Assembly: GCA_016858145.1 (NCBI GenBank)
Contig: JAEHOE010000230.1
Location: forward strand, 35,398 to 99,397
Direction: 5' to 3'
Length of the DNA: 64,000 bases
From: Edaphochlamys debaryana
Taxonomy: Eukaryota; Chlorophyta; Chlorophyceae; Chlamydomonadales
A model generated the notes under the pieces. That model saw only the letters and a program-made list of their open reading frames with translations. It was not told where the DNA came from and made no database searches. Numbering within the stretch: position 1 is the first letter of the stretch; each line of letters opens with the position of its first letter. Shown here piece by piece: positions 1 to 64,000 of the stretch. Made by a program: the position numbers and the translations under genes.

Positions 1-878
1 TGAAACACGCTCGGGATCAGGCGTTATCAGGCGAGCAGGCAGCCAGCAGCGCGGGGGAGGCAGCTGGGGTTGCACAGCAGGCCGACGAGGGTGCGGGCAC
101 GGAGGGGGATGAGGCAGAGGCCGTGGAGTCTGGGGGTGAGGTGGACACGCCCCCGGGAGAGGGGGCCGCGGCGCCGGCTGCTAAAGAGAGGCGGCACCGC
201 GGCCCCAAGCGGGACAAGGACGAGCTGAGGGCCGAGGCGGCAGCCAAGCGTGACAGAACAGCTGTCAAGCACCGCCTGCGTCTGGCGGCTGTTAAAGCCG
301 CGCATACGGCCGAGGCCACCCATCCCAACTCAGAGTGGGGTCCCGAAGCAGCACGGCTGCTAGGGGAGTGGCTGGCGGTGAACCCAGACGTGGAGCCACC
401 AAAGAAGCCGGAAGAGCTGTGCCGGCGCTGGGCTGCGCGGCTGGAGCCCAACAGAGGGGCATCTGGGGTCCAGGACGCGCCACGCTCTGGGGCCCCACGG
501 AAGGTGCCGGAGGCGAAAGCCCTGCTCGCACTAGCAATGGTGCTCGACAAGGCGCCCAGCAGCAAGGAGGCGATGCTGGCGGTCCCCGAGTTCAAGGATC
601 TCCTGGACAGCTGCAGCGAGGCAAGAGGGGCTGGTCAGGGCGGGTGGAGAAGCAGAAGGGGGCATGGGGCAGCAAGCCTCAGCATCATCAACAACCACCG
701 GTCGGCAACCGGTGACCAGCTGAGCATCTACACCACGGAGCTGCGGCGGCTCTTCGAGGGCCCGGGCAAGGTCATCACGAATGACTGGGTTCGCAACACT
801 ACCCACCGGCTCTTTCTGGAGGTGCTGCCGGCAATCATCAAGGCGGAGGGCAACTACCCAGAGAAGAAGCTGCGCTGA
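1..878 (+). CDS. Array gene, copy 0 (5'-truncated by window edge); unknown function
   Basis: This is the reading frame of the tandem-array gene, missing only its first codon and the first base of the second. It is open from base 3 to the TGA at 876-878. The protein is the same as in the full copies, described at 17799-18680: an acidic Ala/Glu/Gly-rich N-terminus, a basic region with the RHRGPKRDKDE segment, a Trp/Leu-containing helical middle, and a conserved C-terminus ending EKKLR. It lies upstream of the transposon insertion, which falls in the unit's non-coding 3' part about 300 bp after the stop, so the coding region is intact. Confidence 0.6.
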   Translation, partial: KHARDQALSGEQAASSAGEAAGVAQQADEGAGTEGDEAEAVESGGEVDTPPGEGAAAPAAKERRHRGPKRDKDELRAEAAAKRDRTAVKHRLRLAAVKAAHTAEATHPNSEWGPEAARLLGEWLAVNPDVEPPKKPEELCRRWAARLEPNRGASGVQDAPRSGAPRKVPEAKALLALAMVLDKAPSSKEAMLAVPEFKDLLDSCSEARGAGQGGWRSRRGHGAASLSIINNHRSATGDQLSIYTTELRRLFEGPGKVITNDWVRNTTHRLFLEVLPAIIKAEGNYPEKKLR

Positions 879-1174
879 GGCGGGCCTGCGAGCTGGAGGC
901 GGGCCTGCGGGCGAGAGGCGGCGCGCGGGAGGGGACAGGGAGGGAGGGAGGGAGGGATAGTCGAGGGGAGAGAGGGAAGAGTCGAGCAAGGGAAAGCATG
1001 GGCCAGGAAGGTGTACAGGGGGCACAGGACGCTGGAGCAGCTGAGCAAGCACGCATCAGGTTAACTACCTATCATGCTTATAACGTTTGTATTATTGCGG
1101 TGGAGCCAGGCGGGGCACCGCCTCAGAGTGAGGCAAGGGGGGCTTGTCTGGCATGTCGGCCCGCGTGGGATGGA

Positions 1175-1177
1175 CGT
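1175..1177. other. Target-site duplication CGT, left copy
   Basis: CGT directly precedes the element and is repeated at 17058-17060. Empty sites in the other array units (for example 18977-18979) contain it once. Confidence 0.9.
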
Positions 1178-1214
1178 CCCTATGGCACTACTTGAGTCCG
1201 TAATGGGGGGGTAG
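1178..1214 (+). repeat. Left terminal inverted repeat (37 bp) of the DNA transposon
   Basis: It begins CCCTATGGCACTACTTGAG and continues to a run of seven G and TAG. It is a perfect reverse complement of 17021-17057, and one further base (A at 1215, T at 17020) also pairs. CACTA occurs at positions 9-13 of the repeat rather than at the tip. Confidence 0.95.
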
Positions 1215-1221
1215 AGTCCCT

Positions 1222-1372
1222 TGTCCTCCGTAACCCCCCCCCCCCTTTACGGCCACCCCACCGTAGCCCATCGTAGCCCCCCCCCCCTTTACGGCCACCC
1301 CACCGTAGCCCATCGTAGCCCCCCCCCCCTTTACGGCCACCCCACCGTTGCCCACCATAGCCCTTCCCTCCG
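1222..1372. repeat. Left sub-terminal repeats, about 49 bp x 3
   Basis: Three near-identical units each contain a long C run, CTTTACGGCCACCCCACC and GTAGCCCATCGTAG. The CCCCGTAG/TTACGG words recur, inverted, in the right sub-terminal block (16590-16990) and in a cluster at 5600-5765. By analogy with En/Spm, where the TNPA protein binds sub-terminal repeats, these are candidate transposase-complex binding sites. That role is inference. Confidence 0.75.
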
Positions 1373-1854
1373 TAGCCCCTCTTCGCGCCTTTCGCGCCTT
1401 TCGCGACGTCCTCGACAGACGCCTTCATGTGCTCGTACACTTCTGGAACTCGCCTGGGCGCCTTCTTATAGCTCAAGTTGCCGCTGCCAGGTTGTTATCA
1501 CCACACATCACGTCTTCGACGCGTATCCCCAACGCTGCACCCTGCTCCTGCCCCTCGCGCGTCGCTCGCGTCCAAGTAATTCAAGTAAGCGCGGGCTTTG
1601 TTTGCTCTTGAGTGCTCTCCGTTGTTGCCTGGCTGCACTGGCTTGCAGCCATCGCTGCCTGCTCTGGCTCGCTGTAGAGGAGCACGCCCGTTCCACAGCC
1701 TCCCTAGCCCCTAGCCCGCGGTTGCTCCTGCTCACGGACCCCCCCGTTATCTCTGCCTCCCTGAGCTTTTAAGCCAGCATCGGAAGGCCTTATCCCCCAC
1801 AGCCCCCAACCCCGCGGCCGCTTTCCCACTCTCCTTGCCTTCTCCCCCAGAGAA

Positions 1855-2738
1855 ATGGCACACGAGGTGGACTCCCACGTTATTGCCGCAGGCACGGATA
1901 CTCACTGGATGATCCGCCCCGGCACTCCCCTGGGAGGCAACCACGGCCTCAAGCTGCGACAGCCTGCCCGCTGCTCCATTGGTTCTGTCCTCCGCCGGAG
2001 CGGCCCCATCACGCCCCTATTCAGGATTCAGGACGTTTACGCCGCCTCCCTGATTCCCAAGAACGCCCAGGGCGTTCACCCGGTCAAGGTCAGTCGCCTA
2101 TCTTTGTTCAGCGCTGGCCAGCCATACGTTGCGTCTGGCCCTCATGGGGTCTCCAAAAGGGCCAGCAAAGGCAGTAGAGACCTTCCGATCCTACAGATCT
2201 CCCCCCCCCCTCCCTTACCATCCGCTCACAGGCCTGGATTCCCGCCGGCAACGTCACCATCGGCACCCTGTACGCAGGCGGCCACGTCGACCCGGACTGC
2301 TTCTTCTGCGAGATCAGCTACGAGGACCTGGTGTCCCGGCTGCGCCTCGAGCTGCCCTTTGTCGAGCTGTCTGACCACGACCTCGAGCGCTGCACCCCCA
2401 TTCTCTGCCCCCACACCAGGGCCTGGGGCCTGCTAAGCGAGAACCGCAGTCACGCGTTCCTGCACCCCGAACCCCGCTCGGTCCCCTGGCCCACCACCAG
2501 CACCGTGGAGGGGCTCATCTGGGTAGAGCGCGTGTCCCTGACCTACGCTCCCATCTTCACCAACGCCCTCACCGACCCCGTCGTCCTGGACCGCCTGCCC
2601 TCGCACCTGGGCATCTGGTACCCCGAGGGAGGGGTGGACGCCCCCCCCATGGAGGAGGGCGCTGCCGTGCAGGGCGCCGTGCTGCAGGTTGACCCCGCCG
2701 ATGGCGAGGCCGAGGCTGAGGCCGAGGCCATGGCATAG
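1855..2738 (+). CDS. Two-exon gene of unknown function in the DNA transposon
   Basis: Exon 1 is 1855-2088 and exon 2 is 2232-2738. The intron has GT-AG ends, a C/T-rich 3' tract and phase 0, and the product is 246 residues. The start is the first ATG of a frame entered from a C-rich region (MAHEVDSH...). An upstream non-coding exon cannot be excluded. The middle contains a Cys-x2-Cys pair (DCFFCEISYED) and a well-mixed, globular-looking composition. The C-terminus is strongly acidic (DPADGEAEAEAEAMA). No signal peptide or membrane segment is evident and I do not recognise the family. It is the left-most gene of the element and converges on the JmjC gene. Its intact frame across the splice argues that it is a real gene rather than a shadow. 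Confidence 0.65.
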
Positions 2739-3371
2739 TAGCCATATGCATAATAGCAGCTGAAGCTTGTCCTGAGCGCAAGAGGTACTTGCACTTGGAG
2801 GATGGGATGGATGGATGGGCCAAGAGGGCCCCGGGCGCCTTTTGGTTGTTGGCATTTGGCGCAGGAACTTTTCGGAGCCAAGGCATGTTTTGTGGTGGCA
2901 TGGCATTATGGACGTCAATGAGTGGCTTGGGAAGCGTTGAGGGCCGGCAAGATCTGGTCTGGGGCGGGCTGGAGCGGCTTGGGCGGGGCGCAGGATTGCA
3001 GGATGTTGGCAAGACACGGACGTATGGATGCAGCACTAATGATGTTAAAGCCTGTGTCCTGTCGGTGCCCCTATACATGTGTCCACTCTCCTGCTCCTGC
3101 TCACCACAGCCCATCACAGCCCTTCATTGTTTATGTGCCCTGCCTTACACTCCAGGCATAGCGTGTTCAGCTTAATGCACTACCACGGGCCCTTAAGCGT
3201 AACCATTCCTTGTCATGCCACGCACGTTAGTTCTTCCGCTGCTCCCATCATCCTCATTTCCCACACCAAAGCCACGCTAGACATCCGAATGTTAACAGGC
3301 GTCCAACCACCATATGTTGGCCGGAAGAAGCGTGCCTAATGCACCGAAAGCCCCTGAGGCCCCCCACGTAA
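2739..3371. other. Intergenic stretch without a recognisable gene
   Basis: It lies between the 3' ends of two convergent genes. Short overlapping open frames exist on both strands, but none has coherent composition or splice-compatible neighbours. It probably holds the 3' untranslated regions of both genes. Confidence 0.5.
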
Positions 3372-5525
3372 TCACAGGACCCTCGCCAACGCCACTACAT
3401 TTTTGGTCACCAGTTTTTCGAGGTACGTATAGTCGAATCCATAGTATGAAATGAGGCCCTGAGTGGCCAGGAAACGAGGGAGCCAGAAGAGGGGCCCTGC
3501 CATCCTTAGGTCGGCCACCTCCCACGCCACCTTGACATTGCTGTTGACGTTGGTGACCTGGTGGGCCCACCCCGGGGGCACTTCCACCAGGTCAGCGTGC
3601 TTCTGGTCCACCACCCGCACATGCTCCTCCCCGAACTCCTCCACACATGCGTCAATGCCCTCCTGTGTGAGGTGAGGCTGCATCACCCAGGTCGGAGTAG
3701 GCGCCCAGGGTGTGCGGTTGCGGCGCTCCCACTTCACCTTCTTAGCCCCTCCCTTCTTCCCCTTCAGCCCCACCACCCACTCGTTGAATTTTGAGATTAT
3801 TGCAGGGCTGATGAACACCCAGCGTGCAAGCACCGCACCAGGAGGCACGTGCCATGCTGCAAACGCGACATTCTTTGCCCCCGCACGATCTATGTGGAAA
3901 GCCGAGAAGGTCACTCCTCCCCGCCCAACAATTATGAGCACGATCATCGACCAAGGCGACACGTCCCTCCCCGGGGCGCCCCCGCCAGACTCCACCTCGT
4001 CCCACAGCGTCTTGATCACCCAGTACAGGATGGACTTCTCTCGCTTCTGCGGCGGGCAGTCGTAGTTGAAGCTGCGGTAGATCTTGCAATTCGAGTCCTC
4101 CGCCAGGCAGCTCCCCACTGCCGCGGCTCCTCCCTCCTCAACCAGCGCACTGCAAGAGGGACACGGGGGGGTGGGGGTGGGGTGGGGGGCGCGGGAGCAG
4201 ACGGAGAAGGTCGTTGGAGGGAAGGGGGCGGGGAGGACACCCAGGTTGGTAGTACTACCGAGCACAAGAGCGGGCAAAGCATGGGTGTGGTCAGCAAGGT
4301 TGGGCCAGAGGCTCCTGAACTTCCCAATCCAACCTTCCAACACACCTGAACTCTGGGTCCTTCTCCTCCTTCACAAGCCTCGCCAACGCACAGTTGCCCC
4401 ACAGCATCATCTCCGCCTCCATCATCTCTGGCGTCCACCGTGGCGCTCCACGCTCAGGTAGCAGGCATTGTAGCTCCTCGACAGCGCCCAGCTCAGACAG
4501 GACAGGGTAGACGCTACAGGACAGGAACCGCAAGCACAGAAGCAGCTTGGCCTCTTCAGCCTAGCATGCCCTCACTGTTCCCTCCCACCCCCAATCCTGC
4601 GCTCTACTCTTTCCCCTGACCACAGTGTCCCACCCACCTTGGTGGCGTATTAGCCAAGTTGGTCGGCTTGAAGGGGATGTTACCGATGTGGTAGGCGTTG
4701 AGCACCTTCCTGTACTCAGGGGACGGGCAGTGTAGGCACGAGTCAGGCACGTACCCATTCCTTCCCCTTCGTCCCCTCTTCATTCCCCTCTCACCCGCCC
4801 CGCCCCCCCCCCCCTCCCCGCGTTACGCACTCGAGCGCATCCAACTCTTCCTTCTCGGCGATGCAGAAGCGCTGCAGGCAGAAGCCCTCCTCCTCCGCTC
4901 TCTGGGCTGCCACAACGGGAGCGCACGCCCAGCACCACCACTCCGAGCCCTCCTCCTGATACCCAATCGCCTCCTTGCTGGGCTGTGCGAACACTACAAG
5001 CGCACACTTGGCCGCGCACAAAGCGCACGTCCACTCGCCACCCTCGCTCTGATTGTTCTCTCGCCTGATGATGCTCTCCCTACGCAGCTCGTCTACTGAG
5101 TGCCTGCCCTTGCCCTGTCCCAGCATAGTCCCCACAGCAGCGACCAGTGCGTATGACTCCTCCCGGTGGCGCGCCTCGTCCTCCCGGCCTGGCGGCAGCT
5201 TGATGTGCCGGACGATTTTCGCTGCGTGAGACCCGTAGCGGGCCTCCCACTGCTCGATGCAGCAATCGCTGGCAAGGACAGGGTCCAGGTCGGCGTTGGG
5301 AGCGTCGTCGTCAAGAAACGACGCCAGCATCCGCTTGCTGGTGGGCTTCCGGCACAGCTTCTCCGCTACATGTTGGCCTATGTGGTCTTTGCAGAACAGC
5401 TTAACACTCGACCTGATGTTGTTGGGGTCCTGTAGGCAGAGGTCCGGGCAAGCGCACATTGTGTACGCGGCCCGCCGCCCGCACTTCTGTGCGCCGCACT
5501 GCACGAAGCAGTAGTCCTTTGACAT
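3372..5525 (-). CDS. KDM3-like JmjC-domain dioxygenase carried by the DNA transposon
   Basis: Four exons join in phase: 5525-4831, 4709-4638, 4513-4346 and 4149-3372 (donors gtgcgt, gtgggt, gtgtgt), giving 570 residues. The N-terminus is Cys-rich (residues 6-50: QCGAQKCGRR, CACPDLCLQD, LFCKDH), and a second Cys cluster (CALCAAKC...WWCWAC) lies near residues 165-205. Both look zinc-binding. The C-terminal half is a JmjC domain. HID at 397-399 followed by A-x-NV gives the HxD iron ligands, and H508 in VPPGWAHQV is the distal ligand, followed by NVNSNVKVAWE. This arrangement matches the KDM3/JMJD1 group of histone H3K9 demethylases (H-x-D...A-x-NV; PAG-x-PHQV-x-N). The enzyme class (Fe(II)/2-oxoglutarate oxygenase) is well supported; the substrate is inferred. 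All three metal ligands and all splice frames are intact. It is convergent with the gene at 1855 and divergent from the HNH-like gene. Confidence 0.85.
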
Positions 5526-5949
5526 GTTGCTATGATATTGGGTAGCCTATGTGCAGTAGGGTGCTTTAGAGAGGCGACCAGTCCCTGTGCCGTACCGGCG
5601 ACCCCATTACGGAGGGTGCAAGGCTTCCTTGCACCCTCCGTAATGGGGGGTGCAGCGCAGCCTTGCACCCCCCGTAGACCTCCCGCGCCCCGTTACCCCC
5701 CGTTACGGAGGGTGCAAGGCACCCTTGTGCCCCCCGTAGCCTCCCCGCACCCCGTTACCCCCCCCCCCACCTTTCCTCCTGCCTTGTCCGCCCTGGGGCG
5801 CCGTACACAAAGTCCATGCAAGCCCGCGAAATTTAAGTTGCCGCACTTCAGCGTGAGTCCCACAAGCAACTGCTCGTGCATGTGTTGAAGCAGCGCCAGA
5901 CACACACGCCCCCCATCGCCCCCAATACGCCAAGCCCTCCGTGCCCGCT
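5526..5949. promoter_or_regulatory. Divergent intergenic region with GC palindromes
   Basis: The JmjC gene reads left from 5525 and the HNH-like gene reads right from 5950, so this 424-bp stretch must hold both promoters. No TATA element was recognised. Its centre is the repeat cluster described at 5600-5765. Confidence 0.45.
5600..5765. repeat. Internal cluster of CCCCGTAG / TTACGGAGGGTGCAAGG repeats
   Basis: ATTACGGAGGGTGCAAGG is followed after five bases by its inverted copy TTGCACCCTCCGTAATGG. Further direct and inverted copies of the GTGCAAGG and CCCCCCGTAG words follow. The words are those of the element's two sub-terminal blocks, so this may be an internal binding-site cluster or a relic of a nested related end. 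Confidence 0.7.
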
Positions 5950-6217
5950 ATGTCGTCGACTCCTCGCTCTTCAGCTTTCGGCAACCTGGTAACGGAGCTG
6001 CAGACCGTCCCCACAGATGAGACTAAGTGAGTGCAGGGTGTGCAGTGAATTCAGGGTGTATTTTGAGCTGGGAAGGCCGCTAGCCTCCACGGCACGCTAT
6101 TACAACGTCTTCCACATCGACGGCAACCGCTTCAACAACAACGCCAGCAACCTCATCGTGGCCACCAAGCAGCAGGCCAGGTGGCTAAAGGCGAAGCGGT
6201 ACCGCTTCCTGGTGTAA
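5950..6217 (+). CDS. Small gene with an HNH-endonuclease-like C-terminus (possibly a remnant)
   Basis: The C-terminal frame ends at 6217 and contains YYNVFHIDGNRFNNNASNLI, which fits the second half of an HNH_3-type homing-endonuclease domain (HxIDGNxxNN...NL). A plausible first exon starts at ATG 5950 (MSSTPRSSAFGNLVTEL...) and ends at 6026 with a GTGAGTG donor. Acceptors at 6054 or 6075 restore the frame, but the implied introns (28 or 49 bp) are very short. Alternatively the frame opens at 6017. No first-His/Asn half of the domain is seen, so the protein is either very small or a truncated endonuclease fragment. It stands upstream of the minisatellite and divergent from the JmjC gene. Confidence 0.45.
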
Positions 6218-6221
6218 AGAG

Positions 6222-6640
6222 CAGTAACCGTATGCATAGCACCATATGGTCCGCTGGCGCAAGGGTGTCAGCATGCAGGGTGGTGGACAGGATGGCAGTA
6301 ACTGTGTGTGTTTGGTCTGGCTGCGGGCTGGTGATGCCAAGCAGCAACGAGGTCTAGTTAGAGGGATGCAAGTGCGCTGGCTGCGGTATGGCAGAGATTT
6401 GAGCGACGGCCCTTGACGGTTGGGTGCACCGTTTCCTTATGTGGGGCACTGGAACTGTATGCATAGAACCAGATGGTCTGCTGGCACAAGGGTGTCAGCA
6501 TGCAGGGTGGCGGACAGGACGGCTGCGGGCTGGTGATGCCCTTTTGCTTGAGAAGTGGATTGAGCGGCTTGACAGAGATTCGAGCAGAACTGTAACGGGC
6601 TCAACATTAGTGCTGCCCCCTTCGATCGTTCCCATCTGCC
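6222..6640. repeat. Two diverged direct repeats upstream of the minisatellite
   Basis: Segments at about 6222-6345 and 6448-6545 share CTGTATGCATAG-like starts, GGTGTCAGCATGCAGGGTGG and GCGGGCTGGTGATGCC, and are about 226 bp apart. No gene is recognised. It grades into the 94-bp array. Confidence 0.6.
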
Positions 6641-7957
6641 CCCGCGCAAAGGGGCTGACCATCTAGGACAGTCGGCAGGACAGGGCTTTGCCAGCGGGCT
6701 GGGAAGGGGTACCAGTCATCCAAGCGGCGGGGCTCTCGCGCAAAGGGGCTGACCATCTAGGACAGTCGGCAGGACAGGGCTTTGCCAGCGGGCTGGGAAG
6801 GGGTACCAGTCATCCGAGCGGCGGGGCTCTCTCGCGCAAAGGGGCTGACCATCTAGGACAGTCGGCAGGACAGGGCTTTGCCAGCGGGCTGGGAAGGGGT
6901 ACCAGTCATCCAAGCGGCGGGGCTCTCGCGCAAAGGGGCTGACCATCTAGGACAGTCGGCAGGACAGGGCTTTGCCAGCGGGCTGGGAAGGGGTACCAGT
7001 CATCCGAGCAGCGGGGCTCTCGCGCAAAGGGGCTGACCATCTAGGACAGTCGGCAGGACAGGGCTTTGCCAGCGGGCTGGGAAGGGGTACCAGTCATCCA
7101 AGTGGCGGGGCTCTCGCGCAAAGGGGCTGACCATCTAGGACAGTCGGCAGGACAGGGCTTTGCCAGCGGGCTGGGAAGGGGTACCAGTCATCCGAGCGGC
7201 GGGGCTCTCGCGCAAAGGGGCTGACCATCTAGGACAGTCGGCAGGACAGGGCTTTGCCAGCGGGCTGGGAAGGGGTACCAGTCATCCGAGCGGCGGGGCT
7301 CTCGCGCAAAGGGGCTGACCATCTAGGACAGTCGGCAGGACAGGGCTTTGCCAGCGGGCTGGGAAGGGGAACCAGTCATCCGAGCGGCGGGGCTCTCGCG
7401 CAAAGGGGCTGACCATCTAGGACAGTCGGCAGGACAGGGCTTTGCTAGCGGGCTGGGAAGGGGTACCAGTCATCCAAGCGGCGGGGCTCTCGCGCAAAGG
7501 GGCTGACCATCTAGGACAGTCGGCAGGACAGGGCTTTGCCAGCGGGCTGGGAAGGGGTACCAGTCATCCGAGCGGCGGGGCTCTCGCGCAAAGGGGCTGA
7601 CCATCTAGGACAGTCGGCAGGACAGGGCTTTGCCAGCGGGCTGGGAAGGGGTACCAGTCATCCAAGCGGCGGGGCTCTCGCGCAAAGGGGCTGACCATCT
7701 AGGACAGTCGGCAGGACAGGGCTTTGCCAGCGGGCTGGGAAGGGGTACCAGTCATCCAAGCGGCGGGGCCCTCGCGCAAAGGGGCTGACCATCTAGGACA
7801 GTCGGCAGGACAGGGCTTTGCCAGCGGGCTGGGAAGGGGTACCAGTCATCCGAGCGGCGGGGCTCTCGCGCAAAGGGGCTGACCATCTAGGACAGTCGGC
7901 AGGACCGGGCTTTGCCAGCGGGCTGGGAAGGGGTACCAGTCATCCGAGCGGCGTTCA
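6640..7957. repeat. 94-bp minisatellite, 14 units
   Basis: ACCAGTCATCC recurs at 6711, 6805, 6901, 6995, 7089, 7183, 7277, 7371, 7465, 7559, 7653, 7747, 7841 and 7935. The period is 94 bp, with one unit of 96 bp caused by an extra TC. Each unit contains CGCGCAAAGGGGCTGACC, ATCTAGGACAGTCGGCAGG and GGTACCAGTCATCC. The units are nearly identical, and CCAAGCGG and CCGAGCGG variants alternate along part of the array. Stop codons in the unit rule out a long repeat protein. It lies 3' of both flanking genes. Confidence 0.97.
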
Positions 7958-8215
7958 TCTCGTTTGCACTCTTGCAAGGCCGTAAAGACCATCCAGTCAA
8001 CGTCCCCGCCAATCTGACTGCATCTGCCACCACCGCCGCCACCGCACCGCAGGACCGCCACCGCACCGGCACGCTACACCTCCAACCACCAGGGCCACCA
8101 CCGCAGCCACCGCAGCCGCCAACGTCCCAACCACCGCACCGGCACGCTACATCTACTACCACCAAGGCCACCACCGCAGCCACCGCAGCCACCGCCACTA
8201 CCATCGTCGCCACCG
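7958..8215. repeat. CCACCG-rich low-complexity tract
   Basis: From about 8020 the sequence is dominated by CCACCGCAGCC / CACCGGCACGCTAC words, partly as a 90-bp direct repeat (CACCGCACCGGCACGCTACA occurs twice). It overlaps the last codons of the minus-strand transposase and is otherwise probably its 3' untranslated region. Confidence 0.7.
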
Positions 8216-11200
8216 CAGGTGGAGGCTCTTGAAGTTGCGGAGAACGTGCCAGTGCCTTGCGAGCACGACTTGTCGCCGCTTTGCAGCGGCTCGCTTCTCG
8301 TTGTGTGGGTGCGGCTGTGCAAAGCACACCCAGGGCACAATTGCTCTCGGCAAGAACCATGGCCCGTCTGCGTGTGATTTCGCCTCCATGGGGATCACTG
8401 GGCAGTGGAGCAGGGGGTCAGGCTTTGACTCGGCTTTGTACCATTTGGCCATCACCAGTGCCTCTGCATACCCGTCACGTCCCACGTGCTTGATTACGTT
8501 TTCCACCTTGCCGAACCAAAGCTCACCCGACGTGTCAGGGCGGCAGAGAAACCAGGACCCAGCGGACAGCTTCACACGCCCCACCCTCACTCCCTTCAGG
8601 ACTTTGACCGTCGCATCCCCACCCACCGAACTGTCCATGTCCCACCGTTCATATGCCGCATCGAGCTGCGACATTTGCTTCTTCGACAGGGTCATCTCCG
8701 GCAGCGCCCGTCGCTCCTCATCGTCCCCGATGGGGACAACAGTCGGTGTACGGCAGAAGTAGGCTCTCTCGTCGTACATGTCGACCAGGTCGTCGCAGTT
8801 AGCGTCCTCCTCTTCAGAGGCGGCCACACGCTCGACATCGCGCAGCCCCCCCTCGTCCTCGACCTCGCCCTCGCTCCCACCCTCATTGCCCTCGCCCTCG
8901 CTCCCACCCTCATCACTGTTGCCCTCGCTCCCGCCCTCAGCGTAGCCCTCGCTCTCACCCCTGGCCTCAGCCTCACCCTCCCTGTCACCATCGACCTCGG
9001 CCTCGGGATCGGCCTCACTGCCCATGCCCTCCCCTCCGCCACCTTCCGCGTCGGCCTGCGTGGCCTCGTACTCCAGCCGCAGTGCAAGGCAGACCTGCCT
9101 GTCGAGGGCCGAGTAGAACATGGAGGCCTCCATGTAGCGCTTGCTGTGTGCCCACCGGCCCAGCACTCCCCATAAGTGCTCAGCCTTGAACATGGCAGTG
9201 CAGTAAAGGGGCCCTGTATAAGGAGATATGGGCGTAGGAAAAGGGATGGGGAAGAGCACAACGATGGCCCCCGAGCCCCCTAGGCCTCCACCCAAACCCC
9301 AAGGCCCCCGAGCAACTGACCCCAAAACCCAAGGCCCCCCCCCCCCCCCCCCCCAGGCCCACCGAAGTTGGCTATGCCGTCCACCAGGTGGATGCAGTTG
9401 TGCAGCTTGATGTCAAGCTGCACTGCACCCAGGTAGGTCTCCACGAGGCACAATGCGGTTGCGACCCGTGCCTTAAGGGCTGGAAGCCTGTCTCGGCACG
9501 GAATCTTGTCCCACAGGTCACACGACACCTGGAGAAGGGCGATGAGCGTTTCCTCCACTTCAGGACTGAGCCCCGCGCTCGCGACGGCATATGACCCGTA
9601 TGGCCCCGCAGCAGGAAGAATGTATGCGACTTGGCCTTCTTTCCAGCGGAGGTCAGGCGGGCAAGACGCTTTGCCCCTGGATCGATCTTGGCAATCTCCA
9701 TCATTGCGTCCCGGAACTTGGCAATCACGTCAGTGGGGAAAAGCTGTTGGGATGGGGAAGACGGTGCTCAGACCCAGCCCCCAGCCCCCAGCCCCAGCCC
9801 CCAGCCCCAGCCCCCAGCCCCCAGCCCCCCAGCCCCCAGCCCCCATGCCCCCAGCCGCCCCCAGCCCCAGCCCCCATCCGCCCGAGCCCCAGCCCGGCCC
9901 CGCCCCCAGGCCCCCAGCCCCCCAGCCCCCCAGCCCCAAGCCCCAGCCCAGCCCCAGCCCCCAGCCCCCAAGCCCCCCAGCCCCCAGCCCCCAAGCCCCA
10001 GCCCCCAGGCCCCCAGCCCCCATCCCCCCCAGCCCCCAGCCCCAAGCCCCCGCCCCCAGCCCCAGCCCCCAGCCCCAGGCGCCCCCAAGCCCCAGCCCCC
10101 AGCCCCCAGCGTGCCCCAGCCCCCAAGCCCCCAGCGCCCAGCCCCCAGCCCCCATCCCACCCCAGCCCCCAGCCCCCAGCCCCCATCCCCCAGCCCCCAG
10201 CCCCCAGCCCCAGCCCCAGCCCCCCAGCCCCCATCCCCCAGCCCCCAGTCCCCCTCCCCAGCCCCCAGCCCCCAGCCCCCATCCCCCAGCTCCCCAGCCC
10301 CCAGCCCCCAGCCCCAGGCCCCCATCCCCCATCCCCAGCCCCCAGCCCCCAGCCCCCAGCCCCAGCCCCCAGCCCCCAGCCCCCAGCCCCCAGCCCCCAG
10401 CCCCCAGCCCCCAGCCCCCAGCCCCCAGCCCCCAGCCCCTTCCTTACGTGTGATGGTCAGGTTGTTTGCATTGTCGTATGCAGTAATGGCGGGGCTCCGC
10501 TCACGCAGGTTCTGGAGAGTCAGTACGATGGTATCCTTAATCACGCCGGCGAGGGTGTGCATGGCGTCGTAGTTCCACGACAGTACCGGGTCAAAGGATG
10601 GTGAGTTGTAAACAGGCGAGGACACCTGGGGCTGATCACGCGAACGGGGGGTTGCTACACGGCTCCAGGTAGCGTTGAGGGGAGGGAGGTTGGGCTCACT
10701 TGCTGCTGGTGGGCCGTTCATGCCCCGGCGGATCTCCTCTGCCCCCCGTTGCCGGGGCCGTTTGAAGGGGTTAGTGTTCCCGGCCAGCCTCCATGATTGA
10801 GCCACAACTGGCGCTGCTGCGTCCGCCGCTCCATCACCACCCGCATCCTCATCTTCTTCAACCCAATTGTCCTCGTTGTCAGTGCCGTCTGCTGGCCGCT
10901 CTTGTTGACGCTCTTGTTGACGGCCCCAGCCCTGGCCCTCGGGATCACGGCTGGTGAAGTTGGCCTTGAGAGCGCCAAAGAGAGGGTGGCTGGTAGGAAG
11001 GAAGCGAAAGTGGTCGGTATAGACCGTCTTGCCGCCACACTTGAAGCCTGGCTGCCAGCACTTGAGGCATGCCCACAGGGCAGGAGAGAACTTGACGCCC
11101 ACGTGCTTCTGTAGCCCACGGTAGTCTGATACCATGCCCAGGAGGGTGGCATAGCACCTGGGGAGGGGGGAGGGATTGAATGCGTGGCGTTAGTAGCAGT

Positions 11201-13375
11201 AGTAGCAGTAACAGCGGAGGGTAGCAGTAGTAGTAGCAGTCACTGGTGCCTGGATCCTCACCTGAACGTCTCGTTGCCACGTGAGGCGTCCTGCAGCAGG
11301 ACACCCTCCTCCTCCAGGAACCGAAGCTCGTCTAAGATGAGGGCGAGGACGTGGTTAGGGTCCATTGGAGGCGCACACTTGTCTCCCGGGTACTTGATGT
11401 TGCCGCCAATGATGGCGAGCACGGATGAGTAACCGAGCTCAAATCGACTCTCCTGAGGGGCATTGACGGCCACCAGGTACCATGGAGTGCTTGACCGTTG
11501 CGATTCGTCGGAGGGGACCTTTATAAGGCGGGGCAAGGGCAAGGACACCCAGTCATATAAGGAATGCAAGGCACACAAGCATCCCAGGTGCCCGAAGTGC
11601 CCCAAGCAACCCACAAGCCCCTGAGCCCCACCAGCTCCACCAGCCCCACGCACCAGCCCCTCCTGCCCCACACCCCCCGCCGGATTCAGCACTTACAATG
11701 AACGGGTCCGTGATGAGGACGAAGATGACGTTGCGCCTTTCAGTCTTAAACTTAGGCTGCTTGGCGAAGAGGTCGGCGATGGCTGCCCCATCGCCGATGT
11801 CAAACATGCAGTCCGAGTGGGGCTGTGTCCGGTGTTGCGCCTCCAGGCGTTCCTTCCATGCCCCAAACTGAGAGGCGGTCACCTTGTTGCTGTAGATGCT
11901 TTGGAGCCACTGCCTGATGGAGTTGTAGAGCATATAGCGTGATGGGTCCATGGGCTTGTTGCAGCGCTTGGACTTGGTGCCTGGCGAGAGGGCCGGACAG
12001 GCCTTCGCCTTGGCGTGCTCTCCGCGATACACGAAGCCACACTCGCACATGGGGTATCGCCAGATGACCGGCCACTTCACTCCAGCAATGTCCTCCAGCA
12101 TGGTGAGTACCTGCAGTGGACCGCAACGTGTAGGACCGCAAGGGAACCGCAACCCTCCACCCGCCAAACCCACCCGCCAACCACCTGACAAACCCACTGA
12201 GCCCCTTGCTCCCCAGCCTACGCCAACACACCTGCTTGAACGTGGTGGGCAGGTACTTGGCAGCATGCTTCTGCACCTCACTCGCAAAGGGACCCGCAAA
12301 GGATTCCCGGATGCTCTTGAGAAAGCGCGCCACTGAGGTCTCGGTCGCGCCAGGGCTGCACTCCTTCTGCAGGATGGCCTGGTATAGGACACGGGTGACT
12401 AGGCGTGTAACATCCGCATCTCCAGTTGGGAGCTCGAGGTACTGAAGGCGCTGCGCACGGCGGCGAGGCTTTCCGCCATCACAGCCATTGCCAGGGCACC
12501 GGGCGAACAAGCCAGATGAAGCTGCGCAAAATGGGTGGGATAGGGAAGGACGGATACCGGGATCAGCGGCATGCACATTCCTCGCCCCCCTGAAAAGAGG
12601 CTTCTCTGTCCCCCGCCCCCCGCTCTTGCTCCCTGGCCCAATTGAAAAGCCTAGACCCCCCGTCCCAACCGGTGAAGTTCTCGACGCCGCCAATGCCGCC
12701 CCCGCCATGGCTTGGGATGACGGGGTCAACGTCGCCAACACCCCCACTGCGTGCTGCAGCTGCAGCTGCTAGTGCGTCAGCAGCAGGCGGTTGAGTGACC
12801 GGAGGGATCGCTGCTCCAACCTCCCCCGGCTCAGGCTCTGCTTCGTCTATGCCCCACTCCGCTAGCTCCGTTTCGTCAAGTGCAGGCCCGGCGGGGGGAA
12901 TGGGGTGGGGTCCCGGGGGGGCTGCACCAGCAGGAGGGGGGGCGGCTGGCGTGACGTCTTGCGAGTGCGGGCCTGGGTGTAGGCCGCCACCCTGATCTTG
13001 GTCGTGTTGGGAAGGGCCACCAGGATCTGTGCCCCCTGCGGAGTCATTGGAGAGACGCCGAAGGAGAGATGGGCTGAGGCTGGGAATGGGAGAGGGCCTG
13101 AGTAGCAGTGGAGTTGCTGCCTGATGCTGTACGCCGCGGCCACTGGTGCTTGGCGAAGACAATGCTCCGTCGCCTGGGGCTATGGCCTCGTGCCGGTCCA
13201 GAAAGTAGGCCTCAGAAGGTTCCAGTAGAGGAATGTCCTGTACCGCTCGGTGCCGAGGAACAGGCGAGCCCAGGGGCCCAATACCATCGGCATTTCCATT
13301 GCCAGCCACGCTCTCGACAGCGCCGATGCCACAACCACTGTCATCGTGGGCTTTGCGCTTACGTTGTCGTCCCAT
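8198..13375 (-). CDS. TNP2-like transposase (CACTA/EnSpm type), seven exons, one apparent 1-bp frameshift
   Basis: Exons 13375-12670, 12521-12232, 12110-11697, 11518-11262, 11157-10448, 9766-9363 and 9213-8198 splice in phase to about 1265 residues. An in-frame ATG at 13483 is an alternative start; 13375 is preferred because MGRQRKRKA gives a nuclear-type basic start. TNP2 (Transposase_21) hallmarks appear in order: a Cys-rich patch (MCECGFVYR...CP...RC, about 353-382), FDIGDG with D436, [12 protein letters not shown] with D467, [12 protein letters not shown]...DAS, CLKC at 586-589, [11 protein letters not shown] at 605-615, DAMH near 755, [13 protein letters not shown], then [14 protein letters not shown] and [16 protein letters not shown]. 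An acidic Glu/Gly/Ser tract (about 984-1065) and a BAH-like C-terminus (about 1130-1228) follow. After KSHTFFLL (about 9610) the family-like continuation [13 protein letters not shown] lies in another frame, so one base appears missing. Intron 5 is a 0.68-kb G-rich repeat. The gene is divergent from the gene at 13720. Confidence 0.82.
9767..10447. repeat. AGCCCCC/GGGGGCT simple-repeat intron of the transposase gene
   Basis: About 670 bp of the plus strand is almost entirely C-runs separated by AG (CCCCCAGCCCC...). On the transcribed minus strand it is GGGGGCT repeats, so the pre-mRNA would carry dense G-quadruplex-forming tracts. It is bounded by a donor-like GTAAGG (10447) and a possible acceptor TGAG (9767), and removal keeps the protein in frame. 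Long proline-rich open frames on both strands here are consequences of the repeat. Confidence 0.85.
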
Positions 13376-13719
13376 GAAAGACGCAGACGCGATTAGCAGG
13401 GCAGTGAGAGTAAGTGCAAGGAGGATGTGGCGTGCAGGTTGGTGGGCAGGGTAAGGAGAGTGTCGCGCGTACGCGCGCGACATGGCGCTAGTGAAGCACT
13501 GGGGAAAGTATCTACATTACAAACGGCTTGGGGTCTGTGCGTACCTTGGCTGGGCGGCGCATGCCACGGAGATGCCCCCCATTGCCATGGTCGATTGATC
13601 CTGTCTCCTGCGCCACAAACCACCGCAGTCTGCTATCCACTATCCACTGTCTTCCTGTCCACTATCTCCCTGTCCGTTACCGCGCGAATGCCATACATCT
13701 AACATAAGCGTTGGCAGAC
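13376..13719. promoter_or_regulatory. Bidirectional promoter region between transposase and partner gene
   Basis: The transposase reads left from 13375 (or 13483) and the partner gene reads right from 13720, leaving 236-344 bp for both promoters. The right part holds CTATCCACTGTC / CCACTATCTCCCTGTCC repeats. No convincing TATA box is seen. Confidence 0.55.
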
Positions 13720-16553
13720 ATGGCCGGTATAGGAGAAGTCGAGGCTCAGCCTTCAACTACAGATGACGTGGCAGAGGCGGAGGAGTGTGTGGAGAGGGAG
13801 GAGCAGCATCACAGCGGAATAGAGGGAGAAGGTCCGCAGCTGCCAGGTGAGCTCTGTGATTCGAGCGGCGGGGCTCTGGTGCAGGCTTGTGATGCCGACC
13901 CGCTGATGTATATGTAGTTCTCTGGGACGTTAATAACTTCTAGGGATAGGACTGGGCAGCGGGGAGCCCTGGAAGGCCCGCCCAGACGCTTGACCGGGAA
14001 GCAAGCACTTGCCATGACACCGCTGACCGTCTGGCTGTCCCGCCGGTGTTGCAGGTGATGTTGAAGGGGAGGAGGAGGATCCATACGCTGAGTACAGCGA
14101 GGAGCTTCGCGAGGAGTTGCGCGGCATCGGGTATCGCGGGCTTCCGGAGGCGCTGCGCAGCAAGCTCCAGCAGACTAAGGGCGCCGTGCAGCGCTTGGTG
14201 CTGACTGTGGAGACCAGTCCCATATGGGACAGCTGCGACGACCTCTGGAAGTCGTCGATTTCCCTCGCTGCCAATGTGCCTGGCTTGCAGAGCATGATGG
14301 TGCAGGCAATGGGAGGTGACGTGCTCGGGCACTACATTGCGTCAGCAATCGTCGCAGTGTTGGGGGAGACAAGCCTGACGCCGGAGTCGGGCGGCAAGAC
14401 CAAGAGCTCGAGGTGTGTCGGGGATGGGCGTAAGTGTCTGGGGACGGGCGCCTGGGGATGGGCATCTGTGGATGGGCGCAAGGGGACAGGGCATCTGGGG
14501 ACGGGCGTCTGGGGACGGGTGCAAGGGGACTGTGCATCTGGGGCGGGCGTCAGGGCCTGGTCTCGGCATGAATGTGTCAGGGGCTGGTCTCTGCATAAAT
14601 GCGTACGCGTGAGCCAGGAGTCGTAATTACAACACCCCCGTGTGCCCATTCCCTCGACCAAAGCAGGCCGAGCGCCAAGGCCAAGAGCAGCGAGAAGGGC
14701 GAGGTAAAGCTCAGCGAGGCGCAGGAAACCCTGCGCAAGGAGTTGGGCAAGCCATTCGAGGAGGTCTTCAACAAGCTGGGGCTCCAGATAAACCACGCGA
14801 GCCTGGTGCGGGTGTACGGCGTGGCGCTCGTCATGACCCGAATGTGAGCCTGCCGGCTGGGCTTGGCTGGGCTTGGCTGGGCTGGCTGGGCTGGCGAATT
14901 CCCGAAACCGGCGAAGTCAACCAGCACACCCCGCTTGCCCATGCAATCCACAACTCGTGTTTCTCAAGCCAGTGGCTTATACCCTCCCGTCCATGCAGGT
15001 TCGTCCGCTGCGGGCTGCAGTGGGCGGATGTATACAAGGGGCGCAGCGCTGATATTGGCCAGGTAGTCGTCAACGGCATGGACATGCACGTTCTGTATGT
15101 CAGCTACGTCCGGTCGATCCTCAAGGCGTGGATCAACTACACGGGCGATAAGAGCGCCACAAACCACGTGGCCAACCTGACCTTAAGCCAGGTCAGGGCG
15201 CTGGGCGACCTCCTCAACGACAAGATCAGCAACGTGATGCAGAACATCCAAGGGAGCAGACGTAGGTGGGGGTGGTGGTGGTGGGGGATAGATGCAGGGC
15301 TGTTTTAAGTTGGGGGGGGGACGTGAAGCTTCCAGGTTTTGGCTTCTTAAGCTGATGGAGAGCCCTGCCTTGTCCTAATGTTGTTGTGCCGGTGTGCTGC
15401 CCTCTATTCCTCGCAGTGTTCCCCCTCATCAAGAAGATCCTGGAGAAGAGGGCGAAGAAGGCAGCGAGGGCCGCTGAGGACGCCTCTGCTGCTTCCGCTG
15501 TCGACGCGGCTGCAGCCGGCCCCAGCAGGCCGCTGCCCAAGCGGCGGAAGACGAACGCGGGGAGCGGGGGGGCGGCTGAGCAGCCCGCAGCTGCGGCGGC
15601 GGCTTGTGCCGTGACTGACAGCGAGGTGGAGGCGGCGGTGGCGGTGGCCACGACCTTCAAGCCACCCGCGCAGTTCACGCACGCCTTCGACGAACGGGTG
15701 TACCCCTGGGGATACAGTCGGAAGCTACCCGGCGGTCGCGGCCCGCCATGCAGCGTGGAGGCGGCGCGGGCTTACTTCTTCATGAACGAGGCCGCTGCAA
15801 TCTTCAAGGAGTTCGACATTGCCGGTGGCAACAAGTGCACCAGCATGGGTGGGTTGGTTACAACACGTGCTACCAAATTGACTTGCTGTTTGCTTGCTTG
15901 CCCAGCTTGTTGCATGATGTGCCCAGCTTACTAACTTCTAACTTGCCCCTGCCTACAGCGAGCATCAACGAGTTCATGCTCATCGTGTACAGCCCCAGCG
16001 TGAAGTTCTGCGTGGAGCAGCTGGTGGGCATGTAAGCCAGGGCCCTCGGGGATAGGCTTGGTTAGTGCTGCTGCCGGGGAGGGGCCTTGGTGGTGAGGGA
16101 ACTTGATTGGAGAGGTCTTGGAGGCAGGGGAGGGTATTGAAGGGCGGCTTGGCTTGACATGGCATGGCTTCGCCCCACTAAGACGACTCCTTCTCCCGAA
16201 ACCACAACAGCATCGAGGTCGCGCCGAGGGAGGAGGGAGGAGCCGGTGGAGACGGAGGAGCCGGTGGAGCCGGTGGAGACGGAGGAGCCGGTGGAGACAG
16301 AGGAGGCGGTGGAGCGGGTGCGGCAGGTGTGGCCGCGGAAGCCACGGGGGCGCCACAGGGCACGGCACAGCCCGAGCAGCCGGGAACCGCGGAACCGCGG
16401 AACGTGCAGAAGCCTCCTGCCCAGGCGGCCGTCGTGGCGGGAGGCAGGGCAGACAGCACGAAGGCCAACCCGCCCTACAGGCCGCCAAAAGCCATAGGCC
16501 CTGGCGGCCGGGGCAATGGCCGCGGCGACAGACCCGGCAGGGGTGACCGCTAG
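13720..16553 (+). CDS. Seven-exon nuclear-type protein divergent from the transposase; unknown family
   Basis: Exons 13720-13846, 14055-14412, 14667-14843, 14999-15261, 15417-15848, 15959-16031 and 16211-16553 join in phase through standard donors and acceptors to give 590 residues. The protein starts acidic, continues with helical, non-repetitive sequence (LREELRGIGYRGLPEALRSK; FVRCGLQWADVYKGRSADI), then has a basic cluster with a bipartite-like nuclear signal (IKKILEKRAKKAARA; PLPKRRKTNAG) and a Gly-rich tail ending GRGNGRGDRPGRGDR. Reading through the sixth donor would stop at once (LVGM), giving a shorter isoform without the tail. No family was recognised. CACTA elements commonly encode a second, DNA-binding protein besides TNP2, and the position, nuclear signals and RG tail suggest this role. 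That is inference. Confidence 0.7.
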
Positions 16554-17020
16554 CAGGAGCAGGCAGCGGGGTTGGTGGAGGTGGCATTGGGGGCTGATGG
16601 GGGGGTACGTGACGGACGGGGGTCCATGACGGATGCTATGAAGCCTGCGGGGGGGTACGTGACAGACGCGGGTCCTTGACGGTTGCTATGAAGCCTACGG
16701 GGGGGTGCGTAACGGATGGGGGTTCTTGACGGATGCTATGAAGCCTACGGGGGGTAGGTGACGGACGCGGGTCCATTACGGATGGTCTGAAGCCTATGGG
16801 GGGGGGGGGTAACGGACGCGGGTCCCTTACGGATGGTGTGCAGCTACGGGGGGGTAGGTAATGGACTGGTCCTTTACGGACGGTATGAAGCCTACGGGGG
16901 GGTTGGTAATGGACTCGGATCCGTTACGGATGGTACACCCCCTACGGTTCCGTTATGGACTCAACTCCGTAGCCACATCAGAGACCGTTACGGGGGGGGT
17001 CCGTAATGTGTGTGTGTGAT
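16554..17020. repeat. Right sub-terminal repeats, about 50-57 bp x 7-8
   Basis: From about 16590, diverged units contain GAAGCCTACGGGGGGGT, (A/T)GACGGACGCGGGTCC and TTACGGATG(C/G)T. The GTAACGG/CCTACGGGGG words are inverted relatives of the left sub-terminal block. The last part carries a short GTGTGTGTGT run next to the terminal repeat. No gene is present. Confidence 0.85.
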
Positions 17021-17057
17021 CTACCCCCCCATTACGGACTCAAGTAGTGCCATAGGG
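17021..17057 (-). repeat. Right terminal inverted repeat (37 bp) of the DNA transposon
   Basis: It ends CTCAAGTAGTGCCATAGGG and is a perfect reverse complement of 1178-1214. Confidence 0.95.
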
Positions 17058-17060
17058 CGT
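17058..17060. other. Target-site duplication CGT, right copy
   Basis: The copy of CGT at 1175-1177, immediately outside the right terminal repeat. Confidence 0.9.
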
Positions 17061-17798
17061 GTCTGAAGCCGTGACGAGGGGGTTAGCAGGGGAAACGCGT
17101 GTCACGACTGCTTATACGATATTGCTGCTGGTGGCGAAGTCGGGGGCTGATCCCCCTGGATAGCGGATGCGCGATTCCGTTGTGCGGGAGTCGGGGAGTG
17201 CGGGACGCGGGGGGAGGCGGGGCCCCGCGTGCCGAACGGTCGCGGTGATGGTCGCCGCGTCAAGCCGCTTCTAACCGATGCTATGCGCTTATCTGCACAC
17301 ACCTGTAGTCATAACAGAGCGTGGACCCAGGTCGCCAGCTTTATCCAGAGCCCTCCGCGCAACGCCATCCTCGATTGCGCTAAGCTGGCGCCGGCTCAGA
17401 GCCTTCCGACAAGCCCCTCCGCGCTGCCGGAGACGCACAAGCGAGTTGATGTCACTGAGACGTAGCCTGCGAGCTTACGGGCTTCGATCTAGCGAAGCTT
17501 TTGCTGCGAAACCGTGACGGGGCCGCTCGGCCTCAGAGATGGCGCTCAGATTGTGCTGGGCGTGGCATGCCGTGCATGCCATGTGCGTGTCTGGCTCCCC
17601 GCCTGCCCCTGGCCCCCGCACGCCCTCCAGCCCCCCAGCCAGCACCAGCAACAAACTCTACAAACGCTAACCAACCCAAGCTTGGTTGACAGTTGTACCT
17701 GTCATAACCGTGCTCGTACAACGGTTACAACCACCTCGTGTGTGTTTCGCTGCCCTGCAATGATCCCCCCTTCTACCCCTTCCCCCTTCCCCCCGCAG
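17061..17798 (+). other. Upstream part of the array unit (promoter/5' exon region), first copy
   Basis: This represents the same segment in every unit. It holds GC-rich direct and inverted words (GGCGGGGCCCCGCGTGCC; CTTGGTTGACAG) and ends in a pyrimidine tract and CCCCGCAG immediately before the gene's ATG, a strong splice-acceptor signature. An open frame from 17514 continues into the gene, but in units 4, 9 and 10 a single change (CTCAGAG to CTCTGAG, for example at 23288-23294) puts TGA in it, so this part is probably intron or leader rather than coding. No TATA box was recognised. Confidence 0.5.
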
Positions 17799-18680
17799 AT
17801 GGTGAAACACGCTCGGGATCAGGCGTTATCAGGCGAGCAGGCAGCCAGCAGCGCGGGGGAGGCAGCTGGGGTTGCACAGCAGGCCGACGAGGGTGCGGGC
17901 ACGGAGGGGGATGAGGCAGAGGCCGTGGAGTCTGGGGGTGAGGTGGACACGCCCCCGGGAGAGGGGGCCGCGGCGCCGGCTGCTAAAGAGAGGCGGCACC
18001 GCGGCCCCAAGCGGGACAAGGACGAGCTGAGGGCCGAGGCGGCAGCCAAGCGTGACAGAACAGCTGTCAAGCACCGCCTGCGTCTGGCGGCTGTTAAAGC
18101 CGCGCATACGGCCGAGGCCACCCATCCCAACTCAGAGTGGGGTCCCGAAGCAGCACGGCTGCTAGGGGAGTGGCTGGCGGTGAACCCAGACGTGGAGCCA
18201 CCAAAGAAGCCGGAAGAGCTGTGCCGGCGCTGGGCTGCGCGGCTGGAGCCCAACAGAGGGGCATCTGGGGTCCAGGACGCGCCACGCTCTGGGGCCCCAC
18301 GGAAGGTGCCGGAGGCGAAAGCCCTGCTCGCACTAGCAATGGTGCTCGACAAGGCGCCCAGCAGCAAGGAGGCGATGCTGGCGGTCCCCGAGTTCAAGGA
18401 TCTCCTGGACAGCTGCAGCGAGGCAAGAGGGGCTGGTCAGGGCGGGTGGAGAAGCAGAAGGGGGCATGGGGCAGCAAGCCTCAGCATCATCAACAACCAC
18501 CGGTCGGCAACCGGTGACCAGCTGAGCATCTACACCACGGAGCTGCGGCGGCTCTTCGAGGGCCCGGGCAAGGTCATCACGAATGACTGGGTTCGCAACA
18601 CTACCCACCGGCTCTTTCTGGAGGTGCTGCCGGCAATCATCAAGGCGGAGGGCAACTACCCAGAGAAGAAGCTGCGCTGA
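17799..18680 (+). CDS. Tandem-array gene, copy 1; unknown function, possible transposase-derived HTH protein
   Basis: The protein has 293 residues from an ATG placed directly after a splice-acceptor-like CCCCGCAG. The N-terminus (about residues 10-60) is Ala/Glu/Gly-rich and acidic. It is followed by a basic stretch (KERRHRGPKRDKDELRAEAA, KRDRTAVKHRLRL) suited to nuclear import or nucleic-acid binding, then a helical segment with WGPEAARLLGEWLAVNP and LCRRWAARLEPN. Next comes APRSGAPRKV, which recalls the RSGRPRK linker after the helix-turn-helix of Tc1/IS630-type transposases. The C-terminal third (DQLSIYTTELRRLFEGPGK, THRLFLEVLPAIIKAEGN) is helical. No DDE catalytic domain, membrane segment or signal peptide is seen. 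The family is not recognised and the HTH link is weak. The frame is intact in every complete unit, suggesting either selection or very recent amplification. Confidence 0.6.
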   Translation: MVKHARDQALSGEQAASSAGEAAGVAQQADEGAGTEGDEAEAVESGGEVDTPPGEGAAAPAAKERRHRGPKRDKDELRAEAAAKRDRTAVKHRLRLAAVKAAHTAEATHPNSEWGPEAARLLGEWLAVNPDVEPPKKPEELCRRWAARLEPNRGASGVQDAPRSGAPRKVPEAKALLALAMVLDKAPSSKEAMLAVPEFKDLLDSCSEARGAGQGGWRSRRGHGAASLSIINNHRSATGDQLSIYTTELRRLFEGPGKVITNDWVRNTTHRLFLEVLPAIIKAEGNYPEKKLR

Positions 18681-19717
18681 GGCGGGCCTGCGAGCTGGAG
18701 GCGGGCCTGCGGGCGAGAGGCGGCGCGCGGGAGGGGACAGGGAGGGAGGGAGGGAGGGATAGTCGAGGGGAGAGAGGGAAGAGTCGAGCAAGGGAAAGCA
18801 TGGGCCAGGAAGGTGTACAGGGGGCACAGGACGCTGGAGCAGCTGAGCAAGCACGCATCAGGTTAACTACCTATCATGCTTATAACGTTTGTATTATTGC
18901 GGTGGAGCCAGGCGGGGCCCCGCCTCAGAGTGAGGCAAGGGGGGCTTGTCTGGCATGTCGGCCCGCGTGGGATGGACGTGTCTGAAGCCGTGACGAGGGG
19001 GTTAGCAGGGGAAACGCGTGTCACGACTGCTTATACGATATTGCTGCTGGTGGCGAAGTCGGGGGCTGATCCCCCTGGATAGCGGATGCGCGATTCCGTT
19101 GTGCGGGAGTCGGGGAGTGCGGGACGCGGGGGGAGGCGGGGCCCCGCGTGCCGAACGGTCGCGGTGATGGTCGCCGCGTCAAGCCGCTTCTAACCGATGC
19201 TATGCGCTTATCTGCACACACCTGTAGTCATAACAGAGCGTGGACCCAGGTCGCCAGCTTTATCCAGAGCCCTCCGCGCAACGCCATCCTCGATTGCGCT
19301 AAGCTGGCGCCGGCTCAGAGCCTTCCGACAAGCCCCTCCGCGCTGCCGGAGACGCACAAGCGAGTTGATGTCACTGAGACGTAGCCTGCGAGCTTACGGG
19401 CTTCGATCTAGCGAAGCTTTTGCTGCGAAACCGTGACGGGGCCGCTCGGCCTCAGAGATGGCGCTCAGATTGTGCTGGGCGTGGCATGCCGTGCATGCCA
19501 TGTGCGTGTCTGGCTCCCCGCCTGCCCCTGGCCCCCGCACGCCCTCCAGCCCCCCAGCCAGCACCAGCAACAAACTCTACAAACGCTAACCAACCCAAGC
19601 TTGGTTGACAGTTGTACCTGTCATAACCGTGCTCGTACAACGGTTACAACCACCTCGTGTGTGTTTCGCTGCCCTGCAATGATCCCCCCTTCTACCCCTT
19701 CCCCCTTCCCCCCGCAG

Positions 19718-20599
19718 ATGGTGAAACACGCTCGGGATCAGGCGTTATCAGGCGAGCAGGCAGCCAGCAGCGCGGGGGAGGCAGCTGGGGTTGCACAGCA
19801 GGCCGACGAGGGTGCGGGCACGGAGGGGGATGAGGCAGAGGCCGTGGAGTCTGGGGGTGAGGTGGACACGCCCCCGGGAGAGGGGGCCGCGGCGCCGGCT
19901 GCTAAAGAGAGGCGGCACCGCGGCCCCAAGCGGGACAAGGACGAGCTGAGGGCCGAGGCGGCAGCCAAGCGTGACAGAACAGCTGTCAAGCACCGCCTGC
20001 GTCTGGCGGCTGTTAAAGCCGCGCATACGGCCGAGGCCACCCATCCCAACTCAGAGTGGGGTCCCGAAGCAGCACGGCTGCTGGGGGAGTGGCTGGCGGT
20101 GAACCCAGACGTGGAGCCACCAAAGAAGCCGGAAGAGCTGTGCCGGCGCTGGGCTGCGCGGCTGGAGCCCAACAGAGGGGCATCTGGGGTCCAGGACGCG
20201 CCACGCTCTGGGGCCCCACGGAAGGTGCCGGAGGCGAAAGCCCTGCTCGCACTAGCAATGGTGCTCGACAAGGCGCCCAGCAGCAAGGAGGCGATGCTGG
20301 CGGTCCCCGAGTTCAAGGATCTCCTGGACAGCTGCAGCGAGGCAAGAGGGGCTGGTCAGGGCGGGTGGAGAAGCAGAAGGGGGCATGGGGCAGCAAGCCT
20401 CAGCATCATCAACAACCACCGGTCGGCAACCGGTGACCAGCTGAGCATCTACACCACGGAGCTGCGGCGGCTCTTCGAGGGCCCGGGCAAGGTCATCACG
20501 AATGACTGGGTTCGCAACACTACCCACCGGCTCTTTCTGGAGGTGCTGCCGGCAATCATCAAGGCGGAGGGCAACTACCCAGAGAAGAAGCTGCGCTGA
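19718..20599 (+). CDS. Tandem-array gene, copy 2
   Basis: Intact copy of the gene described at 17799-18680. It differs from copy 1 by CTGCTGGGGGAG instead of CTGCTAGGGGAG, a silent change in the gene's frame, and keeps CCCCCGGGAGAG as in copies 0 and 1. Confidence 0.6.
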   Translation: MVKHARDQALSGEQAASSAGEAAGVAQQADEGAGTEGDEAEAVESGGEVDTPPGEGAAAPAAKERRHRGPKRDKDELRAEAAAKRDRTAVKHRLRLAAVKAAHTAEATHPNSEWGPEAARLLGEWLAVNPDVEPPKKPEELCRRWAARLEPNRGASGVQDAPRSGAPRKVPEAKALLALAMVLDKAPSSKEAMLAVPEFKDLLDSCSEARGAGQGGWRSRRGHGAASLSIINNHRSATGDQLSIYTTELRRLFEGPGKVITNDWVRNTTHRLFLEVLPAIIKAEGNYPEKKLR

Positions 20600-21636
20600 G
20601 GCGGGCCTGCGAGCTGGAGGCGGGCCTGCGGGCGAGAGGCGGCGCGCGGGAGGGGACAGGGAGGGAGGGAGGGAGGGATAGTCGAGGGGAGAGAGGGAAG
20701 AGTCGAGCAAGGGAAAGCATGGGCCAGGAAGGTGTACAGGGGGCACAGGACGCTGGAGCAGCTGAGCAAGCACGCATCAGGTTAACTACCTATCATGCTT
20801 ATAACGTTTGTATTATTGCGGTGGAGCCAGGCGGGGCCCCGCCTCAGAGTGAGGCAAGGGGGGCTTGTCTGGCATGTCGGCCCGCGTGGGATGGACGTGT
20901 CTGAAGCCGTGACGAGGGGGTTAGCAGGGGAAACGCGTGTCACGACTGCTTATACGATATTGCTGCTGGTGGCGAAGTCGGGGGCTGATCCCCCTGGATA
21001 GCGGATGCGCGATTCCGTTGTGCGGGAGTCGGGGAGTGCGGGACGCGGGGGGAGGCGGGGCCCCGCGTGCCGAACGGTCGCGGTGATGGTCGCCGCGTCA
21101 AGCCGCTTCTAACCGATGCTATGTGCTTATCTGCACACACCTGTAGTCATAACAGAGCGTGGACCCAGGTCGCCAGCTTTATCCAGAGCCCTCCGCGCAA
21201 CGCCATCCTCGATTGCGCTAAGCTGGCGCCGGCTCAGAGCCTTCCGACAAGCCCCTCCGCGCTGCCGGAGACGCACAAGCGAGTTGATGTCACTGAGACG
21301 TAGCCTGCGAGCTTACGGGCTTCGATCTAGCGAAGCTTTTGCTGCGAAACCGTGACGGGGCCGCTCGGCCTCAGAGATGGCGCTCAGATTGTGCTGGGCG
21401 TGGCATGCCGTGCATGCCATGTGCGTGTCTGGCTCCCCGCCTGCCCCTGGCCCCCGCACGCCCTCCAGCCCCCCAGCCAGCACCAGCAACAAACTCTACA
21501 AACGCTAACCAACCCAAGCTTGGTTGACAGTTGTACCTGTCATAACCGTGCTCGTACAACGGTTACAACCACCTCGTGTGTGTTTCGCTGCCCTGCAATG
21601 ATCCCCCCTTCTACCCCTTCCCCCTTCCCCCCGCAG

Positions 21637-22518
21637 ATGGTGAAACACGCTCGGGATCAGGCGTTATCAGGCGAGCAGGCAGCCAGCAGCGCGGGGGAGG
21701 CAGCTGGGGTTGCACAGCAGGCCGACGAGGGTGCGGGCACGGAGGGGGATGAGGCAGAGGCCGTGGAGTCTGGGGGTGAGGTGGACACGCCCCCTGGAGA
21801 GGGGGCCGCGGCGCCGGCTGCTAAAGAGAGGCGGCACCGCGGCCCCAAGCGGGACAAGGACGAGCTGAGGGCCGAGGCGGCAGCCAAGCGTGACAGAACA
21901 GCTGTCAAGCACCGCCTGCGTCTGGCGGCTGTTAAAGCCGCGCATACGGCCGAGGCCACCCATCCCAACTCAGAGTGGGGTCCCGAAGCAGCACGGCTGC
22001 TGGGGGAGTGGCTGGCGGTGAACCCAGACGTGGAGCCACCAAAGAAGCCGGAAGAGCTGTGCCGGCGCTGGGCTGCGCGGCTGGAGCCCAACAGAGGGGC
22101 ATCTGGGGTCCAGGACGCGCCACGCTCTGGGGCCCCACGGAAGGTGCCGGAGGCGAAAGCCCTGCTCGCACTAGCAATGGTGCTCGACAAGGCGCCCAGC
22201 AGCAAGGAGGCGATGCTGGCGGTCCCCGAGTTCAAGGATCTCCTGGACAGCTGCAGCGAGGCAAGAGGGGCTGGTCAGGGCGGGTGGAGAAGCAGAAGGG
22301 GGCATGGGGCAGCAAGCCTCAGCATCATCAACAACCACCGGTCGGCAACCGGTGACCAGCTGAGCATCTACACCACGGAGCTGCGGCGGCTCTTCGAGGG
22401 CCCGGGCAAGGTCATCACGAATGACTGGGTTCGCAACACTACCCACCGGCTCTTTCTGGAGGTGCTGCCGGCAATCATCAAGGCGGAGGGCAACTACCCA
22501 GAGAAGAAGCTGCGCTGA
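21637..22518 (+). CDS. Tandem-array gene, copy 3
   Basis: Intact copy of the gene described at 17799-18680. This is the first copy with CCCCCTGGAGAG (silent), which is shared by all later copies. The upstream part also switches from TATGCGCTT to TATGTGCTT in this unit. Confidence 0.6.
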   Translation: MVKHARDQALSGEQAASSAGEAAGVAQQADEGAGTEGDEAEAVESGGEVDTPPGEGAAAPAAKERRHRGPKRDKDELRAEAAAKRDRTAVKHRLRLAAVKAAHTAEATHPNSEWGPEAARLLGEWLAVNPDVEPPKKPEELCRRWAARLEPNRGASGVQDAPRSGAPRKVPEAKALLALAMVLDKAPSSKEAMLAVPEFKDLLDSCSEARGAGQGGWRSRRGHGAASLSIINNHRSATGDQLSIYTTELRRLFEGPGKVITNDWVRNTTHRLFLEVLPAIIKAEGNYPEKKLR

Positions 22519-23555
22519 GGCGGGCCTGCGAGCTGGAGGCGGGCCTGCGGGCGAGAGGCGGCGCGCGGGAGGGGACAGGGAGGGAGGGAGGGAGGGATAG
22601 TCGAGGGGAGAGAGGGAAGAGTCGAGCAAGGGAAAGCATGGGCCAGGAAGGTGTACAGGGGGCACAGGACGCTGGAGCAGCTGAGCAAGCACGCATCAGG
22701 TTAACTACCTATCATGCTTATAACGTTTGTATTATTGCGGTGGAGCCAGGCGGGGCCCCGCCTCAGAGTGAGGCAAGGGGGGCTTGTCTGGCATGTCGGC
22801 CCGCGTGGGATGGACGTGTCTGAAGCCGTGACGAGGGGGTTAGCAGGGGAAACGCGTGTCACGACTGCTTATACGATATTGCTGCTGGTGGCGAAGTCGG
22901 GGGCTGATCCCCCTGGATAGCGGATGCGCGATTCCGTTGTGCGGGAGTCGGGGAGTGCGGGACGCGGGGGGAGGCGGGGCCCCGCGTGCCGAACGGTCGC
23001 GGTGATGGTCGCCGCGTCAAGCCGCTTCTAACCGATGCTATGTGCTTATCTGCACACACCTGTAGTCATAACAGAGCGTGGACCCAGGTCGCCAGCTTTA
23101 TCCAGAGCCCTCCGCGCAACGCCATCCTCGATTGCGCTAAGCTGGCGCCGGCTCAGAGCCTTCCGACAAGCCCCTCCGCGCTGCCGGAGACGCACAAGCG
23201 AGTTGATGTCACTGAGACGTAGCCTGCGAGCTTACGGGCTTCGATCTAGCGAAGCTTTTGCTGCGAAACCGTGACGGGGCCGCTCGGCCTCTGAGATGGC
23301 GCTCAGATTGTGCTGGGCGTGGCATGCCGTGCATGCCATGTGCGTGTCTGGCTCCCCGCCTGCCCCTGGCCCCCGCACGCCCTCCAGCCCCCCAGCCAGC
23401 ACCAGCAACAAACTCTACAAACGCTAACCAACCCAAGCTTGGTTGACAGTTGTACCTGTCATAACCGTGCTCGTACAACGGTTACAACCACCTCGTGTGT
23501 GTTTCGCTGCCCTGCAATGATCCCCCCTTCTACCCCTTCCCCCTTCCCCCCGCAG

Positions 23556-24437
23556 ATGGTGAAACACGCTCGGGATCAGGCGTTATCAGGCGAGCAGGCA
23601 GCCAGCAGCGCGGGGGAGGCAGCTGGGGTTGCACAGCAGGCCGACGAGGGTGCGGGCACGGAGGGGGATGAGGCAGAGGCCGTGGAGTCTGGGGGTGAGG
23701 TGGACACGCCCCCTGGAGAGGGGGCCGCGGCGCCGGCTGCTAAAGAGAGGCGGCACCGCGGCCCCAAGCGGGACAAGGACGAGCTGAGGGCCGAGGCGGC
23801 AGCCAAGCGTGACAGAACAGCTGTCAAGCACCGCCTGCGTCTGGCGGCTGTTAAAGCCGCGCATACGGCCGAGGCCACCCATCCCAACTCAGAGTGGGGT
23901 CCCGAAGCAGCACGGCTGCTGGGGGAGTGGCTGGCGGTGAACCCAGACGTGGAGCCACCAAAGAAGCCGGAAGAGCTGTGCCGGCGCTGGGCTGCGCGGC
24001 TGGAGCCCAACAGAGGGGCATCTGGGGTCCAGGACGCGCCACGCTCTGGGGCCCCACGGAAGGTGCCGGAGGCGAAAGCCCTGCTCGCACTAGCAATGGT
24101 GCTCGACAAGGCGCCCAGCAGCAAGGAGGCGATGCTGGCGGTCCCCGAGTTCAAGGATCTCCTGGACAGCTGCAGCGAGGCAAGAGGGGCTGGTCAGGGC
24201 GGGTGGAGAAGCAGAAGGGGGCATGGGGCAGCAAGCCTCAGCATCATCAACAACCACCGGTCGGCAACCGGTGACCAGCTGAGCATCTACACCACGGAGC
24301 TGCGGCGGCTCTTCGAGGGCCCGGGCAAGGTCATCACGAATGACTGGGTTCGCAACACTACCCACCGGCTCTTTCTGGAGGTGCTGCCGGCAATCATCAA
24401 GGCGGAGGGCAACTACCCAGAGAAGAAGCTGCGCTGA
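23556..24437 (+). CDS. Tandem-array gene, copy 4
   Basis: Intact copy of the gene described at 17799-18680. Its upstream part carries CTCTGAG in place of CTCAGAG, which would stop any upstream in-frame extension. Confidence 0.6.
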   Translation: MVKHARDQALSGEQAASSAGEAAGVAQQADEGAGTEGDEAEAVESGGEVDTPPGEGAAAPAAKERRHRGPKRDKDELRAEAAAKRDRTAVKHRLRLAAVKAAHTAEATHPNSEWGPEAARLLGEWLAVNPDVEPPKKPEELCRRWAARLEPNRGASGVQDAPRSGAPRKVPEAKALLALAMVLDKAPSSKEAMLAVPEFKDLLDSCSEARGAGQGGWRSRRGHGAASLSIINNHRSATGDQLSIYTTELRRLFEGPGKVITNDWVRNTTHRLFLEVLPAIIKAEGNYPEKKLR

Positions 24438-25474
24438 GGCGGGCCTGCGAGCTGGAGGCGGGCCTGCGGGCGAGAGGCGGCGCGCGGGAGGGGACAGGGA
24501 GGGAGGGAGGGAGGGATAGTCGAGGGGAGAGAGGGAAGAGTCGAGCAAGGGAAAGCATGGGCCAGGAAGGTGTACAGGGGGCACAGGACGCTGGAGCAGC
24601 TGAGCAAGCACGCATCAGGTTAACTACCTATCATGCTTATAACGTTTGTATTATTGCGGTGGAGCCAGGCGGGGCCCCGCCTCAGAGTGAGGCAAGGGGG
24701 GCTTGTCTGGCATGTCGGCCCGCGTGGGATGGACGTGTCTGAAGCCGTGACGAGGGGGTTAGCAGGGGAAACGCGTGTCACGACTGCTTATACGATATTG
24801 CTGCTGGTGGCGAAGTCGGGGGCTGATCCCCCTGGATAGCGGATGCGCGATTCCGTTGTGCGGGAGTCGGGGAGTGCGGGACGCGGGGGGAGGCGGGGCC
24901 CCGCGTGCCGAACGGTCGCGGTGATGGTCGCCGCGTCAAGCCGCTTCTAACCGATGCTATGTGCTTATCTGCACACACCTGTAGTCATAACAGAGCGTGG
25001 ACCCAGGTCGCCAGCTTTATCCAGAGCCCTCCGCGCAACGCCATCCTCGATTGCGCTAAGCTGGCGCCGGCTCAGAGCCTTCCGACAAGCCCCTCCGCGC
25101 TGCCGGAGACGCACAAGCGAGTTGATGTCACTGAGACGTAGCCTGCGAGCTTACGGGCTTCGATCTAGCGAAGCTTTTGCTGCGAAACCGTGACGGGGCC
25201 GCTCGGCCTCAGAGATGGCGCTCAGATTGTGCTGGGCGTGGCATGCCGTGCATGCCATGTGCGTGTCTGGCTCCCCGCCTGCCCCTGGCCCCCGCACGCC
25301 CTCCAGCCCCCCAGCCAGCACCAGCAACAAACTCTACAAACGCTAACCAACCCAAGCTTGGTTGACAGTTGTACCTGTCATAACCGTGCTCGTACAACGG
25401 TTACAACCACCTCGTGTGTGTTTCGCTGCCCTGCAATGATCCCCCCTTCTACCCCTTCCCCCTTCCCCCCGCAG

Positions 25475-26356
25475 ATGGTGAAACACGCTCGGGATCAGGC
25501 GTTATCAGGCGAGCAGGCAGCCAGCAGCGCGGGGGAGGCAGCTGGGGTTGCACAGCAGGCCGACGAGGGTGCGGGCACGGAGGGGGATGAGGCAGAGGCC
25601 GTGGAGTCTGGGGGTGAGGTGGACACGCCCCCTGGAGAGGGGGCCGCGGCGCCGGCTGCTAAAGAGAGGCGGCACCGCGGCCCCAAGCGGGACAAGGACG
25701 AGCTGAGGGCCGAGGCGGCAGCCAAGCGTGACAGAACAGCTGTCAAGCACCGCCTGCGTCTGGCGGCTGTTAAAGCCGCGCATACGGCCGAGGCCACCCA
25801 TCCCAACTCAGAGTGGGGTCCCGAAGCAGCACGGCTGCTGGGGGAGTGGCTGGCGGTGAACCCAGACGTGGAGCCACCAAAGAAGCCGGAAGAGCTGTGC
25901 CGGCGCTGGGCTGCGCGGCTGGAGCCCAACAGAGGGGCATCTGGGGTCCAGGACGCGCCACGCTCTGGGGCCCCACGGAAGGTGCCGGAGGCGAAAGCCC
26001 TGCTCGCACTAGCAATGGTGCTCGACAAGGCGCCCAGCAGCAAGGAGGCGATGCTGGCGGTCCCCGAGTTCAAGGATCTCCTGGACAGCTGCAGCGAGGC
26101 AAGAGGGGCTGGTCAGGGCGGGTGGAGAAGCAGAAGGGGGCATGGGGCAGCAAGCCTCAGCATCATCAACAACCACCGGTCGGCAACCGGTGACCAGCTG
26201 AGCATCTACACCACGGAGCTGCGGCGGCTCTTCGAGGGCCCGGGCAAGGTCATCACGAATGACTGGGTTCGCAACACTACCCACCGGCTCTTTCTGGAGG
26301 TGCTGCCGGCAATCATCAAGGCGGAGGGCAACTACCCAGAGAAGAAGCTGCGCTGA
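25475..26356 (+). CDS. Tandem-array gene, copy 5
   Basis: Intact copy of the gene described at 17799-18680, indistinguishable by inspection from copy 3. Confidence 0.6.
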   Translation: MVKHARDQALSGEQAASSAGEAAGVAQQADEGAGTEGDEAEAVESGGEVDTPPGEGAAAPAAKERRHRGPKRDKDELRAEAAAKRDRTAVKHRLRLAAVKAAHTAEATHPNSEWGPEAARLLGEWLAVNPDVEPPKKPEELCRRWAARLEPNRGASGVQDAPRSGAPRKVPEAKALLALAMVLDKAPSSKEAMLAVPEFKDLLDSCSEARGAGQGGWRSRRGHGAASLSIINNHRSATGDQLSIYTTELRRLFEGPGKVITNDWVRNTTHRLFLEVLPAIIKAEGNYPEKKLR

Positions 26357-27393
26357 GGCGGGCCTGCGAGCTGGAGGCGGGCCTGCGGGCGAGAGGCGGC
26401 GCGCGGGAGGGGACAGGGAGGGAGGGAGGGAGGGATAGTCGAGGGGAGAGAGGGAAGAGTCGAGCAAGGGAAAGCATGGGCCAGGAAGGTGTACAGGGGG
26501 CACAGGACGCTGGAGCAGCTGAGCAAGCACGCATCAGGTTAACTACCTATCATGCTTATAACGTTTGTATTATTGCGGTGGAGCCAGGCGGGGCCCCGCC
26601 TCAGAGTGAGGCAAGGGGGGCTTGTCTGGCATGTCGGCCCGCGTGGGATGGACGTGTCTGAAGCCGTGACGAGGGGGTTAGCAGGGGAAACGCGTGTCAC
26701 GACTGCTTATACGATATTGCTGCTGGTGGCGAAGTCGGGGGCTGATCCCCCTGGATAGCGGATGCGCGATTCCGTTGTGCGGGAGTCGGGGAGTGCGGGA
26801 CGCGGGGGGAGGCGGGGCCCCGCGTGCCGAACGGTCGCGGTGATGGTCGCCGCGTCAAGCCGCTTCTAACCGATGCTATGTGCTTATCTGCACACACCTG
26901 TAGTCATAACAGAGCGTGGACCCAGGTCGCCAGCTTTATCCAGAGCCCTCCGCGCAACGCCATCCTCGATTGCGCTAAGCTGGCGCCGGCTCAGAGCCTT
27001 CCGACAAGCCCCTCCGCGCTGCCGGAGACGCACAAGCGAGTTGATGTCACTGAGACGTAGCCTGCGAGCTTACGGGCTTCGATCTAGCGAAGCTTTTGCT
27101 GCGAAACCGTGACGGGGCCGCTCGGCCTCAGAGATGGCGCTCAGATTGTGCTGGGCGTGGCATGCCGTGCATGCCATGTGCGTGTCTGGCTCCCCGCCTG
27201 CCCCTGGCCCCCGCACGCCCTCCAGCCCCCCAGCCAGCACCAGCAACAAACTCTACAAACGCTAACCAACCCAAGCTTGGTTGACAGTTGTACCTGTCAT
27301 AACCGTGCTCGTACAACGGTTACAACCACCTCGTGTGTGTTTCGCTGCCCTGCAATGATCCCCCCTTCTACCCCTTCCCCCTTCCCCCCGCAG

Positions 27394-28275
27394 ATGGTGA
27401 AACACGCTCGGGATCAGGCGTTATCAGGCGAGCAGGCAGCCAGCAGCGCGGGGGAGGCAGCTGGGGTTGCACAGCAGGCCGACGAGGGTGCGGGCACGGA
27501 GGGGGATGAGGCAGAGGCCGTGGAGTCTGGGGGTGAGGTGGACACGCCCCCTGGAGAGGGGGCCGCGGCGCCGGCTGCTAAAGAGAGGCGGCACCGCGGC
27601 CCCAAGCGGGACAAGGACGAGCTGAGGGCCGAGGCGGCAGCCAAGCGTGACAGAACAGCTGTCAAGCACCGCCTGCGTCTGGCGGCTGTTAAAGCCGCGC
27701 ATACGGCCGAGGCCACCCATCCCAACTCAGAGTGGGGTCCCGAAGCAGCACGGCTGCTGGGGGAGTGGCTGGCGGTGAACCCAGACGTGGAGCCACCAAA
27801 GAAGCCGGAAGAGCTGTGCCGGCGCTGGGCTGCGCGGCTGGAGCCCAACAGAGGGGCATCTGGGGTCCAGGACGCGCCACGCTCTGGGGCCCCACGGAAG
27901 GTGCCGGAGGCGAAAGCCCTGCTCGCACTAGCAATGGTGCTCGACAAGGCGCCCAGCAGCAAGGAGGCGATGCTGGCGGTCCCCGAGTTCAAGGATCTCC
28001 TGGACAGCTGCAGCGAGGCAAGAGGGGCTGGTCAGGGCGGGTGGAGAAGCAGAAGGGGGCATGGGGCAGCAAGCCTCAGCATCATCAACAACCACCGGTC
28101 GGCAACCGGTGACCAGCTGAGCATCTACACCACGGAGCTGCGGCGGCTCTTCGAGGGCCCGGGCAAGGTCATCACGAATGACTGGGTTCGCAACACTACC
28201 CACCGGCTCTTTCTGGAGGTGCTGCCGGCAATCATCAAGGCGGAGGGCAACTACCCAGAGAAGAAGCTGCGCTGA
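27394..28275 (+). CDS. Tandem-array gene, copy 6
   Basis: Intact copy of the gene described at 17799-18680, indistinguishable by inspection from copies 3 and 5. Confidence 0.6.
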   Translation: MVKHARDQALSGEQAASSAGEAAGVAQQADEGAGTEGDEAEAVESGGEVDTPPGEGAAAPAAKERRHRGPKRDKDELRAEAAAKRDRTAVKHRLRLAAVKAAHTAEATHPNSEWGPEAARLLGEWLAVNPDVEPPKKPEELCRRWAARLEPNRGASGVQDAPRSGAPRKVPEAKALLALAMVLDKAPSSKEAMLAVPEFKDLLDSCSEARGAGQGGWRSRRGHGAASLSIINNHRSATGDQLSIYTTELRRLFEGPGKVITNDWVRNTTHRLFLEVLPAIIKAEGNYPEKKLR

Positions 28276-29312
28276 GGCGGGCCTGCGAGCTGGAGGCGGG
28301 CCTGCGGGCGAGAGGCGGCGCGCGGGAGGGGACAGGGAGGGAGGGAGGGAGGGATAGTCGAGGGGAGAGAGGGAAGAGTCGAGCAAGGGAAAGCATGGGC
28401 CAGGAAGGTGTACAGGGGGCACAGGACGCTGGAGCAGCTGAGCAAGCACGCATCAGGTTAACTACCTATCATGCTTATAACGTTTGTATTATTGCGGTGG
28501 AGCCAGGCGGGGCCCCGCCTCAGAGTGAGGCAAGGGGGGCTTGTCTGGCATGTCGGCCCGCGTGGGATGGACGTGTCTGAAGCCGTGACGAGGGGGTTAG
28601 CAGGGGAAACGCGTGTCACGACTGCTTATACGATATTGCTGCTGGTGGCGAAGTCGGGGGCTGATCCCCCTGGATAGCGGATGCGCGATTCCGTTGTGCG
28701 GGAGTCGGGGAGTGCGGGACGCGGGGGGAGGCGGGGCCCCGCGTGCCGAACGGTCGCGGTGATGGTCGCCGCGTCAAGCCGCTTCTAACCGATGCTATGT
28801 GCTTATCTGCACACACCTGTAGTCATAACAGAGCGTGGACCCAGGTCGCCAGCTTTATCCAGAGCCCTCCGCGCAACGCCATCCTCGATTGCGCTAAGCT
28901 GGCGCCGGCTCAGAGCCTTCCGACAAGCCCCTCCGCGCTGCCGGAGACGCACAAGCGAGTTGATGTCACTGAGACGTAGCCTGCGAGCTTACGGGCTTCG
29001 ATCTAGCGAAGCTTTTGCTGCGAAACCGTGACGGGGCCGCTCGGCCTCAGAGATGGCGCTCAGATTGTGCTGGGCGTGGCATGCCGTGCATGCCATGTGC
29101 GTGTCTGGCTCCCCGCCTGCCCCTGGCCCCCGCACGCCCTCCAGCCCCCCAGCCAGCACCAGCAACAAACTCTACAAACGCTAACCAACCCAAGCTTGGT
29201 TGACAGTTGTACCTGTCATAACCGTGCTCGTACAACGGTTACAACCACCTCGTGTGTGTTTCGCTGCCCTGCAATGATCCCCCCTTCTACCCCTTCCCCC
29301 TTCCCCCCGCAG

Positions 29313-30194
29313 ATGGTGAAACACGCTCGGGATCAGGCGTTATCAGGCGAGCAGGCAGCCAGCAGCGCGGGGGAGGCAGCTGGGGTTGCACAGCAGGCCG
29401 ACGAGGGTGCGGGCACGGAGGGGGATGAGGCAGAGGCCGTGGAGTCTGGGGGTGAGGTGGACACGCCCCCTGGAGAGGGGGCCGCGGCGCCGGCTGCTAA
29501 AGAGAGGCGGCACCGCGGCCCCAAGCGGGACAAGGACGAGCTGAGGGCCGAGGCGGCAGCCAAGCGTGACAGAACAGCTGTCAAGCACCGCCTGCGTCTG
29601 GCGGCTGTTAAAGCCGCGCATACGGCCGAGGCCACCCATCCCAACTCAGAGTGGGGTCCCGAAGCAGCACGGCTGCTGGGGGAGTGGCTGGCGGTGAACC
29701 CAGACGTGGAGCCACCAAAGAAGCCGGAAGAGCTGTGCCGGCGCTGGGCTGCGCGGCTGGAGCCCAACAGAGGGGCATCTGGGGTCCAGGACGCGCCACG
29801 CTCTGGGGCCCCACGGAAGGTGCCGGAGGCGAAAGCCCTGCTCGCACTAGCAATGGTGCTCGACAAGGCGCCCAGCAGCAAGGAGGCGATGCTGGCGGTC
29901 CCCGAGTTCAAGGATCTCCTGGACAGCTGCAGCGAGGCAAGAGGGGCTGGTCAGGGCGGGTGGAGAAGCAGAAGGGGGCATGGGGCAGCAAGCCTCAGCA
30001 TCATCAACAACCACCGGTCGGCAACCGGTGACCAGCTGAGCATCTACACCACGGAGCTGCGGCGGCTCTTCGAGGGCCCGGGCAAGGTCATCACGAATGA
30101 CTGGGTTCGCAACACTACCCACCGGCTCTTTCTGGAGGTGCTGCCGGCAATCATCAAGGCGGAGGGCAACTACCCAGAGAAGAAGCTGCGCTGA
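29313..30194 (+). CDS. Tandem-array gene, copy 7
   Basis: Intact copy of the gene described at 17799-18680, indistinguishable by inspection from copies 3, 5 and 6. Confidence 0.6.
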   Translation: MVKHARDQALSGEQAASSAGEAAGVAQQADEGAGTEGDEAEAVESGGEVDTPPGEGAAAPAAKERRHRGPKRDKDELRAEAAAKRDRTAVKHRLRLAAVKAAHTAEATHPNSEWGPEAARLLGEWLAVNPDVEPPKKPEELCRRWAARLEPNRGASGVQDAPRSGAPRKVPEAKALLALAMVLDKAPSSKEAMLAVPEFKDLLDSCSEARGAGQGGWRSRRGHGAASLSIINNHRSATGDQLSIYTTELRRLFEGPGKVITNDWVRNTTHRLFLEVLPAIIKAEGNYPEKKLR

Positions 30195-31231
30195 GGCGGG
30201 CCTGCGAGCTGGAGGCGGGCCTGCGGGCGAGAGGCGGCGCGCGGGAGGGGACAGGGAGGGAGGGAGGGAGGGATAGTCGAGGGGAGAGAGGGAAGAGTCG
30301 AGCAAGGGAAAGCATGGGCCAGGAAGGTGTACAGGGGGCACAGGACGCTGGAGCAGCTGAGCAAGCACGCATCAGGTTAACTACCTATCATGCTTATAAC
30401 GTTTGTATTATTGCGGTGGAGCCAGGCGGGGCCCCGCCTCAGAGTGAGGCAAGGGGGGCTTGTCTGGCATGTCGGCCCGCGTGGGATGGACGTGTCTGAA
30501 GCCGTGACGAGGGGGTTAGCAGGGGAAACGCGTGTCACGACTGCTTATACGATATTGCTGCTGGTGGCGAAGTCGGGGGCTGATCCCCCTGGATAGCGGA
30601 TGCGCGATTCCGTTGTGCGGGAGTCGGGGAGTGCGGGACGCGGGGGGAGGCGGGGCCCCGCGTGCCGAACGGTCGCGGTGATGGTCGCCGCGTCAAGCCG
30701 CTTCTAACCGATGCTATGTGCTTATCTGCACACACCTGTAGTCATAACAGAGCGTGGACCCAGGTCGCCAGCTTTATCCAGAGCCCTCCGCGCAACGCCA
30801 TCCTCGATTGCGCTAAGCTGGCGCCGGCTCAGAGCCTTCCGACAAGCCCCTCCGCGCTGCCGGAGACGCACAAGCGAGTTGATGTCACTGAGACGTAGCC
30901 TGCGAGCTTACGGGCTTCGATCTAGCGAAGCTTTTGCTGCGAAACCGTGACGGGGCCGCTCGGCCTCAGAGATGGCGCTCAGATTGTGCTGGGCGTGGCA
31001 TGCCGTGCATGCCATGTGCGTGTCTGGCTCCCCGCCTGCCCCTGGCCCCCGCACGCCCTCCAGCCCCCCAGCCAGCACCAGCAACAAACTCTACAAACGC
31101 TAACCAACCCAAGCTTGGTTGACAGTTGTACCTGTCATAACCGTGCTCGTACAACGGTTACAACCACCTCGTGTGTGTTTCGCTGCCCTGCAATGATCCC
31201 CCCTTCTACCCCTTCCCCCTTCCCCCCGCAG

Positions 31232-32113
31232 ATGGTGAAACACGCTCGGGATCAGGCGTTATCAGGCGAGCAGGCAGCCAGCAGCGCGGGGGAGGCAGCT
31301 GGGGTTGCACAGCAGGCCGACGAGGGTGCGGGCACGGAGGGGGATGAGGCAGAGGCCGTGGAGTCTGGGGGTGAGGTGGACACGCCCCCTGGAGAGGGGG
31401 CCGCGGCGCCGGCTGCTAAAGAGAGGCGGCACCGCGGCCCCAAGCGGGACAAGGACGAGCTGAGGGCCGAGGCGGCAGCCAAGCGTGACAGAACAGCTGT
31501 CAAGCACCGCCTGCGTCTGGCGGCTGTTAAAGCCGCGCATACGGCCGAGGCCACCCATCCCAACTCAGAGTGGGGTCCCGAAGCAGCACGGCTGCTGGGG
31601 GAGTGGCTGGCGGTGAACCCAGACGTGGAGCCACCAAAGAAGCCGGAAGAGCTGTGCCGGCGCTGGGCTGCGCGGCTGGAGCCCAACAGAGGGGCATCTG
31701 GGGTCCAGGACGCGCCACGCTCTGGGGCCCCACGGAAGGTGCCGGAGGCGAAAGCCCTGCTCGCACTAGCAATGGTGCTCGACAAGGCGCCCAGCAGCAA
31801 GGAGGCGATGCTGGCGGTCCCCGAGTTCAAGGATCTCCTGGACAGCTGCAGCGAGGCAAGAGGGGCTGGTCAGGGCGGGTGGAGAAGCAGAAGGGGGCAT
31901 GGGGCAGCAAGCCTCAGCATCATCAACAACCACCGGTCGGCAACCGGTGACCAGCTGAGCATCTACACCACGGAGCTGCGGCGGCTCTTCGAGGGCCCGG
32001 GCAAGGTCATCACGAATGACTGGGTTCGCAACACTACCCACCGGCTCTTTCTGGAGGTGCTGCCGGCAATCATCAAGGCGGAGGGCAACTACCCAGAGAA
32101 GAAGCTGCGCTGA
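31232..32113 (+). CDS. Tandem-array gene, copy 8
   Basis: Intact copy of the gene described at 17799-18680, indistinguishable by inspection from copies 3 and 5-7. Confidence 0.6.
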   Translation: MVKHARDQALSGEQAASSAGEAAGVAQQADEGAGTEGDEAEAVESGGEVDTPPGEGAAAPAAKERRHRGPKRDKDELRAEAAAKRDRTAVKHRLRLAAVKAAHTAEATHPNSEWGPEAARLLGEWLAVNPDVEPPKKPEELCRRWAARLEPNRGASGVQDAPRSGAPRKVPEAKALLALAMVLDKAPSSKEAMLAVPEFKDLLDSCSEARGAGQGGWRSRRGHGAASLSIINNHRSATGDQLSIYTTELRRLFEGPGKVITNDWVRNTTHRLFLEVLPAIIKAEGNYPEKKLR

Positions 32114-33150
32114 GGCGGGCCTGCGAGCTGGAGGCGGGCCTGCGGGCGAGAGGCGGCGCGCGGGAGGGGACAGGGAGGGAGGGAGGGAGGGATAGTCGAG
32201 GGGAGAGAGGGAAGAGTCGAGCAAGGGAAAGCATGGGCCAGGAAGGTGTACAGGGGGCACAGGACGCTGGAGCAGCTGAGCAAGCACGCATCAGGTTAAC
32301 TACCTATCATGCTTATAACGTTTGTATTATTGCGGTGGAGCCAGGCGGGGCCCCGCCTCAGAGTGAGGCAAGGGGGGCTTGTCTGGCATGTCGGCCCGCG
32401 TGGGATGGACGTGTCTGAAGCCGTGACGAGGGGGTTAGCAGGGGAAACGCGTGTCACGACTGCTTATACGATATTGCTGCTGGTGGCGAAGTCGGGGGCT
32501 GATCCCCCTGGATAGCGGATGCGCGATTCCGTTGTGCGGGAGTCGGGGAGTGCGGGACGCGGGGGGAGGCGGGGCCCCGCGTGCCGAACGGTCGCGGTGA
32601 TGGTCGCCGCGTCAAGCCGCTTCTAACCGATGCTATGTGCTTATCTGCACACACCTGTAGTCATAACAGAGCGTGGACCCAGGTCGCCAGCTTTATCCAG
32701 AGCCCTCCGCGCAACGCCATCCTCGATTGCGCTAAGCTGGCGCCGGCTCAGAGCCTTCCGACAAGCCCCTCCGCGCTGCCGGAGACGCACAAGCGAGTTG
32801 ATGTCACTGAGACGTAGCCTGCGAGCTTACGGGCTTCGATCTAGCGAAGCTTTTGCTGCGAAACCGTGACGGGGCCGCTCGGCCTCTGAGATGGCGCTCA
32901 GATTGTGCTGGGCGTGGCATGCCGTGCATGCCATGTGCGTGTCTGGCTCCCCGCCTGCCCCTGGCCCCCGCACGCCCTCCAGCCCCCCAGCCAGCACCAG
33001 CAACAAACTCTACAAACGCTAACCAACCCAAGCTTGGTTGACAGTTGTACCTGTCATAACCGTGCTCGTACAACGGTTACAACCACCTCGTGTGTGTTTC
33101 GCTGCCCTGCAATGATCCCCCCTTCTACCCCTTCCCCCTTCCCCCCGCAG

Positions 33151-34032
33151 ATGGTGAAACACGCTCGGGATCAGGCGTTATCAGGCGAGCAGGCAGCCAG
33201 CAGCGCGGGGGAGGCAGCTGGGGTTGCACAGCAGGCCGACGAGGGTGCGGGCACGGAGGGGGATGAGGCAGAGGCCGTGGAGTCTGGGGGTGAGGTGGAC
33301 ACGCCCCCTGGAGAGGGGGCCGCGGCGCCGGCTGCTAAAGAGAGGCGGCACCGCGGCCCCAAGCGGGACAAGGACGAGCTGAGGGCCGAGGCGGCAGCCA
33401 AGCGTGACAGAACAGCTGTCAAGCACCGCCTGCGTCTGGCGGCTGTTAAAGCCGCGCATACGGCCGAGGCCACCCATCCCAACTCAGAGTGGGGTCCCGA
33501 AGCAGCACGGCTGCTGGGGGAGTGGCTGGCGGTGAACCCAGACGTGGAGCCACCAAAGAAGCCGGAAGAGCTGTGCCGGCGCTGGGCTGCGCGGCTGGAG
33601 CCCAACAGAGGGGCATCTGGGGTCCAGGACGCGCCACGCTCTGGGGCCCCACGGAAGGTGCCGGAGGCGAAAGCCCTGCTCGCACTAGCAATGGTGCTCG
33701 ACAAGGCGCCCAGCAGCAAGGAGGCGATGCTGGCGGTCCCCGAGTTCAAGGATCTCCTGGACAGCTGCAGCGAGGCAAGAGGGGCTGGTCAGGGCGGGTG
33801 GAGAAGCAGAAGGGGGCATGGGGCAGCAAGCCTCAGCATCATCAACAACCACCGGTCGGCAACCGGTGACCAGCTGAGCATCTACACCACGGAGCTGCGG
33901 CGGCTCTTCGAGGGCCCGGGCAAGGTCATCACGAATGACTGGGTTCGCAACACTACCCACCGGCTCTTTCTGGAGGTGCTGCCGGCAATCATCAAGGCGG
34001 AGGGCAACTACCCAGAGAAGAAGCTGCGCTGA
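33151..34032 (+). CDS. Tandem-array gene, copy 9
   Basis: Intact copy of the gene described at 17799-18680. Its upstream part has the CTCTGAG variant shared with units 4 and 10. Confidence 0.6.
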   Translation: MVKHARDQALSGEQAASSAGEAAGVAQQADEGAGTEGDEAEAVESGGEVDTPPGEGAAAPAAKERRHRGPKRDKDELRAEAAAKRDRTAVKHRLRLAAVKAAHTAEATHPNSEWGPEAARLLGEWLAVNPDVEPPKKPEELCRRWAARLEPNRGASGVQDAPRSGAPRKVPEAKALLALAMVLDKAPSSKEAMLAVPEFKDLLDSCSEARGAGQGGWRSRRGHGAASLSIINNHRSATGDQLSIYTTELRRLFEGPGKVITNDWVRNTTHRLFLEVLPAIIKAEGNYPEKKLR

Positions 34033-35069
34033 GGCGGGCCTGCGAGCTGGAGGCGGGCCTGCGGGCGAGAGGCGGCGCGCGGGAGGGGACAGGGAGGGAG
34101 GGAGGGAGGGATAGTCGAGGGGAGAGAGGGAAGAGTCGAGCAAGGGAAAGCATGGGCCAGGAAGGTGTACAGGGGGCACAGGACGCTGGAGCAGCTGAGC
34201 AAGCACGCATCAGGTTAACTACCTATCATGCTTATAACGTTTGTATTATTGCGGTGGAGCCAGGCGGGGCCCCGCCTCAGAGTGAGGCAAGGGGGGCTTG
34301 TCTGGCATGTCGGCCCGCGTGGGATGGACGTGTCTGAAGCCGTGACGAGGGGGTTAGCAGGGGAAACGCGTGTCACGACTGCTTATACGATATTGCTGCT
34401 GGTGGCGAAGTCGGGGGCTGATCCCCCTGGATAGCGGATGCGCGATTCCGTTGTGCGGGAGTCGGGGAGTGCGGGACGCGGGGGGAGGCGGGGCCCCGCG
34501 TGCCGAACGGTCGCGGTGATGGTCGCCGCGTCAAGCCGCTTCTAACCGATGCTATGTGCTTATCTGCACACACCTGTAGTCATAACAGAGCGTGGACCCA
34601 GGTCGCCAGCTTTATCCAGAGCCCTCCGCGCAACGCCATCCTCGATTGCGCTAAGCTGGCGCCGGCTCAGAGCCTTCCGACAAGCCCCTCCGCGCTGCCG
34701 GAGACGCACAAGCGAGTTGATGTCACTGAGACGTAGCCTGCGAGCTTACGGGCTTCGATCTAGCGAAGCTTTTGCTGCGAAACCGTGACGGGGCCGCTCG
34801 GCCTCTGAGATGGCGCTCAGATTGTGCTGGGCGTGGCATGCCGTGCATGCCATGTGCGTGTCTGGCTCCCCGCCTGCCCCTGGCCCCCGCACGCCCTCCA
34901 GCCCCCCAGCCAGCACCAGCAACAAACTCTACAAACGCTAACCAACCCAAGCTTGGTTGACAGTTGTACCTGTCATAACCGTGCTCGTACAACGGTTACA
35001 ACCACCTCGTGTGTGTTTCGCTGCCCTGCAATGATCCCCCCTTCTACCCCTTCCCCCTTCCCCCCGCAG

Positions 35070-35261
35070 ATGGTGAAACACGCTCGGGATCAGGCGTTAT
35101 CAGGCGAGCAGGCAGCCAGCAGCGCGGGGGAGGCAGCTGGGGTTGCACAGCAGGCCGACGAGGGTGCGGGCACGGAGGGGGATGAGGCAGAGGCCGTGGA
35201 GTCTGGGGGTGAGGGGGGCGATTTGGTTATGAGGGGCAACCTCGCGTGCATTGCCATTTAG
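35070..35261 (+). pseudogene. Tandem-array gene, truncated copy 10
   Basis: The first 48 codons match the other copies up to ...AVESGGE. At 35215 the sequence passes into the 2300-bp repeat unit, and the frame runs on for 15 unrelated codons to a TAG at 35259-35261. The basic region, helical middle and C-terminus are lost, so this is a broken copy that marks the right end of the array. Confidence 0.85.
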
Positions 35262-35616
35262 ATTTGGAGTACTGTGACGGCAGATGCAGGGCGGGGCTGT
35301 AGGGGTAGCTGTATTGCACACCGTCATGTTGGGCGGATGGAGTAGTGTTGAGAGGGTGGAGTTGGATACGTTGGATGCCGTCAGTGCAAAGGCCCGGCCC
35401 CTGCGCCAGGTGCATGGTGGGCTGGCGCTGTGGGTGCGGGAGGGCAGGGGGCATCCCTTGAGGGCGCCTGCGTACATGGACCGATTGCACGTCGCGTGTT
35501 CTAGCTTGTTGCTGCATATGAATTCCCGTGGGCTGACCTTTAAGCATATGTGTGCATGTATCCAGCTAGCAGCTAAGTGTGTTGGGCGACGTACGTGATT
35601 CTGCAATACTCTGCTG

Positions 35617-35991
35617 ATGCTCATGCTTGGCGCCCCAGATCCGGACGGTACGCCTGGTTGGGTGGTGGGGGTCGGTCAACACGAGCGCGCGAACGTGCCA
35701 TGGGTGAGGCCGCGGGCGGCGTGGGGACTGCCCGGCCTGCGCCAGGTGCGGCAGGAGGTGCGATGCGAATCGTGCGAGTCTTGCCCCTGGCACCTGAGTC
35801 CTGAACAGTCAGTGATGCTGAGCACAACAAGTACGCTGTGTAGCACAACACGTACTACTGCGAACTTACTCTTGCCGCGCACAGGCTGCGCGGCACCTAC
35901 CTACTCTTCAGCCTCAAGACCAGCGTGCTCCGCAGCAGCGCGATTTTCTACAGCTCACTATTCCTGTTCACTTGACACGGCCGGTCTCTGA
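35617..35991 (+). CDS. Possible exon or small ORF in the 2300-bp unit
   Basis: The 124-residue open frame starts MLMLGAPDPDGTPGWVVGVG and contains a Cys-rich knot (VRCESCESCPWHLSPEQS) that could bind zinc. The later part is Ser/Thr-rich and less convincing. In the second unit the retrotransposon is inserted exactly at this Cys-rich segment (38060/63505). No family is recognised. It may be an exon of the gene that continues at 36531, or spurious. Confidence 0.3.
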   Translation: MLMLGAPDPDGTPGWVVGVGQHERANVPWVRPRAAWGLPGLRQVRQEVRCESCESCPWHLSPEQSVMLSTTSTLCSTTRTTANLLLPRTGCAAPTYSSASRPACSAAARFSTAHYSCSLDTAGL

Positions 35992-36530
35992 AGGGTAGGC
36001 GACCCAAAAGGTGACGCGCTTTGACCTGTCGCTCGGCAACCTGAGCGACCCTAAAGCAGCAGCGTGCGCAATTCAACGGAGACCAGGTAAGCCCACATCG
36101 GAGATACGGGACACGGGCAGCTAGGGCGCGAGCGCTCGTCATCCGCGTTGAGGGAGTCGAGTCCACGACTTGACCCATACCTTTCACGCGCCTTGGCCAG
36201 CGCAAAAAGTCAGATGTCTTGGCATCGGGAGCGAAAGCCATCGGACATTTTAAACAAGCCCATGCGTGACACGCCTCAGGTGCCGTCCCGCCTAACGGCC
36301 CCCCGCCACACACCCGCTCTTGTCCTGCCCGCGCTCAATGCCCCCTAGGTGCTTCCGCTTTGTAACTCTTGGCCGTCACGCTTCAACTGTACGGTACTGA
36401 GGATACAGGCATCACTGCAGGGGCCTTTAGACCTTCAAGCCCTGCTGAGCCCCACACGGAAGCCGTGCACCTCTCAGCTCAGCCCTGCGGCGGCGCGCAA
36501 CGCCCAGCCGCCCAGCCTTGCCGCGCAGGC

Positions 36531-37262
36531 ATGAAGCCTCCTCCACACTCAGACGCGGAGGTTTATGCACCACCCTCACCGGATCCCCAGTCGTACCCCC
36601 AACATCATCCCCCGTCACAGCCCACGCAGCAGCAACGACCACAACCCTCAGCCGCGGCCGCACACCCGGGCGCCCTCCTCCAGCCGCAACAGGAGCAGCA
36701 GCCCTGGGCCCAGCCGGGCCCGCCACGGACCTCGCAGGGCCTGGACCTCGAGGGGGAGGCATCGTCGGCCTCCTCTGCGCCGACGGGCACCCTGCCCCTC
36801 CTCGAGGAGCGTTCCAAGCGGCACATGCGGCAGTTAGAGGCCTTCCTGCACCACAAGAGTCCCCGACTGGCAGACTCAAAGGGGCCGCTGCCGTCGCTGC
36901 GGACGCCACCAGACGAGGCCACGCCCGTGCTCCAGGCCGCCACGGACGCTGGGGGGCATGCGGGTTGCGAGCCAGTCGGCACTGCTGGGGACGCCGAGGG
37001 CGAGGAGCCGGCGGCAGCTTGGCCGGGCAGCGGCAGGGGTGCTACCGCGCCCGCCCCCACGCTGATGACGCTGGGGGCGAGGCTGAACCGCACCGCGGGG
37101 CTGCAGCCAGTGGCGGCGGCGCGGCCAGCCGCGGAGCCGCACCCGGCGCCGCACCTGGATGACTGCGCCTCCTCCGGCGCGGTCAGGGCCGGGCAGGGGG
37201 AGTTGCCGCCGCCCGGGGAGGACCCCTTCTGGGATGACATACGGCGCATCTTCAACATGTGA
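36531..37262 (+). CDS. Pro/Ala/Gln-rich protein of unknown function in the 2300-bp unit
   Basis: The 243-residue frame begins with MKPPPHSDAEVYAPPSPDPQ, three bases after a GCGCAG acceptor-like site. The frame stays open upstream to 36369 without another ATG. The N-terminal 80 residues are rich in Pro, Gln and His, so likely disordered. A basic helical stretch follows (LLEERSKRHMRQLEAFLHHK), then an Ala/Gly/Pro-rich linker and a distinctive C-terminal motif, GEDPFWDDIRRIFNM. No catalytic or membrane features are seen. It is the main ORF of the 2300-bp tandem unit. The acceptor-like start recalls the 1919-bp array gene but the proteins are not visibly related. Function is unknown. Confidence 0.45.
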   Translation: MKPPPHSDAEVYAPPSPDPQSYPQHHPPSQPTQQQRPQPSAAAAHPGALLQPQQEQQPWAQPGPPRTSQGLDLEGEASSASSAPTGTLPLLEERSKRHMRQLEAFLHHKSPRLADSKGPLPSLRTPPDEATPVLQAATDAGGHAGCEPVGTAGDAEGEEPAAAWPGSGRGATAPAPTLMTLGARLNRTAGLQPVAAARPAAEPHPAPHLDDCASSGAVRAGQGELPPPGEDPFWDDIRRIFNM

Positions 37263-37517
37263 CGGCAGCGACTGGGGCACCCGCCGTCCTGAGGACGCCA
37301 TGTTCCCTCGCCCGTCTTGATCAGGGCATCTTGTATTGCAAGATTAAATGGATGTTCGCATGGGGTCGAGGCCCCGCTAGCTTCCCGGCATGCCAGTCCG
37401 GTCCATGAGCCGGCGGCGCAAGCATGTGCGTCAAGACCAAGCGGGTATGTCGCATGTTAACGGTTGCGTGGGAGGCGCGTGCTTTGGCTGAGGCGGTTGA
37501 AGGCAGCAGAGGCAGGA
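37263..37517. other. 3' part of the 2300-bp unit, no gene seen
   Basis: Only short frames are present. It separates the ORF's stop from the start of the next unit. Confidence 0.4.
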
Positions 37518-38060
37518 GCGATTTGGTTATGAGGGGCAACCTCGCGTGCATTGCCATTTAGATTTGGAGTACTGTGACGGCAGATGCAGGGCGGGGCTGT
37601 AGGGGTAGCTGTATTGCACACCGTCATGTTGGGCGGATGGAGTAGTGTTGAGAGGGTGGAGTTGGATACGTTGGATGCCGTCAGTGCAAAGGCCCGGCCC
37701 CTGCGCCAGGTGCATGGTGGGCTGGCGCTGTGGGTGCGGGAGGGCAGGGGGCATCCCTTGAGGGCGCCTGCGTACATGGACCGATTGCACGTCGCGTGTT
37801 CTAGCTTGTTGCTGCATATGAATTCCCGTGGGCTGACCTTTAAGCATATGTGTGCATGTATCCAGCTAGCAGCTAAGTGTGTTGGGCGACGTACGTGATT
37901 CTGCAATACTCTGCTGATGCTCATGCTTGGCGCCCCAGATCCGGACGGTACGCCTGGTTGGGTGGTGGGGGTCGGTCAACACGAGCGCGCGAACGTGCCA
38001 TGGGTGAGGCCGCGGGCGGCGTGGGGACTGCCCGGCCTGCGCCAGGTGCGGCAGGAGGTG
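37518..38060 (+). repeat. 2300-bp tandem unit, copy 2, left part
   Basis: It matches 35218-35760. It is interrupted by the LTR retrotransposon after GCAGGAGGTG and resumes at 63505. Confidence 0.9.
38058..38060. other. Possible short target duplication GTG of the retrotransposon (left; right at 63505-63507)
   Basis: The empty site in unit 1 reads GGCAGGAGGTGCGATGCG. The left flank here ends GGCAGGAGGTG and the right flank starts GTGCGATGCG, so only GTG is duplicated. This is shorter than the 4-6 bp usual for LTR elements. Confidence 0.5.
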
Positions 38061-38934
38061 CTACGGGCCGCAAGTGCTTGCGTACTCAAGTGAGGTCTTG
38101 ACCTGCTTGCGTGGTCGCGGTTCGGGCCCTTGCCGGCGTCTTTACCGCTTTGCGGGGTGAAGCCGGTGGGGGGGAAACAGCCCAAGCGGGTACGTGCCAG
38201 ACCCGGCACACCGTGGCGTGCCCCTTCAGGGCGACGGTGAATCATGGCGCACTCAAGTCTATGCATTCGGAGTCGTGCGTATGGTGTTGTCGTGCAACTC
38301 GCGGGTGGCCAAGGACTGAGCGGTGTCGCTGTTCCCCGACCTTTCGGACGGGTTGCCGTTGGGTTGTAAATTATCGACGATTGTTATCTGTGCCCGAGCT
38401 TGCTGGCCGAGCGCCGTGAGGCGCGAGGCCTTGGCGCCAAGTTGGGCCTTCTCAGCGCGCTCCCCTTCCTTCAGTGGCAACATCTTCTTTGTGGCGCATC
38501 TTAGCAACAGGAGAAATGCGGCGGTGCGCGGACTTAGGCGGAGGAAAGAAGGTCACGGCAAAGAAGAGCAGCTGGCGCGAGTAGCCCCAGCAGCGCGGCA
38601 AGCAGTGTTGTGTGTGCGAGGAGACTAGGTGGTATCTTGGCTACTTTAGCGACGCGGGAGGTTCGGTGGGCGCTGCCGTGAACCAGAGTGACTTTATGCA
38701 GGGAAGCGGCGCCCGAGCTAGGAACCCCTGTTGTTCTTAGAGCTGGAGCTTTTGGTGTAGTTGCGAGGGTTAGGTAGGCAAAGCCCGGGTAGGTAGATGA
38801 TTTGGGTGGGACCCGAAGGCGCACAGGCGCGAGCGGGACAGCCCTCTTTCCCCAGCCAGCGTGGCCTTGTGGTGGTGTGGTTTAGGTGTTAGCGAGGTGC
38901 TCAGCGAGGGCCTTGTGTAGCCTGCGTGGCAAGC

Positions 38935-39072
38935 ACCGGCGCTCACCAGCGCCGGTGCGCCCAGGTAACCGACGTCTGTGCCAGGGACTTCGCCCCGAAA
39001 GGCAAAAGCCCCTGCGCGTTCGGCGGGCCGTGTGGCGGGAGCCGGAAGCCCGAGCCTCCCGACTCGGGCTGG
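38935..39072. other. Strong hairpins inside the LTR
   Basis: GCACCGGCGCT and AGCGCCGGTGC form an 11-bp stem around a 4-base loop at about 38935-38960. AGCCCGAG and CTCGGGCT form an 8-bp stem at about 39047-39070. Both are repeated in the 3' LTR. Confidence 0.7.
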
Positions 39073-39659
39073 GCCCTGCGCCACCTTCCAACAATCCCGG
39101 AGGGGCCTTTACGGGCCTTCGGAGGGCCCGGATCCCGAAAGGGCAGGCCCAGGTGTCGGAAGGCCCAGGTGGTACGACAGACCCAGGTCAGGCCCGCAGC
39201 GAGTTCGCTCTTAAGGCCCAGACGCGGCGTTATCAGGTTTAACACTTTTACTCTTACTGTTCCCTTATTCCCGGTTCCCTTATTGCTCTCCAAAGCTCTC
39301 AGACTCTCGATCTACTCTCGGCTCTGTTAATCGGCTTGCGCCGGACTGATCACCCGTCGCTCGGAACTCTCGGTACTGTAAGGTCTCCGCTTAATTACAC
39401 GCCCCAAGACCCAAGGACTCACGGTACTAGGTTTGGTCGCTGATCGCTGCAGCCCCACTGCAGTTGTATCGCCCCCGTTCAGCAGAGCTAGGCTAGCCTC
39501 GGCCCGGTTAGCCCGTTTTCCCGTCAAGGCAGGAGGTCGCTCCCCTGTCGCGTGGACGTGCAGCGGTCCCACTCCCTCTGTCCACAACTACAGCGCCCCA
39601 GAGCTCCGGCGCGGCGGCACAGCCTCTACATCTTCGGCACCGCCCCAGTTCCCCCAGGT

Positions 39660-39997
39660 TCGTGTGACTAAGCCTCCGTCCCTGTGCGCGAGAACGCTCA
39701 GCGGCCACTAGGACCGGCAGAGGATCAGCCCCTGTCCGCGTCAGGCCCGTGCACCTAGTCCTAGCAGCTCGTGTGCCGCCCTTTTTCGGGTAGCCCTTGT
39801 GGACCTGCGTCAGCGTAGCAGCCTCAGTTGGCCCCTGACAGCAGTGCACTAGTCCGAGGTCCGCGTGACTAAGCCTCCGGATCTACCAGCGGACCCCTAG
39901 CCGTCGGTGATTGCAGCCAGCCCTTCTTCCTCTCGTCACCTGCCCCGACCAGCATCTCTAGCGGCAGCAGGCCCGTGTGACTTAGCCTCCGTCCCTG
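39660..39997 (+). repeat. Three copies of GTGACTAAGCCTCCG in the LTR
   Basis: CGTGTGACTAAGCCTCCGTC occurs near 39660, a shorter version near 39864, and GTGTGACTTAGCCTCCGTCC near 39975, with the same set in the 3' LTR. They may be U3 regulatory repeats. Function is inferred. Confidence 0.6.
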
Positions 39998-40389
39998 CCA
40001 GCAGCCCCCTTTCTTAGGCACGCTCCGAGGGACGCAGCAGCAGCTCCCTTGCAGGCCCGCAACCGTCCAGCCGTCTGCCGTGCTAGCCGTTCGGACGCAG
40101 CCTTTCCGGACCCTTTCCCACAGACCGATCAGCAGGAGCCTCACTCCAGATCTTCCCGCTTTCTGCTCAGTCCGCCCTCCGCGGCCCCCTTCCGGTCCAT
40201 TAGGGAGCCGAGCGCCAGCGAGGCGACAGTAGCCTCGACTCGTTTCACAGCCCCTTTCAGCCAGGGCTTCGCGTCATACAACCTCGCCCTCGGCCCTCTT
40301 ACCCTTCGATCCCCAGGTCCTGCACCCGCCTCGCCTGGGCGCTAATCGATCAACCTTCCCCGTCAGGCGTTTCCGCCGTCTGTACGTGG

Positions 40390-40395
40390 TATAAA
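40390..40395 (+). promoter_or_regulatory. TATA box of the 5' LTR
   Basis: GTGGTATAAACCGC lies about 260 bp before the LTR end. The same element is at 63230-63235 in the 3' LTR. It is a reasonable start-site signal for the genomic RNA, giving a short R-U5 of about 230 bp. Confidence 0.6.
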
Positions 40396-40655
40396 CCGCT
40401 TCCGCTCAACTCTAAGTTTCAAGTACTTCGTGGTTATCTGCACACCACCCTCCGCTCGTTCCTACTCGACACAACCCGGCTCGTGGGGTGTCTTCTTACA
40501 CCTCCTTGCCGCACGCGTTTGGAGGCTTCGCAAACGGTCCAAGGGCGCGGCAGCTACACCTTCGACAGTAGTAGACTACAGCAGCAAGCAGTGCGCGCGA
40601 AAATTTTGGGTGTGTAAATTTGGTCTCTACCCCGTTGGTGTGGTCGCTCCGCTTG

Positions 40656-40671
40656 TGGTAGCGGGACCTGG
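40656..40671 (+). other. Primer-binding site (tRNA-like)
   Basis: TGGTAGCGGGACCTGG follows the 5' LTR with no gap. TGG is the complement of a tRNA CCA end, and TGGTAGC resembles the complement of an initiator-methionine tRNA 3' end. The exact tRNA cannot be assigned here. Confidence 0.65.
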
Positions 40672-41011
40672 TTTGCAAGTCACACGCGTGTTGTGAGCCT
40701 CCGACTGCAGCGGAGCGCCCCCTTTTCGTCTACTAATTTAGCGGCAACAGAGGCCGCCAGTACTACAACTCCTAAAACCCGACCGATAAAGCCTTCACCC
40801 TCAATCTACGTCCTCCCGCCTTACCTCCTCCGCGTATTCGTCCCCACTCCACCTCCGCGTATTCCCCCACTCCTCCTCCGCGCTTTACCTCTTTCCTGCA
40901 GGTGTCAACACTTTCGTCTAGCCTCCGCGCATTCGTCACCACTCCTCCTCCGCGCATCCCCCACACCACCTCCGCGCAGACAGTCTCTTACGCAGGAGAA
41001 GCTCAAGAATC
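40672..41011. other. Retrotransposon leader with CCTCCGCG repeats
   Basis: This is the untranslated leader before gag. From 40826 to 40977 the word CCTCCGCG recurs six times (for example 40826, 40852, 40874, 40921), often followed by ATTC or CATCCCCC. It may be a packaging or translation element. No ORF is present. Confidence 0.6.
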
Positions 41012-43540
41012 ATGGCTAGCGGTCTCACTCCTTCGGCACTAAATTCCTTGGCGGCGTTCGACCCCAAGTCCGTCACGGCATCCGATTGGTTGGATCAAGT
41101 GGAGTGCCATGGCGAAGCATTCCGCTGGAATGAACAGGATCGTTTGACGGCCGCGCGCTGTCGGTTGGGGCCGGATGCTTCAGCCTGGGCAAAATGTGTA
41201 CCCCAGCGTCTTACTAGCTGGGCGGATTTCCGTGCCGCATTAACCGAGCGTTATGCCGTACGGGATGAGGTCCTGTACTATCGTCTAGCCAACTGCAAGC
41301 AAGGGAAGCGGGAGAGCGTGCGGGATTACGCCGACCGTTTTAGGGGATTGCTAACGCAGTTGGGGCTGGATGGGGTGAGGGACCTGTCTCACATGCACAA
41401 CTTTATTAGGGGGTTACACCCAGAGATCTCCGATACTATGTACTTGTTCCGTCCACGGGATCTAGATCAAGCCATCGACAGCGCTAGCTACGCTGCCGAA
41501 AGTGCGAAATATCCACGGGGTGATAATGATACAGCCTCTGCTAGTGACACCCGTGAACCCCGTTCCCCGCGCCCTACCCCTGCCCCCCAGGCCAATACCC
41601 AGACCTCAAGAACCGTTCGTTTCGACCAAGATCAAGAGAGGGGCAGGGGCAGGGATGACCGAGCACCTTACGATGCTCCCCCAGCTAGGCAGCAACGCTT
41701 TGACGTTAGCAACTCCCAGCCTAGGAGGGATTTAAGGACCCGTTGGCCCGACAATGGCCGAGATAGGAACCCCGGCCGTAATAATGACCGGCGGTTTGGG
41801 AATGGGCAGTCACGGTCCTTCCAGGACGCCAGGGAAAGGCAAAGTGATAGGAAGCAGATAGCCGACTTGTCTCGTCAGATGAGCAATCTCACGCTAGCTA
41901 TCACTGGTGCCCAATTTGGCAACAATGCCAACCGAGGTCAAGCCCGGTCTGGCTCGTCAACCCGTGCCCCCTTTCGCCCTCCCCCTCCCCGCAGGTCCGG
42001 CAGTTCCGTCTACTTGATACAAACTGAGATGACCTATGGTGATAAATCTTCAAACAGCAACACGGAGCGGTCATGGGGTCTCGACCGGGGTTGTTCACCC
42101 GACCGGCTCCATGACACCTGTGGGTCGGGCGAGGAGGTCTTCCATACCTACCGCCCTCAAGACTTTGAGGTCTTTATGAAGCGGGTCGGCGAGTTCGACA
42201 ACACCACCTTGCCTCGAAAGCGAGTCGCCTTCTCGCCCGAGCAAGTGGTGGTGGGGGGTCAGCCCTCCGGTCGCTCGCCGTCCGCGCCTGCGCCTTTAGG
42301 CCAGAAGGCCGCAAGTCCGGCGACGCCCAGTGCAGGTTTACCAGCACGACCGGCTGTTCCAAGCCAGGCTACCCCGCTCGCCCGTGCTCCTAGTGCCCCA
42401 ACGGCACCGGGCACGCCAGCCAACCACGCCCCTCGCCCATCAGGGCCTGGTCGGCCTGGGGCCTACGGCGACGCCAATGACTGGCGTGGCAACCAGCCGC
42501 CGCGCTCCCCCTCGCCGGGCGCTCCAGGGCGTTTCAACGAGTGGCCTCGCAGGGATGCGAACGCAAATCAAGGGCCCAGCCGTCCGGGTTTTGCTTCGGG
42601 ATCCGGTGGCCGCACCCCTGAGCGGCCCTGGAAAACCCGACAGCCCGGCGAGCCGTTAGGGCGCACGGACCCTGTGCCCAACGGCGATCCCTTTGAGACG
42701 GAGCGGCAGTTGGCCGCTGACATCGTCAATAAAATCGTACGGCACGCCGTACCTTTGGGCACTTTAGCCAACCTCAACATCGTCAACGTGTACAGCAGGG
42801 TGGCATCCCAGCTGCAGGCGCTTATGCGCAAGGCCTCGCAGTCCAACACTGGCGGCGCTACCGTGTCGCTGGTCCAGGGCACTCCCCCGGCCCCTGACGA
42901 TGAATGGCTTGAAGCCCTTTGGAGCGGCAAGGCCCCTGTGACCGCCAGCAAGTCCAGGGTTCCCTTGACCCTTGCTGCCTCCGGTACCGATGCCGAAGGC
43001 CGGCATTACAAGGTCTGCCGTGCCCAAATCAAGGTGTTGGATGCGGACGGGCAGTGGACCCAGTTGTCGGCGGTTATCGACAGTGGAGCTAGCGTGAGCA
43101 TGATTGCCACTCCCGCCATTCGCAAGCTTCGCCGCCTAGACGACGTTGAGCCTACCGACATGGCCTTCAGCAATGCGGACGGCTCTCGAACACCTGCCGG
43201 CGGCCGCATTCGGGCACTGTACACCAGCACCGGTGACATGCACTTCCCCATCAGCCCCTACGTCTCCAACTCCCTTGGGTACGAATTACTACTGGGCTCT
43301 GATTGGCTGGATGCAGTACAAGCCGACATATCGTACAAGCGGCAGTTGTTGGAATACACCAACGACCAGGGCCTAAGGTCTACACTTCCTATCGACTTCA
43401 TGAGCACCGCGGTGGCGCCCGTGCTATCGTGGGACTGCGCCTCCGACACCTCGAGCCTGGAAGGGTTTATGGTGGATGCCGAGATACCACCTTCGGATCT
43501 GAGGTTCCATTGGAGACGAGTGCTTCCTTGGCGGTGGTGA
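41012..43540 (+). CDS. Gag-protease polyprotein of the retrotransposon
   Basis: The protein has 842 residues from ATG 41012. Residues about 20-165 form a retrotransposon Gag (capsid-like) domain: WLDQVE near the start, DASAWAKCVPQRLTSWADF, YRLANCKQGKRESVRDYADR, FIRGLHPEISDTM. Residues about 165-330 are Arg/Asn/Gly-rich with RG motifs and a short helix, with no CCHC zinc knuckle, so RNA binding is probably by the basic RG region. A Pro-rich linker follows. Residues about 670-815 are a retropepsin-like aspartic protease with the catalytic signature IDSGAS (D690) and a distal LLLGSDWLDAVQADIS. The frame ends at TGA 43538-43540, and the next frame continues in phase directly after it. TGA lies within GGTGAGTGAT, which also reads as a perfect splice donor. 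Confidence 0.9.
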   Translation: MASGLTPSALNSLAAFDPKSVTASDWLDQVECHGEAFRWNEQDRLTAARCRLGPDASAWAKCVPQRLTSWADFRAALTERYAVRDEVLYYRLANCKQGKRESVRDYADRFRGLLTQLGLDGVRDLSHMHNFIRGLHPEISDTMYLFRPRDLDQAIDSASYAAESAKYPRGDNDTASASDTREPRSPRPTPAPQANTQTSRTVRFDQDQERGRGRDDRAPYDAPPARQQRFDVSNSQPRRDLRTRWPDNGRDRNPGRNNDRRFGNGQSRSFQDARERQSDRKQIADLSRQMSNLTLAITGAQFGNNANRGQARSGSSTRAPFRPPPPRRSGSSVYLIQTEMTYGDKSSNSNTERSWGLDRGCSPDRLHDTCGSGEEVFHTYRPQDFEVFMKRVGEFDNTTLPRKRVAFSPEQVVVGGQPSGRSPSAPAPLGQKAASPATPSAGLPARPAVPSQATPLARAPSAPTAPGTPANHAPRPSGPGRPGAYGDANDWRGNQPPRSPSPGAPGRFNEWPRRDANANQGPSRPGFASGSGGRTPERPWKTRQPGEPLGRTDPVPNGDPFETERQLAADIVNKIVRHAVPLGTLANLNIVNVYSRVASQLQALMRKASQSNTGGATVSLVQGTPPAPDDEWLEALWSGKAPVTASKSRVPLTLAASGTDAEGRHYKVCRAQIKVLDADGQWTQLSAVIDSGASVSMIATPAIRKLRRLDDVEPTDMAFSNADGSRTPAGGRIRALYTSTGDMHFPISPYVSNSLGYELLLGSDWLDAVQADISYKRQLLEYTNDQGLRSTLPIDFMSTAVAPVLSWDCASDTSSLEGFMVDAEIPPSDLRFHWRRVLPWRW

Positions 43541-46500
43541 GTGATCGAGCCTCACCTCTCGGCCTTGGACGTGACCCCCGAGCCAGTGGGGCCTCGCCCC
43601 ACGCCTTCATCCCCCGTAGTGGTGGAAGAGATCCGGCCTGAGGCCCCCAGCTCTCCAGTGCTTCCACCGGCTCCCGACCCGGAGCCCCCGCTTGCGGCAC
43701 AGGGAATCACCCCTGCCTTGAGCGCGGACTGCTCCCGGGTGGACGAGGAGGTGGTGCTAGCCCCTCAGTGGGCGCGCAAGGATGCTTCCTCGTCGCCCTT
43801 GCGGCCCTGGAAGTGCGGGTCCCCTCGCAACGCCCCGGGTTCCCCCAAGCCCTCGTCGCCTCCGCCGCCAACAGAGGAGCCTTCACTTCCCATTGCCGAG
43901 CCCCCTCCAGTCGTGCCTCCCTCACCTCCGGATGCACCACCCGCTGAACCAAGCACCGGCACGCCGTGCGAGCCAGGGCTCTCGGAGGACTCTGCACCCA
44001 AGGACTCGGAGGCTTCGCCTTCTGCAAGTCAACCACCTCCCGAGCAAGCTCCTCTTTCCCCTTTGGCCGAGCTCCCACTGTTCATACTGCAACCGCCTCT
44101 GGACGGGCTCGTGGCCAACCTTCAAGGTATCGACACGCATGACGAGCCAGCGCCTTTTGTGGCCCCGCCTCCCCCGACCACGGTCTTGGCCTCGCCTTTC
44201 GCTCGCCATCAATCACTTCCCAGGCCAAGGTCAGAAGCAGAGGAGATGAGGGCAGAAGCCGAGAGGATGACGACCCTTTTGGACAATGTAATGGCTGCGC
44301 GAAAACTCCTGGGGCGGAAGGAGTCGGGGAGGGAGAAGACGTGCCCTCTGCCCCGGCCAAGCAACGTTCCTACCGGTATGGTCTGTCGCCCCGCCGCTCG
44401 AACAGGCCCGTCCTCTCATCTACCTTCCTCCCAAGCCCGGCGCCCGGCTACGGCGCTGCGTCCGCTCGCGCGAGCCGAGCCGCCCTCCGGCTCGCGACGA
44501 GCTATGGTCGGCCAGGTCCAGGCGCAGAGGTCAAGCCTTTTCTCTTGGATCAGAGCCAACATTGTTCCTGCTCTCGACCCGACGCAATTCCTCTCTACGG
44601 AGGAGCGCTACGCAGTGGCAGCCTCGCTTGATACGGCGCTCACGTACGATGCGACTGCCAGGCTTCAACGCAACATGATGAGCCAACCAGCGGCGCTATT
44701 ACTAGAGCTTTATGAGCAGCTCAAGCATAGCAAAGCCCAGCGGTCGCGGGCAGTACATCGCTCATGGCAAACCTACGGCTACAAGCTCATGACCTACGAC
44801 GAATGGACTCGCGCCTTGAAAAAGGCAGGTTTCGTCTTTGGCTCAGAATTCACTTGGTCAGGCGACGAGCGACGCCAATATGCACGACCGCCGCCCCTCA
44901 GGGCAAACCAAGTCGACCGTCTATTAGACATCGTGGATCGCTTGGGTAGTGCATATGACGGGCCAGATGTTATGATGATTACCGACCGGGTGGTACCCGA
45001 CGCGGGCGCAACTGTCGCAACCGACTCCAGCGCCCGCGGCGTGCCCACATGCCCCCGAAGCTGGATACGTCAACACCTGATGGTCAAGTTGGGACCACAC
45101 CTACGCTGGACCCCGGATCAGGAGTGTGCCATTTATCAGCACCTCCACGCAGCGGCAAAAAGCGACAGTGCCGCTCGCCGTTTCTCCAACACCGCACGTT
45201 CGAAGCTGCACGAAGCTTGGCTAGCCCTGCGCGAGAGCAAGGCTCTAAAGACCTCAGCCCGAGATTCAGTGCGCAAGGCTTGGAGCCAGGCGGGAAAGAC
45301 TCACTTCCCCGAGTTCGGGGAGTGGGTCTCTGCCGTCCTTTCCGCCGGGTGCGGCCTAGGGCCTCACTGTCCTTGGGACCCCAGCGATGCTGAAGCCTGC
45401 TGGCCCCAATGGCAGCTCAAGCCCCAGCAGATGTTGGAGCTCGCCGCCCTCATGTATGGATCTTTGGAGGAGCTTGAGGAAGGCGAGATCTGGGAGTCGC
45501 CAAGCGTATCTATGATGGGTCAAGCGGGGCCTTCGACAGCCCCAAGCGGCGAGCTTCCCGCAGGTCCGCCTTATGACACCACGGCAGACGACGAGTTTCT
45601 GCCGTACGAGATCTTGCCCCTGACCCCCAAGGAGCAGGATTGGCTTGAGCGCTATATCAACAAGGCGCTTAACAACGGCAAGCCCTGGTCGTCAGGCATG
45701 GACTGCTACAACATTACCAGCAGTCTTAGCAACGCCGCCCGCCACGAAAGCAAGGCCCGCCAACACGAGAATACTGCGCGCGAACACCTTCAATTCGCCC
45801 TCCAGTCTCTCGCTATGGCCGCTTCTCGTCGCGAGGCCGGCCGCTGTTGGGTTGAGAGCGCCTACTCCCTAGGCGGCAACAAGTACTACCCGGAGTGGAA
45901 GGATTGGCTCAATGCGGTGCGGGCGTCGGGATGCGGTCTGGGGCCTCATTGCCCTTGGGACCCTAAGGATGCGGAACGCTGCGAACCTCGCCGGCCCCAC
46001 AAGAGTGAGAGTCTAGATCTGTTGATCAACTTTCTGAAGCTTGAGAAGCGACGTGGTTCCCCTCCGCCTTCTCCTGCCCATGACACCGCGCCTACGACTC
46101 CTCACCCGGGCTACGTGGACCCCAGCAAACGTCCTAAGCGCCCTAGCGAGCGTTTTTACGCCGAGCATGAGCCTCCACCTGCTGGACGCCCTGAGGGTAC
46201 CTTCTGGGGTGGACTGCAGCCCGACACCACCTCCCTCGAAGCTCAACAGTGGCTCGTCGACATCCTTGCAGTCCGTCTGGATCCAAGTGGCAAACTGCGC
46301 CACGACGAGTGGAAACGGGTGGAGACAACACTAAACGCGGCATGCGAGTTTGCTCACGTGGCCACTCGCGTGCGCAGAGTGGCCGAGCACATGTTGGTGG
46401 ACGTGTACAACCAGCTCTCGCTTGCACGAGATTTGCGAGCCGAGGGCAAGCGCTTGATGGACCAAGCGTGGCTTCACGGCGGCAACAAGATATGCACGTC

Positions 46501-49500
46501 ACGATCATGGTGGTACCATCAATTGTACGAGTTGGGGTGTGGCAATTCCCTCTTCGCCCCTCCTTGGCGCCACGGAGAGGACGGGGCGTTGGACGGGCCC
46601 AACGCCCGTCTAAATGCCCAACAACGTCACGACCTGCACACGCTCATCGAGACCTTGGGTCACAACAACAAGCGCCCCAACGTGTGCCCTGACGAAGCCC
46701 CCTCTCCTGCAGCAGAGGCACCGCCAGCCCAAGCTCACGTGGCCATGATGACATCTGTCTGGGAGAATCCGCTCTTTGAGGAACCCGGACCTTCAGTTTT
46801 TCCCTCGCCGGTTTCTTCTGCCGACCTAGCAGCGTGCTTGCGGTCCCCTGTCTCCGAAGGCGAGCAGGCATGGCTACAAGACGTGGTCATGACTGATGCC
46901 ATACTGGATATCGCTGAAGCCCCTGACACGGCAAGCGACGATACCACCCAGCGTAGGCCTTCGCCCCCTTCGCGGCCAACCAGTTCGCTCTTGAAAAAGA
47001 GGCCTTTGGAGTCTTCCACGTCGCAAGATGGAGCTGACGACCTGCTTTGCTACTCTGCTCTCTCCGACACGCCCCCGTTGCCTGAGCAATGCCCAGTGGA
47101 TGAACCATTCACCAATCAAGGTCTGCCCACCTGTCCATTGGAGCTGTACAACGATCACGTGAACAGATTGATTAATTGGGTTCAAAGCAACACCCTGGTG
47201 CGGTTGGATCCCACTCGCACATGGACTTCGGAGCAGGACGACACGATAGCCCTGCATCTGATGTTGGCGGCCAGCGACAGCGAATCCGCCCATTGGATGA
47301 TGATGCCGAGTCTGTACGGCGATCTACCCTCAGAGGAGCAAGTGGAGAGGGCCACCAAGCTCAAGAGGCGCGCTGAGCGCTCCTTGCGTTCGGCCTGGAA
47401 GGCGGGTGCTCAAGGTCAGTACCCAAAGTATCGCCAATGGCGTGAGGCGGTGATGGATGCAGGTTGTGGACTTGCCCCGGTACTACCTTGGCGCTCGGAG
47501 TTGGAGCCCAGCTTCCCCAACGGCAAGGATCCTTACCCTCTCACGGCATTTCGCCTAAGGGAGTATGTGAGCATGTTTGCCCCCGAGGGCCCGTGGGGCC
47601 CAGCACCGTGGGCTACGGTTCCTCCCGGCGTCATGATGATGGGTGGCGCAGCGGGCGGCTCCCCAGCGGGCAAGGGAAATGAGGGCAGCGCCCCTTCGCA
47701 GGGACCGGTTTCCTCTGTCCTGCCCGCAGCATTTCGTCAGGCCTTTGCTACCGGCATACTGGAGACGGCTTCAACCCTGGCCAAGATCTCTGCCCAAGGA
47801 GCCGGCCAGCAGCCTGAAAATGCCACGCTAGGCATGCCGTTTGACCCCCTCTGGTCTCCCCCTTCCAGTTTTCCTGGGGGCAGTCAAACCCCATGTGAGC
47901 CCATTCGGCAACCCATCTCGCCACGCTCCCAGCCCGCCGTGTGCCAACCTGCTCCAGGTCCAGCGCACACCAAGGGCTCAGGAGTGTCCCTGATGGGAGA
48001 TCAAGCCCCTGGACCTGCGCCTGACGGCCCTGAATTGGACTATCAGCATCAGAACGACGCGCCGTGTTTCCTAACCGTGACACACAAGGAGGTGCAGACG
48101 CTTCACGAACTGGCTCTGCATTTCGCCGCCGCCACTTCCGACGAAACTATGGCCGGTTATGCGCTAGGAATAGCTCCCCCGCTGAAGGAGCATCCCGCGT
48201 CGCGGCAGCATCGCGAGGCGCACGCCGATTACCACCTCAAGCGCGGCGAGGCCCTTTGGGACATAGCCTTGCGACTTCGGGAAATTCTAAATCTTCCTTT
48301 CGTCACGGAAATTCGTGTTGCTGAGTCTGAGTACCCGGCCCCGGCGACCGACGACGACAGCCTGAATCCAAGTACGCCTACCGCCGAGCCACTTCATGAC
48401 GCAAACCCAGCCTGCCAGATGATGACCAACAACGCACCTTTGAGTCCTGTTCCCTCTGCCAGCGTCAAGCCCGCCAACGGCGTTTCTGATGATCGCGCTT
48501 GGGCGGAGTTTAGGCAGCAGATGATGGCTGCCGCTGAAGCCGAGGCATTACGAGAATTAATGTCAACGCCTAGCGGTAGAAGGGAGACGCCGGATCAAGT
48601 GCGGCGACGGCAGGAGGATTTCGACCAACAACGACGCCGCGCAACGAGCTCGCGGCGGCGGGCTGAGCGTACATTTATAGAATTAATCGGCAACAGGCGG
48701 GAGGAGCTTTTGCGAGCGGCGACTTTCGACGCATCACTCGCCGTCGTACCGTCGCCGCGACCCCCTGCGGCGCAACCCTCTAGCATCGGTGGACTTAACG
48801 AAAAGCTCCAGTCGCTGCCGAGGCCCACCTTGCCCCCCGCTACACCCGAGGAGCGGGCGTGGGTGGACAAGTATGTGACAAACAAGGTTGAGTGGGAGGT
48901 GGTGCAAAGGGCCGCCGCCCAAGCAGCCGACAATGAGGCAAAGTACCGTGTGCTTTTGGACTACGCTTCCCCGGAGCTATCACCCGAACTACAGCAACAA
49001 CGGTTGACCAAGATCTATGCCTACCGTCGGGCCGCCGACAGTGCTATGGAGGTGGCGAGGCAGGCCATGAGCGTGGTCCTGCCCACCTTGCCTAGAATAA
49101 TCATGGCGAGCCCACCTCAGACCGACCCACAGGCCTCCGCCGTCGTGCAAGCTCCCGAGGCAGCTATGCTCCTCCCGATGACGTCTTGTGGCGGCGTAAT
49201 GAGGGCAACAACGGCAAGTCCTGCCTCTGCGCCCACCAGCGTCACCCCAGCTATTCGCGAGCTACCCGCGCCCTCGCCCGAAGACGAGGTGGCGGAGGCT
49301 TTGCTTCGTTTGGGTGGTATCAGCGAGGCTACCCCCATGCAATCAGATGGAGCCCATGTGTCTATGATGACACCTCCTGATAGCGTCTGGTCGGAGCCCA
49401 CGTGGAGCGAGAACGGGCCTCTGACTCAACCCCTCGGCACGTCCCCAATTCCCAGCGGTGATGAGGAGGAAGGGAAGGAAGGAGACACCTCAAGTGGCCG

Positions 49501-51937
49501 TCCTAGCCATGTGGCTGACCCCTCGCGCGCCCTGCGCGACTGGACCCTGTTCTCCTCATCCTCTCACACCTCCGTGTCTGCTTCTCGACCGCCCACCACG
49601 GGATCAGGTGCTCCACGGCTTGCAGCCCCACCAGTACGAGCGCAGCCAACCCCTTTTGCACACGCAGTACCCACGGTTACGAGTGATAACTTGAGTGCGC
49701 GTTGGCGGGAGTTAGGACCGAGAGGCGGAGCGTCGAGGGCGAGCAGCGTCCCCATCGTAACAGCTACTACTCCAGAAGTCCCCGGTCGACCTTACGGCCC
49801 GGAGCCGCGTCTCCTCCCGGCAATGCCGAAGGCCGCGCCGGCCCCGACCCCGTTCGTCCCGAACCTTGAGTCTTTCCCTACGGACGCCCCTGGGCAGGAC
49901 GAACCTGAAGAAGGACGACGTAAGGTGCGAAGGGCCCTGCGACAACCTGGAGCTCTAGCTGTGGGCCTCAATCCTGGCAATGCGGAGCCTACGGCAAGGG
50001 CCCCCTGGCCAACCTTGCCCCGCGCTCCTTCCCCAGCGGCGGACCCGGTGCTGCGCGCGCTTCAGCTCCACATGTGGCTCTCGCGCCAACAGCCCATGGA
50101 GCGCCCGGCGCTAGGACCGTCAGCTCCTGCCGTTGAAACGTGGCACGACGTTCCTAACGTCTGGGTAGGGTTCAGCAGCCTTCCGCCAGGTGCTATATGG
50201 CCCGCCGTGGCGGACAGTGCAGCACGCATTTCCGTCATCACCACCAGCACCCTGCGGCGCTTGCGCCACCGTAACCCTATCCTACCCGTCACGCGCCCGC
50301 TCAATAACGCGTCTGGTCACCCCATTGACATCACCGGCAAGACCCGCCTTACAGTGCAACTGCCAAGGCTCGCGGTGGATGTGACTATGTATGTGGCCCG
50401 ACGCCTGGCTTCTGATCTTATCCTGGGCTTGGACTGGCTTCACGCTGTACGAGCTGGCATAGATCTGGATCGGAATCTTTTGCACTACACTGATGATCAA
50501 GGGCGGAGAACGCACGTGGAGCTCTGGAGCGAGAGCGATCCAGCCTTATCAGCCAGGGCCGACGTGTGCGTGCTCGGTACCCGAGGGTTTGGCCCTTTTC
50601 CCCCTGAAGAGATTGTGGGCGAGCCTACTCCTGTCAACATCAAGCCAGCCCGCCAGCGTGACAACCGCCGTTTCCCCTCGTCCGGCCCTGTAACTGTGAT
50701 TGTGCGACCTCCCCTCGAGCCTCCCCCTTACTCCGAGATCGAGTTCCTAACCCCTGCGGAGCATGTGGAGAGGGCTCGAACCTTTTCAGAACAATCGATT
50801 GCTTTGAGGTCTCACCAGCACCCCGATGAAGAGATGGCCCAACTGTTGGCAGGCTGCATAAACCCGGAGCTTCCAGCGGCCGAGTGGGAACGCATCTACT
50901 CAGTGTTATACAAACACTTCGACATGTTTGCCCGCAATTCCTTAGAACTGGGCCGAACAACGTGGCAAACCCTCACCATCGACACGGGCGACGCCAAGCC
51001 TATATTTCGCCCGCCTCACCGCTTGTCTTACGCTGATAAGGCAACTCTGAATGAGGCTATTCAAGAGCTACTTAAGGCCGACATCATTGAACCTGCAGAA
51101 TCACCGTGGAGCAGCCCGGTGTTCTGTGTCCGAGCCCCAGGCAAGCCCCCTCGCCTGGTGGCTGACCTGCGAGCCCTCAACCAGGTGGTCAAGCCCATGC
51201 GTTTCCCCGTGGGCGTGCTTCGAGAGGTGCTCGACCAAGTGCTGCCTCCGCCAGGCGAGAGCCGTCTGGTGGCCAGTCTGGACGTACGGCATGGGTTCTT
51301 CGCCATACCCATCGATGACCCTGCGAGCCGTGACAAAACCGCCTTCCACACCACCAGTGGCTGCTGGCGTTTCAAGCGGATGCCTATGGGCCTTAGCACG
51401 GCTCCGGCATGCTTCGTGAGCTTGCTGGTAAAAGCTTTAGCGCCCGTGCTAATTAATGGCGTATCCCGTGTACCTGACGGCGCCGAAGGTCACTCCACAG
51501 AGGCAGAAGTCAACGCACGATTAACGTCTCTGAGGGCCCCGCCGTACGACAGTGTCAAGTCACGAACGGTCAGTTACTGGGTCGATGACGTACTATCCGT
51601 ACAAAAGGACTACAACTCCCATGCTGATGCTTTGGAGCGGGTGATCGAGCTGTTTCGCCTATGTGGTCTACGCATGTCAGCATCAAAGGGCAAGTATGGC
51701 TACACGCAGCTGAAATGGCTCGGGTTCTCCATCGACTTCACCCAAGGCACCGTCAGCTCTCGACCCCAAGCACGTGGCCACTATCGAGGCTTTCCCAGCT
51801 CCCCGAACCCGGCGGCATGTGCAAAGTTTTCTGGGCCTTTGCTCCTTCTACCGGAGCTGGATCGCCGGTTTCTCTTCCATCGCCGCCCCCATGATCCGCC
51901 TGCTCCGAAAGGACACACCTTGGGAGTGGGGCCCTGA
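43541..51937 (+). CDS. Pol polyprotein, first segment: repeat-domain region, degenerate protease, RT
   Basis: This continues in the gag frame after the single TGA and is open for 2798 codons, though only about the first 2,740 belong to pol. It starts with Pro/Ser-rich linker. Five clear and two or three partial copies of an unrecognised Trp-containing domain follow (44531-49098), separated by disordered linkers, then another Pro-rich linker. A second retropepsin-like domain (about 50161-50530) has DSAARIS where DSGAS is expected. RT starts near 51002: SPWSSPVFCV, SLDVRHGFFAIPI, MPMGLSTAPACF, then an extra segment of about 30 residues before YWVDDVL. After GTVSS (about 51760) the family-like continuation DPKHVATIEAF lies one base on, so the last 55-60 codons here are out of frame. 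How the TGA is passed is unknown. Confidence 0.8.
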   Translation: MIEPHLSALDVTPEPVGPRPTPSSPVVVEEIRPEAPSSPVLPPAPDPEPPLAAQGITPALSADCSRVDEEVVLAPQWARKDASSSPLRPWKCGSPRNAPGSPKPSSPPPPTEEPSLPIAEPPPVVPPSPPDAPPAEPSTGTPCEPGLSEDSAPKDSEASPSASQPPPEQAPLSPLAELPLFILQPPLDGLVANLQGIDTHDEPAPFVAPPPPTTVLASPFARHQSLPRPRSEAEEMRAEAERMTTLLDNVMAARKLLGRKESGREKTCPLPRPSNVPTGMVCRPAARTGPSSHLPSSQARRPATALRPLARAEPPSGSRRAMVGQVQAQRSSLFSWIRANIVPALDPTQFLSTEERYAVAASLDTALTYDATARLQRNMMSQPAALLLELYEQLKHSKAQRSRAVHRSWQTYGYKLMTYDEWTRALKKAGFVFGSEFTWSGDERRQYARPPPLRANQVDRLLDIVDRLGSAYDGPDVMMITDRVVPDAGATVATDSSARGVPTCPRSWIRQHLMVKLGPHLRWTPDQECAIYQHLHAAAKSDSAARRFSNTARSKLHEAWLALRESKALKTSARDSVRKAWSQAGKTHFPEFGEWVSAVLSAGCGLGPHCPWDPSDAEACWPQWQLKPQQMLELAALMYGSLEELEEGEIWESPSVSMMGQAGPSTAPSGELPAGPPYDTTADDEFLPYEILPLTPKEQDWLERYINKALNNGKPWSSGMDCYNITSSLSNAARHESKARQHENTAREHLQFALQSLAMAASRREAGRCWVESAYSLGGNKYYPEWKDWLNAVRASGCGLGPHCPWDPKDAERCEPRRPHKSESLDLLINFLKLEKRRGSPPPSPAHDTAPTTPHPGYVDPSKRPKRPSERFYAEHEPPPAGRPEGTFWGGLQPDTTSLEAQQWLVDILAVRLDPSGKLRHDEWKRVETTLNAACEFAHVATRVRRVAEHMLVDVYNQLSLARDLRAEGKRLMDQAWLHGGNKICTSRSWWYHQLYELGCGNSLFAPPWRHGEDGALDGPNARLNAQQRHDLHTLIETLGHNNKRPNVCPDEAPSPAAEAPPAQAHVAMMTSVWENPLFEEPGPSVFPSPVSSADLAACLRSPVSEGEQAWLQDVVMTDAILDIAEAPDTASDDTTQRRPSPPSRPTSSLLKKRPLESSTSQDGADDLLCYSALSDTPPLPEQCPVDEPFTNQGLPTCPLELYNDHVNRLINWVQSNTLVRLDPTRTWTSEQDDTIALHLMLAASDSESAHWMMMPSLYGDLPSEEQVERATKLKRRAERSLRSAWKAGAQGQYPKYRQWREAVMDAGCGLAPVLPWRSELEPSFPNGKDPYPLTAFRLREYVSMFAPEGPWGPAPWATVPPGVMMMGGAAGGSPAGKGNEGSAPSQGPVSSVLPAAFRQAFATGILETASTLAKISAQGAGQQPENATLGMPFDPLWSPPSSFPGGSQTPCEPIRQPISPRSQPAVCQPAPGPAHTKGSGVSLMGDQAPGPAPDGPELDYQHQNDAPCFLTVTHKEVQTLHELALHFAAATSDETMAGYALGIAPPLKEHPASRQHREAHADYHLKRGEALWDIALRLREILNLPFVTEIRVAESEYPAPATDDDSLNPSTPTAEPLHDANPACQMMTNNAPLSPVPSASVKPANGVSDDRAWAEFRQQMMAAAEAEALRELMSTPSGRRETPDQVRRRQEDFDQQRRRATSSRRRAERTFIELIGNRREELLRAATFDASLAVVPSPRPPAAQPSSIGGLNEKLQSLPRPTLPPATPEERAWVDKYVTNKVEWEVVQRAAAQAADNEAKYRVLLDYASPELSPELQQQRLTKIYAYRRAADSAMEVARQAMSVVLPTLPRIIMASPPQTDPQASAVVQAPEAAMLLPMTSCGGVMRATTASPASAPTSVTPAIRELPAPSPEDEVAEALLRLGGISEATPMQSDGAHVSMMTPPDSVWSEPTWSENGPLTQPLGTSPIPSGDEEEGKEGDTSSGRPSHVADPSRALRDWTLFSSSSHTSVSASRPPTTGSGAPRLAAPPVRAQPTPFAHAVPTVTSDNLSARWRELGPRGGASRASSVPIVTATTPEVPGRPYGPEPRLLPAMPKAAPAPTPFVPNLESFPTDAPGQDEPEEGRRKVRRALRQPGALAVGLNPGNAEPTARAPWPTLPRAPSPAADPVLRALQLHMWLSRQQPMERPALGPSAPAVETWHDVPNVWVGFSSLPPGAIWPAVADSAARISVITTSTLRRLRHRNPILPVTRPLNNASGHPIDITGKTRLTVQLPRLAVDVTMYVARRLASDLILGLDWLHAVRAGIDLDRNLLHYTDDQGRRTHVELWSESDPALSARADVCVLGTRGFGPFPPEEIVGEPTPVNIKPARQRDNRRFPSSGPVTVIVRPPLEPPPYSEIEFLTPAEHVERARTFSEQSIALRSHQHPDEEMAQLLAGCINPELPAAEWERIYSVLYKHFDMFARNSLELGRTTWQTLTIDTGDAKPIFRPPHRLSYADKATLNEAIQELLKADIIEPAESPWSSPVFCVRAPGKPPRLVADLRALNQVVKPMRFPVGVLREVLDQVLPPPGESRLVASLDVRHGFFAIPIDDPASRDKTAFHTTSGCWRFKRMPMGLSTAPACFVSLLVKALAPVLINGVSRVPDGAEGHSTEAEVNARLTSLRAPPYDSVKSRTVSYWVDDVLSVQKDYNSHADALERVIELFRLCGLRMSASKGKYGYTQLKWLGFSIDFTQGTVSSRPQARGHYRGFPSSPNPAACAKFSGPLLLLPELDRRFLFHRRPHDPPAPKGHTLGVGP
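44531..49098 (+). other. At least five tandem copies of an unrecognised ~120-residue domain in pol
   Basis: Clear copies lie at about 44531-44862, 45051-45405, 45619-45990, 46229-46590 and 47141-47517; partial ones at 48076-48309 and 48831-49098, with a possible eighth near 48490-48700. The shared pattern is W-(I/L)-x-x... LDP/LGP ... W-(T/S)-x-(D/E)-(Q/E) ... a long Ala-rich helix pair (HAAAKSDSAARR, NAARHESKARQH, NAACEFAHVATR, LAASDSESAHW), then AW-x-x-GG-x-K-x-(Y/F)-P-x-(W/F)-x-x-W-x-x-AV-x-x-(A/S)-GCGLGP-x-x-PW. Copies 2 and 3 share GCGLGPHCPWDP exactly. Copies are clearly diverged, so the duplication is old. No known domain is recognised. Confidence 0.8.
50161..50530 (+). other. Second, degenerate retropepsin-like domain
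   Basis: It aligns by eye with the protease at the end of the gag frame: DSAARISVITTSTLRRLR against DSGASVSMIATPAIRKLR, and LILGLDWLHAVRAGI against LLLGSDWLDAVQADI, with YTDDQGRR against YTNDQGLR. The catalytic D-S/T-G triplet is D-S-A here (D at 50213), which should impair catalysis. It lies directly before RT, the usual place of protease in Ty3/gypsy elements. Confidence 0.8.
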
Positions 51938-54581
51938 GCAACAGCAGAGTTTTGAAACCCTGCGTGACGCCCTAACCAGCTGGCCGGTCCTGCGGAGCCC
52001 TTCCTTCAAAGAAGGCATGCCATTTTACCTTGCCACCGACTACTCTGCTGAGGCCATGTCAGCCATCCTGCAGCAGAAAGACCCCAAAACCGGGAAGCTT
52101 TACGTCATCCAGTATGCTTCGCGGAGATGCTCCCCAACCGAGGCCAAGATGTCTTCTGGGGAAGGCGAGGTCCTAGCAGCCTGCTGGGGCATGCGTCATT
52201 TCCGGGCCTACCTGCTCAACGCTCCCGATCCTTTTGTGTTGGTGAGCGACAGCCTATGTCTACGGTACGTGATGGGTGCCGGAGCTTCAGGCCAAGAAGC
52301 TCTCTCGTCTCGTCTCACCCGCATGGCAATCAAGATGAGTCAGTTCCGGTTTACTGTGGAGTATTCCCCGGGTCACAAGCACACAAATGCGGATGGGTTA
52401 AGCCGTCTTGCAGACCTTATGGGCGAACACAATGCAGCTCCCCCTGCAGAGCCCATTACTCCTGGCAACCCGCCGCCGGGATCTGACTCTGACGATGACG
52501 TCTGGATGGCGAGTGTGGACTGTTCCCCCTTCGCGCTCACCCGGGTAGCGGCCGAGCTGTGGCCTACAAGCGACGAGGAAGTCTACACTGCCTTGTCTGA
52601 GCGCCGTGCGACAGTTCTCAGCAGCACGCCTACGTTTCCCCGTCCTGGTTTCCTATGGTCGCCCGATCACAAGCGGGTGACCCCAGGAGGTGACGCTTGG
52701 TATGTCGTGCTCCATGACACTCGTGCCCCGGCGGCCGAGGTGTTCATGGTAGGCAACGAAGGTGTCTCTGGTGTGATTCCCGCCGTTTCTCCCGGCCGCC
52801 GCGTGAGGTTCGCCATGGCTGCTGCGGCGCAGGTAGCACCAACGGCAACAGGCGACGGCGACGAGAATCTGGCGCCCGGTCAAGCCCCCGCGCCGCTGGC
52901 AATCGCAGCGGCCACGGGCAGCGAAGCTGGCCCCTCGGGCTCTCAGCCTCGCGTGACCTCTATTCCCCTGCTGATTGATTCTGACAGCGACATTACGGCC
53001 ACGCCCTCAGAGTCTGCCGAGGAGACAAGCACGGAGAGTGAGCCGAGCAGCGACCAACCACCAGGCACGGGCACGGAGCCCGTTCGCATCTCGGGACGGT
53101 TGCGACGGTTCAATTCCCTGTTGGCGGACTTTGAAGAAGTGGACAGGATGCGGCAGGTAATCGAGGATAAGGACCCCGATCCTGAGTTCGTCTGCATGGT
53201 GTGCTCGAAGCCTATGCCCAGCCGCAGCATGCTGATCTGCGACGCCCCTGCATGCGGCAAGGGATGGCACCTCGAGTGCTTGCGGCCCCCTCTTCCCCGC
53301 GTGCCACGTGGCAAGTGGCTGTGCCCCATGCACGCCGCCGACTGGCCTGGCCGATACAAGGACGTGGCAGAGCGCCTTAACACAACTCCCGCCCAATCGC
53401 CCGTCAACCTAGTCTCGGAGGACGAGGGCGGTGGGGCTGGACCTGCATCTCCCACACAGGGCCCCGAGGACCACAATGGGGGCCTGGATCTGGATTCCTC
53501 CGATCTACGACAGTTCTCGTCCGACGGAGCTGAGGAGCTGGACGAGCGTGATGACATCATCGCAGGCCGGCGGCAATGTCCTGTGTGGGAGGATACGGCG
53601 CTGCTCAGCTACCTGAAAACAGAGCGGTTGGTAATTGACCCGGCCGTTCTAGGAAGCTCTGATGCGTTGGCTATAGCCGAAGAGGTGCAGCGCGTCAAGG
53701 CCAGGAGTGCGTTGTATGCTTACGAGGGCGACAAGCTTTATCGGCTACCCACAGAGCCGCACCAGTCGGCTCGTGAGGTGCCCCCGCCAGGCCAGCAACG
53801 AGCGCTGGCCCGCAGCCTCCACGAGTCTGGCGAAAGGGCACAGCCCACGTCAGGCCCGTCTCCCCTGTTTGCCCCCCAAGAACAAGACTGTTCCGACGAA
53901 GGCATGCCCGATGACACAACCGCCGCTACCGCCGACGCACCAGCTACCGGTCCAACAACTCCACAACGGCGCACCACTAGTGTGTGGCTCGACGAGCCTG
54001 TCATCGAATACATCAAAACCGGCAAACTCAAGCTACCGTACGGCCTTCTGGATGAACGTGACCCGTTGAAACTCTCACGAGAGGTGCAACGCATACGCAA
54101 AAGGGCAAAGCACTACTCTTACGATGCCAACCAACAACAACTACTGCGCGGCGGGCCCAATGGGCCTCGAGTGGTCCCACAGCCTGATCAATGCGTGCGT
54201 ATAGCCCAGGAAATGCACGCAATGGGCCATCTGGGCGTGGACAAGACCCTGAGCTTGGTGTCAGCCCGCTATTGGTTCGAGCGCATGAGGCCCATATGCC
54301 GTGAGGTGGTGGCTTCATGTACGGCCTGCGCCGCCCAAAAGCAGATCCTTCTGCGCCGAACAGTGCTACGCCCGCTACCTAATTCCCCCTTCAACTACCG
54401 CCTTCACGCGGACCTGCAAGGCCGGTTCCGCAAGACTCCCAGCGGCAACGTATACCTGTTAGTCATCATCGACGCCTTTACCAAGTGGCCCGAGGCGATT
54501 CCTATTCCCGACAAGCAGGCCACCACCGTGTTTCGCGCCATTGCACGACACATGGTTCGCGAGGTACGGCGTCCCTACTGA
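51774..54581 (+). CDS. Pol, second segment: RT end, RNase H, PHD finger, integrase N-terminus
   Basis: The frame is +1 relative to the preceding segment; the true junction is near 51755-51770, and the GTG at 51774 is not a real start. In order it has the RT thumb/connection (FPAPRTRRHVQSFLGLCSFY), RNase H with acidic residues in LATDYSAEAMS, GEGEVLA, VSDSLC and NADGLSR, a disordered acidic stretch, a PHD finger (53193-53333), two related copies of an integrase pre-zinc region (about 53582-53815 and 53981-54210), the HHCC zinc domain (MHAMGHLGVDKT...CTAC), and the start of the integrase core (first Asp in LHADLQGRF, DAFTKWPEAIPI). The core continues one base on, in the 54541 frame, so a second +1 shift is needed near 54545. 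Confidence 0.85.
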   Translation: MATIEAFPAPRTRRHVQSFLGLCSFYRSWIAGFSSIAAPMIRLLRKDTPWEWGPEQQQSFETLRDALTSWPVLRSPSFKEGMPFYLATDYSAEAMSAILQQKDPKTGKLYVIQYASRRCSPTEAKMSSGEGEVLAACWGMRHFRAYLLNAPDPFVLVSDSLCLRYVMGAGASGQEALSSRLTRMAIKMSQFRFTVEYSPGHKHTNADGLSRLADLMGEHNAAPPAEPITPGNPPPGSDSDDDVWMASVDCSPFALTRVAAELWPTSDEEVYTALSERRATVLSSTPTFPRPGFLWSPDHKRVTPGGDAWYVVLHDTRAPAAEVFMVGNEGVSGVIPAVSPGRRVRFAMAAAAQVAPTATGDGDENLAPGQAPAPLAIAAATGSEAGPSGSQPRVTSIPLLIDSDSDITATPSESAEETSTESEPSSDQPPGTGTEPVRISGRLRRFNSLLADFEEVDRMRQVIEDKDPDPEFVCMVCSKPMPSRSMLICDAPACGKGWHLECLRPPLPRVPRGKWLCPMHAADWPGRYKDVAERLNTTPAQSPVNLVSEDEGGGAGPASPTQGPEDHNGGLDLDSSDLRQFSSDGAEELDERDDIIAGRRQCPVWEDTALLSYLKTERLVIDPAVLGSSDALAIAEEVQRVKARSALYAYEGDKLYRLPTEPHQSAREVPPPGQQRALARSLHESGERAQPTSGPSPLFAPQEQDCSDEGMPDDTTAATADAPATGPTTPQRRTTSVWLDEPVIEYIKTGKLKLPYGLLDERDPLKLSREVQRIRKRAKHYSYDANQQQLLRGGPNGPRVVPQPDQCVRIAQEMHAMGHLGVDKTLSLVSARYWFERMRPICREVVASCTACAAQKQILLRRTVLRPLPNSPFNYRLHADLQGRFRKTPSGNVYLLVIIDAFTKWPEAIPIPDKQATTVFRAIARHMVREVRRPY
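53193..53333 (+). other. PHD finger inside pol
   Basis: The spacing is C-x2-C (CMVC), then C...C (ICDAPAC), GWHLEC (H-x2-C) and WLCPMH (C-x2-H-type end), with the conserved Trp two residues before the last pair. This is a C4HC3-like PHD finger, the class that commonly reads histone H3 tails. It lies between RNase H and integrase, where such a module is not typical. Confidence 0.8.
53582..54235 (+). other. Duplicated region upstream of the integrase zinc domain
   Basis: VWEDTALLSYLKTERLVI and VWLDEPVIEYIKTGKLKL begin two related blocks. Both continue with an EVQR(V/I)-x-x-RA/S motif, Y-x-Y, and L(Y/L)R. The first block ends RALARSLHESGE where the second has VRIAQEMHAMGH, that is, it breaks exactly at the first zinc-ligand histidines. 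Only the second copy leads into a full HHCC zinc domain. Confidence 0.75.
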
Positions 54582-55827
54582 GGTGGTCACTGACAGAGGC
54601 GCCGAGTTCGCTGGCTCCTTCCACTCCGGTCTCCGCACGTACCACGTCGTCCACCGCCGTACCGCAGCTTATGCGCCTACTGGCAACGGACTCTGCGAGG
54701 CGATGGGCGGACAAGTGGTGAGTCAGCTGCGCACGCTGGCAACGGCAGAGGACCGGTGGGACGAGGTTTGTCAACGAGCGCTATGGGCCTATCGTGCTGC
54801 AGCCCACCGATCCACCCGTGTCTCACCTGCTTTGGCCATGTTTGGGCGTGAGCTGCGTCTGCGGGGGGACCTACCTGAACCTCCAGCAGAGGCACCGGAC
54901 CTTCACCCCGATGACGTTGCCATTGACTGGGAACCGGTGCACTACCAGGAGCTGCAAGAGCGGAAGGACCATATGGACAAGGTGGCCGAGACCATTTTCG
55001 CCAACAACGACAAGGCCAAGGCTCGACAGATGGTGGAGTACGAGAAGAAGCAGCACAAGACCACTGGGCGTCGTCGCAAAGCGGGGGGCAAGCGTGAACC
55101 CGCAGCAAGACCAGTGACGGATGAGGAGGCGGCCGCTGCGGAAACGGAAGGCAAGGACGTTACCCCTAGCCCCGGCAAAGTGCAAGGACGTGACGGCTTC
55201 CCTTCCAGTGGTGCTGCAGCCCAGGTAACACGTACCGAGCCCGTGGAGGTCGATGCCCCGCCAGCCAAGGCGACCGGGAGCCAGCCAGCGAGTCGAAGCG
55301 ACCCCGGGTTGGCCCCAGATCCAGTTGCCCAAGCTCCAGTCGACACGGCGGCACCTGCGCCCATGGAAGAGGACGGGACGTGGACCGTGAACGATGATGA
55401 ACTACCAGGATGCCCTCCCTTGCGCCCTGGTGAGTTTTGCTACATGAAGCGTGAGAAGGCCTGCAAGATGCAGCGCAAGGTCGAGGGACCGTTCAAGTAC
55501 TGCCATTACACGCCCAAGGGCAATTATGCGGTAGTGCAGGGCGCCGACGGCAAGAAGTTCGCCGTGGCCACTCATCGTCTTCTAGTCAACCCCAGCCACG
55601 GTGCCAAGCGTCCCCGACCTACCCGTTCCGCGCCGGTGCCCACGGTGAAAGGGCCTGCGCAGGGCAGGACTGTCAAGACCCCGCCGGCACCAACCGACAC
55701 GGTCACAGTTTCCGCCAACCGCGCTACCCAGCCTACACCTACACCGTCTAAAGGAGCTTTGAAGAAGTCTAAGAAAAGGAAGGAATTCCCTGGCGGTGAA
55801 GACTCGCCGGGCATGGTGGATGATTAA
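54541..55827 (+). CDS. Pol, third segment: integrase catalytic core and C-terminus
   Basis: The frame is open from TTG 54541; the real entry is by a +1 shift from the previous frame near 54545. FARYGVPTEVVTDRGAEF holds the second catalytic Asp and NGLCEAMGGQVV the Glu of the DDE triad; the first Asp (LHADLQ) is in the preceding frame. VSPALAMFGRELRLRG is typical of Ty3/gypsy integrases. After a Lys/Ala/Pro-rich linker, GPFKYCHYTPKGNYAVV with RLLVNP forms a GPF/Y-type C-terminal domain. No chromodomain follows. The end is basic (KSKKRKEFPGG), and the frame stops at TAA 55825-55827. Confidence 0.85.
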   Translation: MHDTWFARYGVPTEVVTDRGAEFAGSFHSGLRTYHVVHRRTAAYAPTGNGLCEAMGGQVVSQLRTLATAEDRWDEVCQRALWAYRAAAHRSTRVSPALAMFGRELRLRGDLPEPPAEAPDLHPDDVAIDWEPVHYQELQERKDHMDKVAETIFANNDKAKARQMVEYEKKQHKTTGRRRKAGGKREPAARPVTDEEAAAAETEGKDVTPSPGKVQGRDGFPSSGAAAQVTRTEPVEVDAPPAKATGSQPASRSDPGLAPDPVAQAPVDTAAPAPMEEDGTWTVNDDELPGCPPLRPGEFCYMKREKACKMQRKVEGPFKYCHYTPKGNYAVVQGADGKKFAVATHRLLVNPSHGAKRPRPTRSAPVPTVKGPAQGRTVKTPPAPTDTVTVSANRATQPTPTPSKGALKKSKKRKEFPGGEDSPGMVDD

Positions 55828-57289
55828 AATGTTTCGTCCGGAGGAGCTACGGGTGAGATCCTTACCATGAGGATTTCACAGGACATAAGCCATAAAAAAG
55901 AATAGGGTTGATGGCATATCTGCACGGGGCGACAACCGAAGGCAGCGACCTGCACAAGCGGATTAGCCGCCTGGTCGAACCTTTTTTTTCCCTTTCGTCT
56001 ACGTCTACCTTGACCGCAACCTACCGGCTCGATGAAGGCGGCAAGGGTGCCGCCCGGTGTACCTGAGTGTAAATGGCTGCCAGCGCAGAAGGCGGTGCCG
56101 GACGCTAAACTCGGTGTCCGCTTGGGCTGTGCCGCCCACAAGTTCAAGCCAGCGCCAGTAACGAAGCTGGCCAAGCCATAAGCGCCGTAACAAAAAGCAA
56201 GGCTCGGCGCTCTCAAGGTTTTTGGGTCAGGTCTTTTAAGCCCGCCTCTCGCTCCTAAGTGGTCCTACGCCGCTTGGGGTCGGGGGGCGCGGGCCGCTAA
56301 GTTCAATAAGTGGCAACAGCAAGAAAAATGTTTCAGGCTCGCGCGCTACAGCACGACAACTACGTAAGGTCTACATCAACGGAGCAACAATGTCTAGAGT
56401 GTACGTATATGCCTGGCGCTTGGGAAAGGCGCCATGGGCGGCCAACCTGCCCGACAGCAAGGGCTCGTTGGCGCGCAACAAGGGCTATCTCGGATCACGC
56501 TACGCGCCAGACGCTCGAGCCTCCAACCCAGCCTGTCCGATCATCAGTTTCTTATGGACTTGGAGATCGGGCCGGCAGGGCCTAGCTTGGGAACCTTCCT
56601 GGGGCAATGACAAACCCCGCAAGCATTCCCACGTCTTCAGCCGAAAGTGACTCACAACTCTGCTTCGAGGGAGTGCTCGTACCAAGCTGAGTTACCCAAA
56701 CCGAGCGCAAGCCGAGGAGTGAGCGAGGTCACGGCACACGGCGGCCGTGCCCCGTCAAAGCGGCCTCGCACCCCCCTCGGGTTACCCGGCCCGCGGCCCG
56801 TTCCCTGCGCCCCACTCAACCGCTGGATTGTCCACGAAGGTATGGGATGCTGGACGGGCCGCGACGGGCAGTTGCTAGACCAAGGCAGGGCCCAGGAAAT
56901 TGCCGGAAAGCGTCGAGCCAGCTGGCCTTCGATGAGTGCAGTTGGGCCAGGGTCCGGACCGTTTCGGGCCTGGCGTTCGCTGGGCGGAGATATAAGCCCA
57001 GCCCTCAGAGCGTTTGTTCAAACACTGCTCTCTCCGGACGCTGCTGCGTCCGTTTCTGGCTCTCTGACTCTCTTCGGCCCGTTTACGGTGCCGAAACAAG
57101 CTCTCCCACAGCTCTCTCACAGCCCAGCTCTTGCGCCTTCTCCGGGTTCAACAGCAGCAAGTAAGTGCCAGGAAAGCGGAGCCAGCACCACGGGTTGGCA
57201 GCACAAGGGTTTTCGTCGAAGCCGAGCGGTCGCTGACCGCGGTCAAGTGCCTCGCTAATTCCCTGTGCGGAGACCCACGTGCGACAGAT
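55828..57289. other. Region between pol and the downstream gene
   Basis: It is non-coding by inspection, with several mutually overlapping short frames of unconvincing composition. It includes a TATA-like element at 56991 and a GTAAGTG donor-like site near 57160, so part is likely promoter and leader of the next gene. Confidence 0.45.
56991..56996 (+). promoter_or_regulatory. TATA-like element of the downstream gene
   Basis: GCGGAGATATAAGCCCAGCC lies about 300 bp upstream of the proposed ATG at 57290 and is followed by a C/T-rich stretch. It suggests a separate internal promoter. This is a sequence resemblance only. Confidence 0.45.
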
Positions 57290-59780
57290 ATGGACTACCC
57301 GTCCCTCGAGTATTGGGGCAGCAGCGACAAGGAGGTCGACAGTCCAGTAAGCGGAAGGGCGAGCGGGCCGTATTCATAGTCCGTAGTCGGTTCGTGGCGG
57401 TCAAAGCGACCGGGTTACGTTTCAGCACTCACGTGCGAGCGCGGCAGCCAAGGCCCAACGGTTTGGGCCTCGCCGTCTTCGACCGGCCGCCCCGCCACGC
57501 TCTGCCCCGTCACCCCCAGGTTCTGTCGCCCCACCCCGCCGCTGCCATCAACGCCGACAACACCAACGGTCCGTGCGAGCTCACCGCTCCCCCTGTCGCA
57601 CCGTCTGCGCCCCCGCCCGTCGCGGAGCCGCAGATGGAGGCCCTCGCCCACGTCGAGCCTGCTACGCCCGACAAGGTGGGAAGGTGCCCAATCCAACCAA
57701 TCTCTACAAGCCTACACGCCAGTACCCGGCTTGGGGTTCCACCGGACAGCCGCAGCTTGTTGTGTCCTTACCAAGGCCTGAATTCGCCCCCTGCGTGTGC
57801 CCGCACACCCCAGGACCACAACGACCAGGCTTCGCCCAAGGCCAAGCCTAAGCCCCAGCATGGCCGCGATCCCGGCATCAGCCCTACCGCTCGCAAGACG
57901 GCCAGGACTTCGGGTCACGTGAGTCCTAGGAGGGGTCAAGTGAAGGGCAGCTTCGGCCGTACTCAAGGGGCGACAAGGGATGAGAAGCGTGCCCTACTGG
58001 GTCCACACGCGTCCGTCTCATGCTCCTGACCTGGCCACACCCTCCTTCGCCTTTCGCCCAGTCCATGGCCCCCAGCGTGTTCCACACGACTTTGGCCACG
58101 CGCGCCTCCTCGGCCCCCGGCTGGGGAATGTCCCGCTCGGCTCTGATCGGCACACCCGGCCGCCGTACGGCTCAGGCCCCGGTCGCTCGCCGCACCCCGC
58201 GCTTCGTGCCGCCCTCTGGCCACATGGACACCCCGCGGCCGCAGTCCCCCAACCGGGAGAATCGCTGCCCCCGGTGAGTTGCGAGTCCGAGTCTAAGAGC
58301 CGGGCATATCAACATGGTTTCTGTCAACGATAATTGCACTCGACGCTACGGGCTTACACGCTCCCGTTTCCTTACCCTTGCCAGGCCCCCCAGGAGCCCA
58401 TGCTGCGCCCCGCTCAGATCACCACCATCGATCAGCTGGCGGCATGCGTGGCTCGGGTCCTGGACCTGAACAAGGAGCCGCCATCCGCCATCGAGAGCCT
58501 GAACCCCCGCAGCCCTCCACCGCGCATCACCCCCCTCGGCCGCGCCCGCCGACATCAACACCCCCGACCTCGCCGCCTCCTCTTCGTCCGACGACTCCGA
58601 CTCGGAGGACGGGCTCGGAGGCTACGAGTCGGATGAGCTCGGTGACCGGGTGAAGCCGGTGTCTGGTTTCGCTCCCCTCAGCGCCTTCGCCGCCCCCCTC
58701 TTCCGCACCTCCTCCTCCTCCTCCTCCATCGAGGACCCCGACATGCCCCCCTTGGTGAGCGGCAGTGACGACGAGTCGGAGGCCAAGCCCGAGTCCTCCG
58801 GTCGCCGCGTCATCGCCCCCTCCGCCGTGGCGACCCTGACTCATGCCGTTCGGGAGGCCACCAACGACGCCCCCCGCCGCTCCAGCCACGCGGAGGCCTC
58901 CACCTCCTCGGCGCCCCCGCCTCGGGAGAGGTGGGTCGACTCGGTGGCTGAGAACCTGCGTTGGCATCAGGAGGAGCCGTCCTCTTGGCATCGGGAGCCT
59001 GGCACCGCCCCTCGCTTCCGCTCCGCCATGGCATTGACTACAACTTTGATGGTCCTTACTACCGCAGGTGCGCTGAGGGCGAGGAAGGGGCTGCCGGCCT
59101 TTCGGGCCTGCTGCCCTGGCGCTACAGCTTCACCGAGTACGTCTACACTGGCCGCCAGCCCATTCGTAATGGCGGGCCTTGCTTTTGGTTCAATATCTCC
59201 AATTCCACCATCACGCAGGACTTTCGGGTCTGCTCGTCGCTCCGGATGGCGCTCCCGGCGCTAATCGAGGAGCTCCGCCTCTACCTGGACACTTCGTCCG
59301 ACACCAGCTAACCTGTTCTGGTGGCTGTACGACTCCAGCCGGCACGGCGGCACGCCGGTGAGCTGGTTCCTGGATTTCGTGCGCAGCTTCTTCGGGGGCA
59401 ACGCGCTGGACCGGGTGCAGCAGTTCACTTGGCTGTGCGGCTACACCGGTCACGTTAACTGGGAGGCGCATGCGCCAGCAAACGTAGAGCCAGAGGACGT
59501 GATGGCGCTGGGATCGGAGGAGGGCAGCCGGGCGATCATTGGGACCGTTAACGCCCTTGGCAGCATGCTAGCGGCAGCGGAGGCGGCGGGCGAGCAGCAG
59601 CAGGAGGATTACTGCATGCAGATCAGCGCCGCCGAGGCGCTGGCCGCCGAGCTCCGCGAAGAGCTGGCGGCGGCGCTGCAGCAGGCGGCGGACAGCCAGG
59701 AGCACCTGGCAGCCGTGCAGGCTGCCAACGTTGCCCTGCAGGCCGACATTGCCGACCTGCAGGCCAGGTGTCGGACCTGA
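57290..59780 (+). CDS. Extra, probably spliced gene between integrase and the 3' LTR; frames partly broken
   Basis: Likely exons are 57290-57346 (MDYPSLEYWGSSDKEVDSP), 57520-57675, 57814-57918 and 58062-58273, each with good GT-AG borders and matching phase, then a region starting at 58385. After 58385 the coherent sequence runs through several frames: ITTIDQLAACVARVLDLNKE; then SSSSDDSDSEDGLGGYESDE; then HGIDYNFDGPYYRRCAEGEE to about 59300; then WWLYDSSRHGG, FLDFVRSFFGGNALDRVQQF and a C-terminal coiled coil (ELREELAAALQQAADSQEHL) ending at 59780. Switches near 58390, 58505, 59035 and 59305 are either missed introns or indels; the one at 58505 is in a C run. There is no membrane segment, so it is not obviously env-like. 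The N-terminal half is Pro/Ser-rich and basic. Family unknown. Confidence 0.5.
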
Positions 59781-60902
59781 CCGATCAGCTGCAGCAGGGC
59801 GCGCGCAGCAGCAGTCTGACCCCATTGCCGTATTCGAGATGTGGCTGACCCTCTTCGGCTTTGACCCCTTTGAGCTGTAAGCAGCACCCGCCTGGGCATG
59901 CTGTGCTAGCTGCCTCCGGGCAGCTTGGCATCAGCCAGCCCGCCACAGCAAAAGCAGGCGCGTGCGTGCGTGCAGTTTGAGAACTACGTACCCAGCGGGC
60001 GAATATTCTTTTGCGGCTTGGTGGCACCTTTTGGTTGATTGCTCAGGGCTACAACGTTATGGTTTCTGGGCAGCGTGAGTCATCGTGAGGCATCGTGTGT
60101 CATGGGTACCTTCTCGCGTGTGACTTCAATGTGGATTCTTCCCGGCAACGACACCTTGCGTCCAACTTGTGGGTTTAGGCGTTTCCCCTTACTACCTTTT
60201 TCTCCTCCTTCTCCCTCTCCCCCTGACTACGAGATCAACAACAACTGGCTACTGTTTTGTGGTGTGCACCGTACCTTGGCATCTCTCCAACAATCAACTA
60301 CCTTGGCGGCTTGCGTGTGGGCGCCGAGGAGCAGTCCTCAGCTGTTCTTTTCCTCCCTCGTCCCCCTCGCCCCCTCAAGCCGGGTCAACCAAGGCTACGA
60401 CAACATGGTTATTTATTATGCGCTCCCCTCCTCCTCTTCTCCTTCGCGCATTCCTAAAGACGGCTCCTGGCGGCGCCGCCCATCCCTCTCTCATTCTCCT
60501 CCCTCTCCTTTCCACCTTCCCCTCTCTTGACAACACCAACCCTTCGCTTCAACCTTCCATCCCTCTCGCCATTCCCTCTGCCGTGTATCCAACATGGCGT
60601 GACTACTTGCGGCACGGCGCGACTCCTCCTCCTTTTCCTCTTCCCTCTCCTGCCGAGCCCCAAGTGACGCCAAGTGGCGTGTATGACAACATGACAACCC
60701 TGGCGGCACCCTTGTGACGGAACCATGCGAGGGCGCCAGCAGCAGCCTCGGCGGACGGGCTTGTGCCCTCAGGTGTGCTGTGCGGGCGCTAGAATTACAG
60801 AAGGCATGGACAGGGAGGGCGACTTAGCACTGGTCTGCGTAAGCCGGGCTCCAGGATTCGACCTCAGGGACTTCGTTCCCAGATAGGATCGCCGGCCGCC
60901 AG
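59781..60902. other. Untranslated tail of the retrotransposon before the 3' LTR
   Basis: C/T-rich stretches with CCTCCTCTTC and CCCTCTCC words (60180-60660) and no credible ORF. No clear polypurine tract precedes the 3' LTR; the last bases are GATCGCCGGCCGCCAG. GGACAGGGAGGGCGA at about 60808 is the nearest purine-rich stretch. Confidence 0.5.
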
Positions 60903-63495
60903 CTACGGGCCGCAAGTGCTTGCGTACTCAAGTGAGGTCTTGACCTGCTTGCGTGGTCGCGGTTCGGGCCCTTGCCGGCGTCTTTACCGCTTTGCGGGGT
61001 GAAGCCGGTGGGGGGAAACAGCCCGAGCGGGTACGTGCCAGACCCGGCACACCGTGGCGTGCCCCTTCAGGGCGACGGTGAATTATGGCGCACTCAAGTC
61101 TATGCATTCGGAGTCGTGCGTATGGTGTTGTCGCGCAACTCGCGGGTGGCCAAGGACTGAGCGGTGTCGCTGTTCCCCGACCTTTCGGACGGGTTGCCGT
61201 TGGGTTGTAAATTATCGACGATTGTTATCTGTGCCCGAGCTTGCTGGCCGAGCGCCGTGAGGCGCGAGGCCTTGGCGCCAAGTTGGGCCTTCTCAGCGCG
61301 CTCCCCTTCCTTCAGTGGCAACATCTTCTTTGTGGCGCATCTTAGCAACAGGAGAAATGCGGCGGTGCGCGGACTTAGGCGGAGGAAAGAAGGTCACGGC
61401 AAAGAAGAGCAGCTGGCGCGAGTAGCCCCAGCAGCGCGGCAAGCAGTGTTGTGTGTGCGAGGAGACTAGGTGGTATCTTGGCTACTTTAGCGACGCGGGA
61501 GGTTCGGTGGGCGCTGCCGTGAACCAGAGTGACTTTATGCAGGGAAGCGGCGCCCGAGCTAGGAACCCCTGTTGTTCTTAGAGCTGGAGCTTTTGGTGTA
61601 GTTGCGAGGGTTAGGTAGGCAAAGCCCGGGTAGGTAGATGATTTGGGTGGGACCCGAAGGCGCACAGGCGCGAGCGGGACAGCCCTCTTTCCCCAGCCAG
61701 CGTGGCCTTGTGGTGGTGTGGTTTAGGTGTTAGCGAGGTGCTCAGCGAGGGCCTTGTGTAGCCTGCGTGGCAAGCACCGGCGCTCACCAGCGCCGGTGCG
61801 CCCAGGTAACCGACGTCTGTGCCAGGGACTTCGCCCCGAAAGGCAAAAGCCCCTGCGCGTTCGGCGGGCCGTGTGGCGGGAGCCGGAAGCCCGAGCCTCC
61901 CGACTCGGGCTGGGCCCTGCGCCACCTTCCAACAATCCCGGAGGGGCCTTTACGGGCCTTCGGAGGCCCGGATCCCGAAAGGGCAGGCCCAGGTGTCGGA
62001 AGGCCCAGGTGGTACGACAGACCCAGGTCAGGCCCGCAGCGAGTTCGCTCTTAAGGCCCAGACGCGGCGTTATCAGGTTTAACACTTTTACTCTTACTGT
62101 TCCCTTATTCCCGGTTCCCTTATTGCTCTCCAAAGCTCTCAGACTCTCGATCTACTCTCGGCTCTGTTAATCGGCTTGCGCCGGACTGATCACCCGTCGC
62201 TCGGAACTCTCGGTACTGTAAGGTCTCCGCTTAATTACACGCCCCAAGACCCAAGGACTCACGGTACTAGGTTTGGTCGCTGATCGCTGCAGCCCCACTG
62301 CAGTTGTATCGCCCCCGTTCAGCAGAGCTAGGCTAGCCTCGGCCCGGTTAGCCCGTTTTCCCGTCAAGGCAGGAGGTCGCTCCCCTGTCGCGTGGACGTG
62401 CAGCGGTCCCACTCCCTCTGTCCACAACTACAGCGCCCCAGAGCTCCGGCGCGGCGGCACAGCCTCTACATCTTCGGCACCGCCCCAGTTCCCCCAGGTT
62501 CGTGTGACTAAGCCTCCGTCCCTGTGCGCGAGAACGCTCAGCGGCCACTAGGACCGGCAGAGGATCAGCCCCTGTCCGCGTCAGGCCCGTGCACCTAGTC
62601 CTAGCAGCTCGTGTGCCGCCCTTTTTCGGGTAGCCCTTGTGGACCTGCGTCAGCGTAGCAGCCTCAGTTGGCCCCTGACAGCAGTGCACTAGTCCGAGGT
62701 CCGCGTGACTAAGCCTCCGGATCTACCAGCGGACCCCTAGCCGTCGGTGATTGCAGCCAGCCCTTCTTCCTCTCGTCACCTGCCCCGACCAGCATATCTA
62801 GCGGCAGCAGGCCCGTGTGACTAAGCCTCCGTCCCTGCCAGCAGCCCCCTTTCTTAGGCACGCTCCGAGGGACGCAGCAGCAGCTCCCTTGCAGGCCCGC
62901 AACCGTCCAGCCGTCTGCCGTGCTAGCCGTTCGGACGCAGCCTTTCCGGACCCTTTCCCACAGACCGATCAGCAGGAGCCTCACTCCAGATCTTCCCGCT
63001 TTCTGCTCAGTCCGCCCTCCGCGGCCCCCTTCCGGTCCATTAGGGAGCCGAGCGCCAGCGAGGCGACAGTAGCCTCGACTCGTTTCACAGCCCCTTTCAG
63101 CCAGGGCTTCGCGTCATACAACCTCGCCCTCGGCCCTCTTACCCTTCGATCCCCAGGTCCTGCACCCGCCTCGCCTGGGCGCTAATCGATCAACCTTCCC
63201 CGTCAGGCGTTTCCGCCGTCTGTACGTGGTATAAACCGCTTCCGCTCAACTCTAAGTTTCAAGTACTTCGTGGTTATCTGCACACCACCCTCCGCTCGTT
63301 CCTACTCGACACAACCCGGCTCGTGGGGTGTCTTCTTACACCTCCTTGCCGCACGCGTTTGGAGGCTTCGCAAACGGTCCAAGGGCGCGGCAGCTACACC
63401 TTCGACAGTAGTAGACTACAGCAGCAAGCAGTGCGCGCGAAAATTTTGGGTGTGTAAATTTGGTCTCTACCCCGTTGGTGTGGTCGCTCCGCTTG
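60903..63495 (+). repeat. 3' LTR (2593 bp)
   Basis: Direct repeat of 38061-40655 with five substitutions and two single-base deletions. It is preceded by CCGGCCGCCAG and followed by CGGCCGCCAG, then by the right part of the second 2300-bp unit. Confidence 0.95.
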
Positions 63496-63504
63496 CGGCC
63501 GCCA

Positions 63505-64000
63505 GTGCGATGCGAATCGTGCGAGTCTTGCCCCTGGCACCTGAGTCCTGAACAGTCAGTGATGCTGAGCACAACAAGTACGCTGTGTAGCACAACACGT
63601 ACTACTGCGAACTTACTCTTGCCGCGCACAGGCTGCGCGGCACCTACCTACTCTTCAGCCTCAAGACCAGCGTGCTCCGCAGCAGCGCGATTTTCTACAG
63701 CTCACTATTCCTGTTCACTTGACACGGCCGGTCTCTGAAGGGTAGGCGACCCAAAAGGTGACGCGCTTTGACCTGTCGCTCGGCAACCTGAGCGACCCTA
63801 AAGCAGCAGCGTGCGCAATTCAACGGAGACCAGGTAAGCCCACATCGGAGATACGGGACACGGGCAGCTAGGGCGCGAGCGCTCGTCATCCGCGTTGAGG
63901 GAGTCGAGTCCACGACTTGACCCATACCTTTCACGCGCCTTGGCCAGCGCAAAAAGTCAGATGTCTTGGCATCGGGAGCGAAAGCCATCGGACATTTTAA
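63505..64000 (+). repeat. 2300-bp tandem unit, copy 2, right part (runs off the window)
   Basis: It matches 35758-36253, continuing the unit interrupted at 38060. Its gene (36531-37262 in copy 1) would lie beyond the window. Confidence 0.9.

Follow-up and report, generated by a model that had tools for sequence, protein, structure and literature searches.

A 15,880-bp DNA transposon of the EnSpm/CACTA superfamily, located in the 64-kb window analyzed here (the whole stretch of green algal DNA), carries an intact four-exon gene for a protein that probably contains a JmjC domain related to the KDM3 histone demethylases. The presence of such a demethylase-like gene beside a transposase gene suggests that the element may bring its own tool against silencing. 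Our tentative proposal, close to an even call, is that this transposon encodes a KDM3-like JmjC demethylase that would erase H3K9me1/2 from the termini and promoters of the element itself and thereby keep them open.

Anatomy of the element and its insertion site

The element is delimited by the following features:

1178..17057, no strand assigned: EnSpm/CACTA-superfamily DNA transposon, 15,880 bp, sitting within a 1919-bp tandem array
1178..1215, plus strand: left TIR, 38 bp
17020..17057, minus strand: right TIR, 38 bp

The two TIRs are identical at 38 of 38 positions, and the target-site duplication, read against the empty site in the array units, is CGT. The uninterrupted sequence of this site occurs nine times in the window, as sister repeats, and the flanks on both sides are 99.8% identical to an unbroken stretch of the array. 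Taken together, the perfect TIRs, the empty site, and the CGT duplication indicate that the whole 15.9 kb is one insertion, and the identity of the TIRs and of the flanks makes it look recent. The element termini are CCCTATGGCACTAC, also given as CCCTATGGCACTACTTGAG; CACTAC starts 9 bases inward, so that the very end is not CACTA and the termini begin with neither CACTA nor CAC.

Four genes or reading frames besides the JmjC gene were recognized within the element:

8198..13375, minus strand: TNP2-like transposase gene, limits approximate
1855..2738, plus strand: two-exon gene, 246 aa, spliced by eye, matching no Pfam family
13720..16550, plus strand: multi-exon gene, limits and splicing by eye and approximate, a candidate second element protein
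5993..6217, plus strand: small ORF, divergently oriented with respect to the JmjC gene, that matches HNH_3 endonuclease at 1.2e-6

The joined exons 1 to 5 of the transposase match PF02992 (Transposase_21, tnp2) with an E value of 1.3e-12 and 47.9 bits, and the C-terminal third gives a weak DUF4218 match (6.6e-4) that lies under the family cut-off. The motifs D, D, CxxC, HxxxH, and E, a rule for EnSpm transposases taken from a passage of PMC12730594, follow in order from 11723 to 9167, with the residues picked by eye. Near 9595-9642 (region 9595-9746) the transposase shifts from frame 9746-9612 to frame 9624-9382, and a search for a splice joining these two frames found none. Possible causes are a frameshift, an intron that escaped notice, and misassembly of the homopolymer-rich DNA, and the transposase of this element copy may be broken near 9595-9642. 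The TNP2-type transposase and the 3-bp duplication place the element in the EnSpm/CACTA superfamily, and its unusual ends mean that it is not a canonical CACTA element. The sequence-only reading had called it a CACTA element; the superfamily stands, by the transposase match and the CGT duplication, but the ends do not start with CACTA.

For the gene at 13720..16550, no Pfam family was found in the 433-aa part scanned. A loose parallel to the HNH_3 ORF comes from Kolobok elements that have a His-Me finger nuclease (PMC9587614, in part). The transposon also contains a long CCCAGCC-type repeat (9773-10439), apparently in a transposase intron, and a 94-bp minisatellite (6643-7953; 13.9 copies, 98% matches). 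The 1919-bp tandem array that the transposon breaks runs from 17058 to approximately 35215, and seven of its full units are 99.84 to 99.90% identical to the first. An array copy at 3-878 holds a 291-aa frame with no Pfam match at E<=0.001, and a near-identical direct duplication of ~540 bp (35217-35760 versus 37518-38060, by eye) lies at the array end. The GC content of the DNA is 63.2%.

The JmjC gene, its relatives, and its affinity to KDM3

The gene lies on the minus strand, and its parts are as follows:

3372..5525, minus strand: JmjC gene, four exons (5525-4831, 4709-4638, 4513-4346, 4149-3372), 570 aa
4831..5525, minus strand: exon 1, Cys/His-rich N-terminal region for which zinc binding is possible (by eye)
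3372..4149, minus strand: exon 4, encoding the JmjC domain; residues 382-526 match the family profile
3905-3858 and 3578-3549, minus strand: exon 4 motifs SAFHIDRAGAKNVAFA and PPGWAHQVTN, respectively, of the JmjC domain

All introns are GT-AG and in phase 2, and the joined frame of 570 aa is uninterrupted. Their lengths of 121, 124, and 196 nt each leave a remainder of 1 when divided by 3, so the frame is open only once spliced. The GC content at codon positions 1, 2, and 3 is 0.61, 0.45, and 0.77, respectively. Of 2,000 simulated sequences of the element's composition, 8 contained an open frame as long as exon 4 (258 codons); this length is therefore moderate evidence only, and the weight rests on the protein match. 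Two descriptions in the sequence-only reading were thus borne out: an intact four-exon gene within the element, whose GT-AG exons join to 570 aa between the TIRs, and the residues HID (H397-x-D399) and H508 (in WAHQ, 506-509), which are found at these positions together with N405. The Cys-rich N-terminal clusters that it had pointed out are likewise seen in the sequence, but no Pfam family matches them at E<=1, and they contain no recognized zinc domain.

The membership in the JmjC family proposed in the same reading was supported by way of relatives. With PF02373, the window protein alone reached an E value of 2e-4 and 22.2 bits, below the curated cut-off of 24, and the match covered residues 489-523 only, leaving out the half with HID. 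Six metagenomic relatives were then scored: exon 4 led to P0001, and a profile of both led to P0002-P0006 among 8,000 scored candidates, so that there are at least six relatives. One of them, P0003, is found on 5 contigs, of which the longest has 11,957 bases. All six exceeded the PF02373 cut-off (26.2 to 39.7 bits). A profile built from these six, from which the window protein was left out although they had been found starting from it, gave the window protein 94.5 bits in a match that runs through residues 382-526 and takes in HID and H508, as compared with 9.1 bits for the best of 2,000 shuffled copies of exon 4. Furthermore, among the stop-to-stop frames of at least 40 aa in the window, the exon 4 frame alone passed an E value of 1e-3 with this profile. 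The assignment of a full JmjC domain to the window protein is thus supported because of the relatives' profile and not by the window protein alone.

The metal ligands H, D, and H and the AxN motif are invariant in all seven family members (the window protein and the six relatives). At the putative position of the 2-oxoglutarate-binding Thr, three residues before the His of HxD, 6/6 relatives have Thr and the window protein has Ser. Searches with the single 570-aa sequence returned no JmjC match in the PDB (phmmer; only a thioredoxin-domain match at 0.25) and nothing at E<=1 among 7,999 scored candidates. Two further sequences, P0007 and P0008 (E values of 8.9 and 9.9), are named glucose-6-phosphate isomerase and were dropped as relatives. 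The collections viral_contigs, genome_contigs, and plasmids yielded no relatives; since these collections are viral or prokaryotic, the absence of relatives there says little.

By sequence, KDM3 is the nearest solved JmjC relative, in agreement with the earlier assignment. The profile search of the PDB placed KDM3B first (7.2e-10 with the window row and 1.5e-8 without it) and JMJD1C second (3.9e-6 and 3.3e-5, respectively). The KDM3B alignment spans HxD, AxN, the His, and KVA together, whereas JMJD6 (~3e-4 with and without the window row) matches 27 to 29 positions only. An affinity to JMJD6 (2.9e-4 in one search) or to KDM7 (a homologue at 0.27) ranked lower by sequence. The predicted fold is a JmjC double-stranded beta-helix. 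A structure model from the single sequence was poor (mean pLDDT of 42.1) and did not enter the structure search. In Foldseek, the top two matches were KDM3B (6.9e-6) and JMJD1C (1.0e-5), with KDM4 and others within a factor of ~3.

The protein shares with the KDM3/JHDM2 family (KDM3B and JMJD1C; IBM1 in plants) the arrangement HxD...AxN...H and a KVA after the third ligand, and it finds its best sequence matches there. It differs in being short (570 aa), transposon-encoded, and devoid of a recognized zinc domain; PPGWxHQVTN in the window protein corresponds to PAGAPHQVHN in KDM3B. It could instead be a JmjC hydroxylase whose substrate is different (the transposase, some other protein, or RNA) or a catalytically weak regulator, which the element would use for something other than H3K9 demethylation. 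We consider this improbable, as the sequence profiles place KDM3B ahead of JMJD6 by four to six orders of magnitude. According to passages of PMC9029850, the substrates of KDM3 enzymes are H3K9me1 and H3K9me2, and a 21-species survey that included Volvox carteri and Ostreococcus lucimarinus as its two green algae found KDM3/JHDM2 in neither of them. A KDM3-like lineage in a green alga would be notable because of this absence from the surveyed green algae.

A motif common to the element ends and the JmjC gene

One further feature lies between the JmjC gene and the HNH_3 ORF:

5602..5763, no strand assigned: repeat/palindrome region that lies upstream of the start codon of the JmjC gene and holds three copies of CCGTAAYGG (5604, 5638, 5700), a motif common to both element ends

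The 9-bp motif CCGTAAYGG occurs eight times in the 64-kb window, and all eight copies are inside the element: one at the left end (1198), the three upstream of the JmjC gene, at 79 to 183 bp from the start codon at 5525, and four at the right end (16773, 16921, 16985, and 17029). In 100 shuffles it occurred 0.63 times on average and four times at most, a comparison that overstates the significance because the motif was picked after the three regions had been viewed. This recurrence of the end motif makes the JmjC gene look wired into the element, and that gene and element belong together is partly supported by these positions. TnpA is known to bind the subterminal repeats of Spm; by analogy, the distribution of CCGTAAYGG suggests that one element protein may bind both ends and the JmjC promoter.

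The same recurrence speaks against an explanation that we regard as unlikely, namely, that the JmjC gene is a passenger captured by chance in this copy or lineage, without a role in the element and intact because the insertion is young. Gene capture by transposons is established. Only one copy of the element has been seen, the identical TIRs and the 99.8% flank identity make the insertion look recent, and none of the six relatives is known to reside in a transposon, all of which would fit a passenger. A standard KDM3 gene captured recently would agree poorly with the failure of the single sequence to match a JmjC protein in the PDB; this database holds few algal proteins, however, and the gene may be a divergent host gene of recent capture.

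The motif cluster at 5602-5763 could also represent the inner terminus of a related element. This would fit a composite in which the JmjC gene and the HNH ORF make up a mobile unit of their own, spanning 3034-6612, that has landed in the EnSpm element or become joined to it; the JmjC gene would be transposon-borne all the same. An inverted pair of 15 nt with one mismatch (3030-3044 and 6602-6616), whose arms contain CACTAATG...CATTAGTG, encloses both genes, and the sharing of CACTA+3 across these flanks appeared in 39 of 1,000 shuffles, with the CACTA test having been picked after the pair was seen. However, inverted pairs reached 15 nt in 44 of 100 shuffles, and the triplets that adjoin the pair (CAG and CTG) do not form a duplication. 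The segment 1178-8100 contains no longer or better enclosing pair, except for one of 28 nt at 71%. With a pair of ordinary length, a rarer sharing of CACTA+3, and no duplication, a nested or fused unit is weakly supported, and we judge it improbable.

Proposed function and known transposon cargo

Under the proposal of an element-borne demethylase, the JmjC gene would be expressed from the promoter region that carries the element-end motif, and its product would act by Fe(II)/2-oxoglutarate catalysis on mono- or dimethylated lysine 9 of histone H3. Its targeting to the element may occur through the Cys-rich N terminus or an element-encoded DNA-binding protein. The erasure of H3K9 methylation at the element termini and promoters would leave them open for transcription and transposition, from which the element would presumably benefit. 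In Chlamydomonas, H3K9me1 is a mark of repressed chromatin, and mutants with less H3K9me1 at transgenes showed no transposon mobilization (passages of PMC7722844). Since these passages are silent on whether H3K9me1 changed at the transposons, the mutants neither support nor exclude the model.

The known cargo of transposons includes TET/JBP DNA-base dioxygenases, SET histone-methyltransferase genes, and sequence-specific anti-silencing factors. Among the last is VANC of the VANDAL (MuDR) elements of Arabidopsis, reportedly described by Fu et al. in 2013 (cited in PMC8059525). VANC is not known to be a JmjC enzyme. It is element-encoded and relieves the silencing of its own element, the effect that anti-silencing by the window JmjC protein, which is putative, would share. 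That plant Vandal elements regulate their own silencing is also noted in part of PMC12730594.

According to that source, TET/JBP dioxygenases occur in fungal DNA transposons of the EnSpm, Plavaka, Kyakuja, Zisupton, Dileera, hAT, Harbinger, Helitron, and other groups, and an anti-silencing role has been proposed for them, their function being without experimental validation. These transposons, the nearest precedent, resemble the window element in their 2-oxoglutarate/Fe(II) dioxygenase cargo and, for some EnSpm elements, in 3-bp duplications; they differ in that their enzyme is a DNA-base dioxygenase, whereas that of the window element is KDM3-like, of the histone-demethylase type (PMC12730594, in part). 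The same source reports that, in Phytophthora, HarbingerS and MuDR elements contain genes for SET-domain histone methyltransferases. There, too, a transposon carries a histone-methylation enzyme, but it is a writer and not an eraser, in other superfamilies and other hosts (PMC12730594, in part). The term JmjC is absent from the main text of PMC12730594. The literature matches listed, with subscription papers and Repbase reports outside their scope, name no JmjC gene as transposon cargo, and an earlier description may exist. The earlier statement that no such cargo is known in CACTA elements thus stands for JmjC among these matches, but EnSpm elements with TET/JBP have already been described in fungi (PMC12730594, in part).

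A broader reading is that a KDM3-like demethylase lineage lives on mobile elements, with EnSpm-type transposons carrying and maintaining an H3K9 eraser driven by their end motif; we hold this to be possible and somewhat doubtful. If true, it would parallel, at the level of histones, the fungal transposons that carry TET/JBP. A transposon-borne H3K9 eraser would hit the silencing mark itself. The arms race between host and transposon would become directly testable with one enzyme, and the element could provide a tool to study the reactivation of silenced loci.

The window contains another mobile element, a Gypsy-like LTR retrotransposon on the plus strand (40922-55824) with gag, RT, RNase H, and an integrase zinc domain. 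In its frame 51714-54578, a PHD finger (3.5e-8, residues 494-538), possibly a chromatin reader, is flanked by RNase H and the integrase zinc domain.
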